DNA of 64,000 nucleotides from contig NZ_LMGI01000001.1 in NCBI RefSeq assembly GCF_001427105.1, positions 434,001 to 498,000 on the forward strand, read 5' to 3'. Under the pieces are notes generated by a model that searched no databases, was not told the DNA's origin, and saw only the letters and a list, made by a program, of their open reading frames with translations. The translations under genes and the position numbers were made by a program. Positions 1-64,000 of this stretch are shown one piece after another (position 1 is the first letter of the stretch; each line of letters starts with the position of its first letter). The stretch comes from Sphingopyxis sp. Root154. Lineage in GTDB: Bacteria; Pseudomonadota; Alphaproteobacteria; Sphingomonadales; Sphingomonadaceae.

Positions 1-118
1 CCTCATCCGCGTCGGCGGCGTCCTGCGCATGGACGGGGGCGGCAAGCGCGAGGCAGGATAGCGAGGCCAGCGCCAGAAAACGAGGCGTGTTCGGCGACGT
101 GAAATTCATCTGATGCAT
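1..118 (-). CDS. TonB-dependent receptor, N-terminus only (runs off the left edge)
   Basis: Only the first 39 codons lie in the window. The start at 118 has a GGGGAG ribosome site five bases upstream; a second in-frame ATG follows three codons later. The product begins with a short polar stretch, a hydrophobic core and an AHA-like cleavage region ending in HAQDA, followed by acidic residues, as in sphingomonad outer-membrane TonB-dependent receptors before their plug domain. It is the last visible gene of the leftward operon headed by the transaldolase and is probably its uptake receptor. The receptor call rests on the signal peptide and context, since no plug motif is inside the window; another exported protein is possible. 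Confidence 0.5.
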   Translation of the reverse strand, partial: MHQMNFTSPNTPRFLALASLSCLALAAPVHAQDAADADE

Positions 119-191
119 GACTTCTCCCCAAAGACTTGAGTTCGTGATTATTTTTTGGTTGCGGCGTGTTACGAAAACATTCGGTGTGCCG

Positions 192-692
192 TCAGGCGGC
201 GGGCGCGAGTCCTTGTCCTCCAGTGAGCGCGGACTGGTCGTGGCGAAGCTTGAGAGGCGCTGAATCCGTCAGGTCGAACACAAGCTCGATCGCGGCAATA
301 CGGAGCGCTCCATTCTCGATCCGGAGCCTGCCGGTGCAGCAGGCGGTCGCGATCGGAACCGCCTGCTCGGCCTCGACCCGGGTCACAAGCAGGTAGCAGC
401 GAAACGCCGCGTCTCCGTCGCTGTTCGGGAGGAGGTGCAAGTTGGTGCAGAGATGGCGAAGGGGCGCGATCCCTTTCATTCGGCTTGCGCCGAGGCCCGC
501 CACCAGCTCCTCCCGGCCGCGATAGCTCCCGCTCACGACCGCCTCGAAGCGGCTTGCGCGCGAGTCGCTGCGCGACACATATTCGGCGTCCACCGTGAAG
601 TGGCGCGGCCAGGCAGCCATATCCGCGGCGTCATAGTCGTACCACCATGCGCCAAGTAGGCTTTGCGCCTCGGCAGGGCCGACACCGGGCAT
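192..692 (-). CDS. NTF2-like / SnoaL-type protein of unknown function
   Basis: A 166-residue protein without signal peptide. The N-terminal helical segment with WWYDYD and a following HFTVDAEY strand, then a conserved-looking beta-rich half, match the NTF2-like cone fold used by SnoaL-type isomerases, dehydratases and many orphan proteins. Its ATG shares one base with the stop codon of the upstream TIM-barrel gene (TGATG), so it is probably translationally coupled to it. It is the last enzyme-like gene before the receptor. It may catalyse a small isomerisation or elimination step, but no catalytic residue can be assigned. The start is fixed by the overlap. Confidence 0.65.
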   Translation of the reverse strand: MPGVGPAEAQSLLGAWWYDYDAADMAAWPRHFTVDAEYVSRSDSRASRFEAVVSGSYRGREELVAGLGASRMKGIAPLRHLCTNLHLLPNSDGDAAFRCYLLVTRVEAEQAVPIATACCTGRLRIENGALRIAAIELVFDLTDSAPLKLRHDQSALTGGQGLAPAA

Positions 693-1678
693 CAGTCGAC
701 GGCCCGGTCGGCCATCCGGCCGCGGCAGATGTCGACATGCGCACGAAGCACGCTGACCGGGTCCTCGGCAAAGTCGAATTCGGCGAGCGCCCAACCGTCC
801 CAGCCGGCGCGGCCGACGATGTCCATGAAGCGATCCCAATCGACGATCCCTTCGCCGACCCAGCGGAAGTGCGACATCATCACCTCGTGCCGTTCGAGGA
901 AATCGCCCTCGAGCGACCGGCCGTCGAGCGGTTGGTCGGCGTCCTTCCAGTGCGCCACGGGGATGCGGTCGAGATGGCGTTCGAGAATGGCAACGGCATT
1001 GCCGCCATCGAGCGTAACGTGGCCGGAATCGAGGCACATGGCGACGCAGGCCGGGTCGGTAAGCTCCATCAGCCGGTCGATGTCGCCGTCGCGCGAGAAG
1101 AGCGAATAGGCATCGGTATGGAGAGCGATCTTGCAGCCATGCCGCTGCGCGAGGCTTCCCAATCGATTGAGCTCATCGGCCACCTTCTCATGGACGTCCG
1201 CGGGGACCTCTACATAGGCCGCGTCGCCGAATTCGAGGCGCGGCAAGGTCCCCATCACGATGAGCTCGCAGCCCACGCTGGCCAGGAAGCGTGCATGATC
1301 ATCGACAAGCGCCGACGCCTCGGCGCGCCCTTCCCCGTTCGACAGGCCCGGCCGGATCAGATGACCGCCTTCCATGTAGCTTGATGCGATGCGCAGCCCG
1401 CGTTCGGCACAGGCCGCCTCGACGCCCGCGGCGCTGCCATAGGCCTTGAGCGCGCCTTCATAGCCCGCCGGGACCGGCGCAAGTTCAACGCCCGCGAGGC
1501 CCGCATCGCGCGAGGCATCGAGCATAAGGTCGAAATAGGCCCGCGGGTCGGCGTAGGCCGCCTCGACATAGGCGGGATAGCTTGTTTCCGCCGGCAGGCC
1601 GAAAAAGGTAGGGTGGAAAAAGGTAATGAGACTCGTGCCCCATTTGGGACCGCGCGCAGCAGCGGCGGGCGCGCTCAC
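692..1678 (-). CDS. Sugar phosphate isomerase/epimerase family TIM-barrel protein (xylose-isomerase-like)
   Basis: A 328-residue cytoplasmic protein of the AP-endonuclease-2 / xylose-isomerase-like TIM-barrel superfamily. Candidate divalent-metal ligands are visible: an acidic residue in GVELAP, the HTDAYS motif in mid-protein, CLDSGHV, and a C-terminal LAEFDFAED segment. The family includes IolE/IolI, hydroxypyruvate isomerase, tagatose epimerases and sugar-acid decarboxylases, so the exact reaction is open. Its ATGA start overlaps the stop of the Gfo/Idh/MocA gene. Two distant paralogues of this fold in one operon (the other at 2811-3734) suggest two successive steps, for example isomerisation and decarboxylation. 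Confidence 0.8.
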   Translation of the reverse strand: MSAPAAAARGPKWGTSLITFFHPTFFGLPAETSYPAYVEAAYADPRAYFDLMLDASRDAGLAGVELAPVPAGYEGALKAYGSAAGVEAACAERGLRIASSYMEGGHLIRPGLSNGEGRAEASALVDDHARFLASVGCELIVMGTLPRLEFGDAAYVEVPADVHEKVADELNRLGSLAQRHGCKIALHTDAYSLFSRDGDIDRLMELTDPACVAMCLDSGHVTLDGGNAVAILERHLDRIPVAHWKDADQPLDGRSLEGDFLERHEVMMSHFRWVGEGIVDWDRFMDIVGRAGWDGWALAEFDFAEDPVSVLRAHVDICRGRMADRAVD

Positions 1679-2814
1679 GCCTGCCCCTCCTTGGATGCCG
1701 ACGCGATGTCGATCCAGTCACGCGTCTGCGCGGACCTCGCGACGGCCTCGACCACTTCCTGGACATGCGCTGCGTCGGAAAAATCGGGTGCCGCCGGCGT
1801 TCCCGAGACAATCGCCCGCACGAAGCTTGCAAGCTGTGCCGCCGAGCCGTCGACATAGCCATAACCCAGGCCCGGGATCGGGTACCAGAGCGAGGGCTCA
1901 CCGGCGATCACATGGCGGAACCCCGCCTTGTCCATCGGGTCGTCGACGAAAGCGAGCTGGATTTCATTATTCTTGTTCCAGTCAAACTGGAGCGCGCCCT
2001 TGCTGCCATCGACTTCCATGCGGATCGCGTTGGCGCGGCCCGCGGAATAGAAGCTCGCGCTGAAGGTGCCCATCGTGCCATTGGCAAATTCGGCAAGCCA
2101 CATCGCGCCGCCATCGGGGACATCGGCGTCGGGTACCTCGTCGGGTCCCCAATTTCCTGCGGACGCATGTGCGTAGCTGCGGTCGAGCGCGACGACCCGC
2201 TTGATGCGGCCGCACAGAAAGAGCGCCATGTCGATCACGTGCGAGCCCAGATCGCCCGTCGCGCCGGAACCGCCCGTGCTGCGCTTCTTGCGCCAACCGA
2301 AGTCGGGCACCCAGAAACCGCCGTCGGCGAGATAGCTGGCGCGCAGTTGCAGCGGCCGGCCGAGATCGCCTGCGGCGAGCATCGACTTCGCGTGCGTGAG
2401 CATCGGGGTGAAGCGATAGTTGAATCCCACCTGGTTAACGACGCCGCTCGACGCCGCGGCGATGGCGAGTTCCGCCGCCTCGTGGCCGTCATTGGTAATC
2501 GGTTTCTCGCAGAAGACATGCTTGCCGGCAGCCATTGCGGCAGAAGCGATCTCGGCATGCATTTGCGGCGGCGTGACGATGTCGACGATATCGATCGCGG
2601 CGTCCGCGATCACGTCGCGCCAGTTGTCGCTGCTGCGATTCCAGCCGAGCTGCGCTGCGGCCTTGGCTGCGGCACCGGCGTCGACATCGACGAGCACCTC
2701 CCGAACCAGCCGCGCATCAAGGCCGTCGAGAAATCCCGCATGCGCGTAGGCAAGGCTATGCGCCTTCCCCATGAATCCGGCGCCACCGATAAGCGCGACA
2801 CGAAGCTCCTTCAT
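1675..2814 (-). CDS. Gfo/Idh/MocA family NAD(P)-dependent oxidoreductase
   Basis: A 379-residue sugar or polyol dehydrogenase. Residues 8-20 carry the GGAGFMGKAH Rossmann dinucleotide motif and the EKPI motif follows near residue 105, both hallmarks of the Gfo/Idh/MocA family; the C-terminal half is the usual mixed-sheet substrate domain. Such enzymes oxidise a sugar hydroxyl or anomeric carbon, or interconvert keto-sugars. Start and stop both overlap neighbours by ATGA, placing it in the middle of the leftward operon. Known D-apiose dehydrogenases belong to this family, as do many 3-keto-sugar and inositol enzymes, so substrate assignment needs phylogeny. Confidence 0.88.
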   Translation of the reverse strand: MKELRVALIGGAGFMGKAHSLAYAHAGFLDGLDARLVREVLVDVDAGAAAKAAAQLGWNRSSDNWRDVIADAAIDIVDIVTPPQMHAEIASAAMAAGKHVFCEKPITNDGHEAAELAIAAASSGVVNQVGFNYRFTPMLTHAKSMLAAGDLGRPLQLRASYLADGGFWVPDFGWRKKRSTGGSGATGDLGSHVIDMALFLCGRIKRVVALDRSYAHASAGNWGPDEVPDADVPDGGAMWLAEFANGTMGTFSASFYSAGRANAIRMEVDGSKGALQFDWNKNNEIQLAFVDDPMDKAGFRHVIAGEPSLWYPIPGLGYGYVDGSAAQLASFVRAIVSGTPAAPDFSDAAHVQEVVEAVARSAQTRDWIDIASASKEGQA

Positions 2815-3734
2815 TTCGTCCTAAACTCCTTGATTTCGACGCCCTCGTAGGCGCAGACTTCTTCGATGATTGTGGTGAGGTAGGCGCGCCCCCGGGCGGC
2901 GTGGGTGATCGCATCCCCGCCATAATGCTCGATCGCGAGAGGACCGCGAAAGCCCGCCCGAACGGCCTCGTGCACCGCGCTGCGATAGTCGATCGTTCCC
3001 GATTGCATATCGGTGGGCTGATAGGCGGCGCCGCCTTCGGGCAGCGCGATGCGCATGCCGTTCTTCACGTGCCAATAATTTACATGCGGCGCGAGCGCTG
3101 CGAAGGTCTGATCCCACTCTTCGACGAGCGGCCAGGGCGGCCTGAGAAGATTGGCGAGATCGGGGTTGGCCCCTACCCGTTCCGCGCCGCACGCCGCGAT
3201 GATCGCGAGCAGGTTCGCCGACCGGTCGAGGACGCCGCGCTCGAACATCTCCATCGTGAGTTCGATGCCCTCGCCCCGGGCCTCGGCGGCAAGCGGCGCG
3301 AGGTTGCGGCCTGCCCGCTCGAACTCATCGTCGTCCGATGCCTGCCACTGGGGCGGCCACATCCCTGGCGCGGGCAGCGCGTGAAAGCCAAGACTGAGGA
3401 AGGGCGCCCCGAGGCGGGACGTGACGCGAATGGCGCGGCACACTTTGGCGATGGCCTCGGCCTGCTTGTCGGGGCACGCCAACGGAACATCGACGATCGA
3501 GACGCCCGCGACGTCAAGGCCTGCTGCCGCCACGCCATCGGCAAGCCGCTCGACATCGCCAGCGGAAAGGTCGGCCATGGGCAACCAGAGCTCGCTGAAG
3601 TCAACAGCCGTAAAGCCCTGATCGGCAAGCAGCCGCAACTGGGCATTCCACGTCCGCGGGTCGTGGCGTTGCTCCCGAATCGCGGCGCAGGCGAACAGCA
3701 GTCCCGTCGAGCCGGCGACGACCAGTTCCTTCAT
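2811..3734 (-). CDS. Sugar phosphate isomerase/epimerase family TIM-barrel protein
   Basis: A 307-residue protein of the xylose-isomerase-like TIM-barrel superfamily. The probable metal ligands are in ELTMEMFE (mid-protein), GANPDLAN, the YWHVKN motif and the late IEHYGGD segment. It is only distantly related to the other TIM-barrel enzyme at 692-1678, which argues against a simple duplication and for two reactions. It is coupled by ATGA overlaps to the lactonase upstream and the dehydrogenase downstream. Possible roles are keto-sugar isomerase, epimerase or 3-oxo-sugar-acid decarboxylase; the sequence alone does not decide between them. Confidence 0.8.
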   Translation of the reverse strand: MKELVVAGSTGLLFACAAIREQRHDPRTWNAQLRLLADQGFTAVDFSELWLPMADLSAGDVERLADGVAAAGLDVAGVSIVDVPLACPDKQAEAIAKVCRAIRVTSRLGAPFLSLGFHALPAPGMWPPQWQASDDDEFERAGRNLAPLAAEARGEGIELTMEMFERGVLDRSANLLAIIAACGAERVGANPDLANLLRPPWPLVEEWDQTFAALAPHVNYWHVKNGMRIALPEGGAAYQPTDMQSGTIDYRSAVHEAVRAGFRGPLAIEHYGGDAITHAARGRAYLTTIIEEVCAYEGVEIKEFRTK

Positions 3735-4693
3735 GATGAGACCCCGCTAGCGGACGCGGAGACGCCCTTGGGATAGTTCAGCGGAGCGCCCGGGACGGGC
3801 GGCGTCACCGCCGAAATCGCGAAGCCCCCGAGGTTCGATATGGCAAGGTCACGAAGGCCGGCTCCGAAATAGGAACTGTTGGCGGGCATCTTGAGGGTGA
3901 TCCCCCACTCGTCGTTGAAAAGGGTACGGCATTGACGCGCGCCGCGACGCAGCGTGAGGAGCGCGAAGGGATAATAGGAGGTAATCACGAAGCCGCCTTC
4001 GCGGTCGAGGGTCACCCCGTCGGGGCTGAATCCGGGCGTTGCGGCAATGAGGGCGAGGCGGCCCTTCGCATAGGACATGAGGCGTCGACGAAAGCTCTCG
4101 ACAAAAAAAACCGTTCCCTCGCCGTCAACGCATATTCCATTGGGAAAATGAAGCGGTCCCGTCGCCTGTATCTCGGCGGGCCCGCCTTGGGGAGGAACGC
4201 GCAGCAGGCGGCCCGAGGCATGCTCGGGGTCTTCATGTCCGGCGTCGGTGACCCACAACGACCCATCGGGGGCAAAAGCACAGTCATTGGGGAGGACAAG
4301 GCCGCCGTCGCCAGCGCGGTCGCACCAGGTGGTGACTTCGCCGGCGGGCGTGATTCGAAGCACCGCCCGCTTGATCGGATCGCACACATAAATGAAGCCG
4401 TCGCCATCGACACTCAGCCCGAGACTGACCCCGCCCGTTCGCGCGATCTCCGCAAAGCGGCCGTCCACCTCGATCCGGTAGACCTGCCCCTGGACACCGC
4501 CCGCATAGAGCCGCCCATCGGGGCCCGTCGTGATCCCCTCGGGATGGTCGAGCCCGAGACCCGGAGTCAAACTGCGGAAATCCTTGCGGCCGAGCAAGGC
4601 CCGCTTCGGCGCTCCGAACGCAGGGACAGAAACCGCAGCGGCGGTCGCGATCGACGCCGCGAAAAACTGCCGTCTTCCAAGATACTCGTTCAC
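3731..4693 (-). CDS. Tat-exported SMP-30/gluconolactonase-like protein
   Basis: A 320-residue protein starting with GTG at 4693, which has GGAG six bases upstream; longer upstream starts lack a site. The N-terminus holds a twin-arginine signal (GRRQFFAAS followed by an alanine-rich core ending at FGA), so the mature enzyme should be periplasmic. The body shows repeated beta-propeller signatures such as LDHPEGI, PDGRLYAGG, LPNDCAFAPDG and FPNGICVD, typical of SMP-30/LRE lactonases with their Asn/Asp/Glu metal site. It probably opens a sugar lactone. It follows the transaldolase by about 40 bases and overlaps the next gene by ATGA. Confidence 0.8.
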   Translation of the reverse strand: MNEYLGRRQFFAASIATAAAVSVPAFGAPKRALLGRKDFRSLTPGLGLDHPEGITTGPDGRLYAGGVQGQVYRIEVDGRFAEIARTGGVSLGLSVDGDGFIYVCDPIKRAVLRITPAGEVTTWCDRAGDGGLVLPNDCAFAPDGSLWVTDAGHEDPEHASGRLLRVPPQGGPAEIQATGPLHFPNGICVDGEGTVFFVESFRRRLMSYAKGRLALIAATPGFSPDGVTLDREGGFVITSYYPFALLTLRRGARQCRTLFNDEWGITLKMPANSSYFGAGLRDLAISNLGGFAISAVTPPVPGAPLNYPKGVSASASGVSS

Positions 4694-4734
4694 CAACTTC
4701 TCCTCTCGCCGCCGCGCGCTTCGGGCAGCACCGG

Positions 4735-5388
4735 TCAAATGATCGCCTGCCCCGTTTTTTCCCAGTCGCTGACAAATTGTGCGATGCCCTTTGCTGTCAG
4801 GACATGCTCGACCAGCGCGTGAATGACCGGCGCCGGGATTGTCGCGATGTCTGCCCCCGCGATGGCGACATCTTTCACATGGTTCACCGATCGAATGGAG
4901 GCGGCGAGTATCTGCGTCTCAAAGTCATAATTGTCGTAAATCGTCCGGATTTCGCGGATCAAATCGACGCCATCGAGGTTGATATCGTCGAGGCGGCCGA
5001 CGAAGGGGGACACATAGGTCGCTCCTGCCTTTGCGGCGAGAAGGCCCTGCGTCGCCGAGAAGCAGAGCGTGACATTGGTCTTGATGCCCTTGTTGCTGAA
5101 ATGTCGGCAGGCCTGCAGCCCGGCGAAGGTCATCGGAAGCTTCACCACGACATTCTCCGCGATCGCGGCCAGCCGCTCGCCTTCGCGGACCATGGCGTCG
5201 AAATCCAGCGACGCGACTTCGGCCGACACCGGCCCGGGAACGAGCGCGCAAATCTCGCCGATCACCTCGATAAAATCCCGGCCCGACTTGGCGATCAGCG
5301 TCGGGTTCGTAGTCACGCCATCGAGAAGGCCGAACCCGTGAAGGGTCCTGATTTCGTTCACGACGGCGGTATCGACAAAAAATTTCAT
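4735..5388 (-). CDS. tal: Transaldolase (small TalC/subfamily 3 type)
   Basis: A 217-residue class I aldolase of the transaldolase/F6P-aldolase family. The N-terminus (MKFFVDTA) and TTNPTL motif are canonical, the Schiff-base lysine lies in VVVKLPMT, and [11 protein letters not shown] and SPFVGRLDD follow. The Glu in VSAEV and Phe in SPFVGR are the residues that distinguish true transaldolases from fructose-6-phosphate aldolases, which carry Gln and Tyr there. The enzyme would move dihydroxyacetone units between fructose 6-phosphate and erythrose 4-phosphate. It is first in the leftward operon, opposite the deoR promoter, and would consume the C4 phosphate predicted from the rightward operon. 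Confidence 0.88.
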
Positions 5389-5850
5389 GCGGGAGACTTT
5401 CCGTTGAGCCCTGCGGCCGCAAGGTGCCGACCCGGCGCGCCGCGGCCGCGTCGGCACGAGAATGTTAGAAATAACATCGCCTTGATATGCGATGGCGCGC
5501 ACCTCGATTGCAGGACGTGCCTTGAGCCGGGGACGCCCCGGGCGCTGCGAAAGCCAATCGGAGACATCGAGCGCAAAAGATGGCGACGCGCTGATTCAGC
5601 GCAGATGTCGGGCGCGATCAGGGCGTGCTGAACGCTTGATCGACTCGCAACGGATGTCGTTATGCCATTCAGGTTGGCGCCAAATCTGCGCATGCGGCCT
5701 GCTCCCTTCCAGTGATTTCCTCACCTCTATTGCAGAAACGTAACAGCCATTTTTGAGACACGCAACACAGATTCTGGTTGATCATGTGATCTTTTGTGTT
5801 ATTTTCACATGCGTGATGATCGCGGCATCGACCGACGACGGGGAGAGATT
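5389..5850 (+). promoter_or_regulatory. Divergent promoter region between transaldolase and deoR operons
   Basis: This 462-base stretch carries no supportable gene. It must hold the promoters for the leftward operon (start 5388) and the rightward deoR operon (start 5851). The segment nearest deoR, about 5740-5815, is noticeably AT-rich compared with its surroundings and contains the inverted repeat listed separately. No canonical -35/-10 pair stands out on either strand. Confidence 0.6.
5783..5811. promoter_or_regulatory. Candidate DeoR-family operator (inverted repeat)
   Basis: CATGTGA at 5783-5789 is the exact reverse complement of TCACATG at 5805-5811, separated by an AT-rich 15-base spacer. 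It lies 39 bases upstream of the deoR start codon in the divergent promoter region, where an autoregulating DeoR repressor would bind. It is seen in the sequence; its function is inferred from position. Confidence 0.4.
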
Positions 5851-6621
5851 ATGGCCAGAGATGACCGAAAGCAGCAGATTCTGGGGATGCTCGAAGACCG
5901 CGGAAGCGTCGAAGTCGAGGCACTCGCGCAGCAATTCTCGGTGTCGAAAATGACGATCCATCGCGACCTCGACGATCTGGAGAGCGAGGGCGTGCTCCGG
6001 AAGATCCGCGGCGGCGCGACGATCGAGGCGGGCATACAGTTCGAGAGCGACTTCCGGTTCCGGACGCGTCAGGACAGCGATGCCAAGGACGCCGTCGCGC
6101 GCGCCGCGATGGAATTGGTCGAACCCGGCATGACCGTGATGCTGGCCGATGGCACGACGACGGCGGCACTCGGGGCCATGCTGATCGAAAAGCGCCCGAT
6201 TACAGCCATTACGAACAATGCTGCAATCATGGACAGCCTGCGCAGCGATGCAGGGATCAACCTGATCGCCCTCGGCGGACGCTATTCGGGAAAATATAAC
6301 GGATATTTCGGCGTGCTTGCCGAGCAGAGCCTCGCCAGCCTGCGTAGTGACATCGCATTTATCACCGCGCCCGCGGTCTCGGGCAGCCAGGTCTTTCACA
6401 TGGACGGCGATGTCGTGCGCACGAAACGCGCCATGCTGCGTGCCGCGGCGAAGTCATGCTTGCTGGTTCTCCACCGACAGTTCGATCGCGTCGCCTTGCA
6501 CATGTTCGCCGACCTGTCCGAGTTCGACTGGATCATTGTCGACAGGCTTCCGGAATCGAACATCTGCGACGAACTGGCGGCGCGCGGCATCAAGCTGACT
6601 GTAGCGGGCGAGCCGCTCTAG
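5851..6621 (+). CDS. DeoR/GlpR family transcriptional repressor
   Basis: A 256-residue regulator. The ATG at 5851 is preceded by GGGGAGAG; an earlier in-frame ATG lacks a good site. Residues 1-60 form the DeoR winged helix-turn-helix (RKQQILGMLE, MTIHRDLDDLE, GGAT), and residues about 80-240 the ribose-isomerase-like effector domain with LADGTTT and NN motifs. These repressors usually sense a phosphorylated sugar intermediate, so the ligand is likely a product of the downstream kinase. It sits between two divergent catabolic operons and probably represses both. Confidence 0.9.
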   Translation: MARDDRKQQILGMLEDRGSVEVEALAQQFSVSKMTIHRDLDDLESEGVLRKIRGGATIEAGIQFESDFRFRTRQDSDAKDAVARAAMELVEPGMTVMLADGTTTAALGAMLIEKRPITAITNNAAIMDSLRSDAGINLIALGGRYSGKYNGYFGVLAEQSLASLRSDIAFITAPAVSGSQVFHMDGDVVRTKRAMLRAAAKSCLLVLHRQFDRVALHMFADLSEFDWIIVDRLPESNICDELAARGIKLTVAGEPL

Positions 6622-6665
6622 GCCACGAGAGGACCGGTTCGGTCCGCCTTCAAAAAGGGAGGATC

Positions 6666-6690
6666 GGTCGGTGTCCTTTGTCGACCGACC
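6666..6690 (+). repeat. Intergenic inverted repeat between deoR and the isomerase gene
   Basis: GGTCGGT (6666-6672) and ACCGACC (6684-6690) can pair around an 11-base loop, 20 bases before the start of the TPI-like gene. No T-run follows. It may tune expression between the regulator and the enzymes, or stabilise a processed mRNA end; neither is shown by the sequence. Confidence 0.35.
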
Positions 6691-6710
6691 TCCACTAACT
6701 AGGATATGAG

Positions 6711-7505
6711 ATGAGCCTCTGGATCGGTACAAGCTGGAAAATGAACAAGGATCTTGCGCAGTCGCTGGACTTCGCGGACCGGCTTGCAACGTCCGGCGTG
6801 ACCGTGGCGGCGCAAATCAAGCCATTTGTGATCCCGCCCTATACCGTGCTTCGCGACGTCGCGGCCCGCCTCGAGGGTTCCGGCGTCCACGTCGGTGCGC
6901 AGAATATGCATTGGGCCGACGCCGGGGCATGGACCGGCGAGATATCGGCTCCGATGCTCAATGATTGCGGCGTGACGCTCGTCGAGCTCGGCCATGCCGA
7001 ACGACGTGCTCATTTCGGGGAGACCAACGAGACGGTTTCGCTCAAGGTCGCGGCCGCTGTCCGGCATGGGCTCACGCCGCTTGTCTGCGTCGGGGAAACC
7101 CTTTCCGAGCGCGAGGCGGGTGCGACGGAGACGGTGCTCGGCGAACAGATAGAGACGGCCCTGCAAGGCCTTCCGCCCGAACAATATGCCGCGCCGATCC
7201 TGCTCGTATATGAACCCGTCTGGGCGATCGGCGAAAAGGGCATGCCCGCCTCGGCCTCATGCGCCAACGAGGGCCTCGCCTTTATTTCCGCCACGGCAGA
7301 ACGGATTGCCGGACGCGCACTGCCCTGCCTCTACGGCGGTTCAGTCGACGCGGCGAATTGCGAGGCGCTCATCGAACAACCCCATGTCGACGGGCTCTTC
7401 ATTGGACGCTCTGCCTGGGAAGTCGAAGGCTTCATCGACATCTTGTCGCGCTGTGGCTCGGCAACCGCCTCCCCGGGCGAGCCACGGCTGTCGTGCACGT
7501 CATGA
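6711..7505 (+). CDS. eryH: Triose-phosphate-isomerase homologue, EryH/LerI type (L-erythrulose-1-phosphate isomerase)
   Basis: A 264-residue TIM-barrel isomerase with catalytic His95 (ELGHAERR) and Glu168 (VYEPVWAIG) as in TPI. Three features separate it from housekeeping TPI: GTSWKMN instead of GNWKMN (Ser8 for the usual Asn), GHAERR instead of GHSERR, and a loop-6 sequence GEKGMPASA instead of the TGKTAT type. These changes are characteristic of the TPI-like isomerases in erythritol and threitol pathways, which convert L-erythrulose 1-phosphate to D-erythrulose 4-phosphate. Kinase and RpiB-like partners follow immediately. The symbol is by similarity; substrate is inferred from motif and context. 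Confidence 0.75.
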   Translation: MSLWIGTSWKMNKDLAQSLDFADRLATSGVTVAAQIKPFVIPPYTVLRDVAARLEGSGVHVGAQNMHWADAGAWTGEISAPMLNDCGVTLVELGHAERRAHFGETNETVSLKVAAAVRHGLTPLVCVGETLSEREAGATETVLGEQIETALQGLPPEQYAAPILLVYEPVWAIGEKGMPASASCANEGLAFISATAERIAGRALPCLYGGSVDAANCEALIEQPHVDGLFIGRSAWEVEGFIDILSRCGSATASPGEPRLSCTS

Positions 7506-7630
7506 ACGCCTCGAGAGTGGAGGACGGACGGCGCCGCACGAGCGGAACAAGGCCGAACAGCCCGCCGCGCTCGAGACTGAAAACAAGGTTGGGCGGTACG
7601 CATCAACCGATAGAATCGCTGGGAGTAGAC

Positions 7631-9304
7631 ATGTCCGGAATGCTTGTTGAATTGGATGATTTCGTGCCCGAGGCGCTCGCGGGCTTTTGCGATCTTCATC
7701 GCGACATTGTCCTCCAGGTGGCCGGCGGGGTCGTCCGTGCCCGTACGACGCGAAAAGACAAGGTCGCGCTCGTCGTCGGCGGCGGCTCCGGACATTATCC
7801 CGCTTTCGCGGGCTATGTGGGGGCTGGCCTTGCCGACGGCGCGGTCGTCGGCAACATCTTCGCTTCCCCGTCTTCGCGCCAGGTGCGCGACGTGGCGCGG
7901 GCCGCCGAAGGCGGCAAAGGCGTGCTCCTCTGTTTCGGCAACTACACGGGCGACGTGCTGAACTTCGAGCTTGCCGCCGAGCGGCTGCGTTCGGAGGGCG
8001 TGCCGGTACGGATCGTGAAGGTCACCGACGACGTCGCAAGCGCTCCGGAAGCGCAACGGTCGATCCGGCGCGGCGTCGCGGGCGATCTCGTCGTTTTCAA
8101 GATCGCCGGCGCCGCGGCCGAGCGCGGCCTGTCGCTCGACGTGGTCGCGGATCTGGCCGAGGCCGCCAATGATGCGACACGCTCATTCGGCATTGCCTTT
8201 CGCGGCTGCACCATGCCCGGCGCCAGCGAACCCCTGTTTTCCCTCCCGCCGGGCGACATGGGTGTCGGGATGGGCATCCACGGTGAGCCAGGGGTCCGCG
8301 AACAGCCGCTCTGCAGCGCGCAGACGCTTGCGGCGCTGCTGGCCGAGCCGCTGCTGGCCGAAATGCCGCCAGGTGCACCGCGTCCCGTCGTCGTGCTGAA
8401 CGGCCTCGGTGCAACGAAGGGCGAGGAGCTTTTCTACCTCTGGCATCACATCCGCGCCTATTTGCGCTCGCAGGGCGTTGAACCGATCGCCGCCGAGGCC
8501 GGCGAATTCGTCACCAGCTTCGACATGGGTGGCTGCTCGCTCACAATGTCCTGGCTTCATGACGAACTGCTCGACCTTTGGCATTCCCCGGCGTTCGCGC
8601 CCGCGTTTCGCCGCGGCGCATTCGCTGACCTGGTCGAGGCCGGCACCGTCATGGTCCCCGCCCCGCCGCCGCCCGCCGGACGGGCTGCCGACGCGGCCGA
8701 GACGGCGCGGGTGCGCAAGCTGGTGTGCGCGCTGGAAGCGATCGCGGCCGCTCTCGGCGAGGCGGAACCGGAACTAAACCGCCTCGATGCGATCGCAGGA
8801 GACGGCGACCATGGCCGCAGCATGGCCGCGGGCGCACGCGCCGCGGGGCTAGCGGCGCGCAACGCGCACGCCAGCGAGGCCGATCTGGGCGCGGTGCTGA
8901 TATCCGCGGCAGACGCCTGGTGCGATGCGTCGGGGGGCACCTCGGGCGCCCTTTGGGCGGCGGGCCTGCGAGCCGCCGCGAGCAGCCTTGAGCCGGGGCG
9001 CCCCCAGCCGCTTTCGGCGCTGCAGGATGCCGCGGACACAGTCATGCGGCTGGCGGGGGCGCGCGCAGGCGACAAGACGGTCGTCGATGCATTGCTGGCG
9101 GCGGTCGAAGCTGCGCAGGGCGGAACCCTGCGGGAAATTGCCGCGGCGGCCACGCGTGGTGCCGAGGCGACGGCCTCAATGGCCGCACGAGCGGGCCGCG
9201 CGCGGCCCCTTGCGGCGCGAAGTGTCGGTCATCCCGATGCTGGCGCAACCTCTTTTGCGATCTGTTTGCGGGTCGCAGCCCAAAGCTTGGAACATGGAGA
9301 ATGA
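7631..9304 (+). CDS. Dihydroxyacetone/erythrulose kinase, fused DhaK-DhaL
   Basis: A 557-residue single-chain, ATP-dependent kinase. The start at 7631 has GGGAG five bases upstream. The N-terminal DhaK domain shows GGGSGH (residues 50-55) and the substrate-binding His217 in IHGEPG, which forms a covalent hemiaminal with the ketose. The C-terminal DhaL domain holds GDGDHGRSM and SGGTSGAL for ATP-Mg binding. The fused layout uses ATP, not the PTS. Between an EryH-like and an EryI-like isomerase, the expected substrate is erythrulose rather than dihydroxyacetone. Its last four bases overlap the next start (ATGA). Confidence 0.88.
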
Positions 9305-9771
9305 CGGTGGTTCAGAATGACGGATTGCGGATCGCGGTCGGCAGCGACGAGGTTGGCCAGGGCTTCAAGGAAGCGTTCCTGAAGGAGCTGAGCGCCATGG
9401 ACAATGTTCGCGAGGTGATCGACGTCGGTCCCGTCGATGCGGCGCAGCCCTATGCCGAGATCGCCCGGGGCGCCGCCGAGCTTGTCACCAGCGGGTGTGC
9501 GGACAGGGCGCTTCTCATTTGCGGGACGGGCCTCGGCATGGCGATCAGCGCCAACAAGGTCGCCGGAATCCGCGCCGTCACCGCGCACGACAGCTATTCG
9601 GTCGAACGGGCGATCCTCAGCAACAATGCCCAGATACTCTGCCTCGGCCAACGGGTCATCGGACTTGAACTCGCGCGCCGGCTCGTACGCGAATGGCTGA
9701 CCTACCGCTTCGACAGCAATTCGCCGTCGGCGGCAAAGGTCGCCGCCATCGAAGCGCCTTCGAAAATTTGA
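9301..9771 (+). CDS. eryI: RpiB/LacAB-family isomerase, EryI type (D-erythrulose-4-phosphate isomerase)
   Basis: A 156-residue member of the RpiB/LacA/LacB family. [12 protein letters not shown] (anion hole and catalytic region) and [15 protein letters not shown] are the family signatures. In canonical RpiB the N-terminus reads GSDHAG; here it is GSDEVG, which marks divergence from housekeeping ribose-5-phosphate isomerase. In erythritol pathways EryI converts D-erythrulose 4-phosphate to D-erythrose 4-phosphate, and that reaction fits the preceding EryH-like isomerase and kinase. It overlaps the kinase by ATGA. The symbol is by similarity and context. Confidence 0.72.
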
Positions 9772-9818
9772 TCTAATATTTGAAATTTCAATGGAAAATT
9801 CGAGTGGGAGGAAAGACA

Positions 9819-12245
9819 ATGACTGGAAATGCTTCAAATCGCAGAAACGCTCTGAAAACGTCGGTGGTCCTCGCGGTCCTCGCGCTTGCTTCGGCAAACG
9901 CGGCGCAGGCACAGGAGGCCCCCCCGTCCGAGACAGGAAAGGACGCGGCGTCGAATTCCGGCGAAATCGTCGTGACGGCGAACAAGCGCGGCGCGGAATC
10001 GATGCAGGATATCGCCGCGAGCGTCCAGGCCATCGGCGAGGAGACGATCAGTCGCGACGCCAAGGTCGGCTTCGACGATTACGCGCGCGACGCCTCGAAC
10101 CTGACAGCGCTTAACAAGGGTCCGGGACAGACTCAGATCGCCTTTCGCGGCGTGGTTTCGGCACGTGTCAGCTTCGGGCAACCGCAGGCCCAGTCGACGA
10201 CCGGCATGTATGTGGACGATGTGCCGATTACGGATGCCGCCTATACCCCCGACCTGGGGCTGGTCGACATCAATCGCGTCGAAATTCTGCGCGGTCCGCA
10301 GGGCACGCTCTATGGCTCCAGCGCCATGTCGGGCGCTATCCGGATCATGCCGAACTTGCCGAACCTGGATCGCTTCGAAGGAAGCGCCGGCGGCCTGGTC
10401 AGCAATACGCGGAACGGCGACTGGAACTATCAGGTGTATGGCGCCCTGAATGTGCCGATTGGCGACACGCTCGCCGTTCGAGGGGTCGCCTTTCGCAATT
10501 ATCAGGGCGGCTATATCGACAATGTCTATAGCGGCGAGGATGATTATAATGATGCGGGCTCATATGGCGGCCGCTTCATGGCCACCTTCAAGCCGAGCGA
10601 CAGCTTCTCGCTTACCGGCATGTTCATCTACAACAAGCTCAAAGCCCATGGTCGTCCCGACGAATATATCCCGGGCGACCCGGACATCGTCCAGACCGAA
10701 TTTTTCAGCGGCGTGATCACGCCGATCATTGCGAACCAGGAATCGCCGCGCCAATTCGCGGTGACGAGGGACCTGCAGACGGTCAAACCCGTCAAGGAAC
10801 TGTTCGAGGATGAGCTGAAGATCTACAGCCTCAAGGCCGAATATGATTTCGGGTCCTTCAACGCAACCGTCGTCGGCTCAAGACTGGACCGGACGCTGGC
10901 AACGATCCTCGACGACAACCAGCGCGTTCGCGGCATTTTCGGTCCCAACCATCTGGTAACCGGCGAGCCCGTTCTCGCAAGCCTGAGCAGCAACGTACGG
11001 GAAAAAAGGAACACCCTCGAGGCGCGACTTGCCTCGGGCGCGGGCTCGCGGATCAAATGGGTGGTCGGGGGCTATTATGAGGATTTCAGAAAAGACTTCG
11101 AGCTGAGCGCCCCCATTCGGGATCTCGACAGCATGCTGGCGGCGATCGGGGGCCTTCCCCCCGGCGAAAGCTCGTCTTCCTTCTATCAGACGCCCGTCGA
11201 CAATGTGCTGTTCTACGGGCTGGACGACAGTCGCGGCAATCAGAAATCCGTTTTCGGAGAAATCACGCTCCCGATCCCGTTCATCGCGCAGGACAAGCTG
11301 TCGCTCACCCTGGGCGGCCGTTATTACAATTACGACCTGACGGCGAGCAAGGCGTCATCCGGGTTTGTCATCGGCCCGGTGCCGACGGGCTCGACCTTCA
11401 CGATCAAGGAGGACGGGTTCAATCCGAAGGTAGCACTGGAATTCAAGGCGAATGAAGACTTCTTGCTCTATGGCTCGGTCTCCAAAGGCTTCCGAACCGG
11501 CGGGACGAACGAGGCCCTGCCCGGTCCGAGCACCAATATCGGTGCACAGTGCATTGCCGAACTCGCATCGTTGGGCCTCTCCGGTCAAACCGACACCTAC
11601 GGCTCGGATTCGCTGACCAACTATGAGGTTGGCGCGAAGACCAGCTGGCTCGACCGCAAACTCAACGTCAACGCGGCGCTCTTCTACATCGACTGGAAGA
11701 ATATCCAGACAAACGTCTTCCTGAAATGCGGCTTCAGCATCAAGGCGAACGAGACGAGCCAGATCAGCAAGGGGGCGGAGTTCGAAATCAACGCACGGGT
11801 CACCGACTCCCTGACGCTGAACTTGAACGCGTCCTACACAAATGCCGAACTGGCCAAGGATTCGCAGACGCTGGCCGCGCGCAAGGGCGATCGCGCTCCC
11901 TACGTCCCGGAATGGAATATCGGCGGAGGATTCCAATATAGGCGCCCGGCCGAATTCGTCGGGCCGAACGCCGAGTTCTACGTCAACGGAGATGTTTCCT
12001 ATCTCAGCGAGGCCTTTTCGGAATATTCGGTAAGCCCGAGCGTGCGCCGTCTCAAAGTTCCCTCGTCTGTCATCGGAAACCTGGCAGTCGGGATCGATAC
12101 AGGCCGTGTCAGCGTCGGCCTGTTCGCCAAAAATCTTTGGGATGAGCGGATTGTCACCTCGATCGATACGGATCGAAATCAGCCCGCGACATACACCCGC
12201 GCCCGCCCGAGGACTGTCGGCGTCAATCTTTCCGTGGATTTCTAG
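9819..12245 (+). CDS. TonB-dependent outer-membrane receptor
   Basis: An 808-residue receptor. The start at 9819 follows GGAGG by eight bases; the 13-codon-longer version has no site. A signal peptide ends near AAQAQ, then a TonB-box-like EIVVTANKR, a plug with ILRGPQGTLYGSSAMSGAIRI, and a C-terminal beta-barrel ending in an aromatic residue (SVDF). It follows the RpiB-like gene and is the likely importer of the sugar or glycoside used by this locus. No SusD or FecI/FecR partner is present, as is usual in sphingomonads. The specific ligand cannot be read from sequence. Confidence 0.92.
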   Translation: MTGNASNRRNALKTSVVLAVLALASANAAQAQEAPPSETGKDAASNSGEIVVTANKRGAESMQDIAASVQAIGEETISRDAKVGFDDYARDASNLTALNKGPGQTQIAFRGVVSARVSFGQPQAQSTTGMYVDDVPITDAAYTPDLGLVDINRVEILRGPQGTLYGSSAMSGAIRIMPNLPNLDRFEGSAGGLVSNTRNGDWNYQVYGALNVPIGDTLAVRGVAFRNYQGGYIDNVYSGEDDYNDAGSYGGRFMATFKPSDSFSLTGMFIYNKLKAHGRPDEYIPGDPDIVQTEFFSGVITPIIANQESPRQFAVTRDLQTVKPVKELFEDELKIYSLKAEYDFGSFNATVVGSRLDRTLATILDDNQRVRGIFGPNHLVTGEPVLASLSSNVREKRNTLEARLASGAGSRIKWVVGGYYEDFRKDFELSAPIRDLDSMLAAIGGLPPGESSSSFYQTPVDNVLFYGLDDSRGNQKSVFGEITLPIPFIAQDKLSLTLGGRYYNYDLTASKASSGFVIGPVPTGSTFTIKEDGFNPKVALEFKANEDFLLYGSVSKGFRTGGTNEALPGPSTNIGAQCIAELASLGLSGQTDTYGSDSLTNYEVGAKTSWLDRKLNVNAALFYIDWKNIQTNVFLKCGFSIKANETSQISKGAEFEINARVTDSLTLNLNASYTNAELAKDSQTLAARKGDRAPYVPEWNIGGGFQYRRPAEFVGPNAEFYVNGDVSYLSEAFSEYSVSPSVRRLKVPSSVIGNLAVGIDTGRVSVGLFAKNLWDERIVTSIDTDRNQPATYTRARPRTVGVNLSVDF

Positions 12246-12259
12246 GGTCAGGAAACCTT

Positions 12260-12285
12260 GGGCGGGCGAGCCTTCTCGCCCGCCC
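12260..12285 (+). terminator. Terminator-like hairpin after the receptor gene
   Basis: A perfect 11-base-pair GC-rich stem (12260-12270 with 12275-12285) closes a CCTT loop 14 bases after the receptor stop codon. There is no following T-run, so termination may be weak or Rho-assisted. It marks the end of the deoR operon. Confidence 0.6.
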
Positions 12286-12428
12286 TGCCCTGCTCCCGAT
12301 AAGCAAAGGTGCCGAGCGAGACCCCGCGAGGTCCGAGACCGAAGCGCAGCCGGGGCGTTTCTCGTCCCATGTCCAACGATGCCGCAGGGACTATTTCTTG
12401 CCAGTCACGTAGCCACACGGAAAGTATC

Positions 12429-12911
12429 ATGAACAAAGCAGTTTCAATGTTCGGCCCGCCTCATCAACTTGGCTACGTCGTTCCCGACATGGAATCGGCG
12501 ATAAAAATGTTTGAAACGATCTATGCCTTTGACGAGACGCGGCGGTTCGACTTCAACGCGCCGGAGGTATATGTTCACGGAAAATTATTCCCGATGCACC
12601 TTGATATATTCCATGGGGTGCAGGGGGATCTTGAATATGAACTGATCCAGCCGTTGAGCGACGGCCCTCACAAATGGTTTCTCGATCAGGTCGGAGGCGG
12701 CTTTCATCACATCGGCTACAATGTCGATGCGTACGAGCCATGCGCAGAATTGCTGACGCAAGCCGGCATGAGCATATTAATGACGGCCGACATGGATGTC
12801 TTCGTGCCCGGCGGGATGAAACCGGATCACCATGTACGAGGCGCATATTTCGAACAACCTGGACTAGGCAACATGCTGATCGAAGTCGTGGAGCGGGTCA
12901 GCTATGGCTGA
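12429..12911 (+). CDS. VOC (glyoxalase/dioxygenase fold) family protein
   Basis: A 160-residue vicinal-oxygen-chelate fold protein. It starts with HQLGYVVPDMESAIKMFE, the usual first VOC strand and helix, and the second module begins at FHHIGYNVD; the C-terminus ends MLIEVVE. His in HQLGYV, the His in FHHIGY and Glu in LIEVVE are candidate metal ligands, as in glyoxalases and methylmalonyl-CoA epimerase. The ATG at 12429 has GGAAAG upstream. It stands alone on the plus strand, facing the TBDT at 13112. Substrate unknown. Confidence 0.8.
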   Translation: MNKAVSMFGPPHQLGYVVPDMESAIKMFETIYAFDETRRFDFNAPEVYVHGKLFPMHLDIFHGVQGDLEYELIQPLSDGPHKWFLDQVGGGFHHIGYNVDAYEPCAELLTQAGMSILMTADMDVFVPGGMKPDHHVRGAYFEQPGLGNMLIEVVERVSYG

Positions 12912-13070
12912 ATTGTGCTGCGGCAGGGCGCGCGGTCTGCGACACGGTGAAATCCTGCAACATCAGAAAGCTTGGCAAGTCCGGTCGTGCGCTCGCCGGA
13001 AACGCGACCGCGCCATGAGGGTCAGACGACAGCGCGGCAGCGATGGACCACGGTTCGGAATGAGAGAGGT

Positions 13071-13102
13071 GACGTGCGGCGGCGCTAGGTCCGCCGCACG
13101 TC
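13071..13102. terminator. Strong hairpin between convergent genes
   Basis: A perfect 12-base-pair stem (13071-13082 with 13091-13102) around an 8-base loop. It lies nine bases beyond the stop of the leftward TBDT and 160 bases beyond the rightward VOC gene, so it can serve as a terminator or mRNA 3'-end stabiliser for the leftward operon. No T-run follows on either side. Confidence 0.6.
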
Positions 13103-13111
13103 CGGCTTACG

Positions 13112-15550
13112 TCAGAAGCGGGCCTTGAGACGCAGATACCATTCGCGCGGGCGCGCATAGGATGCCTGCGACTGGCCGGTGAAGGCAAAGTCGGTATAGC
13201 CGCTCAAAATATAGGCTTTGTCGGTCAGGTTCGTGACCCCGGCGGTGACCGAAAGCCCCTCCCCCATTTTAGCCGTGAGGCTTGTGTTGATCAGGTGGAA
13301 TCCAGGCTGCGATGTGAAGGGCGTGTTGATGGCGTCCTTGTACACCCGGCTCTTGTAGGACCAGTCGCCATTCCACACCAGCTTCCCGCTGCTCCAGCTG
13401 AACAGGTCGACCGTCGCCGCCGCATTGAACGACCATTTCGGCGTTTCGACGAGCCTGTTGTCGACCGTCAGCGGCGCGGCGCGCGGATCGACCTCCAGAT
13501 AGCGGGCGTCGATGTAGCTCCCGCCGGCCTGAAGCATGATCCAGTCAGCAAAAGCGGCCTCCATCTCCACTTCGACCCCGCGGATGCGGGCACGGCCGGC
13601 GTTGCGAACCTTTGGTGCAAAGCCATCGTTCACGACGATCTGGAGCTCCTTGTAATCGGTCCAGAAGAAGGCTGTGTTGAGGCGCAGACGACGATCGAAC
13701 AGCATGGACTTCAGGCCGACCTCATAGAGTTCCGCGATCTCGGGCTTAAAGCTCGGGATTTCCGCTTCGGGCGGAAAGACGCGCGAGGTAAACCCCCCGC
13801 CCTTGAAGCCTTTCGAATAGTTCAGATAGGCAAAGACATCGTCCGAAGCCTTGTAGTTGATCGACGCCGAGGGCGTCATCTCCTGATAGGATACGCGCCC
13901 CGTCGTTTGCGGGAGGATTCGGTCACCCGCCCGGATCGGCTGGGGATTGGTCGGGGTCGATGTCAGCGGGTTGGTCAGATAAAAGGGAAAGGGCGATCCC
14001 GGCGGCAGCGGCGCCTGCGCCGCGGGATGAACCGCAATCACATATTGATCGGGGGTAAAGCGCTTCACCTCGTCGGTGTAGCGCAGACCTCCCGTCACAC
14101 TCAGCCGGTCGGTCAGCTCATAGGTCATCTGCGAGAAAAAGGCATAGCTGTTGTTCCGGACTCGGCCACCCGACTGGAACAACACGGGCGGCGTGTTCAG
14201 ATAGGCAAGGTCGGTCCCGCTTTCCTTGAAATAGAATGCGCCGATCAGATATTTGAGCCGGGAGCCGAGCAAGGCGCCCGACGCCTGGAGCTCCTGGCTG
14301 AACTGCTTGTGTGAATAATCGAAATTGTCGGTTCGGGTAATCGCGAGCGGCGTGTTGTCGGTATCGTGGTAGAAAGCGGCATCGAGCGATCGATAAGCGG
14401 TGATCGACTTGAGGCCGAAGGCATCGCCGCCGTCATAGTCCAGCGTCAGCGATGTGCCCCAGACGTCGGTCGCGGAGCGGTTCAGGGTCCGTGCCGGGAT
14501 GTCGATCGTCTGGCCGGGCTGGCGCCAGCGCGCGTAGGTGTCGCCGCTATCTTCCCAGGCGACGTAGGGATTGCCCGTGATCCACTGTGCACTGAAGCAA
14601 TTGGGGTTCGTCGAAAGTGCATCGGACTGCGGCCCGGCGGGTCCGAAGGCCCCGCAAACCGGCGCGTTCAGGAACACATTGTGGAAGATACCGAAGACGG
14701 AGTCGGGGTTCACTGCGCGCAGCGACCAGGGCGAGGACTGTTCGCGCGAGCGCGTGCCGTCGACCGCGATGGTGGCGAGCAAATTGTCCGCGAGGTCGAT
14801 TTCGGCGGTCAGCCGGCCGGAATAGGAATTCTTGTTCCCACGCCGCGACCCGTCGGTCAGGATTTCCACATAACCGTCGCGCGTCTGCATGCTGCCGGCC
14901 ATCCGGAACCGCACCGCTTCGGCGACAGGGATATTGATCATTCCGCGCATATCGAAACGATCGTAGCTGCCCGTGGTAAGCTCGATCGCCCCTTCGAGAT
15001 CGGCACCGGGACGCTTGCTCGTAATCGAGATCGCGCCGCCGATCGTATTCTTGCCGAACAATGTCCCCTGCGGACCGCGCAACACTTCGAGGCGTTCGAT
15101 GTCCGCGGTATCCAGAACCGCGCCGACCGAGCGACTGATATAGACTCCGTCCAGATAGGTTCCGACGCCGGGGTCGATGGTCAGTTGAAAATCGGTCTGT
15201 CCGATGCCCCGGATGAAGACGACCGCGGAATTGCTGGCTCCCGCGATGGGCGCGCCGGTGTTGAAGACGAGGCTGGGCACGAATTTCGCCGCGCCCGCGA
15301 TGTCGTTGATGCCGCGCTCGTCGAGCGTTTCGCCGGTGACCGCACTGACCGCGACGGGCGTTTCCTGGAGATTTTCGGAGCGCTTGCGCGCCGTTACGAC
15401 GATCTCTTCAAGACCGCCGTCGCTCGCCTCCTCCGCCCTGTCCTGCGCGAACGACGGCACGGCCGGCAAGGCGAGTGCACCAATAATGGCCGATGCGGCC
15501 CCGCAGCGCCGGGCCAGGCCCCGCTTCCGATCTTGCATGCTCATGCTCAT
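13112..15550 (-). CDS. TonB-dependent outer-membrane receptor
   Basis: An 812-residue receptor. The chosen ATG at 15550 follows GGAGG; the open frame continues upstream but without a site. A signal peptide ends at PSFAQ, then EEIVVTARKRSENLQETPVAVS (short TonB-box region) and a plug with LEVLRGPQGTLFGKNTIGGAISI; the barrel ends in LRLKARF. The plug begins like many sphingomonad receptors for hydrophobic or aromatic nutrients, but ligand assignment is not possible. It is the last gene of a leftward operon: cupin, TBDT, VOC, TBDT. Confidence 0.9.
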   Translation of the reverse strand: MSMSMQDRKRGLARRCGAASAIIGALALPAVPSFAQDRAEEASDGGLEEIVVTARKRSENLQETPVAVSAVTGETLDERGINDIAGAAKFVPSLVFNTGAPIAGASNSAVVFIRGIGQTDFQLTIDPGVGTYLDGVYISRSVGAVLDTADIERLEVLRGPQGTLFGKNTIGGAISITSKRPGADLEGAIELTTGSYDRFDMRGMINIPVAEAVRFRMAGSMQTRDGYVEILTDGSRRGNKNSYSGRLTAEIDLADNLLATIAVDGTRSREQSSPWSLRAVNPDSVFGIFHNVFLNAPVCGAFGPAGPQSDALSTNPNCFSAQWITGNPYVAWEDSGDTYARWRQPGQTIDIPARTLNRSATDVWGTSLTLDYDGGDAFGLKSITAYRSLDAAFYHDTDNTPLAITRTDNFDYSHKQFSQELQASGALLGSRLKYLIGAFYFKESGTDLAYLNTPPVLFQSGGRVRNNSYAFFSQMTYELTDRLSVTGGLRYTDEVKRFTPDQYVIAVHPAAQAPLPPGSPFPFYLTNPLTSTPTNPQPIRAGDRILPQTTGRVSYQEMTPSASINYKASDDVFAYLNYSKGFKGGGFTSRVFPPEAEIPSFKPEIAELYEVGLKSMLFDRRLRLNTAFFWTDYKELQIVVNDGFAPKVRNAGRARIRGVEVEMEAAFADWIMLQAGGSYIDARYLEVDPRAAPLTVDNRLVETPKWSFNAAATVDLFSWSSGKLVWNGDWSYKSRVYKDAINTPFTSQPGFHLINTSLTAKMGEGLSVTAGVTNLTDKAYILSGYTDFAFTGQSQASYARPREWYLRLKARF

Positions 15551-15630
15551 GAAATTTCCTCCCCATTTTTCGATTTGCGCCGCCGGCCCTGGCGGCTGTG
15601 GTCCCGTGCTGCACCGTTGCAGGCGGTCGG

Positions 15631-16023
15631 TCACAACCGGCAGGACGCACACAGCTTGTTGCCCGCAGGATCGCGCAGATAGGCGAGATAGATCTTGCCG
15701 ACGGCATTCTCCCGCCATCCCGGCGGGTCCTCGCAGGCTGTTCCGCCCGCCGCGACGCCGGCACGGTGCCAAGCGTCGGCGTCTTCGGTCGATTGCACGG
15801 CAAAACCGATCGTTCCGCCATTTGCCGGCGTCGCGGGCTGCCCGTCGAGCGGCGCCGTCACGGCGAAGATGCCCGACTTGCCGAAATACAAAAGTCGTCC
15901 CTTCGGATCGGTAACAGCGGATGCAATTCCGAGCGCACCAAAGATGGCGTCGTAAAAGCGGCGCGAAGCTTCGATCTCATTCGCCCCGAGCATCACGTGA
16001 CTGAACATCGGTCGGTCCTTCAT
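15631..16023 (-). CDS. VOC family protein (single-module glyoxalase-like)
   Basis: A 130-residue VOC protein of the compact type. MFSHVMLGANEIEASRRFYD is the first VOC half and YLAYLRDPAGNKLC the typical end strand with the D-P-x-G-N turn before the C-terminal residues. Proteins of this type include lactoylglutathione-lyase-like and extradiol-like enzymes, many of unknown substrate. It lies between two TBDT genes in the same operon, 33 bases after the stop of the 16-18 kb receptor. No convincing ribosome site precedes the ATG, so coupling to the upstream gene is likely. Confidence 0.8.
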   Translation of the reverse strand: MKDRPMFSHVMLGANEIEASRRFYDAIFGALGIASAVTDPKGRLLYFGKSGIFAVTAPLDGQPATPANGGTIGFAVQSTEDADAWHRAGVAAGGTACEDPPGWRENAVGKIYLAYLRDPAGNKLCASCRL

Positions 16024-16056
16024 TGTTGCGGCAAGGTTCGGCCCCGTGCCGATCGA

Positions 16057-18381
16057 TCAACGGAAGCGGACGCTCGCGGTCACACCGTAGGTGCGCGGCG
16101 TGCCGGCGGCGCGAAACGCCGCATCGGGACCCGGAGCCGGTACGTTGGTCCAATAGTAGGTGTCGCCCAGGTTTCGGACGAAGCCGGTAACCCGCCAGTT
16201 GTCATCCGTGCCGCGAAACCCGGCACGCAAATCGACGAGCGTGTAAGACTTGAGATCGAACAGAGGCTCCTGTCCCAGCGCAGCGTTGGTCTTGCCTTGA
16301 TGGGACGCATTGGCTCCGATGAACATCACCGCGTCGTCGCTTACAGGATATTCATATTGGACATCGCCGGTGACCTGCCACTTGGGCATGAGCGGGAACG
16401 GTTCGCCGCTCAGCAGCTTCTGGTTGCCGAGCGGCGTGAAGTTGGTGAAGCTGCCGAGAATCTTGGAATTGATGTAAGTCGCACCGCCGTTAAGCGCGAG
16501 GCCTTCGACGGGCTCCCAGATCATCTGCAATTCGGCGCCGTAGACGCGCGATTCCGGAATATTCAGAATGCGGTTGAGCGGCCCCAGGAACGCGTCGACG
16601 ATGCGGCCACGAACCTGCTTGTCCTTATAGTCATAGTAGAAGGCTGCGCCGTTGAGCTGCAGGGTCCGGTCGAGCAAGCCTAGCTTGAACCCCGCCTCAT
16701 AGGCGGTGACGGCTTCCTGCTTCGCCGGCGACAGCGACAGATCGAAGGTTGCGCCGGTGGAAATGAAGAAGCCGCTCTTATACCCTCTGCTGACGGTGGC
16801 GTAGAGCAGCTTGCTGGGGTCGATCTGCCAGTTGATTCCGGTCTTCCAGGACAGGCTGCCCTCATTGAGCTCATCCTCGACGACTTGCGGTTTCAGCGTC
16901 ACCGAATTGAGCGTAACGCAACCTCCCGGCGCAATCGTCGTGGGGGTTCCGCTAAGCCGCGTCGAGAGGCCGGCGATGACCGCAGCCAGTTCGCCCGCGC
17001 CAGAGTCGTAAAGGCAGCCGGCGTATGAGCGGTCCTGCCAGCTGTAACGCGCGGCAGCCGTCAAGGTAAGCGTCGGCGCGATTTCGAAATCGACGCTGGC
17101 GAAGCCCGAATAGGTGTCCGCCTTGTTCCGTCCCATCGCGTTCGCGCTGCGGAACGGGAAGCTGGAAATAGCCGTGAAGGGCATGAAGATATCATCGACG
17201 ACGTCATGCTGATAATTGGCACCCAGCAGCCATCGGGCCATCGTGCCAAATTCGCCTGCCAAGCGGAGTTCCTGCGAAATGGCCTCAATATCGCCAGCAT
17301 TGCGGGCGGCAAAGGTCTGGATCGGCGTGCCGTCGGCATCGACAAAGGCATCGCGCCTATAGCGGGAATAGGCACTGATACTCGTCAGTGTCAGCATCTC
17401 GCTCAGCTCGAAATCGCCGCGAAGGCTCGCCTGCCAGAAGTCGTCATCGACCGAAAAGTCGGTTCCAGGATCCCAGTCTGCGAGGCGCGCATTTCCGGTA
17501 GGAACGAGTTGGACGCGCAAGGCGGCGGGTGCGCGGGGATTGATGGCACCGACGAACTGACCAGCGAGGGCATCTGACTGGTTCGTCCATCCATTGATAT
17601 TTAAAAGAAGCGTCGCGCGATCGGCAGGCGTCCATTCGAGGAGCAGCCGCCCGACAGCCTTGTCGGTCTTGCCGAGGCGGTCGTTCGGGCGCGTCGCACT
17701 GCGTTGCCACGGATCGCCATATTCCTTGCGGCCCGCGATGCGGATGCGCAACGTCTCGGAGAGAGGACCGCTGACGAAACCGCCGGCCGTCACGGCGTTG
17801 AACCGCCCGTAGCCGAGCTCGAAACCGCCCTCGCGCGTAGCGGTCGGCTTGGCAGCGATATAATTGATTGCGCCGCCGGTCGAGTTCTGCCCGAAAAGCG
17901 TGCCCTGCGGCCCCTTCAGAACCTCAACGCGCTCCATGTCGAGGCTCGCGCCTTCGGTCATGTTCGAATAAGGGAGCGGCACCTCATCGACATAGACCGA
18001 AACGGTGGGGCTGCCAGCGAGGGTAGGCTCGTTGTTCCCGATGCCTCGCAATGTGTAAACGGGCGTGCCGTAATTGCCTTTGGCGAAGCTGAAGCCCGGG
18101 ACGATCTTTACCAGATCCGCGACATCGGCGATGCCGAGGCGCGTGAGCGTGTCGCCGGTAAAGGCCGAGATCGACATACCGACCCGGTTGACCGATTCTT
18201 CGCGCTTCTGCGCGGTGACAACGATCTCACCGACGCTCGCCGATGACGTTTCGCCGCTGGGCGCCCCCGCGGCACTCTCGCGAGCAGCGTCGGCGGTTTG
18301 CCCGACAGCTGGCCCTGCAATGCAGATGGCGTAGGCCAGCGTCGATGCGACGCAGAGTTTCCGGTTACGATTCCTCGTCAT
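16057..18381 (-). CDS. TonB-dependent outer-membrane receptor (paralogue of the one at 36965)
   Basis: A 774-residue receptor with AGGGG upstream of the ATG. A signal peptide ends at AVGQT, then GEIVVTAQKREESVNRVGMS and a plug with MERVEVLKGPQGTLFGQNSTGGAIN; the barrel ends in SVRFR. From the plug through much of the barrel it matches the receptor at 36965-39250, sharing SPTVSVYVDEVP, QNSTGGAINYIAAKP, RPNDRLG, NINGW/NLNGW and LLGANYQ/MIGANYQ. It follows the cupin by 19 bases and should be driven by the promoter containing the palindrome at 18861. Confidence 0.92.
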   Translation of the reverse strand: MTRNRNRKLCVASTLAYAICIAGPAVGQTADAARESAAGAPSGETSSASVGEIVVTAQKREESVNRVGMSISAFTGDTLTRLGIADVADLVKIVPGFSFAKGNYGTPVYTLRGIGNNEPTLAGSPTVSVYVDEVPLPYSNMTEGASLDMERVEVLKGPQGTLFGQNSTGGAINYIAAKPTATREGGFELGYGRFNAVTAGGFVSGPLSETLRIRIAGRKEYGDPWQRSATRPNDRLGKTDKAVGRLLLEWTPADRATLLLNINGWTNQSDALAGQFVGAINPRAPAALRVQLVPTGNARLADWDPGTDFSVDDDFWQASLRGDFELSEMLTLTSISAYSRYRRDAFVDADGTPIQTFAARNAGDIEAISQELRLAGEFGTMARWLLGANYQHDVVDDIFMPFTAISSFPFRSANAMGRNKADTYSGFASVDFEIAPTLTLTAAARYSWQDRSYAGCLYDSGAGELAAVIAGLSTRLSGTPTTIAPGGCVTLNSVTLKPQVVEDELNEGSLSWKTGINWQIDPSKLLYATVSRGYKSGFFISTGATFDLSLSPAKQEAVTAYEAGFKLGLLDRTLQLNGAAFYYDYKDKQVRGRIVDAFLGPLNRILNIPESRVYGAELQMIWEPVEGLALNGGATYINSKILGSFTNFTPLGNQKLLSGEPFPLMPKWQVTGDVQYEYPVSDDAVMFIGANASHQGKTNAALGQEPLFDLKSYTLVDLRAGFRGTDDNWRVTGFVRNLGDTYYWTNVPAPGPDAAFRAAGTPRTYGVTASVRFR

Positions 18382-18400
18382 TGCAGCCCCTTTTCTTGAG

Positions 18401-18862
18401 TTATTCGTCCTTGAGCCAGCCCGGGCGGTCTTCGCCCTGGGTGACCAGCAGGATCGAGTCCTCGACAGCGGTCTCGATGTGGAAATATCCGGGATCGAGA
18501 AAATAGACCGAGCCCGCTTCCGCGACGAATTCCGTCGTCACATCCTGGTTCACTTTGACGCAGCCGCTCAAAATGGCGACCTGCACCCATTTCTTGTGTT
18601 TATGGTTCGCGATCACATCGCCCTTCTTCATTTTGAAGAAAGCCGATCTCACCCCGTGGTCGCCCTGAAAGATCGGGCTGCGCGCCAGCGATGTGCCGTA
18701 GATGCTCGCCTCGCTATATTCGCAGGCATCGGGACGGCAGTGAATGACCCCGCCACCCATGTCCGTTTTTTTGCCGACTTCTTCGAATGCCATGGTGGGT
18801 GGAGCTCCGGTTTGAATGAGTTCCGTCCGACTATCGTTCGCATTGACCTGAATCCAATGCAT
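18401..18862 (-). CDS. Cupin domain protein
   Basis: A 153-residue small cupin. The first cupin motif appears as IANHKHKKWVQVAILSG and the second as GYFHIETAVEDS, giving His ligands for a metal. It may act as a dioxygenase-, isomerase- or sensor-like cupin. The ATG at 18862 overlaps the palindrome at 18861-18877; an internal ATG at 18793 preceded by a distant GGAG is an alternative start that would give 130 residues and a true leader. First gene of the operon running to 13112, divergent from the LysR gene. Confidence 0.78.
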   Translation of the reverse strand: MHWIQVNANDSRTELIQTGAPPTMAFEEVGKKTDMGGGVIHCRPDACEYSEASIYGTSLARSPIFQGDHGVRSAFFKMKKGDVIANHKHKKWVQVAILSGCVKVNQDVTTEFVAEAGSVYFLDPGYFHIETAVEDSILLVTQGEDRPGWLKDE

Positions 18863-18886
18863 AGCTAATATAGCTATTATGCACGG
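18861..18886. promoter_or_regulatory. Palindromic LysR operator candidate, copy 1
   Basis: ATAGCTA-ATA-TAGCTAT is a perfect inverted repeat at 18861-18877, in the 16-base gap between the divergent cupin and LysR start codons. The element followed by TATGCA recurs at 21772 with 20 of 26 positions identical. The ATAG-N9-CTAT geometry resembles LysR-family boxes such as ATC-N9-GAT of NodD. Binding by the adjacent LysR protein is inferred. Confidence 0.6.
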
Positions 18887-19796
18887 CGTAAATTTACGAT
18901 CGGTGGATCTGAACCTGCTCCTGGTCCTCCACGCCCTGCTTACCGAGCGTCACATCACCCGCGCCGCAAGCCGGCTGAATATGAGCCAGCCCGCCGTAAG
19001 CCACGCGCTTGGCCGGCTGCGCGCCCTGTTCAACGACCGGATCCTCATCCGCTGCGGACAGGAGATGCGTCCGACCTCGCGCGCCGAAGAGATAGCCGGC
19101 GACCTCGAGGTCATTCTCACCGATATTTCGCATATCCTCGAACGGCCCAACTTCGATCCCTCGGAAGCCGAAGGGAAGATCACCATTTGTGCGACCGAGG
19201 GAGCAATCACCGTCTTTGCCGACGCCCTTGTCGAGGCAAAGGCGATCGCCAGATCGGTCGTCTTCGAGCTGAGTAGCGAACAATATGACATCGAGAGACG
19301 GTTGAAATCGGGCGATGTCGACATTTATGTCGATACCCAGCCGATGCTGACATCGAGCGAGTTTCACTCGATCGAACTGTTCCGCAATGATTTGATCTGC
19401 GTGATGCGGAACGGGAACGGCGAGAGCGATCGCATAAGCCGCGCCGACTATGCGAGCCGCGACCATATCATGATCGCGGGCGGTACCAACGACCGGCTGA
19501 CCCATTTCCTTCGCGAAATCGGGATCATGCGAAACACGACCGTGATCACGCCGGGATATTTTTCGGCGGCCAATATCGCCAGCAAATCGGACCTTCTGCT
19601 CACGCTACCGGCGGCGCTCGCCGCCCATGTCTGCGAAATATTCCCGCTCCAGCAGCGCCGGTTCGCCTTCGACCTGCCCGAGGTGGCGCTGACCATGTCG
19701 TGGCACAGCCGCCGCGACAGCAATCCGCTTCACAGATGGGCGCGGGACATCATCGTGGCAGGGGCCAGAACCGCGCCGACGGTTTCTGCTGCCTAG
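18879..19796 (+). CDS. LysR family transcriptional regulator (NodD-like N-terminus)
   Basis: A 305-residue LysR-type regulator. The helix-turn-helix is at residues about 10-65 (VDLNLLLVLHALLTERHITRAA is interrupted by the expected S-Q-P-A-V-S-H recognition helix and LGRLRALF). The DLNLL beginning resembles the NodD/NahR subgroup rather than the common CysB-like type. Residues 95-300 are the effector-binding domain. The start codon directly abuts the palindrome, with no Shine-Dalgarno, so translation may be leaderless. It is divergent from the cupin-TBDT-VOC-TBDT operon and probably controls it and the distant copy of the operator. Confidence 0.9.
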   Translation: MHGVNLRSVDLNLLLVLHALLTERHITRAASRLNMSQPAVSHALGRLRALFNDRILIRCGQEMRPTSRAEEIAGDLEVILTDISHILERPNFDPSEAEGKITICATEGAITVFADALVEAKAIARSVVFELSSEQYDIERRLKSGDVDIYVDTQPMLTSSEFHSIELFRNDLICVMRNGNGESDRISRADYASRDHIMIAGGTNDRLTHFLREIGIMRNTTVITPGYFSAANIASKSDLLLTLPAALAAHVCEIFPLQQRRFAFDLPEVALTMSWHSRRDSNPLHRWARDIIVAGARTAPTVSAA

Positions 19797-19854
19797 ATCC
19801 AGAGCGCGCGCGCAGCCGGAGGGTAGCGCGACGGAATGCCCCGCCACCGGCGGC

Positions 19855-20808
19855 TCAGTGCAAGGCGGAGCGGATGTCGCGCGGGCGGCATCCGAACCGA
19901 CGGCGAAATGCCCGACTGAAATGTCCTGAGTCGTTGAACCCCCAGGCGAATGCGATTTCGGTGATCGTCCGCCCCCGCATGGCGGGATCGCCGAGGTCCG
20001 CGCGCGCGCGGTTGAGACGCTCGTTCCAGATCCAGACATTGAGCGAACAGGCCTGGTCGGAAAAGGAGCGATGAATCGTGCTCGCGGCGACGCCGAAGCT
20101 CGACGCGATCGTATCGACCGAGAGGCCAGGATCGCACAGATGCTCCGCGGCAAAGGCTCTGATCCGGTCGCCGCGGCGGGCGGCCACGTCGTCGCGGCGA
20201 CCTCTCCTATTGTCACCCGAAGCCAGCAGCCCGGCGACGAGCATGTCCTCGAGGCTTGCCGCGACCGAAGGCACCGCCTCCTCTTCGATCGTGCCGGCAT
20301 CCGACGCGAGCATCGTGAGCATCGTCCTGAGAAGTCGCCCCGCACCGGTGCCCGATGCGATCTCGCGGGCCGTCAGCATGTCGCGATCCCGGATGCGGCG
20401 CCGCAGCCATTCGCCCGGCACGGAGACGACGAAACCCTCGAAGCGTTCGCGGAATATGAGCTCATAAGGGCGCATCGTATCGAATAATGTGAGACCGCCC
20501 GGCTTCATTTCCAGCTCACGCCCATCCTGGAGAAGGACGCCTTGTCCTTCGAGCTGTAGATTGAGGAAGAAGCGATCGGCGCTTGCGGTCGCGATCCCTC
20601 GGCGGGTGCGCCGGACATTCTGTGCCGTCGCGGCGATGCGCGACAGTTCGACCGTCGCGAGGCGAGCCGTCTCGATCTGCCCGAAAACCTGCTCGTCGGC
20701 ACCGCAAAAAGTGCAATCGAGCTGGACGAACGCCCCGCGAAGAGCGTCGTGCCAATAGCTGGCCCGCTCTCCCGCAGGGGCATCGCTGGTCGAAAAGAGC
20801 TTCTGCAT
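19855..20808 (-). CDS. AraC family transcriptional regulator
   Basis: A 317-residue regulator. The N-terminal two thirds is an AraC-binding-2 type sensory domain (SYWHDALRGAFVQLDC, then FFLNLQLEGQGVLLQDGRE and MRPYELIF), related to regulators such as FeaR of aromatic-amine pathways. The C-terminal double helix-turn-helix includes FGVAASTIHRSF, ITEIAFAWGFNDSGHFSRAFRRRFG. The ATG at 20808 has AGGA upstream. It is convergent with LysR, 58 bases apart. It may regulate the nitrilase/cupin pair but no site is recognisable. Confidence 0.85.
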   Translation of the reverse strand: MQKLFSTSDAPAGERASYWHDALRGAFVQLDCTFCGADEQVFGQIETARLATVELSRIAATAQNVRRTRRGIATASADRFFLNLQLEGQGVLLQDGRELEMKPGGLTLFDTMRPYELIFRERFEGFVVSVPGEWLRRRIRDRDMLTAREIASGTGAGRLLRTMLTMLASDAGTIEEEAVPSVAASLEDMLVAGLLASGDNRRGRRDDVAARRGDRIRAFAAEHLCDPGLSVDTIASSFGVAASTIHRSFSDQACSLNVWIWNERLNRARADLGDPAMRGRTITEIAFAWGFNDSGHFSRAFRRRFGCRPRDIRSALH

Positions 20809-21200
20809 GGTAGGATCCTGCCGTTCTGGCGCCTGCCCTCGATCAGGGCCGGTCATCTTTCACGCTTATTCACCTCGACAAGAAGCATCCTCGCCGATGC
20901 TGCCGACGCGGCGGATGCCATTCTTGCGGTTATAACCGGCCCTGCTCGGTGCGCGCCCAAAGACCATGTTTCGTCGCCCGACGTCACGCGGCAAGTTCGC
21001 ATCCGGCGGGGCGAAACTCGCGATATCCCGCGACGGGCGTGCCAGGCGTCGGCCTGTCCCGGCTGACATGTTCCAGGAATGACGCGGAAGAGTTCGCTCT
21101 CGTCGAGCAGGCGAGAAGCCCAGCGCCATCGCCCGGCTACATCGCGCGAACAAGGATCAAGACGCATCGGGCGAGATGCATTGCGCGCGCCTCTCCTTCT
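20809..21200. other. Intergenic region without supportable gene
   Basis: About 390 bases between the AraC start and the end of the next cupin gene, both leftward. Reading frames here are short, arginine-rich and without ribosome sites. I see no RNA gene, repeat or clear terminator. It presumably contains the AraC promoter. Confidence 0.5.
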
Positions 21201-21704
21201 TCACGAGCCGCACGACGTGCCCGCCGCTCCGGCGGGAGGCTCGACGCTCATCCGGTCATGTACGCCGCTAAGGTTCAAAAAGCACCCGGTCGCAGTTCCG
21301 ACATTTCGCCACCCGCGAGGGACGCCTGCCGGGACGAGGATGGAATCCCATTGTTCGAGAAAGACCTTATGTTCCTCATTTTCGTCGAAATAGACCATCC
21401 ACGATCCGCTCGCGGCGAACATCAATTCCTCTTGGGTATGATTATGAAGAATCTGGCCCTTGCCGGGTTCGACGACCCCGACCGCAAGTCGGAATTCGCT
21501 GCTCTCGACGGCGGGCGACGTCCCCTTCACGAAGGTTGATGTGGCCCCGTCGAAATATTTGTACATGGCGGCATGATAAGCCGGATCATCGGTACGCATC
21601 GGGTTCCAGTTCGGTCGCACTTCCCGAAACCGCACGACGTTCGCTATCGCGTCCGCAATCCGGCCTGTCAAAGGGGCCGACAGAGTGGAGGCCGGGTTGG
21701 CCAT
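21201..21704 (-). CDS. Cupin domain protein
   Basis: A 167-residue protein. The ATG at 21704 has GAAGGAG six bases upstream; a 51-codon extension is open but lacks a site. The cupin core is ILHNHTQEELMFAASGSWMVYFDENEEH with the two His and Glu of motif 1, and motif 2 around VPAGVPRGWRNVG. The residues suit a metal-binding cupin of regulator or dioxygenase type. It lies leftward, opposite the nitrilase, with the second copy of the LysR-type palindrome in between. Confidence 0.8.
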   Translation of the reverse strand: MANPASTLSAPLTGRIADAIANVVRFREVRPNWNPMRTDDPAYHAAMYKYFDGATSTFVKGTSPAVESSEFRLAVGVVEPGKGQILHNHTQEELMFAASGSWMVYFDENEEHKVFLEQWDSILVPAGVPRGWRNVGTATGCFLNLSGVHDRMSVEPPAGAAGTSCGS

Positions 21705-21771
21705 GGGATACTCCTTCGCTCGCGGTGCAGTGTGCCCGATGAAACACATATTTGGGCCTGCGCACAAATTC

Positions 21772-21797
21772 ATAGCCGATATGCCTATTATGCATGT
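21772..21797. promoter_or_regulatory. Palindromic LysR operator candidate, copy 2
   Basis: ATAGC-CGATATG-CCTAT followed by TATGCATG matches the element at 18861 in 20 of 26 positions, with the same outer ATAG/CTAT arms. It lies 68 bases upstream of the leftward cupin and 160 bases upstream of the rightward nitrilase. The two copies are in the same orientation on the plus strand. Shared control by the LysR at 18879 is inferred. Confidence 0.55.
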
Positions 21798-21956
21798 GAG
21801 GCATAGCGCTTGAGTCCCTTTACTCCCATTGCGCGGCACTCCGGACTGCCTGCTCACGCCACGCCCGTCCTAAAACCTGCCACGCTCGGACAAGCGCAGA
21901 GCAACTCGGCACGGCAAAATCGCGATGAACCTGATTGTGAATAGAGGAAATATCCG

Positions 21957-23006
21957 ATGACCGTCGATCACCCCAGATTTCGCGCCGCAGCCGTTCAGGC
22001 CGCACCCGTGTTTCTCGACCTTGACGCAAGCTTGGCAAAGGCGGTTCGGCTTATCGAGGAAGCTGCGGCGAACGGCGCAGCGCTCGTCGCCTTTCCGGAA
22101 ACCTTCCTTCCGGGCTATCCTTGGTACATCTGGCTCGATTCCCCTGCCTGGGGAATGCAGTTCGTGCAGCGCTATTTCGACAATTCGCTCGCATACGGCT
22201 CGCCCGAAGCCGACCGGCTCCAACGCGCCGCGGAAGAAAATGGGGTCATGGTTGCCATGGGTCTCAGCGAACGCGACGGCGGCAGCCTCTATATCGGACA
22301 ATGGCTGATCGGAGCGGACGGCAACACAGTCAGCCGGCGCCGCAAATTGAAGCCGACGCATGTCGAGCGAACGGTTTTCGGCGAAGGAGACGGCCGCGAC
22401 CTTTCGGTGTTCGACACGCCCCTTGGACGGGTCGGCGCCCTCTGCTGCTGGGAACATCTCCAACCGCTTTCGAAATATGCGATGTACGCGCAAAATGAAC
22501 AGGTACATGTCGCTGCCTGGCCCAGCTTCTCGATCTACCCCGAAGCCCATCAGCTGAGCGTCGACGTCAACAGCGCGGCGTCGCGTCTCTATGCGGTCGA
22601 AGGCGGCTGCTATGTCATCGCCTCGACCGCCCTCGTCTCGGCCGAGATGATTGCGATGTTGTGCAACGATGACATGAAGCGGTCGCTGCTCAAGGAGGGC
22701 GGAGGCTATTCGCAGATATATGCGCCGGACGGGCGCCTAATCAGCGAAGGCCTGCCCGAAAACCAGGAAGGCCTGGTTTACGCCGATCTCGACCTTGGCC
22801 TCATCTCGCTTGCGAAGGCGGCCACCGACCCCGCCGGCCATTATTCCCGGCCGGACGTGACCCGTCTGCTGCTCGACAAGACACCCGGCGATCGCATGAT
22901 CACGCGCCGTGGGCCTTCAGTCGTCTCTCCGCAGGAATTCGCCGACGAGATCGCATCGTCGGCGCGCAAGGCGGAGCCGCCGACGCCCCCCGGTGAGGGC
23001 GCGTGA
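21957..23006 (+). CDS. Nitrilase (carbon-nitrogen hydrolase superfamily, branch 1)
   Basis: A 349-residue nitrilase with the Glu-Lys-Cys triad: Glu48 in AFPETF, Lys132 in RRKLKPTHVERTVFGEGDG and Cys164 in CCWEHLQP. The extended sequence around Lys and Cys, and the size near 350, fit true nitrilases acting on aryl- or arylaliphatic nitriles rather than amidases or beta-ureidopropionases. It should hydrolyse R-CN to the acid and ammonia in the cytoplasm. GAGGAAA precedes the ATG. It is divergent from a cupin gene with a shared LysR-type palindrome in between. The natural nitrile is unknown. Confidence 0.9.
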   Translation: MTVDHPRFRAAAVQAAPVFLDLDASLAKAVRLIEEAAANGAALVAFPETFLPGYPWYIWLDSPAWGMQFVQRYFDNSLAYGSPEADRLQRAAEENGVMVAMGLSERDGGSLYIGQWLIGADGNTVSRRRKLKPTHVERTVFGEGDGRDLSVFDTPLGRVGALCCWEHLQPLSKYAMYAQNEQVHVAAWPSFSIYPEAHQLSVDVNSAASRLYAVEGGCYVIASTALVSAEMIAMLCNDDMKRSLLKEGGGYSQIYAPDGRLISEGLPENQEGLVYADLDLGLISLAKAATDPAGHYSRPDVTRLLLDKTPGDRMITRRGPSVVSPQEFADEIASSARKAEPPTPPGEGA

Positions 23007-23553
23007 ATCGCACGGCATGAACCCAACGTCCCCCGCCGTGATATCAGAGGCAAATGCGCCAGCGTTCGACGCACTGCAACAAGAAATGGGTTGGCGATCG
23101 GCTTGCAGGCCCGTATTCACGCACACGGCGTCGGCTTCATCGAGGCTGGCACGGCCCGTCCGTCTCCCGAGCAGCGCGTGGCCTCGAACGCGCCTTGGTT
23201 GCTGCTCGCCATGAACTTGCCCGACAGCGAGTGTCCGAGATATGGGGGCTGACCGCCGACGCCTGCCGTCCCGGTGCTGTCCCATAATAGTTCGAAGGCA
23301 ATTATCTGTCGTTGACGACGGGATGGAGTTCCATAGTCTCACCACAACTTTGGCGACTCCAGCGACCCGGGGAAGCTGAGGGAGATCCTATCGGAAAGGC
23401 CGCGTTCCACTGGCGCGGCCTTTCTGCCGTCGCCTCCCTTCACCTCCAGATCGGCGGGCCAAGCCGGCACGGAGACGCGTTTCGACCTTGCGGCGAGCAT
23501 TCCTCGATCGGAATTTCGCATCGATGCAGCGCCAGCGTCGTCCGGTCAGCGTA
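23007..23553. other. Intergenic region, possibly with degraded coding remnants
   Basis: About 550 bases between the nitrilase and the next leftward gene. Frames at 23080-23240 have protein-like composition for about 50 codons (for example HAHGVGFIEAG) but no start with a ribosome site and an early stop. I do not recognise a family and cannot call a gene. A hairpin at 23394-23424 is listed separately. Confidence 0.45.
23394..23424 (-). terminator. Terminator-like hairpin after the cupin gene
   Basis: A perfect 11-base-pair stem GAAAGGCCGCG / CGCGGCCTTTC with a nine-base loop. On the minus strand it lies 130 bases after the stop of the cupin at 23554 and ends in CCTTTC followed by a short pyrimidine tail. 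It probably ends the TBDT-dehydrogenase-cupin transcript. Confidence 0.6.
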
Positions 23554-23952
23554 TCAGTTTCCCGGCTTGTTGGGATAAGCGATCAGGAGCACCAGCGGCT
23601 GATCCCCCGTCTGGCGGATACTCACGTTGGAGCCACTGTAAAGCCAGGCCGCCATGCCCGGCCGCAGTTGCCTTTCCTCGCCGTCGGAGTGGACCGTGCC
23701 GGTTCCCTCGAGCACATAATAGATTTCATCATGGTCAATCGCGTGAATCCCGATCGCCGCCCCGACGTGAAGCGCGCGCTTTCTGAACTCGAAACTACGC
23801 GGCGCTGGCACGGCGTCGCTGATCCGCCACGCGGTCGATTGGCCGATCCTTCCATGCGGCGCGGGCCCCTCCCGCACCGTGTCCGCCTCGTCAATGACAA
23901 CCATCGGCATCGGCTGCGCGCCGGCCAGAACGAAAGCAAGAATGGTGCTCAT
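23554..23952 (-). CDS. Cupin domain protein
   Basis: A 132-residue single-domain cupin. IGIHAIDHDEIYYVLEGTGTVHSDGEE is the canonical first motif with two His and a Glu, followed by LRPGMAAWLYSGSNVSIRQTG. It has a hydrophobic start (ILAFVLAG) that could be a weak signal peptide, but the gene also reads well as cytoplasmic. It is the last gene of the operon TBDT, 2-oxoglutarate-semialdehyde dehydrogenase, cupin. In uronate clusters such cupins (KdgF-like) linearise pectin-derived unsaturated uronates; that role is a possibility here, not established. Confidence 0.75.
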   Translation of the reverse strand: MSTILAFVLAGAQPMPMVVIDEADTVREGPAPHGRIGQSTAWRISDAVPAPRSFEFRKRALHVGAAIGIHAIDHDEIYYVLEGTGTVHSDGEERQLRPGMAAWLYSGSNVSIRQTGDQPLVLLIAYPNKPGN

Positions 23953-24003
23953 CGCGCGCCTGCCTGGAAAATGAGGTCATGTCGGGTCGTTTGGTTCATC
24001 TGC

Positions 24004-25596
24004 CTACGCATTCAGCTGCTCCGCGACCGCCGGCTTCCGCAGTTCGCCATCGATGCGCCTCGAAAGACGCCATGGATTGCCATCCCGAAGCGCCGGCGGC
24101 AGCATTTCCTCCGGAAGATTCTGAAAGCACACCGGACGCAGGAAGCGCGCGATCGCGAGCGATCCGACCGACGTTGATCGGGTATCGGAGGTTGCAGGGA
24201 ACGGCCCGCCATGAACCATCGCATGGGTTACTTCGACCCCCGTCGGCCAGCCGTTGACCAGCAGGCGACCCACTTTGTCCGCGAGAAGCGGCGATAATGC
24301 CTGCGCGGCCTTCATGTCGCTGTCGTCCATATGGATCGTCGCGGTCAGCTGCCCTTCCATGGCGGAAATAGTGGCCGCAACCTCGGCAAGATCGCGGCAG
24401 CGGACGATGATCGCCGCGCTCCCGAACACTTCCTCGCCGATCGATGCATCCCTGGCATAGGCTTCCGCGGTCGTGTCGAATAGCGCCGGAGCGCAGCGAT
24501 TGTGGCTGGCGCCGTGGATAGCCGAAGCGCGTTCAACCGCGGGATTGCGATCGAGCGCTGCCACGCCTTCGCGATAAGCCTCGGCGATGCCGCTGCTCAG
24601 CATCGTAGCGGGCTCTACGCTGGCAAGGGCATCGGCCGCCGCGCCGACGAATATGTCGAGCGCCGGACCGTCGAGAGCGACGATCGTTCCGGGATTGGTA
24701 CAAAATTGGCCGGCGCCGAGTGTAAGGGAGGAAGAAAAGGCGCCGGCCAGTTCAATACCGCGATCAGCAAGGGCGCCCGGGAGGATGATTACGGGATTCA
24801 CGCTGCTCATCTCGGCATAGACAGGAATAGGTTCTTTACGCTTGCGCGCGATATCGACGAGGTGAAGACCGCCGCCGCGCGAGCCGGTGAAGCCGACCGC
24901 CTTTATCCGCGGATCGGCGACCAGCGCCGCACCCAGTTCGTGCGACTTGCCGGGCAAATAGGAAAACACGCCCTCGGGAAGACCGCAGACGGCTGCCGCC
25001 TTTTGGATGGCCCGCGCGACAAGCTCGCCCGTTCCGGGATGGGCGCTGTGGCCCTTCACCACCACCGGACAGCCGGCGGCAAAGGCCGAAGCGGTGTCAC
25101 CGCCCGCGACCGAAAAGGCGAGCGGGAAGTTGGACGCCCCGAAGACCGCGGCGGGCCCGAGCGGCCGGTTCATCCGCCGGAGCGCAGGGCGCGGCGGAAC
25201 GCGTTCGGGCAGCGCGCTGTCGAGCGTCGCGTCGAGCCAGTCGCCCTGCCGCACGACCGATGCGAACAATTGCAGCTGGCCGGTCGTCCGGCCGCGCTCG
25301 CCCTCCAGACGCGCGCGCGGCAAACCGGTCTCCGCCATCGCGGTTTCGATCAGGACATCGCCGATCGCGTTGATCGCGTCGGCAACCGCTTCGAGAAAGG
25401 CGGCGCGGGCGGCGGGGGCAAGCGACCCGAAAGCCCCGGCAGCGTCCGCGGCGAGCGCGCAGGCGTCGGCGACGTCCCGTGTGCTCGCGATACTGAACTC
25501 GGGACCAACGACAGCGCCGGTTGCCGGGTCATAGGCACGGAAACTCTCCTCGCTCCGCCGCGTCCCCTGCCCGATCAATATGCTGCCGTCGATCAC
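24004..25596 (-). CDS. Alpha-ketoglutarate semialdehyde dehydrogenase (2,5-dioxovalerate dehydrogenase)
   Basis: A 530-residue aldehyde dehydrogenase of the KGSADH class, starting at GTG 25596 with GGAG seven bases upstream. The cofactor-binding FGASNFPLAFS region, catalytic Glu in AEMSSVNP and catalytic Cys in GAGQFCTNPG are visible, and the GGTS-like segment and C-terminal HGGPFPATSD motif fit this class. It oxidises 2,5-dioxopentanoate to 2-oxoglutarate, the last step of aldarate and pentose non-phosphorylated pathways. It follows the TBDT by 13 bases. The dehydratase making its substrate is encoded at 34310-35239. Confidence 0.88.
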   Translation of the reverse strand: MIDGSILIGQGTRRSEESFRAYDPATGAVVGPEFSIASTRDVADACALAADAAGAFGSLAPAARAAFLEAVADAINAIGDVLIETAMAETGLPRARLEGERGRTTGQLQLFASVVRQGDWLDATLDSALPERVPPRPALRRMNRPLGPAAVFGASNFPLAFSVAGGDTASAFAAGCPVVVKGHSAHPGTGELVARAIQKAAAVCGLPEGVFSYLPGKSHELGAALVADPRIKAVGFTGSRGGGLHLVDIARKRKEPIPVYAEMSSVNPVIILPGALADRGIELAGAFSSSLTLGAGQFCTNPGTIVALDGPALDIFVGAAADALASVEPATMLSSGIAEAYREGVAALDRNPAVERASAIHGASHNRCAPALFDTTAEAYARDASIGEEVFGSAAIIVRCRDLAEVAATISAMEGQLTATIHMDDSDMKAAQALSPLLADKVGRLLVNGWPTGVEVTHAMVHGGPFPATSDTRSTSVGSLAIARFLRPVCFQNLPEEMLPPALRDGNPWRLSRRIDGELRKPAVAEQLNA

Positions 25597-25609
25597 CGAT
25601 TGTCTCCGA

Positions 25610-28432
25610 TTACAGGCTGTAGCGCAGGCCGAAATTGAACTGGCGACCGCTGTGGGTGAGCACGTTCAGGCGGTTCGTCTCGTCAACGAACTGATCATTC
25701 TTCTCGTCGGTCAGATTGATCATTTCGAGGCTGAACTTCAGCCGGTCGTTCACATTGTACGAAATCTGCGCATCGAAATTCAGCGTGCTATTGGTGCCGT
25801 TCCAGGCGTTGCCCTCTGTTCCCGGGACCGCGGTCAGATATTTGGACCGGTAGGAGGCCGATCCGCGAATCGAGAATTTCGTGTCTTCATAATAGAGCGT
25901 CGCATTCGCCGCCTGTTTCGACAGCCCGACGAGCGGGGCACGGACCGAGGTGCTGCCGTTCGCGGCGGTCAGATATTCGATATTCGAGCTGACATAAGTA
26001 TAGTTTGCGAGCACGCCGAAGTTCGAGAGGAAGCCGTCGAAAAAAGTAAACGGCTGCTGGATGTTGATCTCGAAACCCTTGAGCTTGCCGCCGCTCGAAT
26101 TCACCGGCTGGCTGACGATGAAGACGTCGGTCGGCGATGCGGTGGTGCCGGTCAGCAGCGACGCCGGCAGGCCGAGATCGGCAAAGGGCACCGAGGTGCT
26201 GAGCGATTGAGCGAAGGTTCCGATGTCCTTGTGGAAACCCGACACCGCATAGATCGCCCCCGGCGTCGGGTACCATTCGATGCCGACGTCAAGGTTCGTC
26301 GATGCGGTCGGTTTCAGGTCGGGGTTGCCCGAGCTGAAGCTGCGGTTGCCGCCCGACACGTTGAGGTTGCCGCCCGGGGTCAGCGACGCAATCCCGGCGC
26401 GCGCCATCGTCTTGGCCGCGGCGAAGCGTACGAGCAGATTGTCGGTGACGTCGAACACGAGATTCGCCGACGGCAGCCAACGATTATAGGACCGGTCCGC
26501 CTCGACTAGATTGATCGCCGCGCCTTGGCTCGCATAGCCGGTCGAGCTTTGCTTGGTATCGACATAGCGCACGCCAACATCGCCGCGCAGTGGGAAACCG
26601 GCGCCCTCGAGGTTGAATTCAGCCATGCCCCACGCACCGAGGTCTTTTTCCTCCACCGTGATGAATGAACCGCGCGCCGTCGCATTTTCGATCCCGCCGA
26701 TTGCGTAGGTTGGGTTCGTCGGCGCGTTGAGCGCCGCGAGGAAGGGGTCGAGATCGGGGACGACCCAGCTGGTGATCGTGCCGGATGGCAGATTGAGCCC
26801 GCGGCCGAAACCCGAGTAGACGGTGGTAAGCCCGGCGAGCTGCGCCGGGGTCAGCGTCGTGACAACCGTCTCGCCCTGCAAACGACGGCGTTCGGTCGAG
26901 TCATAGGTGAAGCGGCGCCAGTCGACACCTGCTTTCAGCGTGATGGCATCGCTTGCCTCCCATGCCAGCGCCCCCTTTGCGGTGGTGAAGCTGTTGTCGA
27001 CGGTTTGCGGCCGGATGCGGACTTCCGACGTGCCGTTGGTGAAGGCGAAGGTCGCGGGGTTGGTGACATCGACGCCCGGCTTGATCGTCGGGAAACGCGT
27101 CGAGAAATCGTAAAAGAAGCCGTTGGTGTTTGCCGCATCGATCGTGACTGTCGTCTGCACCGGATTGCGGAACGCCGATTTCGAATGGCCGACAAGGCCA
27201 GTGAACTTCAGCTTTTCGCCGAACTCCTGTTCGATGTTGGCGGTGAGTTGGTGGAAGTCGGTCTTCAGAATGTCGTAGCGCGACTGAGTGCGCAGATCGA
27301 CATTGTCGAACGTGCCGCTGATGATGTTGTTATTTTCGTCGACGACGCCCGAGCGGATGATCGTCTGCGGCTTGCCGGTGCCCGACCGGCTAAAGCTGAT
27401 CGCCTGGAACTGGCTTTCGGTGCGCGTGCCGTCGAGGCGCGAATAGAGGCCATCGATCGAAATCAGCGTGCTGTCCGACGGACGGAACTGAACCGATACC
27501 GCCGCGCCGAGGCGCTTCTGGTTGATGTCATAACTGACGAGACCGGGGATACGCGGATGAAACAGCGCCGTGTCGAGGTTGCTGCTGTTGTTGATCTGCG
27601 CGGTGGTATAGCCAGGAAGGGTCGAGAGCGGGCTGAAACCGCCGTTGAAACCGCCATGGGTCCAGCGCGTGATGTTCGCGCCTTCTTCGCGCAGGCGGCG
27701 CTCTTCATAAGCCAGCGACACGAGCACGCCGAAGGTTTCGTCGGGGTTCGAAACGGTCACCAGACCCGAAAAGCGCGGCGTCAGCTTTCGCGCCAGATCA
27801 TTGTAGCTGCCCTGGACCGAGAGCACCGCAGTCGATTTCTTGAAATCGAACGGGCGCGCAACCTGCAGATCGACCGTCGCACCAAGCGAGCCCTCCTCGA
27901 CGTCGGCGCTCGCGGTCTTGCGTACCGCTAGGCTGTTGAACAGGTCCGACGAGAAGATGTTGAAATCGAACCCGCGGCCGCGATTGACGCCGCCGGAATT
28001 GTCGGTGCCGCCGCTCGTGCCAATCGCTTCCATGCCATTGATGCGGACACGCGTATATTCGGGACCAAGGCCGCGAACGGAGATGTTGCGGCCCTCGCCA
28101 TTCACGCGGCTGATCGCGACGCCCGGGATGCGCTGCAGCGATTCGGCGAGGTTGAGATCGGGGAATTCGGCGATGTCTTCGGCCTTGATCGCGTCGATCG
28201 AAGCGGTTTCGTTGCGCTTCATGTTCAGCGCGCTGGTCAGGCTCTGGCGAAAACCCGTGACGATAATTTCTTCGCCGGCGCCCTCTGGCGCGGCCTCTGT
28301 AGCGTAGGCGGATCCGGCCGGCTGGGAAGCGGCGGCATCCTGCGCCTGAGCGGCGGCCGGACAGACGAACGCTACGGCCGCAGTCCCTGCAAAAAGGCCG
28401 ACCTTGATGTTGCGCGGTGCGGAAGTTGCCAT
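25610..28432 (-). CDS. TonB-dependent receptor of the large Caulobacter/Xanthomonas type
   Basis: A 940-residue receptor starting at ATG 28432 (AGAGGGG upstream). A signal peptide ends at AQAQDA, then EEIIVTGFRQSLTSALNMKR and the plug with FPDLNLAESLQRIPGV and NISVRGLGPEYTRVRINGME, which identify the Caulobacter-Xanthomonas clade used for maltodextrins, xylan and pectin oligosaccharides. The barrel ends in NFGLRYSL. It heads the leftward operon with the KGSA dehydrogenase and cupin, so its ligand is likely a uronate-containing glycan. Divergent from the MFS transporter. Confidence 0.93.
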   Translation of the reverse strand: MATSAPRNIKVGLFAGTAAVAFVCPAAAQAQDAAASQPAGSAYATEAAPEGAGEEIIVTGFRQSLTSALNMKRNETASIDAIKAEDIAEFPDLNLAESLQRIPGVAISRVNGEGRNISVRGLGPEYTRVRINGMEAIGTSGGTDNSGGVNRGRGFDFNIFSSDLFNSLAVRKTASADVEEGSLGATVDLQVARPFDFKKSTAVLSVQGSYNDLARKLTPRFSGLVTVSNPDETFGVLVSLAYEERRLREEGANITRWTHGGFNGGFSPLSTLPGYTTAQINNSSNLDTALFHPRIPGLVSYDINQKRLGAAVSVQFRPSDSTLISIDGLYSRLDGTRTESQFQAISFSRSGTGKPQTIIRSGVVDENNNIISGTFDNVDLRTQSRYDILKTDFHQLTANIEQEFGEKLKFTGLVGHSKSAFRNPVQTTVTIDAANTNGFFYDFSTRFPTIKPGVDVTNPATFAFTNGTSEVRIRPQTVDNSFTTAKGALAWEASDAITLKAGVDWRRFTYDSTERRRLQGETVVTTLTPAQLAGLTTVYSGFGRGLNLPSGTITSWVVPDLDPFLAALNAPTNPTYAIGGIENATARGSFITVEEKDLGAWGMAEFNLEGAGFPLRGDVGVRYVDTKQSSTGYASQGAAINLVEADRSYNRWLPSANLVFDVTDNLLVRFAAAKTMARAGIASLTPGGNLNVSGGNRSFSSGNPDLKPTASTNLDVGIEWYPTPGAIYAVSGFHKDIGTFAQSLSTSVPFADLGLPASLLTGTTASPTDVFIVSQPVNSSGGKLKGFEINIQQPFTFFDGFLSNFGVLANYTYVSSNIEYLTAANGSTSVRAPLVGLSKQAANATLYYEDTKFSIRGSASYRSKYLTAVPGTEGNAWNGTNSTLNFDAQISYNVNDRLKFSLEMINLTDEKNDQFVDETNRLNVLTHSGRQFNFGLRYSL

Positions 28433-28587
28433 CGGTAATCCCCTCTCCTGCTTGCCGTCGCGCGGCAAGTCGTGCGGTTTCAATATGCAGGGGCTAACGC
28501 CAGAAGACCCCATAAGGCCAACCTCAATCCGGCATGGATCATTGCTGATCGCGCACCAATTTTAAAAAGCGGCGTATCCCGATCGCG

Positions 28588-28610
28588 ATCCAGCCATGGA
28601 TTGGCTGGAT
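28588..28610. promoter_or_regulatory. Perfect inverted repeat in the TBDT/MFS divergent promoter
   Basis: ATCCAGCC (28588-28595) and GGCTGGAT (28603-28610) are exact reverse complements with a 7-base spacer. It lies 96 bases before the MFS start and 156 bases before the TBDT start, the place for an operator controlling both. The regulator is unknown; the LysR at 33402 is one candidate. No other copy was noticed in the window. Confidence 0.5.
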
Positions 28611-28705
28611 TGTTCCAACTTTCAGCTTGGACCGGAAAGGATGCAGTCGCTAGCGTCCAGATGACCGCAAAAGCCGCGAGCGCTTCCGGTCCACAGGAGA
28701 GGGTC

Positions 28706-30019
28706 ATGGTCGACAACGCCGAAAAACCGACAAGAACGCGCTATTGGATCATCGCGCTAATCTTTGTCATCACCACGATCAACTATGCCGATCGCGCAAC
28801 ATTCTCGATTGCCGGCGAGGAGGCATCGCGCGAACTGGCGCTGAGCCCGATCCAGACCGGCTATATCCTGTCGGCCTTTGCCTGGGCCTATGCGCTGGCG
28901 CAGATCCCGGGAGGCGCCTTGCTCGACCGCTTCGGCACCAAGAAGGTCTATGCATCGGCGATCCTGATCTGGTCGCTGTTCACCGCGGCGCAGGGCTTCG
29001 TCGGCTTTGTGCCCGGGCTGGCCGCGGTCACCACCCTCTTCCTGCTGCGCTTCCTCGTCGGCCTTGCCGAAGCCCCCTCCTTTCCCGGCAACGCCCGTCT
29101 GGTTGCCGCCTGGTTCCCCAGCGCCGAGCGCGGGACGGCCTCAGCCATCTTCAACAGCGCGCAATATTTCGCGCTCGTCGTCTTTGCGCCGCTGATGGGC
29201 TGGCTTGTTCACGAACATGGCTGGCGTTCGGTGTTCTGGACAATGGGCGCACTGGGTGTCGCCGCGACGCTGCTGTTCATAAGTCAGATTCACGAACCCG
29301 ACCGGCATCCGCGCGTGAACCAAGCCGAGCTTGACCATATCCGCAGTGGCGGCGGCCAGATCGGGATGGAGGACCGCAGCAAGGCCAGGGCCGCCTTTTC
29401 CTGGCCCAATTTTCGGCTGTTGCTATCGAACCGGATGATGCTGGGTATTTATCTGGGCCAATATTGCATCAACGTGCTGACCTATTTCTTTGTGACCTGG
29501 TTTCCGATCTATCTGGTCAAGGAACGCGGCCTCAACATCATGGAGGCTGGCTTCGCGGCAGCCTTGCCCGCGGCGTTTGGCTTTGTCGGCGGTCTCGCAG
29601 GCGGGGTCGTTTCGGACCAAATCCTCAAACGAAGCGGCAGCCTGGACAGGGCGCGCAAGACACCGCTGGTCGTCGGCATGCTGCTGGCGACGACGATCCT
29701 GGCGTGCGTCTGGGCGGAAGAGGAATGGCTCGTCATCGCGCTGATGGCGGTCGCCTTTTTCGGCAAGGGCGTCGCTTCGCTCGGCTGGGCGGTCATGGCC
29801 GACGTCGCGCCCAAGCAACTCGCCGGCCTTTCGGGCGGTGTGTTCAACATGTTTGGCAATATCGCCGGCATCGTGACCCCGATCGTCGTCGGCTATATCG
29901 TCGCGGCGACCGGATCGTTCGACCTCGCGCTCGCCTTTGTCGCGGTCCACTGTTTGCTGACGATCGTCGCTTATGTGTGGATCGTCGGCCCGATCCGCCG
30001 TCTGGAACTCGTTGCATGA
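28706..30019 (+). CDS. MFS transporter, anion:cation symporter family (glucarate/galactarate/hexuronate type)
   Basis: A 437-residue protein with about 12 membrane segments. The ATG at 28706 has GGAGAGG upstream; an earlier open frame has none. The first segment carries NYADRATFSIAG, the signature of the GudP/GarP/DgoT group that imports glucarate, galactarate, galactonate or hexuronates with protons. ALLDRFGTKK matches the loop 2-3 motif. It probably brings the periplasmic monomer into the cytoplasm for the dehydratase and dehydrogenase encoded on either side. The next gene starts within its stop codon (ATGA). Confidence 0.9.
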   Translation: MVDNAEKPTRTRYWIIALIFVITTINYADRATFSIAGEEASRELALSPIQTGYILSAFAWAYALAQIPGGALLDRFGTKKVYASAILIWSLFTAAQGFVGFVPGLAAVTTLFLLRFLVGLAEAPSFPGNARLVAAWFPSAERGTASAIFNSAQYFALVVFAPLMGWLVHEHGWRSVFWTMGALGVAATLLFISQIHEPDRHPRVNQAELDHIRSGGGQIGMEDRSKARAAFSWPNFRLLLSNRMMLGIYLGQYCINVLTYFFVTWFPIYLVKERGLNIMEAGFAAALPAAFGFVGGLAGGVVSDQILKRSGSLDRARKTPLVVGMLLATTILACVWAEEEWLVIALMAVAFFGKGVASLGWAVMADVAPKQLAGLSGGVFNMFGNIAGIVTPIVVGYIVAATGSFDLALAFVAVHCLLTIVAYVWIVGPIRRLELVA

Positions 30020-31845
30020 CGGTTTCGCGCCGCACGTTTCTGGCAACGAGCGGTGCTATTCTGGCCGCGCCCGCGGCGTTCGCAAAGCCGCCGGCGCAGC
30101 CGATCCGCATTGCCAGCCCGATGGCCGCCCCGGCATGGGCGGGATTGCAGCGCCGTCTGCTCGCGGCGAATATGGCAGCGTGCGAGGCATTCTACGCCAA
30201 ATATGTCGATGCGAACGACGCGCTGAAAGTGTTTGTACGCTGGGGCGCTAACGACGGGCCCGACGATGCAGCCGAGGCGACGAACGACTGGGTGACGCTT
30301 CACGCGCTGGGCGCGCCCGACAGGCTGCTCACCCTGGCGCAGCGCTTCTGGGACGGCCATATCCGGCAATATACGGCCGCAAAGTCTGTCGATGTCGCGA
30401 TCGCCCGCGAAGGCATGTATCATCGCGAGTTCCCGGTCCAGATGGACTGGCAGCATAATGCCGAAGGGCTGACAACCTTCAACGTCATGGGGATGAGCGC
30501 GCCGCGCGACCGGAAACTTCTGGCGCGCACCCGGCGGTTCGCCGATTTCTACACCGGCCGCGACCCCAGCGCCCCCAATTACGATCCGCGCCACCGGGTG
30601 ATGCGAAGCATGATGAACGGCAGCCGCGGCCCTGCGCTGAAACCGGTGGGCGCGCTCGATTGGGCCGGCGATCCGTTCGACGCGGCGCGCTTCCACCTCG
30701 AACATGGTGAGGATGATTACAGCCAGTTCCTCGCGCACTATGCCGAATATGGCGATGTCGTCGGCGACAACCCGCTGAACCTTCAGGCGACAACGCTGGG
30801 CCTCAACGCCTTTGCGCTGGGCGCCGGGGATCGGTTTCGGCACTGGGCGCTGGACTATCTGAGTGCGTGGGCCGACCGTGCGCGGGCGAACAAAGGCATA
30901 TTGCCGAGCCGCGTCGCCGCCGACGGCGCGGTCGGCGCCGACTGGTGGCAGGGCGTCTATGGCTGGGGCTTTTCACCCCTCGTGCCGCAGACGGGCGAGC
31001 GCGAAAATCGTAACCGGGTGCCGCGATCGATCACCGCGTTTTACAACGCGCTGCTCTTGTCCGGAGACCGCGACTATCTTCGCCTCTGGCGCGACATGAA
31101 CATGCGCATCAACGAACAGAGCAAGCTGGTCGACGGGGTCATGTCGGCGCCGACGATGCATGGCGCCGACGGCTGGTACGGCTGGAAACCGGGCCCCTAT
31201 CGCACCAACGGGTTCGAAATCTGGTATGCGACGCAGGAAGCTCCCGACCGCGAAGCGGCGGGTCGCCACCCGTGGATCGATTTTCTGGAAGGACAAAATC
31301 CGGGCTATCCCGAACAGGCGCTGCAGGCCGACCTTGACCATGTCGCCAAGCGGGTCGCCATCGCCAAAGCCGACACGACGAGGCCCGACGAGCGGCTCGC
31401 CGACTGGACGCTCGGCATCAATCCGGCGAGTGCGAAGGCGCTGATCCAGACGATGACCGGCGGCCTCCACATCGCCCGCCCGCCCTGGTCGCCGACCACC
31501 GCGCCGCAGGGCGGGGTTCCGCTCCATTGCCGCCTGCGGTACTTCGATGCCGACCGCCGCCGCGCCGGGGTGCCCGACGATGTCGCGGCGCTAGTCCACA
31601 GCCTGGGCGACACGGCGACCGAGGTGACGCTGGTCAACACCGGCACCGCGCCGCGCACTTTGGTCGTGCAGGGCGGCGCCTATGCCGAGCACCGGATCGA
31701 CACGGTCGCGTGGGACGGCGGCACTGAACGCGTCGGCGGGCGCGATTTCACGCTGCGACTGGAGCCCGGCTGCGGGACGCGGCTGCGGCTGACGATGGCG
31801 CGCTATGCCAATCGCCCTACCCTTTCCTTCCCCTGGGATCGCTAG
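30016..31845 (+). CDS. Large Tat-exported protein of unknown function
   Basis: A 609-residue protein that I cannot assign to a family. The N-terminus has SRRTFLATSG and an alanine-rich core ending at AFAK, a Tat signal. The mature part is rich in Trp, Tyr, His and Asp (FRHWALDYLSAWADRARANK, WWQGVYGWGFSPLVPQ) with alternating helices, which suggests an alpha/alpha-toroid domain up to about residue 480 and a C-terminal beta-sandwich of about 100 residues. That layout is common in polysaccharide lyases and unsaturated-uronyl hydrolases. It is translationally coupled to the MFS gene and is probably the depolymerase or a glycan-processing enzyme, but this is inference. Confidence 0.8.
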   Translation: MTVSRRTFLATSGAILAAPAAFAKPPAQPIRIASPMAAPAWAGLQRRLLAANMAACEAFYAKYVDANDALKVFVRWGANDGPDDAAEATNDWVTLHALGAPDRLLTLAQRFWDGHIRQYTAAKSVDVAIAREGMYHREFPVQMDWQHNAEGLTTFNVMGMSAPRDRKLLARTRRFADFYTGRDPSAPNYDPRHRVMRSMMNGSRGPALKPVGALDWAGDPFDAARFHLEHGEDDYSQFLAHYAEYGDVVGDNPLNLQATTLGLNAFALGAGDRFRHWALDYLSAWADRARANKGILPSRVAADGAVGADWWQGVYGWGFSPLVPQTGERENRNRVPRSITAFYNALLLSGDRDYLRLWRDMNMRINEQSKLVDGVMSAPTMHGADGWYGWKPGPYRTNGFEIWYATQEAPDREAAGRHPWIDFLEGQNPGYPEQALQADLDHVAKRVAIAKADTTRPDERLADWTLGINPASAKALIQTMTGGLHIARPPWSPTTAPQGGVPLHCRLRYFDADRRRAGVPDDVAALVHSLGDTATEVTLVNTGTAPRTLVVQGGAYAEHRIDTVAWDGGTERVGGRDFTLRLEPGCGTRLRLTMARYANRPTLSFPWDR

Positions 31846-31848
31846 AGA

Positions 31849-33405
31849 TCAGCCGCCCGGCTTGATATAGGGCGCAACCGACAACAGTTCGCGCTCGGCG
31901 CCGCGGGGATCGTTTTCGACGCGGATGTCGCGGTCGAAGATCATCGTCGCGCGCTTTTCCAGGTCATAGTGCGGCCAGGCGGGCAGCGATCCGCCATTGG
32001 GATCGCCGCCGCGCGCGAGCCGGATGAACGCGTCGGCCATCTGGCCCGCCAACGCCTGCGCCGCGGGTGTGTTGCCGGTACGCGCGGCGGGAAGTCGCGT
32101 GTTGTCGAACACCAGTTCAATATCGAGCGTGTGATACGCACCGAGTACCCCACCCGCCTCGGGCGAGGGAAAATCGAGCTGGTACATCCAGGTCGGCGCC
32201 CCAATCCGCGCGCGCTCCTCGGCCTGGATCAAATGGCCTGGCCACGATCGCGCGGCGGTCGACGCGGCAAGCAATATCTGCCCGGCGGTGCGGTCGGGAT
32301 AGAGTGCGCGATAGCGCTCGATCAGCCACACCGGATCGACATCCTTGACGATCTCGCGCGCCAGCCGCGCCGGCAGATTGTCCCAGTCGGTATCGCCGCG
32401 CTTCAGCGTCGCGGCGATCCACAGCCCGGTCTCGTCGTGCGTGTTGCCGACGATCAACGGGATCGACGCGGCCTCGCGCGGCGCGCCGGGGAAGAAAGGG
32501 TGGCGTGTCAGCACATGATGATCGAGCGTCGAGGTGAAACTGATCTCGCCCTTCCGCTCCAGCGGATCGGTCATCGCCATCGCTTCGACCAGATGTTCGA
32601 CGGGCAGGCGGCGCAGGTCGTCGACCGACGCCGCGCCCGCCTTTGCCATCCACGCCTTCGCCCGCTCGGTCGCATGGTTGGGGCCGGCGGCGGTGACATG
32701 CTGGCCGCTCATCGTCGCGGCGCTGTGGAACAACGGCCGCGCCGCCTCCATCGCCATCAGCGTCACGACTTTCGCGCCGCCACCCGACTGGCCAAAGATC
32801 ATCACCCGCCCGGGATCGCCGCCGAAGCCGGCGATATTGCCCTGCACCCATTGCAACGCGAGGATGATGTCGAGATTGCCGACATTCCCCGATTCCGCCG
32901 GACCGCCGAGCCGCGCGAGATAGGCATAGCCAAGCCCCGCGAGCCGATGGTTGAGGGTGACCACAACGGCATCGCCGCGCCGGACCAGATTGCCGCCGTC
33001 GTAGAGCGGATCGGAGCCCGATCCATGCGCATGCGCGCCGCCGTGCAGATAGACCAGGACCGGTCGTCGCGCGCCGTCGAGCGCCGGGGTCCAGATGTTC
33101 AGGAACAGGCAGTCCTCGCTTGTTCGTTCGTCGGCCTTGGTCTGCGGCGCCGCCGCGGCATAGGTGGCCGCATCGGCAATGCCGCTCCAGGGCGTCGGCG
33201 CCAGCGCCACCTGAAAGCGCCGCGGTGCGGTGTCGGCGCCGTAGCGGACCCCGCGAAAAACCAGCACGCCTTGTTCGCGCAAACCCCGCACCCGGCCATA
33301 GCGCGTCGTCGCCACCGGGTCGCCCTTGCCGCTCGCCAACGCCGGGACCGGTAGCGGCAGCAGTATCGCCGCCCCTGCCATCATCAGCTGGCGGCGGGGG
33401 ATCAC
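31849..33405 (-). CDS. Exported type-B carboxylesterase
   Basis: A 518-residue carboxylesterase/PnbA-like alpha/beta hydrolase. The GTG start at 33405 overlaps the LysR stop (GTGA) and has GGAGGT nine bases upstream. A twin-arginine-like leader (RRQLMM, then a hydrophobic core ending ALASG) suggests export. The oxyanion segment YLHGGAHAHGSG, nucleophile Ser in FGQSGGG, acid Glu in HDETG and His in YHTLD form the type-B triad. Third gene of the operon dehydratase, LysR, esterase; ends three bases from the end of the exported unknown protein. Its substrate may be an ester of a uronic acid or acetylated glycan. Confidence 0.9.
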   Translation of the reverse strand: MIPRRQLMMAGAAILLPLPVPALASGKGDPVATTRYGRVRGLREQGVLVFRGVRYGADTAPRRFQVALAPTPWSGIADAATYAAAAPQTKADERTSEDCLFLNIWTPALDGARRPVLVYLHGGAHAHGSGSDPLYDGGNLVRRGDAVVVTLNHRLAGLGYAYLARLGGPAESGNVGNLDIILALQWVQGNIAGFGGDPGRVMIFGQSGGGAKVVTLMAMEAARPLFHSAATMSGQHVTAAGPNHATERAKAWMAKAGAASVDDLRRLPVEHLVEAMAMTDPLERKGEISFTSTLDHHVLTRHPFFPGAPREAASIPLIVGNTHDETGLWIAATLKRGDTDWDNLPARLAREIVKDVDPVWLIERYRALYPDRTAGQILLAASTAARSWPGHLIQAEERARIGAPTWMYQLDFPSPEAGGVLGAYHTLDIELVFDNTRLPAARTGNTPAAQALAGQMADAFIRLARGGDPNGGSLPAWPHYDLEKRATMIFDRDIRVENDPRGAERELLSVAPYIKPGG

Positions 33406-34292
33406 GCCGCCATGACCTCCATGCACAGGCGCCGCATCGGTTCGGTCGCCGGATTGGCGTTGTCGCGGCGCCACGCCATATACAGCTCGACCGGCTGTTC
33501 GGGGGTCGTCGTCAGCTCGCGAAACTGGACATCGTCGGGGTGCAGCCCCATCGCCGAGCGCGGCACGACCGCCGCCGCCAGCCCCGCTCGCACCAGTCCC
33601 AGCATCGAATGGATCTGGGTCACATGCTGGATATAATGGGGCGACACCCCGGCCTCGTCGAACAGGCGCGCCAGCAGATCGTGGAAATAGCCCGCCCCTT
33701 GGCGCGAATACATGATGAGCGGCTTGTCATCGAGATCCGCGGGCAGCAGTACCGATTGCGCCTGCCGCGGATCGCCGAGCGGCAGCGCGACGACGAGCGG
33801 TTCGCTGAGTGCGAGCATCGTATTGAATTCGCTGCGTTCGATCGGCGGGCGCACGAAACCGATGTCGATCAGGCCCGTGAGCAACGCGTCGGTCTGGTCG
33901 CCCGTCACCATTTCGCGCAGTTCGAGTTCGATATTGGGCAGCGTCGCACGCGCCTGCGTCACGATGCGCGGGACGAGCGTATAGCCCGACACCGCCGTGA
34001 AGCCGATGCCGACCTTCCCCGCATCGCCCTTTGCGACGCGCCTGGCCGACAGCGAGGCGCTTTCGGCCAGGCGAACGATGCGCCGCGCCTCGATCAGGAA
34101 CACGCGGCCGGCGGGGGTCAGCGAGACATTGCGGCTCGTCCGTTCGAGCAATGTCACGTCGAGGATGCGCTCGAGCAGCTGGATCTGCCGGCTCAAGGGC
34201 GACTGGGTCATGTTGAGCCGCTGCGCCGCGCGGCCGAAGTGCAGTTCCTCGGCAGCGGCGACGAAACAGCGGAGTTGGCTGAGTTCGAACAT
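33402..34292 (-). CDS. LysR family transcriptional regulator
   Basis: A 296-residue LysR-type regulator. The ATG at 34292 begins MFELSQLRCF, the classical CysB/CatR-like start, with recognition helix TQSPLSRQIQLLE at residues 31-43. The effector domain follows from residue 90. It is inside the aldarate operon, 17 bases after the dehydratase and overlapping the esterase by GTGA. As an operon member it may be autoregulated and respond to a uronate or aldarate intermediate. The open frame extends about 95 codons upstream, but that part overlaps the dehydratase and is not needed. Confidence 0.9.
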   Translation of the reverse strand: MFELSQLRCFVAAAEELHFGRAAQRLNMTQSPLSRQIQLLERILDVTLLERTSRNVSLTPAGRVFLIEARRIVRLAESASLSARRVAKGDAGKVGIGFTAVSGYTLVPRIVTQARATLPNIELELREMVTGDQTDALLTGLIDIGFVRPPIERSEFNTMLALSEPLVVALPLGDPRQAQSVLLPADLDDKPLIMYSRQGAGYFHDLLARLFDEAGVSPHYIQHVTQIHSMLGLVRAGLAAAVVPRSAMGLHPDDVQFRELTTTPEQPVELYMAWRRDNANPATEPMRRLCMEVMAA

Positions 34293-34309
34293 GGCCCAGC
34301 CTAGTCCCG

Positions 34310-35239
34310 TCACGCTGCCGCTGAAAGAGCCTTTGGCGACGCTCGCTCGATCAGCGTGCGCAGTTCCTGTTCTTCCGCCGCGCTCATATCGGTCAGCGGC
34401 GAGCGCACCGGTCCGGCGTCGCGGCCCACGATCCGGCAACCCGATTTGACGATCGACACCGCATAGCCGCGGCCGCGATTGCGCAGCGCGATATAGGGCA
34501 GCACGAACTGGCGCAGCTGGTGCATCACCTCGACCTGGTTGCCGGCGCGCACTGCCTTGTAGAAATCGAGCGCCCATTCGGGCATAAAGTTGAAGATCGC
34601 CGACGAATAGGTTGTGACCCCCATCGTCAGATAGGGGGTCGCATAGGTTTCAGCGGTCGGCAGCCCGCCGATGTAGGTCAGGCGGTCGCCCATCCGCGCA
34701 TAGATGCGGGTCATCATTTCGATGTCGCCGACGCCGTCCTTGAAGCCGACGAGATTGGGGTTGCGATCGCACAGGCCCGCCAGCGTCTCGTCATCGACGA
34801 TGGCGTTGTCGCGGTTGTACACGATGACCCCGAGGCCCGTCGCGCGGCAGACCGCCTCGATATGCGCGGCGAGCCCTTCCTGCTTCGATCCGACCAGATA
34901 GGGTGGCAATAGTAACAGGCCGTCGGCGCCCGCCTTTTCGGCGCCGCGCGCGACGTCGACCGCAATCGCGGTGCCGTAACCGCAACCCGAGATCACCGGC
35001 ACCTTGCCCTTTCCTTCCGCGACGGCGGCGGCCACGACGTTGACGACTTCCGATGGCGTCAGCGAGAAAAATTCACCCGTTCCGCCCGCGGCGAACAGGC
35101 CTGCAAGCTCGCGATCCAGCATCCAGGCGCAATGCTCGCGATAGGGCGTCTCGTCGAAGGCGCCGTGCGCGTCGAAGTGTGTCACGGGAAAGGAAAGCAA
35201 GCCTTCGCCGAGCTTTTTTCCCATTGCCACCGGATCCAT
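34310..35239 (-). CDS. kdgD: 5-dehydro-4-deoxyglucarate dehydratase (KDG dehydratase)
   Basis: A 309-residue DapA-superfamily TIM barrel. [11 protein letters not shown], Tyr141 in VIVYNRDNA and Schiff-base Lys167 in [10 protein letters not shown] are the KdgD signatures and distinguish it from dihydrodipicolinate synthase (YNVP there). It dehydrates and decarboxylates 5-dehydro-4-deoxy-D-glucarate to 2,5-dioxopentanoate, the substrate of the dehydrogenase at 24004. AGGAG precedes the ATG at 35239. No glucarate or galactarate dehydratase is in the window, so the first step must be encoded elsewhere or the intermediate comes from another route. Confidence 0.92.
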
Positions 35240-35833
35240 CAAGCTTCTCCTTTGCGATCGCCGCCAATGGCCGCGATACGCAGCCTGCCGATGCAGATTT
35301 AGGTGAAGCGCCGTGACGGGTCCAAACCAAAGGCGCGCTTGATCGATGCGCGGATTAGCTCAGTCGATCGCAAAGGACTCTCGTGCGTGGTTATTGCCGA
35401 TCGGCTCGCGGACCTCAGCCAACGCCCGCATCGTCGGCAAGGCCGACGCCGTCTGGATTTGCCGCGCTTCGCGGTTACATCGACCTGAACTGGCCGCAGC
35501 CGGGCCTGGCGCGAGTCCGAAGGCTGGCGGCGGTCACGACGACTCCCGATCTCCCGGTCCGCTTGCGGGGGATTTTCGGTTCCCTGCCGCGCCGGTTTTG
35601 CCCCTGGGTAGCGCCTTCCAAAAGCCGCCGTGGCGCCGACGACCGGCCCTCACTGCTTCTCTCGCAGTTAAGGGAGGCCTATGTCTGGCCCGTCCCTATT
35701 TGCTCCTCTGCCAACTGTCGGCTTCAAATAGGCATGCATGCGAACCGGATGCACGAACGGTCGTTTAGCCATAAACCGCGTACAAGTCTCGTTACAGCGC
35801 AAAGGCCAACAGCAGATGGCAGAGTCAATTGGG
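35240..35833. other. Intergenic region without supportable gene
   Basis: About 590 bases between two leftward genes (the dehydratase start and the esterase stop). No frame has a ribosome site plus protein-like composition. A short run GGATTAGCTCAGT near 35354 recalls a tRNA D-arm but nothing tRNA-like follows. It should contain the promoter of the kdgD operon. Confidence 0.5.
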
Positions 35834-36847
35834 TTATTTTAGATGCGTGGCCAGAAACCCGGCCTGGATGTTCAAGGCTTCGTCGGTTTCCGGAAGCGAC
35901 GGGTCATCCCAATGGACGTGTGGCATCGCATCGAAGACGACGAGCCGGGCATCCACACCGGCACGCAGCAGTGCGCGGTGGAAGTTGGCGGTGCCGCTGA
36001 GGAAGAAGTCGCGGGTCCCCGACATGCACAGCGTCGCCGGAAACCCCTTCAGATCGGCATAGATCGGCGAGAGGACCGGGTTTTCAAGATCGGCATCCGG
36101 CGCATATCCCTGCGCCGCTTCGAGGATTGGCGTGATGCGCCGGGTGAAGCCGAAGAGACCGAATATGCTTTCGGTGTCGCCCGGCCGCGCCCAGTCTGCG
36201 GTTCCGGAGAAGAAGCCCAGCGCCGCGGGGAGCGGCAGGCTCAGCTGACGCATTTTCACGATGGCTTCGGCCGAGAGCACCGCGCCGGCGGACGAGCCAT
36301 AAAGTGCGATATGTTGCGACTCATGCTCTTCAAGCAATTCGCGATAGACCGCGATCATATCCTCGACGGCAGCTGGAAAAGGATTTTCGGGCGCCAGCCG
36401 ATAGTCGATCGCGAGGACCCGAATGCCGGTGAGCGCCGCAATGGGGATGGCTTCGGTAATCGAGCCCTCCCCCAGAATGAAGGCACCGCTATGGAGGTTG
36501 ATCAACAGCTTATGCTCGCTGCCCGGTGCCCGCTTCGCGGGGGTGACGATGCGCACCGCCACGCCGGCGAACCTTCTGTTTTCCACAGTTGCGGGGTAGC
36601 GTTGCAACAGTTCCGCTTCCAACATCGCCCGGCCTGGCGCCATCTGCTCCCGGATTATTTCGACCGGAGCAGTGAGGTCGTCGGCGCCCGCCGGCATGGC
36701 ATTCCGTCGTTTGAGCATCGCCGCGGCTTCGGGACTGATGGAGGGGGGAACGGGGATGGGCAGATTCTGGACGAGGGTGGTTCCATCCGGCTGGAAGGCG
36801 ACCGCATCTTGGGCGACGGCCGGACGGTGCCCCTGAAAATCCGACAT
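35834..36847 (-). CDS. Alpha/beta hydrolase, HSL-family esterase
   Basis: A 337-residue hydrolase. The ATG at 36847 has GGAG six bases upstream. The oxyanion segment reads NLHSGAF where the HSL family has HGGGF, the nucleophile is Ser in LYGSSAGA, with an Asp in TRDFF and a His in PHVHWDD toward the C-terminus. AIDYRLAPENPFP is diagnostic for the HSL/acetyl-esterase group. No signal peptide. It follows the TBDT at 36965 on the same strand, with a strong hairpin between them, and probably hydrolyses an ester imported by that receptor. Confidence 0.88.
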   Translation of the reverse strand: MSDFQGHRPAVAQDAVAFQPDGTTLVQNLPIPVPPSISPEAAAMLKRRNAMPAGADDLTAPVEIIREQMAPGRAMLEAELLQRYPATVENRRFAGVAVRIVTPAKRAPGSEHKLLINLHSGAFILGEGSITEAIPIAALTGIRVLAIDYRLAPENPFPAAVEDMIAVYRELLEEHESQHIALYGSSAGAVLSAEAIVKMRQLSLPLPAALGFFSGTADWARPGDTESIFGLFGFTRRITPILEAAQGYAPDADLENPVLSPIYADLKGFPATLCMSGTRDFFLSGTANFHRALLRAGVDARLVVFDAMPHVHWDDPSLPETDEALNIQAGFLATHLK

Positions 36848-36921
36848 GAAAATCTCCGACAATGACGAAAGCAAGTTGTTGCGGCGGCAACCCGGCCATC
36901 GGCGCCACGGCCAGACGGCTT

Positions 36922-36956
36922 TGCGAAGGCGAGCAGCGGAGCCGCCTGCCTTCGCA
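36922..36956 (-). terminator. Hairpin between TBDT and esterase genes
   Basis: TGCGAAGGC (36922-36930) pairs with GCCTTCGCA (36948-36956), and an inner GCGG/CCGC segment strengthens the stem. It begins nine bases past the TBDT stop, on the 3' side. It can attenuate transcription into the esterase or protect the TBDT mRNA end. Confidence 0.55.
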
Positions 36957-36964
36957 TATATCGG

Positions 36965-39250
36965 TTACCTGTAGCGGACGCTGAACGACAATCCGTAGGT
37001 AGCGGGCATTCCCGCAAAGCGGACGATCGTGTCGTACGAGAAGACGGACGTCTGGAGATGATATTTGTCCGTGACATTGCGTCCCCAGACGCTGAGGCTC
37101 CAAAGTCCTGAGGGGTCCTCGACGCCAGCGCGAAGATCGAGGAGAGCATATCCCGGAATATTGAACTGCGGGTTCGCGCCGAGGACGCCGTTCGTGCGTG
37201 TCTGATAGCTCACATTGGCACCGACGAAGCCCCCCAAATGATCGTTCAAGGAAAAACGATAGTCGACATCCGTATTTCCCTGCCACTTTGGCGTATTGGG
37301 GAAGGATTCCCCGGTGAGGCGATTGGGAAGACCAAGGCCGTCGAAGTTGGTGAAGTTTCCATCAATCTGGGATTTGACCAAAGTGATAGACGGTGAAATT
37401 GTCAGACCGTCCATCGGCCGCAGGGTGCCGCTCAGTTCGAAGCCGATGACGTGAGACTTCGGGACATTCAGCAAGGTTTCGGCGTTTCCGAATATGGTCG
37501 TGGTCAGACCTCGGATCTGCTTGTTCGCATAGTCATAATAAAAGAACGCGCCGTTGACCTGGGCGAAATTGCCCAGCCCCACTTTGAACCCGGCTTCATA
37601 GGCCAGCAGGCTTTCCTGCGTTACGGGCGTGAGCTGCGACTCCACGACCGCGACGAGATTTGGAAAGCTGCCGGCTTTATAGCCCCTGCTGACATTGGCG
37701 TAGAGCAAGGTGCGCGGATCGATCTGAAAATTCAGGCCCGCCCGCCAGCTTATATTCTCCTGATCGAGAGCCTTGTTTGCGACACCCGGAACGCCGGAGT
37801 TGAGCAAGGTTATGCAGCCGCCCGGGACATAGCCGAAAACGCCCCCGGTCAGGGCATTGAGGGCGGCAGCGACCTGCCCGTCGCCTGTGTCGCGCGAACA
37901 ACCGGCCATGTCCCGATCGGCGCCGGTGTATCGGATCGCGCCCTGAGCACTCAGCCCATCGATGAGCGGATAATCGACATTGGCGTAGATCGCCTTTGTC
38001 TCCATATCCTGTTCGTTCTCATTGCTGAACGATCCTCCAAGAAACGCCCCGCTCGCTTCGGTGAAGACAGGAACAAACCGATCCACGGTCTTGTCGGACT
38101 GGTAGTTGGCACCGATCATCCAATGACCTTCACCGAGCGATCCCGCCAGGCGAAGCTCTTGAAAGAAGGTTTCGATCCTGCCGTTCTGCTGGACGTCGAA
38201 AATCTTGAATTGCGTGCCATCGGTATCGACGGCCATATCGCGGCTATATTTCTGGTAGGATGTGATCGACGTCAGCGCGATGTCGCCGGTCAGCGACCAG
38301 TCGGCGCGCAAAGCGCCCTGATAAAACCAGTTGTCGCGCTTGAAGGACGAGTTTGGATCCCAGTCCGCCGCCCTCGCATCGCCCGTCGGAACAGGGGGCA
38401 GAGCAGTGACTTGCGGCGGCAGCGCTGCAAAACCGAATGCGGGATTGAACCCTGCGAGCTGGACACCAGGCGATTCCGACCGATCGCGCCAGCCGTTCAG
38501 ATTGACGGTGATTTTCAGATTATCGGTCGGCTCCCACTCGGTCAGCAGGCGACCGAAAAGCTGATTGACCCGGCCCAGGCGATCGTTCGGCCGACTGATA
38601 CTGCGCTGCCAGGCGTCCCCCCGCAGATAGCGAACGGACAGGCGCGATTTCAGATTCGATGCGAGGGGGCCGCTGACGAAACCGGAAAGGTCGGTCGTGT
38701 TGAACCGGCCAAGACTTCCATTGGCACCCAATTCCAGACTGTCGTCGGGCTTTGCCGCGATATAGTTGATCGCGCCGCCGGTGGAATTCTGACCATATAA
38801 TGTGCCTTGCGGCCCCTTCAAAACCTCGACCCGTTCCAGGTCCAGTGTCGCGCCCAATGTTTCGGACGAAAATGGTATGGGCACTTCATCCACATAAACA
38901 CTGACGGTCGGACTGGCAGCAAGGCTGCTCTCCTGGAATCCGACACCGCGGATCGTATAGATGGAGGCGCCATATAAGGTGTTGTTGAATACAAAGCCGG
39001 GCACGACCTTCGCCAGTTGCGAAACGTCGGTCACGCCCTTGGAAACGAGCTGATCTCCCGTTACCGCGCTGATCGACATGCCAACTCGGTTGATGGATTC
39101 CGACCGCTTCTGTGCGGTTACAACGATGTCGCCGACCCCCACATTCGGGTCAGATTCTTCCGCCAATTGCGCCTGCGCGACGCCCGGCGCCATCAACAAC
39201 AGAACAAGTGCACTCACGCCGCAGCCATGAAGATAATTTTTCCCCACCAT
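36965..39250 (-). CDS. TonB-dependent outer-membrane receptor (paralogue of the one at 16057)
   Basis: A 761-residue receptor with GGGAG seven bases before the ATG. A signal peptide ends VAQAQ, followed by GDIVVTAQKRSESINRVGMS and a plug with LERVEVLKGPQGTLYGQNSTGGAIN; the barrel ends in FSVRYR. Sequence similarity to the 16057-18381 receptor runs through plug and barrel, including VSVYVDEVPIP, INYIAAKP, RPNDRLGR and SITSYQKYSRD, so the two share an ancestor and perhaps a ligand class. Upstream lies an AraC regulator on the same strand. Confidence 0.93.
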   Translation of the reverse strand: MVGKNYLHGCGVSALVLLLMAPGVAQAQLAEESDPNVGVGDIVVTAQKRSESINRVGMSISAVTGDQLVSKGVTDVSQLAKVVPGFVFNNTLYGASIYTIRGVGFQESSLAASPTVSVYVDEVPIPFSSETLGATLDLERVEVLKGPQGTLYGQNSTGGAINYIAAKPDDSLELGANGSLGRFNTTDLSGFVSGPLASNLKSRLSVRYLRGDAWQRSISRPNDRLGRVNQLFGRLLTEWEPTDNLKITVNLNGWRDRSESPGVQLAGFNPAFGFAALPPQVTALPPVPTGDARAADWDPNSSFKRDNWFYQGALRADWSLTGDIALTSITSYQKYSRDMAVDTDGTQFKIFDVQQNGRIETFFQELRLAGSLGEGHWMIGANYQSDKTVDRFVPVFTEASGAFLGGSFSNENEQDMETKAIYANVDYPLIDGLSAQGAIRYTGADRDMAGCSRDTGDGQVAAALNALTGGVFGYVPGGCITLLNSGVPGVANKALDQENISWRAGLNFQIDPRTLLYANVSRGYKAGSFPNLVAVVESQLTPVTQESLLAYEAGFKVGLGNFAQVNGAFFYYDYANKQIRGLTTTIFGNAETLLNVPKSHVIGFELSGTLRPMDGLTISPSITLVKSQIDGNFTNFDGLGLPNRLTGESFPNTPKWQGNTDVDYRFSLNDHLGGFVGANVSYQTRTNGVLGANPQFNIPGYALLDLRAGVEDPSGLWSLSVWGRNVTDKYHLQTSVFSYDTIVRFAGMPATYGLSFSVRYR

Positions 39251-39512
39251 TTTCTTTCTCCCATTAATTCATCTTGCGGCACAGCCGAGGAGTCAGCGCT
39301 CCGCAGCCATACCGCTCTTTAAAAATTGACAAACGGATCGCGCTAGCTTGGCCGATTGGGCCCGCTATATGGCGTGCAGCCTATGAGCGCTGAATGGGAT
39401 CGTCTAACCAACCCGCGCCATCGCTATCAGTTTTTTGCCTTGGGAAGAAAAATACCACTGCCGTGGACGGGAGCGGGCGGCAACGCACTCGGGCCCGCTT
39501 CGCTCCGATGTG

Positions 39513-40499
39513 TCAGCCCTTCATTTTGAGGGTCGCCGACGGCAGGCACCCAAATTTGCGTTTATAGAGTGCTGCAAAGTTGCTGAGGTGATAAAAGCCC
39601 AAGTCATAGGCGACTTCAGTGACGCTGTTTTGCCGCGGTGAGCTTTCCAGCAGACGGAAATGTGCATGTTCCAACTGCTTGGTACGGAAGAACTCCATCG
39701 GGCTGCAACCCTTGTGCATCTGGAAGTCACGATAGAAGGTGCGCACGCTTACGCCCGCCCTTTCCGCCAGATCGGCAATATCTACGCCTGTCGTCAGCCT
39801 CTGTGAAATGAGGTGTTCCACCTCGCCAAGATAAGCCGGCTCATCCGGCCGACGATCAGCCAAATCTGGCCGATGTCGTCCCTTGATCGTCTGCATCAGG
39901 AAAGTGATGAGCAGTTGTTCGGTTTCCTTGGCAGCCCGTGGACCGTGGATGAGCGAACTGACTTGCTTCATCTCACCCGCCACGAAATGCACATAATTCT
40001 GCAAAGCGGAACCAATCAAAGACGGCAGGATGACGAGGCCACCGCTGTCTAGCTCGGCGAGCGGAAGCCCATATTCGGTCCACATCCTTTGTACCAGCTC
40101 GCAATCGAACCGGAGTAAGAGATGCCTGCTGCGTGGACCGTTGTGGATCGTTCCACGTACATTGTTCCCGGCAAAACATGCAGATGGTGGGGCGTGCGTG
40201 TAGCGCTCGCCTTTAAAGGTAAACTCGCAAAAGCCTTGCAGCTGCATCCAGAAGATATAGCCCGAAACTGGCTGCGGATCGGAGTTAAGGCTTATGTCGA
40301 TTGCTCCATCCCCCTGCAGGATACAGATATCGACATTGTCCAGACTTTGTTGAAGGAAGAGGAAATTTCTCTTTCCATTTTCGCGCGCTGCTATGCCGGC
40401 TGGACGCAGGTTGGCGCTGATGACAGACTGCAGTTCCTCGACATCGTCGGTCTTCAGGACGACCGACTTCGACGACCTGCCGGTGGTGTCAGCCAGCAT
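39513..40499 (-). CDS. AraC family transcriptional regulator
   Basis: A 328-residue regulator. Residues about 1-210 form a cupin-like sensory domain of the AraC-binding-2 type (YIFWMQLQGFCEFTFKGERY, then FAGNNVRGTIHNGPRSRHLLLRFD). The C-terminal domain has the two helix-turn-helix modules ADLAERAGVSVRTFYRDFQ and SVTEVAYDLGFYHLSNFAALYKRKFG. It is upstream of the TBDT, 262 bases away on the same strand, and divergent from the ATC-hydrolase-like gene. It is the most likely activator of this receptor. Start taken as the only ATG that gives the full sensory domain. Confidence 0.88.
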   Translation of the reverse strand: MLADTTGRSSKSVVLKTDDVEELQSVISANLRPAGIAARENGKRNFLFLQQSLDNVDICILQGDGAIDISLNSDPQPVSGYIFWMQLQGFCEFTFKGERYTHAPPSACFAGNNVRGTIHNGPRSRHLLLRFDCELVQRMWTEYGLPLAELDSGGLVILPSLIGSALQNYVHFVAGEMKQVSSLIHGPRAAKETEQLLITFLMQTIKGRHRPDLADRRPDEPAYLGEVEHLISQRLTTGVDIADLAERAGVSVRTFYRDFQMHKGCSPMEFFRTKQLEHAHFRLLESSPRQNSVTEVAYDLGFYHLSNFAALYKRKFGCLPSATLKMKG

Positions 40500-40950
40500 C
40501 TATTTTTCTCGCGGGCGATCTTGGCGAACGATCAGCAGCAACCTATTCAGCTTTCCGAGCAGAGGTAGATGATCACGTGGTCCGAGGCGTCAGGCTCGTT
40601 CATGACGGCAATCCTCTTTGCATCCGTATCTTTGGACCGCTCCATGCGGCACGTCGCCTTTGCGGCGGCGATCCAGCGATAGCGTTGCACAAATATCATG
40701 TTGAAAGTCACGGGTCAATATGTTTTAAGCTTAAAGCAATCGGCGGCAAGGGTGGCTGAGCTGCCGTCCGACGCCACTTTGTCAACTGCCATATAAGGAA
40801 ACCTCTGCGCGGGTGAATAAGACGTTCAATTCCAACGGCAGGGCGTCGCATTCGAGCCGGAGACCAATGGTGGCTTGGGTCGTTCAGGTCTGTCGATGGT
40901 GCGGAAGACTCCTTGACAGAAGTTTCTGACCTTTAGTGAACTGGAAGCAG
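40500..40950. promoter_or_regulatory. Divergent intergenic region, AraC / ATC-hydrolase genes
   Basis: About 450 bases with no convincing gene. A 60-codon frame on the plus strand at 40577 lacks a ribosome site and resembles nothing known. The stretch 40700-40760 is AT-rich. The promoters of the AraC and hydrolase genes should lie here. Confidence 0.45.
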
Positions 40951-41673
40951 ATGAGACGCTCGTTCGGCACCTTCGACGCCAATTTATGGCGGTGGCAGTT
41001 TCTGCGTCAATTGCGTCGGCAGCTTGGCCGGCTGGGTCTGGATCGTGGATTGGTCCGGCGCACGGCAGAATCGGCTCAATTGATCTTTAACGACCATCGA
41101 GGCGATGCCCCTGACAAACAAGGCGTGACGGTGGTTGGACTCAACGCCCTACTACTTGCCGCTTATCGAGAACTCATCGACGCAGGCGTTCAAAGAACAG
41201 TAGCATTCGATGCGATTCGAAACACATTTCGTGCATGCTTCCATAAGCCAACTCAGCTGGCGGTTCGGACGGTGATGCTGTTGTCGAATGACCCTGTCCG
41301 CCTTCTTCAACGGGTACGGCTATCGAGAGTATTTGGACGTATTTTTGGCAAGATGTTCACGTTTGAAGATCGGTATAGCGAGCAAGGCGTCGAACTCAGA
41401 ATTACAAAATGTGGAAGCAATGAGTTTTTTATCCGCCACGGGGAGCCTTTGCTCACACTGATATTCTGTGAATGGGATCAAAACTGGCTTGGCCCTATTC
41501 AGTCATCTCGTCATGCAATCAAGGTCGATCGGCCTGTCACCATGGCAACCGGGGCCGGTCATTGCGAGTTTCACATTGGCAGGTCGATGGAAGCGAAGAT
41601 CGTACGGGATGTTACCATCCAACGGCGTACCGAGGCTATGAATGCTCTGCGCGAGGAGGACCACCCCGATTGA
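40951..41673 (+). CDS. L-2-amino-thiazoline-4-carboxylate hydrolase-like protein
   Basis: A protein of 240 residues from the ATG at 40951 (GGAAG just upstream), or 245 from an in-frame GTG at 40936 with no site. GVTVVGLNALLLAAYRELID near residue 60, IFCEWDQNWLGPI and a late GHCEFHIGRS segment match the ATC-hydrolase family, whose founding member opens the thiazoline ring in the Pseudomonas L-cysteine pathway; most homologues are uncharacterised. It may hydrolyse a small cyclic imine or amide. It has its own promoter, is divergent from the AraC gene and faces a GlxA-type regulator. Confidence 0.65.
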   Translation: MRRSFGTFDANLWRWQFLRQLRRQLGRLGLDRGLVRRTAESAQLIFNDHRGDAPDKQGVTVVGLNALLLAAYRELIDAGVQRTVAFDAIRNTFRACFHKPTQLAVRTVMLLSNDPVRLLQRVRLSRVFGRIFGKMFTFEDRYSEQGVELRITKCGSNEFFIRHGEPLLTLIFCEWDQNWLGPIQSSRHAIKVDRPVTMATGAGHCEFHIGRSMEAKIVRDVTIQRRTEAMNALREEDHPD

Positions 41674-41755
41674 GCCTGCGCTTCGCCGTCCCTTGCGGGC
41701 GAGCCCGCGGATTTCCTCCAAGTTGAGACAGCGTCCGTTCGTTCCAGGAGTCGGA

Positions 41756-42724
41756 TCAATTGCGGGGCGATGCGCGGAATCTTTTACGATATTCCCCGGG
41801 TGTCAGACCGACGATGCGCAGGAACACCTTTCGGAAGCCAGCCAGATCACGATAACCGACCTCCCACGCAATCGCGTCGACAGAAAGCGGGCCGAACTGC
41901 AACAGTTCCCGCGCCTTGCTTACCCGAAGCCTTTGGGCATAATCGATCGAAGTCAAACCGGTCGCCTTGTGGAACCGGCGCAGGAACGTTCGCTCTTCCA
42001 TACCCGCCCGCTCCGATAGCACGGACAGGCCAGCCTCCTTGCCACCTGTCGCCTGCATCCAATGCTGCACCTTCAGGATCGCCGCATCGCCGTGATTCAA
42101 TCGGGGAGCAAAGCTATTGTAAAAGCGCTGTTCCCGGCCAGGAGGATCAATCAGGAGAAGCTGCGCCGCTTCCAGCATCACTGTCGGGCCAAGGAAGCGA
42201 TCCACCAGCCTCAGCCCGAGGTCGGTCCAGGACATCAACCCGCCCGCGGTGATGATATCGCCATCATCGATGATCAAGCGGTCGATATCGAGCGCGACTT
42301 GCGGAAAGCGCTGGCTGAACGCTTCGGCATAGGTCCAATGAGTGGTTGCCGTGCGACTGTCCAAGAGCCCGGTTTCCGCCAGAAGAAATGCTCCTGCGCA
42401 AATCGAAGCCAGAATGCATCCCGCCGCGTGATAATCACGCAGCCAGGCCGCGACAGGGCGCGCCACTTCCGGCGTGACCGGCGCACCAAGAGAGGGCGGC
42501 AGGATCAGCACATCCGCGGGGCTTTCGGACGATGATACCGCCAGCGTGCTTCCGCTATCCCAATCCCATTGATCGACGCGCAGGAGCCGCACCGGCCCTG
42601 TCTCCGGCCGCTTGCGGACGACATTATTGGCAATCTCGAAGAGGTCGGCCAGACCAAGCACGGCCGATAGTTGGGCGCCGGGGTAACACACCAGCCCAAT
42701 CTTCACAGGAGCTTCGCCCGTCAT
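41756..42724 (-). CDS. GlxA-type AraC regulator with DJ-1/PfpI domain
   Basis: A 322-residue regulator. Residues about 8-190 form a DJ-1/PfpI (class I glutamine amidotransferase-like) fold with the [12 protein letters not shown] nucleophile-elbow motif; the Cys is present. The C-terminal AraC domain has [18 protein letters not shown] and [20 protein letters not shown]. GlxA-type proteins sense small nitrogenous metabolites such as arginine or betaine derivatives. GAGGAAA precedes the ATG. It is divergent from the cysteine hydrolase gene, 120 bases apart, which it probably controls. Confidence 0.9.
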
Positions 42725-42844
42725 GGGATTTCCTCAGTTATGGCGATATTGCCTCCTATTATGTCGGTATCGACAATGGTGAGGCAAGCCCCTCTCGTCC
42801 ATCTTGATGGTCGTTAATCTGATCACGAACATGGGAAACCGGAC

Positions 42845-43393
42845 ATGAGCAAGCGAGCAATCATCGTTGTCGATATACAGAATGAATATTTTGCCGAGGG
42901 AAAATTTCCCCTGGTTGGGATCGAAAATGCCGCAGCCAATGCAGCGAAAGTCATCACCGCTGCTCGCCAGAAGGGTGATCTGGTGGTGCACATCCAGCAT
43001 GAAATGCCGATGCCGGATGCCCCGATTTTTGTACGCGGGAGCGATGGCGTCCAGATCAACGACACGGTGAAGCCTGCCGAAGACGAAGCCGTTATCGTCA
43101 AGAATTTCCCCAACGCGTTCCGGGGGACGCCGCTGAAGCAGACACTCGACGATAATGGTGTCGAAGAAGTCGTGGTCGTGGGCGCGATGAGCCATATGTG
43201 CATCGACGCAACCGTGCGTGCAGCCAATGATCTTGGTTATCGGACCACGACCATTCATGACGCCTGCGCGACCCGCGATCTTGAATTCGGCGGAACGATC
43301 ACCCCTGCGACACAGGTTCATGCCGCACTGATGGCGGCTCTCGCATTTTACTATGGCGAGGTGATCGACACCGCCACCTGGATCGAACGCTAA
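42845..43393 (+). CDS. Cysteine hydrolase, isochorismatase fold
   Basis: A 182-residue member of the isochorismatase/nicotinamidase superfamily. The catalytic triad is visible: Asp10 in IIVVDIQNEY, Lys in VIVKNFPNAF and Cys in GAMSHMCIDAT, so an amidase or hydrolase active on a C-N bond is expected (nicotinamidase, biuret or N-carbamoyl hydrolases share this set). It is cytoplasmic. It is divergent from the GlxA-type regulator and followed 130 bases later by an exported metallo-hydrolase on the same strand. Confidence 0.9.
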   Translation: MSKRAIIVVDIQNEYFAEGKFPLVGIENAAANAAKVITAARQKGDLVVHIQHEMPMPDAPIFVRGSDGVQINDTVKPAEDEAVIVKNFPNAFRGTPLKQTLDDNGVEEVVVVGAMSHMCIDATVRAANDLGYRTTTIHDACATRDLEFGGTITPATQVHAALMAALAFYYGEVIDTATWIER

Positions 43394-43525
43394 ATCGGTT
43401 CGGACCGTAGAGACGGATAACGGCCGTCTTCGCCCATGGCTGGCATGGCGCCCTATAGGTTAGCTGAAGAGCGATGCGAAAGAGGACGGATAAGCGCTTC
43501 TCTCGCGGTAAAAGAGGAAATGAAA

Positions 43526-44431
43526 ATGAAATTCGTAAAATTGCTGTCCGCGTGGGTGTTGCTGAGTAGCGCGTTGCTGTCGAGTGCGGGCGTCGCAAGC
43601 CCCGCCGGCACGCCTGCCAGTGCCGAAAATACCGCTACGAACGTGGTGAAATTCCAGCAGATCCGAAATGCGACCATCAAACTCGATTACGCAGGAACAA
43701 AGTTTCTGGTCGATCCCATGCTGGCACCCAAGGGGGCCTATCCGGGCTTCGAGGGCACGCGCCGAAGCGAACTGCGGTACCCGCTGGTGGATCTTCCGAT
43801 GCCGGTCGACAATGTGCTCGATGCGGATGCCATCATCCTGACCCATTTGCACGACGATCATTGGGATAAGGCGGCGCGCAATCTGGTGCCTCGTGACATG
43901 CCTATTTTTACGCAAAACGAGGAAGATGCTGCCAATGTGCGGAACGACGGTTTCACCGATGTTCGTGTCCTGACGCGAGAGGGTAACATCTTCAATGGCA
44001 CCAAGCTTTACAAGACCGGCGGCAAGCACGGGAGTGATGAAATGTATGCGGTTTCTCCGCTCGGCCAATTGCTCGGCAAAACGATGGGCATCGTATTCGA
44101 GCGCCCCGGCTACAAAACGGTATATGTTGCCGGAGATACGATCTGGCAGGCCGACGTTGAGGCCACGCTGACCCGTTACAAGCCCGACGTGATCCTGCTC
44201 AATACAGGCGATGCGCAACTCACCGACTTCGATGGTTCCATCATCATGGGCAAGGACGACCTGTATCGCGCGTACCAGTTCGCCCCCAATGCGCGGGTGG
44301 TTGGAATTCACATGGAAGCGGTCAACCACACGATGCTGACGCGTGCGGAACTGCGCCGCTTTATCGAGGAGAAACGCCTCGACACACGGCGTGCCCTGGT
44401 GCCCGACGACGGTCAATCTTATGACTTCTAG
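43526..44431 (+). CDS. Exported MBL-fold metallo-hydrolase, UlaG-like
   Basis: A 301-residue protein from ATG 43526 (GAGG eight bases upstream; another ATG two codons earlier is too close). A signal peptide ends at GVASP. The metallo-beta-lactamase metal motif THLHDDHWD lies near residue 107, with further ligands at AGDTIW and GIHMEAVNH, which place it in the UlaG-like branch rather than in beta-lactamases. Possible activities are lactone or phosphodiester hydrolysis in the periplasm. It is the last gene before the region of the truncated tRNA. Confidence 0.85.
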   Translation: MKFVKLLSAWVLLSSALLSSAGVASPAGTPASAENTATNVVKFQQIRNATIKLDYAGTKFLVDPMLAPKGAYPGFEGTRRSELRYPLVDLPMPVDNVLDADAIILTHLHDDHWDKAARNLVPRDMPIFTQNEEDAANVRNDGFTDVRVLTREGNIFNGTKLYKTGGKHGSDEMYAVSPLGQLLGKTMGIVFERPGYKTVYVAGDTIWQADVEATLTRYKPDVILLNTGDAQLTDFDGSIIMGKDDLYRAYQFAPNARVVGIHMEAVNHTMLTRAELRRFIEEKRLDTRRALVPDDGQSYDF

Positions 44432-44675
44432 GGCAGAAACCGAATAGGCGCCGTTGGGTCGGCTCACCTTGCGCGGTTAAACACAGCGTCGAGTTTCGGC
44501 CACCTGACCGCGCCAGCGCGGGGCTTCGACTATGGTCATCCCGGTGATGTTTCCGTGAGCAACGGCGCGCAGCGATTGGGTGTCCCGGGCGTGGGAAAGC
44601 GGCGGGCGTGCCGCCCGAAGTGAAGGCATCGATTATCGCGGAGTGTTTTTGGGGCCGCGAAGGCGTCAGTGCTGT

Positions 44676-44702
44676 GCCGCCAAGGGCTGGGTCCTTGGCG
44701 GC
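44676..44702. repeat. Perfect 10-bp inverted repeat
   Basis: GCCGCCAAGG (44676-44685) and CCTTGGCGGC (44693-44702) pair around a seven-base loop. No T-run follows. It could be a terminator for the metallo-hydrolase transcript (245 bases after its stop) or a remnant of a mobile element end in this junction region. Confidence 0.45.
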
Positions 44703-44953
44703 TATGCGACTTCGATGGCGCGCTGAGCGGTGACGCGAAGCGGTGTCCGCCCACCGCGTATGCCGATATCTGCTCGGGGAAACTGGGCCCATCGTTCCCT
44801 GCAAAAGGCCGGCCAGATAAATCCGCGTGGCTCCTATATGGCTCCCAGCGTAGATTGGTACCGGATCGGCCGCAATTTGGCTTGCCGCAAGCCTTTGAAA
44901 ACAGTATATTTTCCGCTCGTCCCGTAGAACGAACGCCTAATCGCGGAACGGCT

Positions 44954-44992
44954 TTTTGAGTGCGGCGCGTCTACCAATTTCACCACAGGGGC
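44954..44992 (-). pseudogene. Truncated tRNA-Leu gene (5' half, CAA anticodon loop)
   Basis: Read on the minus strand from 44992, the sequence has a leucine-tRNA acceptor strand (GCCCCTG), a D-arm with GTGAAATTGGTAGACGC and the anticodon loop CTCAAAA. The next bases, AGCCG, cannot pair with the anticodon-stem strand CCGCA, where TGCGG is expected. No variable arm, T-arm (GGTTCGA) or 3' acceptor strand follows. The tRNA is therefore cut at the 3' edge of the anticodon loop. It cannot function; it most likely marks a recombination junction. Confidence 0.7.
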
Positions 44993-45046
44993 ACAGCGCT
45001 TACAGCGCGGCGCATCCCCTAAAGCGAAGCGCCGCATCTTGCCAAG

Positions 45047-46498
45047 CTATTTCTTGAGCTCTTTCGCGAGCGTCTTCGCGGTCGCCTTGCCATAGGGCGG
45101 CTTGAAGCCCGCGAGCCCCGCGACGTCGAGCTTCGGCTGGCGATAGACGGCGCGCGCGTGGCTGAAGGTGCGGAAACCGTCGATGCCGTGATAATTGCCC
45201 ATCCCCGACGGTCCGACCCCGCCGAACGGCAGATCCTCCATCGCATTGTGGAACAGGACGTCGTTGACCGTCACCCCGCCCGAGATCGTCCGCGTCAGCA
45301 CGCGGTCCTCCTCGCTCTTGTCCTGCCCGAAATAATAGAGGCCGAGCGGGCGGTCGTTCGCGTTCACATAGTCGATCGCGTCGTCGATATGCTTATAGGT
45401 CTTCACCGGCAGGATCGGGCCAAAGATTTCCTCCTGCATCACCTTCATGTCGTCGGTCGGGTTGCGCACGATGTGGAGCGGCATCTTGTGGCCGTTCGAA
45501 CTCGCGAAATCCTCTCCGCCCGGATTGACCTCGATCACCTCGGCGCCCTTCTCGCGCGCGTCGGCGAGGTAGGATTGCAGGCGGTCGTAATTGCGCGTGT
45601 TGACGACCGACGTGTAGTCGTCGTTGGCGAGCAAGGTCGGATAGAGCGCGGCCGCGCCCTTGGTGACGCTGTCGATCACCGCGCCTTCCTGATCCTCGGC
45701 GACGAGCAGATAGTCGGGTGCGAGGCAGATCTGCCCCGCGTTCATCATCTTGCCGAGCGCGACGCGCTGGCCCACAAGATCCTTGTTCGCGCTGCGCCCG
45801 ATGAAGGTCGGCGACTTGCCGCCCAGTTCGAGCGTCACGGGCACCAGATTATCGGCGGCGGCGCGCATGATGTGGCGCCCGACACTCGTCGCGCCGGTGA
45901 AGATCATATGGTCGAAGGCGAGCTTCGAGAAAGCGACGCCAACATCGGAATCGCCCGTGAACACCGCCATTTCGCTCGCGTCGAAATAGTCGGGCACCAG
46001 CCGCGCCATCAGCGCCGAGACATTTTCGGTGAACTCCGACGGCTTGATCATCGCGCGGTTGCCCGCCGCGAGCACCCCCGCCATCGGCACAAAGACCATG
46101 CCGACCGGAAAATTCCACGGCGCGACGATGCCGACGACGCCCTTCGGCTGATAGACAACCTCGGCCTTCGCGCCGAGCATGCCGAGCGGGAAAGTCGGCT
46201 TGCGCTTCTCACCCTTCGACCAGCTCGCCATATGCTTTTTCGCATGCTTCAAGGCGCTGACCGAAGGCATGATGTCGGTCATCAGCGTCTGTTCGCGGCT
46301 GCGATGGCCGAAATCCTCGCTCACCACCTTCGCGAAATCCTCTTTATTGTCGACGAGCAGCGCGATCGCACGATCGATGCGGTCGGCGCGGACGCTCAGG
46401 CTTTCGGGCATCGCCGCGGTAAAGCTCGCCTTTTGCGCTGCGAGCACCTTGTGCATACGCTGGGTTTCACCCTCAATTTCGCTTGCGACCGTCGCCAT
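45047..46498 (-). CDS. Aldehyde dehydrogenase, coniferyl-aldehyde dehydrogenase type
   Basis: A 483-residue NAD(P)-dependent aldehyde dehydrogenase. VAPWNFPVG (cofactor), ELGGKSP (catalytic Glu) and NAGQICLAPDY (catalytic Cys) are intact. The Q-I-C-L-A-P-D-Y context and the C-terminal FSHARAVYRQ belong to the CalB/ALDH3-like coniferyl-aldehyde dehydrogenase group, which act on medium-chain and aromatic aldehydes. GGGAG precedes the ATG. It is monocistronic and starts the conserved right half of the window; its 3' end faces the truncated tRNA. Confidence 0.9.
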   Translation of the reverse strand: MATVASEIEGETQRMHKVLAAQKASFTAAMPESLSVRADRIDRAIALLVDNKEDFAKVVSEDFGHRSREQTLMTDIMPSVSALKHAKKHMASWSKGEKRKPTFPLGMLGAKAEVVYQPKGVVGIVAPWNFPVGMVFVPMAGVLAAGNRAMIKPSEFTENVSALMARLVPDYFDASEMAVFTGDSDVGVAFSKLAFDHMIFTGATSVGRHIMRAAADNLVPVTLELGGKSPTFIGRSANKDLVGQRVALGKMMNAGQICLAPDYLLVAEDQEGAVIDSVTKGAAALYPTLLANDDYTSVVNTRNYDRLQSYLADAREKGAEVIEVNPGGEDFASSNGHKMPLHIVRNPTDDMKVMQEEIFGPILPVKTYKHIDDAIDYVNANDRPLGLYYFGQDKSEEDRVLTRTISGGVTVNDVLFHNAMEDLPFGGVGPSGMGNYHGIDGFRTFSHARAVYRQPKLDVAGLAGFKPPYGKATAKTLAKELKK

Positions 46499-46854
46499 TA
46501 TCTTTCTCCCTCTACCCTTTCGCCCGTTTCACCATGGCAAAGGGCAGGTTGCAAGTTGAAACCCGCTGCGAGCGCCAGTTTCGATTTGGCGAAGTGGCGG
46601 AAAACTGCGCAACTTCACACTGGAATCGCGGCTTGGCAAAGCTCCTTTTCGGGACATGCGGAGGAGGCGAGTGCGGCGGACTTTTGTAGGACAGCGGTTT
46701 TTCAGGCAGCGGTAAATTGGAGCAAAGCAAACCGTCACCGCAATTCCGCAGGCGCTGGCGACGTTGACCGAAGCAGACATGTGTTTCGTCGAGGGGAAAT
46801 TGCCCGGACACGATCCCGCCCTAGCGTCGCGCGATCCGTCATAGGGGCAATGTC
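46499..46854. promoter_or_regulatory. Divergent promoter region, ALDH / exported hypothetical
   Basis: About 355 bases with no gene. Both flanking genes point away, so it must contain two promoters. I see no strong operator palindrome or RNA gene in it. Confidence 0.5.
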
Positions 46855-47640
46855 ATGCGAACTCCCGTCACCCTGCTCGGCTTTCTTCTGATAGGGCTGG
46901 CTCCCGTCCCGATCGTCCTGGCCCAGAATCCGACCGCAACGGCGTCGGACGAATTGCTCGCGGTTGGCCAGCCCCTGCCCGGCTTCGATCGGCTGCGTCC
47001 GGGAACCTCACGCTATCTTCGCTACGCCGTGCGCGGCGACCGGCGGACGATCGTCGACCTCTGGAGCCGGACGATCGCGTTCGATCCCGACCCGGTGACC
47101 GGCGAGCGGCGGCTCCACATCACGCAGATCTGGGAGGGTATCGGCCAATCCGAACGGCGGCTCGATAGCTGGTTCGAGAATGAAACCTTCCGCCCGCTCT
47201 CGCATCGGACCCGGTTCATCGACGCCACCACGACCGCCGTTGCCGGCGTGTTGTTCACGCCCGGGCATGTGCGCGGGGATGCGGCCGTCACCGACAACCG
47301 CCTTGCCGCGCTCGACGTCGCCACGCCGACAGGGACGTTCAACTTCGAGACCGACATCGAGATGATGACCACGCTGCCCTGGCGCGAAGGCTATGCGGCG
47401 CGCATCCCCTTCTATCACCCCGGCGGCGGGGCGCCGCAAGCCTATGGCATCAGCGTCGCCGGCTCCGAACCGGTCGCATTCGGGGGGCGTCGGGTTGAGT
47501 GCTGGGTCGTGACCCTCGACTATGGTCGCGGCGCAACCGGTCGATTCTGGGTTGCCAAGGACAGCCAGGCGGTGCTCAAGGTCGAGCAGCGCACACCCGG
47601 CCAGCCTACGCTCTACAAGGTGCTGCTTCCGTCCGAATGA
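46855..47640 (+). CDS. Exported protein of unknown function (DUF3108-like)
   Basis: A 261-residue protein with a signal peptide ending at VLAQN. The mature part is predicted beta-rich (LHITQIWEG, FNFETDIEMM, VECWVVTLDY) and ends with FWVAKDSQAVLKVEQRTPGQP, a closing motif seen in DUF3108-type periplasmic proteins, in which a late strand typically reads as a lipid-binding or LolA-like fold. I do not recognise an enzyme site. It has its own promoter and is followed by thiolase after 125 bases. Confidence 0.75.
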   Translation: MRTPVTLLGFLLIGLAPVPIVLAQNPTATASDELLAVGQPLPGFDRLRPGTSRYLRYAVRGDRRTIVDLWSRTIAFDPDPVTGERRLHITQIWEGIGQSERRLDSWFENETFRPLSHRTRFIDATTTAVAGVLFTPGHVRGDAAVTDNRLAALDVATPTGTFNFETDIEMMTTLPWREGYAARIPFYHPGGGAPQAYGISVAGSEPVAFGGRRVECWVVTLDYGRGATGRFWVAKDSQAVLKVEQRTPGQPTLYKVLLPSE

Positions 47641-47764
47641 TCGACCGGTGGCGAAATTTTTTGATCGCCACCAAATGGCGATGCCGATGCTGCCCCCTTT
47701 CGCAAGTGCAGCAAAGTCGCTAATCGGGCCGCCGACGTATCTTTCCCCTACGGAGTCTTTCGCC

Positions 47765-48952
47765 ATGACCGCCACCGATCCCGTCGTTTTCCTCTCCTAC
47801 GCCCGCACCCCGATGGGCAGCATGCAGGGCAGCCTGTCGGACGCGAGCGCGACCGATCTCGGCGCGACCGCGGTGAAGGCAGCGGTCGAGCGTGCTGGCG
47901 TGTCGGGCGACGATATCGAACGCATCTACATGGGCTGCGTGCTTCCCGCCGGGCTCGGCCAGGCGCCGGCGCGCCAGGCCGCGATCAAGGCGGGCCTGCC
48001 CAAGTCGGTGCAGGCGACGACCGTGAACAAAGTGTGCGGTTCGGGCATGCAGACCGTGATCATGGGCGCCGAAGCACTCGCCGCGGGCAGCGTCGACCTG
48101 ATCGTCGCGGGCGGCATGGAATCGATGACCAATGCGCCCTACCTGCTCAAGAAGCATCGCTCGGGCGCGCGCATCGGTCACGACACCGCCTATGACCATA
48201 TGTTCCTCGACGGGCTCGAGGACGCCTATGAAGCCGGCCGCGCGATGGGCACCTTTGCTCAGGACACCGCCGATGCGTACCAGCTCTCGCGCCAGGCGCA
48301 GGACGATTACACGCTCGAATCGCTGAGCCGCGCCAAGAGCGCGATCGCGGGCGGCGCCTTCGCCAGTGAAATCGCGCCGGTGACCATCGCCGGCCGCAAG
48401 GGCGACGTCGTCGTCGACACCGACGAAGCGCCCGGCAAGGCGATGCCCGACAAGATCCCGACGCTGAAGCCCGCCTTTGCGAAGGATGGCACCATCACCG
48501 CCGCGACCAGCTCGTCGATCTCCGACGGCGCTGCCGCTGTGGTGCTGACGCGCCAGTCGGTCGCCGACGCCAAGGGCGCGAAGGCGGTAGCGCGCCTCGT
48601 CGCGCATGCCGCGCACGCGCAGGAGCCGAAGGATTTCACCGTCGCCCCCGTCGGCGCGATCAACAAGCTGCTCGCCAAGACCGGCTGGTCGATCGGCGAC
48701 GTCGACCTGTTCGAGGTCAATGAAGCCTTCGCCTGCGTCGCGATGTTCGCGATGCACGACCTCGGCATCCCGCACGAGAAGATCAACGTCCATGGCGGGG
48801 CGACCGCGCTCGGCCACCCGATCGGCGCCAGCGGCACGCGTATCATCACGACGCTGATCGCGGCGCTCCAGCGCCACGGTAAAACACGTGGCATCGCCAG
48901 CCTGTGCATCGGCGGCGGCGAAGCGACGGCGGTTGCGGTCGAGCTGGTTTAA
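47765..48952 (+). CDS. Acetyl-CoA C-acetyltransferase (thiolase)
   Basis: A 395-residue thiolase. The ATG at 47765 has GGAG nine bases upstream. The nucleophile Cys is in VNKVCGSGM, followed by the family's NEAFA, GGATALGHPIGASG (His) and CIGGGEATA (second Cys). Length and motifs match biosynthetic acetoacetyl-CoA thiolases (PhaA/AtoB). It condenses or cleaves acetyl-CoA units in polyhydroxyalkanoate or fatty-acid metabolism. It is probably monocistronic; a terminator follows. Confidence 0.92.
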   Translation: MTATDPVVFLSYARTPMGSMQGSLSDASATDLGATAVKAAVERAGVSGDDIERIYMGCVLPAGLGQAPARQAAIKAGLPKSVQATTVNKVCGSGMQTVIMGAEALAAGSVDLIVAGGMESMTNAPYLLKKHRSGARIGHDTAYDHMFLDGLEDAYEAGRAMGTFAQDTADAYQLSRQAQDDYTLESLSRAKSAIAGGAFASEIAPVTIAGRKGDVVVDTDEAPGKAMPDKIPTLKPAFAKDGTITAATSSSISDGAAAVVLTRQSVADAKGAKAVARLVAHAAHAQEPKDFTVAPVGAINKLLAKTGWSIGDVDLFEVNEAFACVAMFAMHDLGIPHEKINVHGGATALGHPIGASGTRIITTLIAALQRHGKTRGIASLCIGGGEATAVAVELV

Positions 48953-48977
48953 AAGCCCGCATCGCGAAAAGTTGCAT

Positions 48978-49010
48978 GGCGCCGTCGTAAGACGGCGCCG
49001 TTTCGTCGTT
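48978..49010 (+). terminator. Rho-independent terminator after thiolase
   Basis: GGCGCCGTC (48978-48986) and GACGGCGCC (48991-48999) form a perfect nine-base-pair stem with a GTAA loop, followed by GTTTCGTCGTTTT. It begins 25 bases after the thiolase stop. Confidence 0.85.
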
Positions 49011-49146
49011 TTGGCCGCGACAATTTGCGACACTAATGTCCTGAAAATAAACGGCGCATTCCGGCTCCGTTCAATTCGAATCGCCTATTCCATATTTGTC
49101 ATCGGGCAGATCCACTCCCCCTGACCGACTGAAAAGGAATGGCACA

Positions 49147-49614
49147 ATGAAGAGCAAATTTCTCACCGCCGGCCTGATCGCCGCGATGATGGTCCCCGCC
49201 ATGGCGCAGGCTCAGACGCGCGAGATCCGCAACGACCGCAAGGAGTTGCGCGAAGAGCAGCGTGACCTGCGCAACGCTCAGCGCCGCAGCGACCGTGGCG
49301 ACGTCCGCGACGCCCGCCATGATGTGCGTGACGCCCGTCAGGATCTGCGCGAAAGCCAGCGCGACTGGCGCCAGGATCGCCGCTATTCGAACTATCGCGC
49401 GCCGTTCAAATATCAGCAGTTCCGCGTCGGTTCGACCCTGCGTTCGAACTATTACGCGCCCAGCTATCGCCCGAGCTGGGACAGCCGCTGGGGCGTGCCG
49501 CGCGCCGGTCGCAACCTGACCTATGTGCGTCACTATAACGACCTGCTGCTCGTCAACGAGCGCAATGGCCGGGTCGTGAAGGTGTACCGCAACCACTTCA
49601 ACTGGCGGCGTTAA
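49147..49614 (+). CDS. RcnB-family periplasmic protein
   Basis: A 155-residue secreted protein. The signal peptide ends at MAQAQ. Residues 20-75 are a charged low-complexity stretch of alternating RD and RDAR units, probably an extended helix; the C-terminal domain (YVRHYNDLLLVNERNGRVVKVYRNHFNW) is the RcnB fold, named for a nickel/cobalt homeostasis protein of E. coli. Its role here may be metal stress or envelope related. The start at 49147 has AAGG upstream. Shared terminator with the convergent SH3 gene. Confidence 0.82.
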   Translation: MKSKFLTAGLIAAMMVPAMAQAQTREIRNDRKELREEQRDLRNAQRRSDRGDVRDARHDVRDARQDLRESQRDWRQDRRYSNYRAPFKYQQFRVGSTLRSNYYAPSYRPSWDSRWGVPRAGRNLTYVRHYNDLLLVNERNGRVVKVYRNHFNWRR

Positions 49615-49631
49615 GCACTAACGAATGAAGG

Positions 49632-49661
49632 GGCCGGGTGGGAAACCGCCCGGCCTTTTTT
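49632..49661. terminator. Bidirectional terminator
   Basis: GGCCGGGTGG and CCGCCCGGCC form a ten-base-pair stem (one G-T pair) with a GAAA loop and a T-run at 49656-49661. It lies between the convergent RcnB-like and SH3-domain genes and can stop both. Confidence 0.9.
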
Positions 49662-49670
49662 CTGTGGCGA

Positions 49671-50132
49671 TCAGTCGCCCCAGATATGGTCGGTCTGGAT
49701 CCAGCCCTTGCGGCCCTTGACGTCGAACAGGCACCAGCCGTCCTTGCAGTCGGTGATCCGGCCGACGACGCCGGGCTCGGCGCGATAGGCGACCCCTGCC
49801 GAAAGGCTGGCGTCTTCGCGAAGCGGGCGGATTTCGCCGGTGACGATCGCGGTCCTGGTTCGGCTGAGCAAACGGGCCGCCATCCAGCCCTGGGTTCCGT
49901 CGGGATCCTCGATCTTGCGCCAGGTTTCAAAGCGCGCGACGACTTTGACCGGCAGGTCCTTGCGCCGATATTCCCAGATCACCGGGACGTCGGGCGACGG
50001 CCCCTTGCGCATGCGTGCCTCGTCGACGCTGATCGACGCCCAATAGGGTAGCGGGACAGGGTCGGATTGCGCCGCCGCCGGTCCCACTATGGCAAGGCTG
50101 AGCAATATCATTGCAAATATTCGGCTGGTCAT
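49671..50132 (-). CDS. Periplasmic protein with two SH3b-like repeats
   Basis: A 153-residue exported protein. The signal peptide ends at PAAAQ. Two SH3b-type repeats follow: residues about 30-85 (RMRKGPSPDVPVIWEYRRKDLPVKV) and 95-150 (AYRAEPGVVGRITDCKDGWCLFDVKGRKGWI). Such small envelope proteins, often DUF1058 type, are common in alphaproteobacteria next to a 2-hydroxyacid dehydrogenase as here (divergent, 125 bases apart). The partner ligand, probably peptidoglycan or protein, is unknown. Confidence 0.85.
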   Translation of the reverse strand: MTSRIFAMILLSLAIVGPAAAQSDPVPLPYWASISVDEARMRKGPSPDVPVIWEYRRKDLPVKVVARFETWRKIEDPDGTQGWMAARLLSRTRTAIVTGEIRPLREDASLSAGVAYRAEPGVVGRITDCKDGWCLFDVKGRKGWIQTDHIWGD

Positions 50133-50257
50133 AACCGACCCTTGTCAAAATCGGCGCGCATTATCAACCGGTCGCACGTCGCAAACGGTCCACCGTCCAC
50201 AGTTATCCGCGCGACTTCCCCTTGACCCCCTCGCATCGGCGCGCTCTATCGGCGGCC

Positions 50258-51256
50258 ATGCCCGATTCATCCCGTCCGAAACGCCCGCGCGTTATCGTCA
50301 CCCGCCAGTTGATGCCGCACGTCGAAGGCCGCATGGCCGAATTGTTCGATGTGTCGCTGTCAGCGCGCGACGAGGCTTTTACGCGTGACGAATTGAAGGC
50401 CGCCGTTGCCGACTGCGACGTCTTCGTGCCGACGGTGACCGACGAGATCGACGCGGATATCATCAACGCCGCAGGCGACCGGCTGAAACTGATCGCCAAT
50501 TTCGGCGCCGGCGTCGACCATATCGACCTCGCCGCCGCGCGTGCCAAGGGCATCATGGTCTCGAACACCCCCGGCGTCTTCACCGAGGACACCGCCGACA
50601 TGACGATGGCGCTGATCCTCAGCGTGCCCAGACGGCTTGCCGAGGGCGAGAAACTGATGCGCTCGGGCCAATGGGCCGGCTGGGCGCCGAGCGCCATGCT
50701 CGGCCACCGCGTCGGCGGCAAGTTGCTCGGCATCATCGGCATGGGGCGCATTGGCCTCGCGGTCGCGCACCGCGCGCGCGCGTTCGGCCTGTCGATCCAC
50801 TATCACAACCGCCGCCGCCTGCCCGAAGCAATCGAGGACGAACTCGGCGCAAGCTATCACGCCAGCGTCGATACCCTCCTTCGGATCAGCGACGTCGTGA
50901 CGATCCACTGTCCGCACACCGCCGAAACGCACGAGATGGTCAACGCCGCGCGGATCGGCGCGATGAAGCCGACCGCGTACCTGATCAACACCGCGCGCGG
51001 CGAGATCGTCGACGAAAAGGCACTGGTCGCGGCGCTCCAGACCGGCCGCATCGCGGGCGCCGGGCTCGACGTCTATACTCACGAGCCCGCGGTCGACCCC
51101 GCGCTGCTCGCGCTCCAGAACGTCGTGCTGCTCCCGCACCTCGGATCGGCGACGATCGAAGGCCGCGAAGCCTCGGGCGAAAAGGTCATCGCCAACATCC
51201 GCGCATGGTGCGACGGCCACCGCCCGCCCGATCAGGTGCTGGAGGGGTGGGCTTAA
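50258..51256 (+). CDS. D-isomer-specific 2-hydroxyacid dehydrogenase (glyoxylate/hydroxypyruvate reductase type)
   Basis: A 332-residue NAD(P)-dependent dehydrogenase. GMGRIGLAVAHRA is the Rossmann motif; the catalytic Arg is in NTARGEIVDE, Glu in YTHEP, His in LPHLGSATIEG. This set and the NFGAGVDHID motif fit glyoxylate reductase/hydroxypyruvate reductase (GyaR/GhrB-like). The ATG at 50258 gives the family's usual N-terminus although the ribosome site is weak. Role in C2 and serine metabolism is likely. It stands alone after the divergent SH3 gene. Confidence 0.9.
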   Translation: MPDSSRPKRPRVIVTRQLMPHVEGRMAELFDVSLSARDEAFTRDELKAAVADCDVFVPTVTDEIDADIINAAGDRLKLIANFGAGVDHIDLAAARAKGIMVSNTPGVFTEDTADMTMALILSVPRRLAEGEKLMRSGQWAGWAPSAMLGHRVGGKLLGIIGMGRIGLAVAHRARAFGLSIHYHNRRRLPEAIEDELGASYHASVDTLLRISDVVTIHCPHTAETHEMVNAARIGAMKPTAYLINTARGEIVDEKALVAALQTGRIAGAGLDVYTHEPAVDPALLALQNVVLLPHLGSATIEGREASGEKVIANIRAWCDGHRPPDQVLEGWA

Positions 51257-51384
51257 AACGCTCTTCCTAACAGCGACTCAGCGTCAAGGCCGACCAACTC
51301 CACCCAAACTGAACCTATCTGCGGTTTCCAGCGGGGACCTCTCGTTTAATAGATGAGGCATCCATTCCTTGGGGGGAAGATGCC

Positions 51385-51945
51385 ATGCACCGGGCCATTA
51401 TTTCGTGCGTCATTCTGGCGGTTTTGAGCGGCTGTACGACCATCCAGCTTGTTTCGAAATATGATGAGACGACCGACAAGGAAGCGTCGGCTATACAGAA
51501 GAAATTGTCCGAATTCTTCGTCAAGCAACAGGCGGCTTCGACCGATTCCGAACGATCCTTCGCCAGGAGCCAACCTTTTTTTCAGGATGTGACGGCGTCA
51601 TTGAACGCCCTGCAGGTCCGCGCTGGTGGCATTTACAAGAACAGCCTCACCGTCGAACAACTCCATCTCGCCGAAGACAATCTTGCTTATCTGGCGTTGC
51701 TCCACAAATCATGCATCACGGGTAATCTCAGCGATATCCAGCGTAAAGCGGTGCGCGCGCAGGGCGTCGATACGTCGCTCGACTGTCGGGTACAATATGG
51801 CGCCAGCGCGGACCTGACCGGCCGAGGCGGCCAAACGCTGAATGCGGCCCTCATACCTCCGGTCAGCGCCATATTCGATCAGACTTTTGGTGCCGTAATT
51901 GCGCTCGAACTGGCAAAAAAACGCGGCGAAGGAGACAAGAAATGA
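51385..51945 (+). CDS. Lipoprotein of unknown function
   Basis: A 186-residue protein. VLSGC near residue 17 is a lipobox, so the mature protein is lipidated at Cys. The rest is mostly helical, with many acidic, Gln and Lys residues and no recognised domain; two further Cys occur around residues 112 and 131. TTGGGGGGAAG precedes the ATG. Its stop overlaps the start of the next small gene by ATGA, so the two form one translational unit. I do not recognise the family. Confidence 0.75.
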   Translation: MHRAIISCVILAVLSGCTTIQLVSKYDETTDKEASAIQKKLSEFFVKQQAASTDSERSFARSQPFFQDVTASLNALQVRAGGIYKNSLTVEQLHLAEDNLAYLALLHKSCITGNLSDIQRKAVRAQGVDTSLDCRVQYGASADLTGRGGQTLNAALIPPVSAIFDQTFGAVIALELAKKRGEGDKK

Positions 51946-52274
51946 GCGGCATCGATATCGACGCGATCGCGGGCGCGATGCTCGCGGCCAGCAAGGCCTC
52001 GCTTCAACAGAGCTGGCCGAAAGTGAAGGAATATATGTCGGCCGAGGCGAGGAAGATCGCACTGACCTTTGCGCAGATCGAGACGCTGAAGCAGCAGAAC
52101 AAGATTTCAGAAACCGAGGCCCATGTTCTGTTCGAAATGCAGAAAAATGCGTCGCGGGCCGTTCTCCTTGCCGTCAAGGGCATGGGCATGATCGCGGTCG
52201 AGCAAGCGATCAATGCAGCCCTCGGCGCCGTCAGCGAGATCGTCAACGGTGCCTTGGGATTTGCACTGATCTAG
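51942..52274 (+). CDS. Small protein of unknown function, coupled to the lipoprotein
   Basis: A 110-residue protein without signal peptide. Residues 1-75 form charged amphipathic helices (EARKIALTFAQIETLKQQNKISE), and residues 78-110 are uncharged and small-residue rich (AVKGMGMIAVEQAINAALGA, then a VNGALGFALI end), like a glycine-zipper membrane or oligomerisation segment. The ATGA overlap with the lipoprotein suggests joint function, perhaps at the inner face of the envelope. No family recognised. Confidence 0.7.
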   Translation: MSGIDIDAIAGAMLAASKASLQQSWPKVKEYMSAEARKIALTFAQIETLKQQNKISETEAHVLFEMQKNASRAVLLAVKGMGMIAVEQAINAALGAVSEIVNGALGFALI

Positions 52275-52300
52275 GATGAGAAACTCTTCTTCGGCAGCGA

Positions 52301-53704
52301 TCAATCCCCCGTCAAAATCCGGTCGACGAGCTGCTTCACCGTCGGGGTGAAGTTGTTCGAATAAAAGGGATCGGTCTTGAAGTTGAATGCGGCGTGGCCT
52401 GCAAACATCAGATTTTGCTCGGGATCGCCGCCGTGCGCGATGTCCTGCAGCGTCTTCTGGATACAAAAGCTGCGCGGATCGGCGAGGTAGCCCGTGGTGT
52501 AATCGTCATGGTCCTTCCACGACGAAAAACCGCAATGCGACAGGCAGCCCATGCAGTCGGTCTGATCCTTGCGGATGACGGCCTTATCGGCTTCGGTGAC
52601 AAAGACGACCGTATTGTCGGGGGTCTTCAGCGCCTCGGTATAGCCTTCCGCCGCCCAGTCGCGCGCTCTCGCCCGATCATGCGGTGTGACCCAGAAATTC
52701 TTGCCCTTCACGCCGACATCGAGCTGGACGATATGATCGCCGGCTTCCTGCTTCGAATAAGGGATCTGACGCTCCGAGCGCGCTTCGAGATCGCGCAGGA
52801 ACGGCGTGCGCACCGCGCTGGAGTAGAAGCCGGTGGGCGAAAAACGGTGGAGCAGCACATCGCCGTCGTCGAGGGTGCGGAGACGATCCTTCCACGCCTG
52901 CGGAATCGGGCTTTCCTCGGTCAAGAGCGGCCGCGTGCCATATTGGAAGACGATCTGCCCGAGTTCGGGATTGTCGATCCAGTTTTCCCAGTCGCGCAGA
53001 TACCAGACGCCGCCCGCCATCACGATCGGCACGCTGTCGGCAATCCCCTCCGCGCGCATCGTCTCGCGTACCGCGGCGACGCGCGGATAGGGATCCTGCG
53101 GCACCAGCGGGTCTTCGGCATTCGACAGGCCGTTATGGCCGCCCGCAAGCCACGGATCTTCATAAACCACCGCGCCCAGAAGATGCGGGACCTTGTGATA
53201 CGCACGCTTCCACAGCGCACGAAAGGCGCGCGCCGAGCTGATGATCGGCAGGTACATCACATTGTGACGCTCGGCGATCTCGCTGAGCTTGTACGGCATG
53301 CCCGCGCCGCAGGTGACACCGGCTACCATCCCCTTGGTACGCGCGAGCACGCCTTCGAGAATCTGCTGCGCGCCGCCCATTTCCCAGAGCACGTTGATGT
53401 TGATCGCGCCCTTGCCGCCCGACACTTCATACGCCCGCTCGACCTGCGCGACCGCGCCGTCGATACCATATTGGATCAGCTCTTCGTGGCGTTCCTTGCG
53501 CGTCAACGCGTGATAGACCTGCGGAATGATCTTGCCTTCGGCGTCATAGCTGTCGGCGTTGACCGCCGACACGGTGCCGATCCCGCCGGCGGCGGCCCAT
53601 GCCCCGCTCGACATATGGTTGGTCGCCGAAACGCCTTTTCCACCCTCGACCAGCGGCCAGACTTCGCGTCCGCCGTAAAGGATGGGCTTCAAACCTTTGA
53701 ACAT
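52301..53704 (-). CDS. NAD(P)H-dependent flavin oxidoreductase, nitronate-monooxygenase family
   Basis: A 467-residue TIM-barrel FMN enzyme of the 2-nitropropane dioxygenase family. FMN-binding signatures include GVTCGAGMPYKL, PIVMAGGVW and IVFQYGTRPLLTEES. It is about 100 residues longer than the common class; the C-terminal part adds CMGCLSHCGFSSW and a further Cys in SFCIQ, a possible metal or Fe-S site. The ATG at 53704 gives MFKGLKPILYGG, the usual family start. It is monocistronic in appearance. Function could be nitronate or alkyl-nitro oxidation, or enoyl reduction; sequence does not decide. Confidence 0.85.
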   Translation of the reverse strand: MFKGLKPILYGGREVWPLVEGGKGVSATNHMSSGAWAAAGGIGTVSAVNADSYDAEGKIIPQVYHALTRKERHEELIQYGIDGAVAQVERAYEVSGGKGAININVLWEMGGAQQILEGVLARTKGMVAGVTCGAGMPYKLSEIAERHNVMYLPIISSARAFRALWKRAYHKVPHLLGAVVYEDPWLAGGHNGLSNAEDPLVPQDPYPRVAAVRETMRAEGIADSVPIVMAGGVWYLRDWENWIDNPELGQIVFQYGTRPLLTEESPIPQAWKDRLRTLDDGDVLLHRFSPTGFYSSAVRTPFLRDLEARSERQIPYSKQEAGDHIVQLDVGVKGKNFWVTPHDRARARDWAAEGYTEALKTPDNTVVFVTEADKAVIRKDQTDCMGCLSHCGFSSWKDHDDYTTGYLADPRSFCIQKTLQDIAHGGDPEQNLMFAGHAAFNFKTDPFYSNNFTPTVKQLVDRILTGD

Positions 53705-53803
53705 TCTAAATCTCTTTCTCTCCACCGGTCGCGTCCCGCGTACCGGCCCCCTTTGCCGTTTCCGTAAGCGGAACACGGCTATGAAAGTCAATGGGCGCGC
53801 CGC

Positions 53804-54949
53804 CTAATCCCCGGAGAAAAGGCGGCGTCCTGCAAGCGCCCGACCATAGAGATTTTCATAAGCTGCGACCATGGTAGATTCGTCGAAGCGTTCGGCAGCG
53901 ATGCGCCGGTTCGCCGCACCGATCTGCGCACGCAGCATTGCGTCGCCCGCGAGTTCGGCCATTGCCGTGCGAAACCCTGCCTCTTCCGCCGCGATGAAGC
54001 GGCGATTTTCCGCCGATACCATCGCCGCGACATCGCCGACATCGGGGCTGACAACCGGCAGTTCCGCAGCCATCGCCTCGATCACCGCGATTGGGGCCTG
54101 TTCGCTTTGCGACGACAGCGCGAGCAGGTCGAAATGCCCGATCCAGCGCGCGGGTCCGGCCATGAAGCCCGGCATCACCAGCCGCTCGTCCATCCCGCAA
54201 GCCGCCGCTTCGGCCGCAATCGCCGCGCGTTCGGGGCCTTCACCGACGATGACCAGCCGGACGTTTGCGGGCAGCGTCGCGACCGCCCGGACGAGCCGCG
54301 GCAGATCCTTAACTTTGCGCAGCCCGGCGACGGTGCCGATCACCACCTCGCCCTCGCGCCATTTCAGCCCCGGAATCGCAACCGATGGTTTGGCTTCATA
54401 AGCGAGGGTGTCGATCCCGTTACGGATCAACACCGTGCGCCGCCGTGCACCCCACTCATCCGCCGCGATCTGCTCAAGCAGTTCCGATGGCACGACCAGC
54501 GCCTCGGCGGTCGGCAGCGCGAGGCGGCGAAAGGCGCTCCGCTTCCAGTTGCGCCGGACGCTCTCATCCTCGTTGAAGCCGTCTTCATGATGGATCAGCG
54601 GCGGCAGATCGCGAAAAGGCGACAGGATGCGGTGCGCCATCACGCCGTCCATCGCCCCCCAATTATAGCTGAGCACCAGGTCGAATTGCCGCATATAGCG
54701 CGCGAGGTCGCGATAGCGGGCGGGTCCGGGCTTGCCATGCAATGGCGGCGCATCGGCGGGAAAGGCGACGTCGATCCGGGCATCGATCGCATCGCGGGCG
54801 CCGAGCGCCTCCGGCACCGCCGACAGAATGACGTGGCGGGCGCGCGATCCCATCAGATTCATCAGCCGCACCGCGCGCGCTTCCTTTCCGCCGAGCGAGA
54901 AGCTCGAATGAAGGTGCAGCAGGCGCGCCGGAGCTTTGGCACCGGTCAC
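53804..54949 (-). CDS. Glycosyltransferase family 4 (GT-B)
   Basis: A 381-residue GT-B glycosyltransferase. The GTG start at 54949 overlaps the upstream stop (GTGA); the longer open frame is not needed. FSLGGKEARAV is the N-terminal GT4 segment, VLIRNGID and GTVAGLRKVKDLPRLVRAVA lie at the domain junction, and SEQAPIAVIEAMAAELPVVSPDVGDV is the C-terminal E-x7-E sugar-nucleotide motif. It adds a hexose or similar unit to a lipid or envelope glycan. Coupled to an alpha/beta hydrolase gene. Confidence 0.9.
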   Translation of the reverse strand: MTGAKAPARLLHLHSSFSLGGKEARAVRLMNLMGSRARHVILSAVPEALGARDAIDARIDVAFPADAPPLHGKPGPARYRDLARYMRQFDLVLSYNWGAMDGVMAHRILSPFRDLPPLIHHEDGFNEDESVRRNWKRSAFRRLALPTAEALVVPSELLEQIAADEWGARRRTVLIRNGIDTLAYEAKPSVAIPGLKWREGEVVIGTVAGLRKVKDLPRLVRAVATLPANVRLVIVGEGPERAAIAAEAAACGMDERLVMPGFMAGPARWIGHFDLLALSSQSEQAPIAVIEAMAAELPVVSPDVGDVAAMVSAENRRFIAAEEAGFRTAMAELAGDAMLRAQIGAANRRIAAERFDESTMVAAYENLYGRALAGRRLFSGD

Positions 54950-55839
54950 GCGACGGGCAGTTCGGCTACCCACGCATCGATTGCCGCCCGCGCCGCGGGC
55001 TCGTCCATCGTCGGCGCATGCCCAACCCCCGGCACCTCGACCAGCCGCGCGCGCGGAAGCTCGGCGACCATCTTCTCGCCCGCCGACCGCGCGAGAATGT
55101 CCGACAGTTCGCCGCGCAGGACCAGCAGCGGAACATCGCCGAGCGCGCGGTACACCGGCCACAGGTCCATCGCGGCATCGCCGCCGCCGGGGACACGCAG
55201 CGGCGCAGCGATCTGCTTGTCGTAATCGGTGACGATCCGGCCTTCGGCGGTCAGCCGGTGCGTCCGCTTGGTCAGCCGCAGCCAGTCGTGGATTTCATAC
55301 CCCGGATAGACCGCGCTATTGAGTTCGGCGAAGGCGCGCGCGGCGTGCATCCATGTCGGCTGGCTGCCGCCCGCACCGATATAGTCGCGGATCCGCTCCA
55401 GCCCGGCTGTCTGGAGTTCGGGGCCGACGTCGTTCAGCACCGCGCCGACCAACCGCCCGGGCAGCGCCGCCGCGAGCAGCATCGCGACCAGCCCGCCGAG
55501 CGAGGTGCCGATCGCCGCAAAGCGCTCGATCCGCAGCTCGCCCAGCATCGCGACGACGTCCTGCACATAGGTCAGCGGCACGTAAGTCATCGGGTCCTTG
55601 GCAAAGGCGCTTTCGCCGCGTCCGCGGAATTCGATCACGATGACCCTGCGATATTGCGCGACATGTGGCGCGAGATCCTCGAAATCGCGGGCATTGCGCG
55701 CGAGACCTGGCATGCACAGCAGCGGCGGCGCGCTTTCGCTGCCTTCGGGCCCGGGATAGACACGCGCGTGCAGCCGGACGCCGTCGGACGACCACCAATA
55801 TTGGTCCGACCAGTCGCGGTGGCTGTCCTGCTGGGCCAA
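54946..55839 (-). CDS. Alpha/beta-fold hydrolase
   Basis: A 297-residue hydrolase if it starts at TTG 55839, which has AGGGGA nine bases upstream; an earlier in-frame TTG would add 14 residues. LLCMPGLARNARDFEDLA, the nucleophile Ser in GTSLGGLVAML, Asp in GELSDIL and His in GVGHAPTMDEP form the triad. Cytoplasmic, no signal peptide. Related to esterases and haloperoxidase-like enzymes; substrate unknown. It is the first gene of a two-gene unit with the glycosyltransferase and is divergent from astD. Confidence 0.85.
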   Translation of the reverse strand: MAQQDSHRDWSDQYWWSSDGVRLHARVYPGPEGSESAPPLLCMPGLARNARDFEDLAPHVAQYRRVIVIEFRGRGESAFAKDPMTYVPLTYVQDVVAMLGELRIERFAAIGTSLGGLVAMLLAAALPGRLVGAVLNDVGPELQTAGLERIRDYIGAGGSQPTWMHAARAFAELNSAVYPGYEIHDWLRLTKRTHRLTAEGRIVTDYDKQIAAPLRVPGGGDAAMDLWPVYRALGDVPLLVLRGELSDILARSAGEKMVAELPRARLVEVPGVGHAPTMDEPAARAAIDAWVAELPVA

Positions 55840-55995
55840 TATGGCACATCCCCTTGCTTGGCTTTTCGTTCGTCCCGCCAAGCGGGACTCATCTTAGCGT
55901 CTATCGCCAACCACGCGGCGCGGCGCAAGCAATCCGTCGCATAGGCCCGCCACAGGTTGCCGCAACCGGCTTTCACCGATAAGAGCCGGGCGACT

Positions 55996-57441
55996 ATGAG
56001 CGAAACCCTGCTTTCCTTCGAACCCGCAACCGGCGAAGAGCTTTGGCGCGGTCCGGTAAGCAATATCGACGACGAGGTCGCGATCGCGCGCCGCGCCTGG
56101 CCCGAATGGGCCGCAAAACCCGTGTCCTTCCGCACCGAAACGCTGCGCCGCTTCGTCGACCGTGTGAAGGCCGAGGGCGAGGCGTTCGCCGACCTGATCG
56201 CGCGCGAAACCGGAAAGCCGCTCTGGGAAGCGCGCACCGAGGTCGAATCGGTCTGTAACAAGGTCAATATTTCGGTCAGCGCCTATGCCGAACGCACCCC
56301 CAACCGCCGTATCGAGGGCGCGATGGGGCTGCGCAATGCCGTGCGTCACAAGCCGCACGGCGCGCTCGCGGTGCTCGGCCCCTATAACTTCCCCGCCCAT
56401 CTGCCGAACGGGCATATCGTCCCGGCGCTCATTGCCGGCAATTCGGTGCTGTTCAAACCGTCCGAAAAGACGCCCGCAGTCGGCGCCAAGCTCGTCGAAC
56501 TGTTCCACAGCGCCGGCGTGCCGCAGGAAGTGCTCCGCCTCATCGTTGGCGGCCCCGAAACGGGCAAGACGCTGGCGGGGCACGAGGGCATAGACGGACT
56601 GCTCTTCACCGGCTCGGCGCGCACCGGCCTCGCTCTCAACCGCCAGTTTGCGGGCCAGCCGGGTAAGATGCTCGCACTCGAAATGGGTGGCAACAACCCG
56701 ATCGTCGTGTGGGACACCGCCGACATCCGCACCGCGGCGATCATCGTCGTCCAGTCGGCCTTCCTCAGCGCGGGGCAGCGGTGCAGCAATGCGCGGCGGC
56801 TGATCGTCCGCGACAGCCTTGCCGACGCGCTGATCGAGGAGGTTTGCGGCCTCGCCAACCGGCTGATCGTCGATCACCCCCACGCCGAACCCGCGCCCTA
56901 TATGGGTCCGGTGATCGACAATGAGGCCGCCGACGGCCTGACCGAAAGTTTCCTGATCCTGATGTCGAACGGCGGCAAAGTGATCCGCCACATGACGCGT
57001 CCGGTCGCGGGCCGTCCCTTCCTGACGCCCGGTATCATCGACGTCACCGCAATGCCCGAACGCCCCGATATCGAGCTATTCGGCCCGCTGCTCCAGGTGG
57101 TCCGCGTCGACAGCTTCGAGGCCGCGATCGCCGAGGCGAACAATACCGCCTTCGGCCTGGCCGCGTCGCTGATCGGCGGCACGCCGCAGCTTTACGACCA
57201 GTTCTGGGCCAATGCGCGCGCCGGCGTCATCAATTGGAACCGCCCGACCAATGGCGCCTCGTCGGCCGCCCCCTTCGGCGGCATCGGCCTTTCGGGCAAT
57301 CACCGGCCGAGCGCCTTCTACGCCGCCGACTATTGCGCCTATCCGGTGGCGTCGGCTGAAAGCGATGCGATGCGCGCCTCGATCGGTGTCGGACTGCGCG
57401 ATCCCGAGGGCTCGCAACTGGTGCTTAAGAACTACAATTAG
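55996..57441 (+). CDS. astD: N-succinylglutamate 5-semialdehyde dehydrogenase
   Basis: A 481-residue aldehyde dehydrogenase. FNFP-like YNFPAHLPNGHIVPALIAGN, catalytic Glu in LEMGGNNP, catalytic Cys in SAGQRCSNARR and the AstD-specific NWNRPTNGASSAAPFGGIGLS block identify it. It oxidises N-succinyl-L-glutamate 5-semialdehyde to N-succinylglutamate in the arginine succinyltransferase pathway. No other ast gene is in the window, so it is an isolated locus or the rest lies elsewhere. The ATG at 55996 follows an AGAGCCGGG segment. Confidence 0.92.
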   Translation: MSETLLSFEPATGEELWRGPVSNIDDEVAIARRAWPEWAAKPVSFRTETLRRFVDRVKAEGEAFADLIARETGKPLWEARTEVESVCNKVNISVSAYAERTPNRRIEGAMGLRNAVRHKPHGALAVLGPYNFPAHLPNGHIVPALIAGNSVLFKPSEKTPAVGAKLVELFHSAGVPQEVLRLIVGGPETGKTLAGHEGIDGLLFTGSARTGLALNRQFAGQPGKMLALEMGGNNPIVVWDTADIRTAAIIVVQSAFLSAGQRCSNARRLIVRDSLADALIEEVCGLANRLIVDHPHAEPAPYMGPVIDNEAADGLTESFLILMSNGGKVIRHMTRPVAGRPFLTPGIIDVTAMPERPDIELFGPLLQVVRVDSFEAAIAEANNTAFGLAASLIGGTPQLYDQFWANARAGVINWNRPTNGASSAAPFGGIGLSGNHRPSAFYAADYCAYPVASAESDAMRASIGVGLRDPEGSQLVLKNYN

Positions 57442-57518
57442 GCCACCCCAATTTTACCTTCACCGGTGTCAAAAAAGCCTGCTTTGCCATGCGGGCGCCG
57501 GCGGACCATCTACGGTGC

Positions 57519-58307
57519 ATGGAAAAGACCCTGCCTTCTTCCGGCAAGCTGTGGCTCGTCGGCGCCGGTCCCGGCGACCCCGACCTGCTGACGCTGCGCG
57601 CGGCGCGGTTACTCGAAAGCGCCGATCTCGTCGTCCATGACGGGCTGGTCGGCGAAGGCGTGCTCGCGCTGATCCCGCCGCATGTCGAGCGGATCAGCGT
57701 CGCTAAGCAGCGTAGCCGCCACACGATGAAGCAGGAACTGATCAATGAACTGCTCGTGCGCGAGACGCTCGCAGGCAAACAGGTCGTGCGTCTGAAGGGC
57801 GGCGATCCGTTCATTTTCGGCCGTGGCGGCGAGGAACTCGATGCCGCGCGCGAAGCCGGCGTCGCCTGCGAAACCGTCCCCGGCATCACCGCTGCGGCGG
57901 GCTGCGCCGCGCAGGCCGGCCTTCCCCTCACCCATCGCGAAGACGCCAGCGCGGTCAGCTTCGTCGCCGGCCAGTGCAGGGATCTGGCCGAGCAGGACTG
58001 GTCGGGGCTCGCGGGGCATGGCCGCACGCTCGTCATCTATATGGGCCTCGCGACCGCGACCGCCATCGCCGACAAGCTGATCGCCGACGGCGTCTCGCCC
58101 GATCTGCCCGTCGCGGTCATCGAGCGCGGCACCACCGCCGATGCGCGGGCGCTCCGCACCCTGCTCACCGACCTCGGCGACCTCGTCGCACGCGAGAAAG
58201 TCAAAAGCCCCGCGCTGATCATCGTCGGCAAGGTCGCGGCGCGCGCCGACGCGCTCGACTGCCTTGGCGCGCCGGGCGTCTCCGAACAAATAAGGGATTT
58301 CACATGA
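57519..58307 (+). CDS. cobA: Uroporphyrinogen-III C-methyltransferase
   Basis: A 262-residue SAM-dependent methyltransferase. VGAGPGDPDLLTLRA, HDGLV, RLKGGDPFIFGRGGEE and VPGITAAAGCAAQAGLPLTHR are the SUMT signatures. It methylates uroporphyrinogen III at C2 and C7 to give precorrin-2 for siroheme. It has no CysG dehydrogenase/chelatase domain, so that activity must come from another gene. It starts the cobA-DUF2849-cysI-DUF934-cysH operon, whose sulfite reductase needs siroheme. Overlaps the next gene by ATGA. Confidence 0.95.
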   Translation: MEKTLPSSGKLWLVGAGPGDPDLLTLRAARLLESADLVVHDGLVGEGVLALIPPHVERISVAKQRSRHTMKQELINELLVRETLAGKQVVRLKGGDPFIFGRGGEELDAAREAGVACETVPGITAAAGCAAQAGLPLTHREDASAVSFVAGQCRDLAEQDWSGLAGHGRTLVIYMGLATATAIADKLIADGVSPDLPVAVIERGTTADARALRTLLTDLGDLVAREKVKSPALIIVGKVAARADALDCLGAPGVSEQIRDFT

Positions 58308-58600
58308 AACTGCTCACGGGCAATGACCTGAAAACAGGATTTGTCACCTGGTGGACGGGTAGCGACTGGTCGCTGCATATCGAGGACGCCGCCGACGTCG
58401 GCGAGCATGGCGAGGCGATCCTCGCCGCCGAGGAAGGCGCACGCCGCGTCAACGCCCCCTATATCATCAACGGCGAACAAACCGCCGACGGCCCGCGCCC
58501 GGCGCATATCAAGGACCGTATCCGCGCATTGGGGCCGACTGTGCGCCCCGACCTGACATTGAAACCCGCCGATCCCGCGGCCGGCGACTGGGTGATCTGA
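58304..58600 (+). CDS. DUF2849 protein of the sulfur-assimilation operon
   Basis: A 98-residue protein of the DUF2849 family, which in alphaproteobacteria lies almost always between cobA/cysG and the sulfite reductase gene. The N-terminus reads MKLLTGNDLKTGFVTWW and the rest is acidic, with no cofactor motif. It probably assists siroheme or sulfite reductase function, but no activity is known. ATGA overlap with cobA; the cysI gene follows one base after its stop codon. Confidence 0.9.
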   Translation: MKLLTGNDLKTGFVTWWTGSDWSLHIEDAADVGEHGEAILAAEEGARRVNAPYIINGEQTADGPRPAHIKDRIRALGPTVRPDLTLKPADPAAGDWVI

Positions 58601-58601
58601 C

Positions 58602-60233
58602 ATGTATAAATATGACGAATATGACCATGCGATGGTCGATGCCCGCGTCGCCGAGTTTTCGGACCAGGTGCGCCGCCGCCTTGCTGGCGAAATCACCGAG
58701 GACCAGTTCAAGCCACTGCGGCTGATGAACGGCCTCTATCTCCAGCTTCACGCCTATATGCTGCGCGTCGCGGTGCCGTACGGGACGCTCGACAGCCGCC
58801 AGATGCGTATGCTCGCGCACATCGCGCGCAAGTACGATCGCGATTACGGTCATTTCACCACCCGCCAGAACATCCAGTACAACTGGATCAAGCTCGAGGA
58901 CGCGCCCGCGATCCTCGAAGATCTGGCATCGGTCGAGATGCACGCGATCCAGACGAGCGGCAATTGCATCCGCAACATCAGCTCGGACCAGTGGGCCGGT
59001 GCCGCCGCCGACGAAATCACCGATCCGCGTCCATGGGCCGAATTGCTCCGCCAATGGTCGAGCTTCCATCCCGAATTCAGCTATTTGCCGCGCAAGTTTA
59101 AGATCGCCGTGATCGCGGCCAATGAAGATCGCGCCGCGATGCGCCTCCATGACATCGGCATCCAGATCGTCGAAAAGGACGGTCAGCACGGCGCCGCTTT
59201 CTACGTCGGCGGCGGCATGGGCCGCACCCCAATGATCGCACCGCTGATCAAGGACTTCGTGCCGCTCGACGACATGCTGAGCTACGCCGAGGCATGCCTG
59301 CGCGTCTACAACCGCTATGGCCGCCGCGACAATATCTACAAGGCGCGCATCAAGATCCTGATCCACGAGCTTGGCGCCGACGAATATCGCCGCCAGGTCG
59401 AGGAAGAGTTCAAGCATGTGAAGTCGCTCGGCATCGATCCGCCGAAGGCCGAATTCGATCGAATTGCGGCGCAATTCGCGCCGCCGCCGCTCGACGCCTC
59501 GGCGCCCGACGAGATCGATCGCAGCGATCCCGATTTCGCCGTCTGGGTCGACCAGAATGTCGCGAAACATAAGGTTTCGGGCCACGCGATCGTCAACATC
59601 AGCCTGAAACCCGTCGGCGGCATCCCCGGCGACGCCAGCTCGGCGCAGATCGACCTGATGGCCGACTTGGCCGAGAAATACAGCCATGACGAGCTGCGCG
59701 TCACCCACGCGCAGAACATCGTCCTGCCGCACGTTCGCAAGGCCGATCTCTATGCCGTCTGGCAGGCGCTCGACGCCGCGGGGCTTGCCACGCCGAACCT
59801 CGACCTGATCAGCGACATCATCGCCTGCCCCGGCCTCGATTATTGCAGCCTCGCCAATGCGCGCTCAATCCCGGTCGCACAGAAGATCGCCCAGCGCTTC
59901 GCCGATCCGGCGCGCCAGCGAGACCTTGGCGAGCTCAAGCTCAAGATTTCGGGCTGCATCAACGCGTGCGGGCATCACCATGCCGGCCACATCGGCATCC
60001 TCGGCGTCGACCGCAAAGGCACCGAAAACTACCAGCTGTCGCTCGGCGGATCGGGCGCGGAGGACGTCAGCCTCGGCACGATCACCGGCCCCGGTTTCGA
60101 CGAGGACGGCGTCGTCGATGCGATCGAGCGCGTCACCGACAAATATCTCGCCGAGCGGAATGAGGGCGAGCGCTTCGTCGACACCTTCCGCCGCGTCGGC
60201 ATGGCCCCTTTCAAGGAGGCGATCTATGGTTGA
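58602..60233 (+). CDS. cysI: Sulfite (nitrite/sulfite) reductase hemoprotein subunit
   Basis: A 543-residue siroheme/[4Fe-4S] reductase. The cluster-siroheme Cys motifs are CPGLDYC (C-x5-C) and CINAC (C-x3-C), and HFTTRQNIQYNW lies in the first ferredoxin-like half. In this operon it reduces sulfite to sulfide for cysteine synthesis. No flavoprotein (CysJ) gene is present, so electrons probably come from ferredoxin or a distant reductase. The next gene overlaps it by eight bases with AAGGAGG as ribosome site. Confidence 0.93.
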   Translation: MYKYDEYDHAMVDARVAEFSDQVRRRLAGEITEDQFKPLRLMNGLYLQLHAYMLRVAVPYGTLDSRQMRMLAHIARKYDRDYGHFTTRQNIQYNWIKLEDAPAILEDLASVEMHAIQTSGNCIRNISSDQWAGAAADEITDPRPWAELLRQWSSFHPEFSYLPRKFKIAVIAANEDRAAMRLHDIGIQIVEKDGQHGAAFYVGGGMGRTPMIAPLIKDFVPLDDMLSYAEACLRVYNRYGRRDNIYKARIKILIHELGADEYRRQVEEEFKHVKSLGIDPPKAEFDRIAAQFAPPPLDASAPDEIDRSDPDFAVWVDQNVAKHKVSGHAIVNISLKPVGGIPGDASSAQIDLMADLAEKYSHDELRVTHAQNIVLPHVRKADLYAVWQALDAAGLATPNLDLISDIIACPGLDYCSLANARSIPVAQKIAQRFADPARQRDLGELKLKISGCINACGHHHAGHIGILGVDRKGTENYQLSLGGSGAEDVSLGTITGPGFDEDGVVDAIERVTDKYLAERNEGERFVDTFRRVGMAPFKEAIYG

Positions 60234-60639
60234 GCATATCCATTCCGACGGCGAAGAGCCCGCGGTCACCCTCGACGCCTTCCTGTCGCAATCGAACGCG
60301 ACCGCGGTGCGGCTCGAACCCGATGAGGACGCGCGCGCGCTGATCCCGCATCTCGACCGGCTCGCGCTGATCGAGGTCGCCTTTCCCAAGTTCCGCGACG
60401 GCCGCGGTTATTCGTCGGCGCGCATCCTCCGCGAGGCGGGCTACGCCGGCGAGTTGCGCGCGCGGGGCGACGTCCTCGTCGACCAGATCGCCTATATGAA
60501 GCGCTGCGGCTTCGACACGTTCGCGCCGGAGAAGGAACTCAACGCCGCCGATGTCGAGGCGGCGCTCGCGCGCTGGCCGGAACATTATCAGGGCGCCGCC
60601 GACGGCGCGAAGCCGATCTGGAAGCTGAGGCATGGCTGA
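60226..60639 (+). CDS. DUF934 protein of the sulfur-assimilation operon
   Basis: A 137-residue DUF934 family protein. IEVAFPKFRDGRGYSSARILRE and the ending QIAYMKRCGFDTF are the family signatures. The family is nearly restricted to proteobacterial cys operons directly before cysH; its biochemical role is unknown, perhaps maturation or electron transfer. It starts eight bases inside cysI and ends eight bases inside cysH, showing tight coupling. Confidence 0.92.
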   Translation: MVEHIHSDGEEPAVTLDAFLSQSNATAVRLEPDEDARALIPHLDRLALIEVAFPKFRDGRGYSSARILREAGYAGELRARGDVLVDQIAYMKRCGFDTFAPEKELNAADVEAALARWPEHYQGAADGAKPIWKLRHG

Positions 60640-61435
60640 CGTGAAGACCTCTCCGCGCAAAGGCAGCGAAGACCGCACCCGCGACCGGATCGACGTGGCG
60701 CCGCGCTTCACCCAAGCCGACGTCATTCGCCTGAACAATCTCTTCCGCGGCCAGGACGCCGCCGAGGTGGTGACGAGCGTGATCGGCGCAGGGCTGCTCG
60801 GCGAGACCGGAATCGTCTCGAGCTTCGGCGCCGAGAGCGCGGTGCTGCTCCATCTGGTGACGCGCGCCGCACCCGACATGCCCGTGCTGTTCCTCGACAC
60901 CGGCAAGCATTTTCCCGAAACGCTCGCCTACCGCGACGAACTCGCCGCGAAGCTCGGGCTCAATATCGTCAACCTGACGCCCGATGCCGAGGATCTCGCC
61001 GCGAAGGACGCGACCGAACTGCGCTGGTCGTACGACCCCGACGGCTGCTGCGAAATCCGCAAGGTCAAACCGCTCGAAAAGGCGCTGACCGATTTCGACA
61101 CCTCGATCACCGGCCGCAAGGGTTTCCAGTCGTCGACGCGGCAGGGCCTCGCGCGCTTCGAACTCGACGGTTCAACCGGCCGCCTGAAATTCAACCCGCT
61201 CGCCAACTGGACGCGCGAAGAGCTCGACGCCTATTTCGAGGCGCATGACCTGCCGCGCCACCCGCTCGAGGCCGAAGGCTATCCCTCGATCGGCTGCTCG
61301 CCGTGCACGTCGAAGGTCAAGCCGGGCGAAGACCCGCGCTCGGGCCGCTGGCGCGGCTGGGACAAGACCGAATGCGGCATCCACACCGAGGTGACGCCGA
61401 TCGACGACGATCCCGCGAACGACCCGGCGTTCTAA
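60632..61435 (+). CDS. cysH: Adenylylsulfate/phosphoadenylylsulfate reductase
   Basis: A 267-residue thiol-dependent reductase of the PAPS/APS family. VSSFGAESAVLLHL (PP-loop), LDTGKHFPET and the C-terminal ECGIH with the catalytic Cys are present. In addition the Cys pair in DGCCEIRK and C-x2-C in GCSPCT are the ligands of a [4Fe-4S] cluster, which mark the APS-reductase subtype rather than the enterobacterial PAPS enzyme. It forms sulfite from activated sulfate. It is the last gene of the operon and ends six bases from the dnaB stop. Confidence 0.95.
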   Translation: MADVKTSPRKGSEDRTRDRIDVAPRFTQADVIRLNNLFRGQDAAEVVTSVIGAGLLGETGIVSSFGAESAVLLHLVTRAAPDMPVLFLDTGKHFPETLAYRDELAAKLGLNIVNLTPDAEDLAAKDATELRWSYDPDGCCEIRKVKPLEKALTDFDTSITGRKGFQSSTRQGLARFELDGSTGRLKFNPLANWTREELDAYFEAHDLPRHPLEAEGYPSIGCSPCTSKVKPGEDPRSGRWRGWDKTECGIHTEVTPIDDDPANDPAF

Positions 61436-61441
61436 ACCGCC

Positions 61442-62965
61442 CTACTCATAATCCTCGAACGCCATGCTGTCGTCGGCGAGGTCGCTGAACTTCGTCGTCT
61501 TCGCCTCGAAGTGCATGCGAATCTTGCCGGTCGAGCCGTGGCGCGATTTAGCCACGATCACTTCGGCGAGCCCGAAGACGCGCTCCATTTCGGCCGCCCA
61601 TTCCTCATGCTGGGCGTGAATCTTCACATCGTCGCCCTCGATCGGGCGCTTGGGCTCCTTCGCGGCGACATAATAATCCTCGCGGAACACGAAGAGCACC
61701 ATGTCGGCGTCCTGTTCGATCGAGCCCGATTCACGAAGGTCGGAGAGCTGCGGACGCTTGTCCTCGCGGCTTTCAACCGCGCGGCTGAGCTGCGACAGCG
61801 CCATCACCGGCACATGAAGTTCCTTCGCCAGCGTCTTTAAACCACGCGAAATTTCCGAAATTTCCTGCACGCGGTTGTCGCCACTTTTTGACGAGCCCTG
61901 CAAAAGCTGGAGATAGTCGACGATGACGAAGCCGATGCCGTGGCGCCGCTGCAAACGTCGCGCGCGCGTGCGCAGCCCGGCGATCGTCAGCCCGGGCGTA
62001 TCGTCGATGAACAAGGGCAGAGTCTGGAGCTGCTGCGCAGCGCGGCTCAGTTGCTGGAACTGCTCCTTGCTGATCTTGCCCATGCGCAGCGCCTCGCCCG
62101 ACACCCCCGATTGTTCGGCGAGCACGCGCGTCGCGAGCTGGTCGGCGGACATTTCGAGGCTGAAAAAGGCGACCTTCGCGCCCATATTCTTCTCGGGCAG
62201 GATGCCGTCGTCCTCGTCGCGGCGAAAACGCTCGGCGGCGTTGTACGCGATATTGGTCGCGAGCGACGTCTTGCCCATGCCCGGACGTCCGGCAAGGATC
62301 ATCAAGTCCGAATTGTGCATGCCGCCAATCTTGGCGTTCATGCTGCCGATGCCCGTGGTGATCCCCGACAAATGGCCGCCCGAATTGAGCGCGCGCTCCG
62401 CGGCCTGCAGCGCGGTGAGGCTCGCCTGGTTGAAGCTTTTGACCGACCCCATCTCGGCCTCGCCGCCCGCGACGCGGTAGAGCGCGGTTTCGGCTTCTTC
62501 GATCTGCGCCTGCGGATCGACGCGCTCGCTGGTGTCGAGCGCATTGTCGACGAGCGTGCGCCCGACACCCGCGAGTTCGCGGAGCAGCGCGAGGTCGAAA
62601 ATCTGCCGCGCAAAGTCGCGCGCGCCGATCAGGCCGGCGCCGCTGCCGGTCAGCTGCGCGAGATAGCCGACGCCGCCGACCGCCTTCATCGCCTCGTCCG
62701 CCTCGAAATAGGGCTTGAGCGTCACCGGGGTCGCGATGCTGTTGCGCTCGATCAGCGCCATCGTCTGCTGAAAAATCCGGCCGTGGAGCGGTTCGAAGAA
62801 ATGGTCGGGGGTCAGCGCGACCGGCAGATCCTCGACGACTCGGTTGTCGATCAGGATCGCGCCGAGGAACGCGGCCTCGGCCTCGATATTGCGCGGCATC
62901 TGGCGCTCGTCGCCACTGGCAACGGCGGTCGGGATAAGGGCTAGTTCGGGCATCGCTGTCTTCAT
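61442..62965 (-). CDS. dnaB: Replicative DNA helicase
   Basis: A 507-residue hexameric helicase. RNIEAEAAFLGAIL begins the N-terminal primase-contacting domain; the RecA core has Walker A GRPGMGKTSL, FFSLEMSADQL, Walker B VIVDYLQLL, and LSQLSRAVESREDKRPQLSDLRESG. It unwinds DNA at the replication fork. The ATG at 62965 is taken; a second ATG four codons later is possible. It is monocistronic, convergent with the sulfur operon and divergent from the UPF0262 gene. Confidence 0.96.
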   Translation of the reverse strand: MKTAMPELALIPTAVASGDERQMPRNIEAEAAFLGAILIDNRVVEDLPVALTPDHFFEPLHGRIFQQTMALIERNSIATPVTLKPYFEADEAMKAVGGVGYLAQLTGSGAGLIGARDFARQIFDLALLRELAGVGRTLVDNALDTSERVDPQAQIEEAETALYRVAGGEAEMGSVKSFNQASLTALQAAERALNSGGHLSGITTGIGSMNAKIGGMHNSDLMILAGRPGMGKTSLATNIAYNAAERFRRDEDDGILPEKNMGAKVAFFSLEMSADQLATRVLAEQSGVSGEALRMGKISKEQFQQLSRAAQQLQTLPLFIDDTPGLTIAGLRTRARRLQRRHGIGFVIVDYLQLLQGSSKSGDNRVQEISEISRGLKTLAKELHVPVMALSQLSRAVESREDKRPQLSDLRESGSIEQDADMVLFVFREDYYVAAKEPKRPIEGDDVKIHAQHEEWAAEMERVFGLAEVIVAKSRHGSTGKIRMHFEAKTTKFSDLADDSMAFEDYE

Positions 62966-63080
62966 GGGCCGGTGCCCGAGGCGGCGCAACCGGCGATGTC
63001 GCCCTGCCTATCATAACTGTGGAATGCTGTGAATAAGTCGGCTTGCCCTTCGCCCCCGGCCAAGTAGAAGCACGAACAGC

Positions 63081-63578
63081 ATGAGCGACGCAGACCCTTC
63101 GAAACAACGGATCATTTCGGTCGAACTCGACGAGGGGTCGATCGTCTGGCGGAATCCCGACGTCGAGCAGGAACGCCGCGTCGCAATCTTTGACCTGATC
63201 GAAGACAACAAGTTCGTGCCGCAGCGCGGACATGAGGATGGCTATGCCGGCCCCTACCGCCTCATGCTACGTGTGGAGGAAGGCCGCCTCATCTTTGAAA
63301 TTTCACGCGAAGATGGGTCGCCGCTCGAGGCGATCATCCTCGGCCTTGGACGCTTCCGCCGTCCGATCCGCGACTATTTCGCGATCTGCGACAGCTATTA
63401 TCAGGCGATCAAGACCTCGACTGCGCAACAGATCGAGACCGTCGACATGGCGCGGCGCGGCCTGCATAACGAGGCGGCCGAAATGCTGATGGACCGGCTC
63501 GACGGCAAGATCGCGGTCGATTTCGACACGGCGCGACGATTGTTCACGCTGATCTGCGTGCTGCACATCAAGGGCTAG
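63081..63578 (+). CDS. UPF0262 family protein
   Basis: A 165-residue protein of the UPF0262 family, restricted to alphaproteobacteria. [29 protein letters not shown] and [18 protein letters not shown] are its conserved segments, and the SYYQAIK helix lies near residue 105. No catalytic motif is known. No signal peptide. It is followed two bases after its stop by a GH25-like gene, so the two are probably co-transcribed. Confidence 0.93.
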
Positions 63579-63580
63579 CG

Positions 63581-64000
63581 ATGGCGACGGGGGCAATCAG
63601 GGGCGGAAAGACGGCACAGATCGCTGGCGCGTGGCGCGCCGCGATCGCGCGCCTGTTGCGCCGGATCGGCGCCGCGATCGTGCTGTTGCTCTTCGCTGCC
63701 GGCCTTGCACTCTGGTGGGCCGCGCGCTGGACCCCCGACCGCGCGCTCTATCCGACGCAGGGGGTGACGATCGACGCGGGCAACGGCGATGTCCATTGGG
63801 GGTCGATCAAGGCCGCGGGCGCTGATTTCGCTTACATTATGGGAACCGACGGATCGGCGGCCGTAGACCCGAAGTTCGCACGCAACATGACAAGCGCCCG
63901 TGAAGCCGGCGTGCAGGCGGGCGCGATCCACCGCTACAGCCTCTGCCAGCTCGCGACCGATCAGGCCGCCAATTTCATCCGCCACGTGCCGCGCCGCGCC
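63581..64000 (+). CDS. GH25-type (lysozyme-like) membrane-anchored protein, partial at the right edge
   Basis: The first 140 residues are inside the window and the frame runs off the edge. A basic N-terminus and one membrane segment (residues about 30-47, AAIVLLLFAAGLALWWAA) anchor it, with the enzyme facing the periplasm. QGVTIDAGNGDVHWGSIKAAG and FAYIMGTDGSAAVDPKF follow the glycoside hydrolase 25 plan (family usually D-v-S-x-W-q-g-x-I-d), though the usual first catalytic Asp motif reads IDAGNGDVHW here. It probably cuts peptidoglycan. Co-transcribed with the UPF0262 gene. Confidence 0.8.
   Translation, partial: MATGAIRGGKTAQIAGAWRAAIARLLRRIGAAIVLLLFAAGLALWWAARWTPDRALYPTQGVTIDAGNGDVHWGSIKAAGADFAYIMGTDGSAAVDPKFARNMTSAREAGVQAGAIHRYSLCQLATDQAANFIRHVPRRA

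Follow-up and report, generated by a model that had tools for sequence, protein, structure and literature searches.

A tetritol pathway of Mycobacterium smegmatis, made up of EltD, LerK, LerI and DerI, was reportedly described by Huang in 2015, and a D-apiose pathway using ApsD, ApnL, ApnO and OiaC is said to have been described by Carter in 2018. In our reference loci, the names ApsD, ApnL, ApnO and OiaC are putative and follow from locus context. The M. smegmatis pathway (Huang 2015) is cited in PMC10733421, where LerI is reported as a triosephosphate-isomerase (TPI) homologue. For the levoglucosan (Lgd) pathway, PMC7676230 gives a dehydrogenase LgdA, LgdB1 and LgdB2 annotated as sugar phosphate isomerases, and a reductase LgdC. 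We compared these systems, and the erythritol pathway of Brucella and rhizobia, with a gene cluster of Sphingopyxis sp. Root154 in a 64,000-nucleotide stretch of DNA (the window).

Performing ORF calls and domain searches, we found the divergent operons that a sequence-only reading of the window had proposed, with all the genes it named present in the order it gave. The rightward operon holds DeoR, TPI, the fused DhaK-DhaL kinase (DhaKL), RpiB and a TonB receptor. The leftward operon holds TalC, SMP-30, TIM2, Gfo, TIM1 and SnoaL; the SnoaL-like gene is the last of this row within the window, and its ATG overlaps the TIM1 stop. Four-nucleotide overlaps occur at the SMP-30/TIM2, TIM2/Gfo, Gfo/TIM1 and DhaKL/RpiB junctions. 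We consider it probable (about 0.58) that these catabolic genes were acquired as a cluster and are controlled by DeoR, and that they shorten an oxidised sugar to erythrulose, whose phosphate is then isomerised to D-erythrose 4-phosphate. Judged from sequence, its lower half looks matched to known enzymes and its upper half looks new.

Table 1. Features of the divergent operons, numbered from the first nucleotide of the window.
Feature	Position	Strand	Evidence or remark
SnoaL-like (NTF2-fold) small protein	192..692	-	Pfam SnoaL_4, 37.8 bits
TIM1, xylose-isomerase-like TIM barrel	692..1678	-	AP_endonuc_2, 92 bits
Gfo/Idh/MocA NAD(P) dehydrogenase, levoglucosan-/L-glucose-dehydrogenase-like	1675..2814	-	NF052479, 314.9 bits (cut-off 650)
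TIM2, xylose-isomerase-like TIM barrel	2811..3734	-	AP_endonuc_2, 77 bits
SMP-30/gluconolactonase-like beta-propeller	3731..4738	-	Pfam SGL, 59.7 bits
TalC/FSA-type transaldolase	4735..5388	-	TIGR00875, 284.9 bits (cut-off 245.95)
DeoR-like site before leftward operon, TGTTATTTCTAACAT	5462..5476	-	Putative; pattern framed after the sites were seen
DeoR-like site before rightward operon, TGTTATTTTCACAT	5797..5810	+	Putative; pattern framed after the sites were seen
DeoR/GlpR-family regulator	5851..6621	+	DeoRC, 131.6 bits
TPI homologue, EryH/LerI type	6711..7505	+	58-61% identity, tree
Fused DhaK-DhaL kinase	7631..9304	+	PRK14479, 644.9 bits (cut-off 492)
RpiB homologue, EryI/DerI type	9301..9771	+	TIGR02133, 164.5 bits (cut-off 168.2)
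TonB-dependent outer-membrane receptor	9780..12245	+	ORF call
VOC/Glyoxalase_4 protein	12426..12911	+	Possible end of rightward operon

The promoters of both operons share a DeoR-like sequence motif. The 8-mer TGTTATTT occurs three times in the 64 kb, twice in the intergenic region of the divergent operons. TGTTATTATGTGACA was found ahead of the DeoR gene in a rhizobial erythritol locus (L097), a match not significant on its own. The DeoR protein is 58.7% identical to the regulator of that locus and 56.3% to one on a Paracoccus plasmid (L095), and only 29% to another DeoR of L095. Its closest relatives are the regulators of DeoR-TPI-RpiB blocks; this gene order is common to both loci, and here the fused kinase is inserted into it.

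The TPI shares 58-61% identity with TPI homologues of the rhizobial erythritol locus and related alphaproteobacterial loci (L094, L095, L097 and L098; 59.1% for L097) and only 35% with the housekeeping TPI of its own genome. In a 20-row tree in which some long branches were flagged, it grouped with five EryH-type rows (support 92/83), and 11 housekeeping TPIs stood apart (99/97). RpiB is 63-66% identical to actinobacterial RpiB proteins adjoining DhaKL and groups with them in a tree without housekeeping RpiB; its scores lie below the curated NCBIfam cut-offs (TIGR02133, 164.5 against 168.2; NF051858 DerI, 147.4 against 240). The sequence-only reading would have fallen had the kinase and isomerases clustered with dihydroxyacetone kinase and the housekeeping TPI and RpiB; the TPI lies apart from the housekeeping TPIs, and RpiB, in the tree just described, sides with its DhaKL-linked homologues. 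DhaKL is 45-53% identical to nine DhaKL proteins from apiose, tetritol-like, PdxA-linked and other loci. It sits on a long branch outside both the apiose/tetritol and the PdxA-linked groups, its nearest relatives being uncharacterised DhaKL enzymes adjoining PdxA-like genes, and it is less diagnostic. Of the catalytic motifs, K/H/E of TPI and CGTGLGM of RpiB were intact by eye in the translations, and GIHGEP and AGDGDHG of DhaKL were intact in a 10-row alignment. DhaKL is a predicted erythrulose kinase, TPI a predicted L-erythrulose-1-phosphate isomerase and RpiB a predicted D-erythrulose-4-phosphate isomerase. The proposed path of the rightward operon through erythrulose phosphates to D-erythrose 4-phosphate, and with it the reading as an erythrulose-phosphate module, is supported by the sequences, the tree, the likeness of the regulator and the order of the genes.

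The same proteins bear on a dihydroxyacetone scheme, which we regard as unlikely. There, dihydroxyacetone would be released by the upper enzymes or by TalC in the role of a fructose-6-phosphate aldolase (FSA), DhaKL would form DHAP, TPI glyceraldehyde 3-phosphate, and RpiB would act on pentose phosphates. TalC passes the FSA model (284.9 against 245.95), TPI passes the general TPI model (372.6 against 293), and DhaKL passes the dihydroxyacetone kinase family model and retains the dihydroxyacetone-binding His motif; rhizobial TIM-DhaKL loci with PdxA-like genes could also yield dihydroxyacetone. However, a housekeeping TPI and another transaldolase (TAL_FSA at C1:944487) are encoded elsewhere in the genome, the cluster's TPI and DeoR most resemble those of the erythritol-locus block, and RpiB sides with the DhaKL-linked type.

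The leftward operon may plausibly oxidise and shorten a larger sugar. Among solved structures, Gfo matches 6a3f (E 5e-73) and 5ya8 (E 2e-56). It is 55% identical to its counterpart in a Micrococcales cluster (L009) and 47% to that of a Rhodococcus locus (L091); for the corresponding Gfo in an Arthrobacter operon that resembles the Lgd genes (L124), identity is 38%. We also tried ApsD as an identity for Gfo and rejected it: identity was 26-28% over part-length to three ApsD-position enzymes, themselves 62-71% mutually identical. TIM1 lies directly after Gfo in the Micrococcales and Rhodococcus loci too (47-48% and 39% identity). Among solved structures it comes nearest to the inosose dehydratase IolE (3cny, E 6.6e-16); 3cny is also the top fold match of its low-confidence predicted model, and 3-keto-glucoside lyases and a hydratase are among the other fold matches. 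TIM1 is a candidate lyase or decarboxylase acting on the Gfo product. It need not make erythrulose, since it resembles a dehydratase and the Rhodococcus Gfo-TIM1 pair stands without the erythrulose trio. TIM2, with a poor predicted structure (pLDDT 49), matches 5tnv (E 6e-33) and is 30-33% identical to TIM genes adjoining DhaKL in five loci (L111, L112, L115, L122 and L123); it is a candidate decarboxylase, isomerase or epimerase just ahead of the kinase step. SMP-30, whose solved relatives are distant only, carries a twin-arginine-like signal by eye and is a candidate periplasmic lactonase.

Two further uses of Gfo and the TIM-barrel proteins were weighed. In the first, which is quite unlikely, a glycoside or anhydrosugar would be oxidised at C3 by Gfo, elimination and hydration by TIM1 and TIM2 would follow as with LgdB1/LgdB2, and the erythrulose module would serve another part of the molecule. 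The Lgd pathway does pair LgdA with LgdB1/LgdB2 and LgdC (PMC7676230), Gfo is nearest to levoglucosan dehydrogenase, and the 38% match to the Arthrobacter Gfo and the keto-glucoside lyases and hydratase among the TIM1 folds fit. Yet Gfo, at 315 bits, falls far short of the 650 set for levoglucosan dehydrogenase, one of the two Arthrobacter TIM proteins matches TIM1 (24% over 173 aa) but TIM2 has no match among them, and the leftward row lacks a second Gfo to serve as LgdC. Very improbable is a role of Gfo and TIM1 as an IolG/IolE-like dehydrogenase/dehydratase pair on a cyclitol or derivative, with the ring-opened product cut to a C4 unit. TIM1 is nearest to IolE, and the Rhodococcus pair lies with an IolC-like kinase, a LacD-like aldolase and a cyclase-family hydrolase in place of the erythrulose trio. 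Against this, TIM1 reaches 97.5 bits where the IolE cut-off is 290, IolD-, IolB- and IolC-like genes are absent among the cluster proteins scanned, and a C6 ring has no clear route to erythrulose.

The leftward operon appears to continue past the window start, into a region of the same genome that we call L008. There, a TonB receptor, a hydrolase, an SDR, a cupin and two MFS genes follow on the same strand with gaps of 24-150 nt. The receptor (L008:15863-18118) is 37% identical to that of the rightward operon. The sequence-only reading had recognised no polyol dehydrogenase; this holds for the coupled operons, but beyond the window the leftward row includes an unassigned SDR (L008:14086-14907). 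The Micrococcales cluster, too, has an SDR nearby, as judged by eye (L099:14570-15379). An MDR-like ORF was seen by eye at L099:68-676. Because of the SDR genes near both clusters and this ORF, a polyol start is possible: erythrulose would come from oxidation of a tetritol or similar polyol by the SDR, and Gfo, TIM1 and TIM2 would handle a side substrate. The GolD/DthD family is among the weaker matches of the SDR (161.5 of 286 bits), and known tetritol pathways share the same lower module. However, the SDR falls under every cut-off shown, many other SDR families score higher, and the translationally coupled TIM2-Gfo-TIM1 row would have no part in the main pathway; we judge such a start highly unlikely.

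Dak1 was found in one of 60 genomes, namely this one, and in none of the 59 relatives searched; Gfo at E 1e-70 was found in one of 298 family genomes. The Gfo-TIM1-DhaKL-RpiB-TPI set was met in one other genome only, the Micrococcales actinobacterium (L009/L099), where no more than about 10 kb separates Gfo and TIM1 from DhaKL, RpiB and TPI; no TIM2, SMP-30, TalC, SnoaL or matching DeoR was found in that cluster. The rarity of Dak1 and Gfo and the return of the five-gene set in an actinobacterium, a member of another phylum, show the cluster to be more than chance. The VOC/Glyoxalase_4 protein has weak relatives (26-27%) in the Micrococcales and Rhodococcus loci. The loci in which relatives of TIM2 adjoin DhaKL are four from rhizobia (L111, L112, L115 and L123) and one from Streptomyces (L122), and they also contain genes for dehydrogenases and transporters. 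The rhizobial loci carry PdxA-like genes and a tricarboxylate transporter (the TIM match in L123 is unannotated and split in two pieces); the Streptomyces locus carries a GntP permease, a threonate-dehydrogenase-like enzyme and RpiB.

For the trimming of a sugar to erythrulose, we infer the substrate, all upper reactions, transport and acquisition. The compound would enter via the TonB receptors and probably an MFS carrier, and a lactone may be opened outside the cytoplasm by the SMP-30 protein, a candidate for export. Gfo would oxidise a secondary alcohol, probably at C3, like levoglucosan dehydrogenase, and TIM1 and TIM2 would convert the keto compound to erythrulose by metal-enolate chemistry. 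In the simplest scheme, a 3-oxo-pentonate would be decarboxylated, and TIM2 would act as an isomerase, epimerase or decarboxylase. DhaKL would then phosphorylate erythrulose, the EryH/LerI-type TPI and the EryI/DerI-type RpiB would convert the product to erythrose 4-phosphate, and TalC would pull this into the pentose phosphate pathway. An undescribed "3-oxo-aldonate" route in full, from pentonate formed out of its lactone by an exported SMP-30 lactonase, through C3 oxidation by Gfo and decarboxylation by an IolE-like TIM protein, to erythrulose and its phosphate module, is a doubtful proposal. If true, C5 sugar acids would be degraded through erythrose 4-phosphate, and the rhizobial PdxA-TIM-DhaKL and Streptomyces GntP-dehydrogenase-TIM-DhaKL-RpiB loci would be parallel versions with other dehydrogenases. 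One common kind of ending ties together otherwise unexplained loci of Micrococcales, rhizobia (PdxA-TIM-DhaKL) and Streptomyces (GntP-DhaKL-RpiB). The cluster can be tested as a self-contained unit, in which a regulator, a kinase and a pair of isomerases with a predictable product are joined to enzymes with an unpredictable substrate.

Among known systems, the myo-inositol (Iol) pathway has no IolB-, IolC- or IolD-like counterpart in the cluster proteins scanned. The locus resembles the levoglucosan pathway in its LGDH-like Gfo with two TIM-barrel proteins, and differs from it in low identity, the lack of a second Gfo and the attached erythrulose module. With the D-apiose pathway it shares a Gfo start, as in OiaX-type loci, and a TIM barrel with a DhaKL-TPI-RpiB finish, as in Erwinia/Pantoea loci (L110, L116). 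Unlike that pathway, its Gfo is distant from the ApsD-position enzymes (26-28%), BLAST matched neither TIM1 nor TIM2 to the enzymes in the OiaC position, and ApnL, ApnO and OiaC were not found at the locus, or in the genome at E 0.001 with one query each and no positive control. D-apiose catabolism by way of apionate, which had been offered as one known scheme, is therefore unsupported, and the accompanying claim of a variant or new route survives. The M. smegmatis tetritol pathway follows the same logic of a ketose kinase and two isomerases; unlike it, the coupled operons here lack a polyol dehydrogenase, the unassigned SDR lying farther on. An Arthrobacter locus (L132) with two alcohol dehydrogenases, a ribose-type ABC importer, DhaKL, RpiB, TPI and DeoR looks like this pathway; its RpiB and DhaKL are 63% and 47% identical to those of the cluster, and its TPI only 35%, the TPI here being on the EryH branch. 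In the erythritol pathway (EryABC, EryH, EryI), EryA phosphorylates erythritol, whereas here the predicted DhaKL would phosphorylate the ketose; no EryA, EryB or EryC was recognised within 192-12245 by ORF calls and domain/family searches, and neither TIM protein matched the EryC-position protein of the rhizobial erythritol locus. With that locus the cluster shares the order DeoR-TPI-RpiB and identities of 58.7%, 59.1% and 45.1%, respectively.

ORF, Pfam and NCBIfam analysis recovered every gene that the sequence-only reading had named in the window (C1:434001-498000, from a genome of 4.73 Mb that is 99.99% complete). Overlaps of 4 nt join SMP-30/TIM2, TIM2/Gfo, Gfo/TIM1 and DhaKL/RpiB. By eye, TalC starts with an ATG at 5388 and DeoR with an ATG at 5851, the latter preceded by a good ribosome-binding site. 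The pattern behind both DeoR-like sites in the table was framed after seeing them, so its zero expectation is no independent test; a pattern search of the left flank, L008, found no such site. In 64 kb, 0.27 copies of the plain 8-mer TGTTATTT are expected and 3 are present, two of them between the operons. TGTTATTATGTGACA precedes the DeoR gene of the plasmid locus L097, where it matches a looser pattern that is not significant alone (at least one match in 49 of 100 shuffles). A sigma-70 scan of 5300-5900 gave no promoter-like site.

Features in and beside the divergent operons (window coordinates unless stated)
Feature	Position	Strand	Remark
DeoR-like site TGTTATTTCTAACAT	5462-5476	minus	faces leftward operon
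DeoR-like site TGTTATTTTCACAT	5797-5810	plus	faces rightward operon
SnoaL	192-692	minus	leftward row
TonB receptor, alpha/beta hydrolase, SDR, cupin, MFS carrier, second MFS gene	L008 (left flank)	same strand	follow SnoaL in the row
TonB-dependent receptor-like gene	9780-12245		family search
TonB-dependent receptor-like gene	13112-15772		by eye
TonB-dependent receptor-like gene	16057-18381		family search
TonB-dependent receptor-like gene	25610-28513		by eye
TonB-dependent receptor-like gene	36965-39250		by eye

The leftward same-strand row extends past the window start into the left flank, with gaps of 24-150 nt. The TonB receptor there is 37% identical to the first one in the window, and the first MFS carrier best matches a galactonate-transporter subfamily, far under its cut-off (113/395 bits). 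Around the cluster (L008:920-6070 and window 21957-23006) we also noticed an aldoxime-dehydratase-like haem protein (OxdA model, 182/600 bits), two carbon-nitrogen hydrolases, an acyl-CoA ligase and a thiolase-like gene, perhaps an aldoxime-nitrile pathway.

The window TPI shows 58-61% identity to the TPI genes of four plasmid loci (L094, L095, L097 and L098), against 35% to the housekeeping TPI encoded in the same genome. At E 1e-10, 58 of 60 genomes, own included, gave a TPI match; each had one, and the own genome alone had two. In a 20-row tree with some long branches flagged, the window TPI grouped with five EryH-type rows (92/83, under the mark of strong support), and 11 housekeeping rows stood separate from it (99/97). 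The window DeoR shares 58.7% identity with its L097 counterpart and 56.3% with that of L095, another L095 DeoR giving 29%. By these identities and the tree, the rightward operon is a DeoR-TPI-RpiB block of the L097/L095 kind, with the kinase gene inserted between TPI and RpiB. We read L097, which carries a carbohydrate kinase, glycerol-3-phosphate dehydrogenase, TIM barrel, sugar-binding regulator, DeoR, TPI and RpiB, as an erythritol locus. L095 is a Paracoccus DeoR-TPI-RpiB-FBPase-aldolase set, EryABC-like genes being absent from the stretch seen; L094 is a Rhizobium set of transketolase, FBPase, aldolase, TPI and RpiB with an OiaX gene about 9 kb off, and L098 is an apiose-like locus with OiaX.

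The RpiB of the window shares 66% identity with one that adjoins DhaKL in a genome of the Micrococcales, 63% with its counterparts in the Streptomyces locus L122 and the Arthrobacter locus L132, and 42-51% with the RpiB proteins of erythritol, apiose and related loci (the 51% over 100 aa only). A 9-row tree groups it, on a long branch, with the DhaKL-adjoining actinobacterial kind (100/100). Among NCBIfam models, it falls just under the RPI_actino cut-off (164.5/168.2) and well under that of DerI (147.4/240). RpiB of this type is not everywhere tied to DhaKL, as an RpiB of Streptomyces violaceusniger (62% to the window RpiB) has no annotated DhaKL within 9 kb. The window DhaKL is 51-53% identical to kinases adjoining PdxA-like genes, 51% to that of the Micrococcales locus L009, 50% to L122, 47% to L132 and 46% to kinases of OiaC-type apiose loci, and the split DhaK of L098 gives 43%; in its tree the window DhaKL sits on a long branch of its own. 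We consider a dihydroxyacetone scheme unlikely. The relationships of TPI, RpiB and DhaKL, the window DhaKL being the sole Dak1 protein in 60 genomes, and a second transaldolase gene in the own genome speak for a specialised, presumably acquired lower module rather than housekeeping genes. With fair confidence, we assign to this module the conversion of erythrulose through erythrulose phosphate and D-erythrulose 4-phosphate to D-erythrose 4-phosphate.

In the upper half, levoglucosan dehydrogenase and a scyllo-inositol/L-glucose dehydrogenase are the nearest relatives of Gfo. We consider a glycoside scheme, through a 3-keto-glycoside, improbable. At E 1e-70, Gfo was found in 1 of 298 family genomes. 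Its model at E 1e-100 gave 3 matches in 385 class genomes, the own one and two about half as strong (350 vs 697 bits) whose near neighbours differ; at E 1e-125, run against 297 genomes from the order to which G298 belongs, it matched G298 only. Among the loci listed (at least 80) from an 84,980-species collection, the best Gfo relative is that of Micrococcales bacterium 72-143 (L009, 55%). There, a TIM1 homologue (47-48%) directly follows Gfo, and DhaKL, RpiB and TPI lie about 8-10 kb away on the opposite strand; a second Gfo and, by eye, a sugar ABC transporter separate the two groups. The cluster gave no match to the window TIM2, SMP-30, TalC or DeoR. The third Gfo relative, on a Rhodococcus erythropolis plasmid (L091, 47%), is again followed by a TIM1 homologue (39%), with an IolC-like kinase, a LacD-like aldolase and a cyclase-family hydrolase as neighbours. 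Gfo-TIM1 is thus a recurring pair (3/3 loci) able to lead into different endings, with the erythrulose trio some 8-10 kb off in L009 and IolC/LacD-like genes beside it in L091. The stretch L091:8916-14990, which contains all these Rhodococcus genes and two Gfo enzymes, looks like an inositol-type pathway; for the window, we find a cyclitol scheme very unlikely.

TIM1 aligned with IolE has the D-x-G-H, H-x-K-D and E residues in common. Its structure model is weak (pLDDT 62), and a fold search with IolE first only confirms the barrel family. By eye, the Micrococcales area also has an MDR-like ORF (L099:68-676) and an SDR (L099:14570-15379). Given the SDR genes near both the cluster studied here and the Micrococcales one, a polyol scheme is a rival, to which we give very little credence. 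VOC/Glyoxalase_4 genes lie about 3-11 kb from Gfo-TIM1 in all three loci (window 12426-12911, L009:15210-15740, L091:21624-22142); at 26-27% identity they are too weak to use as a link and may be there by chance.

TIM2 relatives (30-33%) directly adjoin DhaKL in loci of Shinella, Sinorhizobium, Pararhizobium and Rhizobium, together with PdxA-like genes and a tripartite tricarboxylate transporter (L111:4753-11701, L112:4710-11719, L115:4637-11573, L123:7837-17992). The L123 TIM match lacks annotation and is split in two. The two PdxA-like proteins tested, of L112 and L123, score 255 and 250 bits, under the PdxA cut-off of 290. We take these rhizobial loci for an acid-degradation set, probably ending in a ketose phosphate. 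In L122, on a Streptomyces plasmid, a TIM2 relative (30-33%) adjoins DhaKL, followed by RpiB, a GntP permease, a threonate-dehydrogenase-like enzyme and, by eye, a probable GntR regulator; L122:8896-15646 looks like a route from a sugar acid to erythrose 4-phosphate. The Erwinia/Pantoea loci L110 and L116 have an OiaC-position TIM barrel between an ApnO-like dehydrogenase and TPI-DhaKL. Because a TIM barrel thus accompanies a probable hydroxyacid dehydrogenase and a ketose kinase in seven loci, we read TIM2 as a candidate for the last step before the kinase, by analogy of place, not family: BLAST of TIM2 against the OiaC-position proteins gave no match. Its model at E 1e-45 found only the own genome among 289 class genomes. 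The TIM2 structure model was unusable. The nearest solved relative of TIM2 is 5tnv, a M. smegmatis protein; an identity with LerI was dropped, since LerI is reported, in PMC10733421, as a TPI homologue. Neither barrel matched the EryC-position protein of L097, and EryC was rejected for both. In the Lgd-like locus L124, one TIM protein is 24% identical to TIM1 over 173 aa and neither matches TIM2, and LgdB was rejected for both barrels.

D-apiose catabolism via apionate, a known scheme that the sequence-only reading had raised and that Carter reportedly described in 2018, was not supported by comparisons with ApsD, ApnL, ApnO and OiaC. Gfo vs three ApsD-position enzymes gave 26-28% over part of its length, whereas these are 62-71% identical to one another. 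ApnL, ApnO and OiaC had no match in the own genome, an empty answer that alone shows nothing, the search having no positive control. Tentatively, and with considerable doubt, we propose a 3-oxo-aldonate route in which Gfo would oxidise C3 of a pentonate, the IolE-like barrel would decarboxylate the product and the erythrulose-phosphate module would finish. Loss of CO2 from a 3-oxo-pentonate would yield erythrulose directly, and one dehydrogenase and one metal-dependent barrel would suffice, the pair common to the window and Micrococcales clusters. A lactone or sugar acid as substrate would suit the predicted exported SMP-30 and the MFS carrier of the leftward row.

The tetritol pathway of M. 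smegmatis was reportedly described by Huang in 2015. Among the papers listed on apiose, erythritol/threitol, levoglucosan and erythrulose (background: PMC10733421, PMC12780249, PMC7676230), no title or opening abstract line describes the gene combination found here. The Arthrobacter locus L132, with two alcohol dehydrogenases, a ribose-type ABC importer, DhaKL, RpiB, TPI and DeoR, has a gene content that fits the published tetritol pathway, whose enzyme names are given in PMC10733421.
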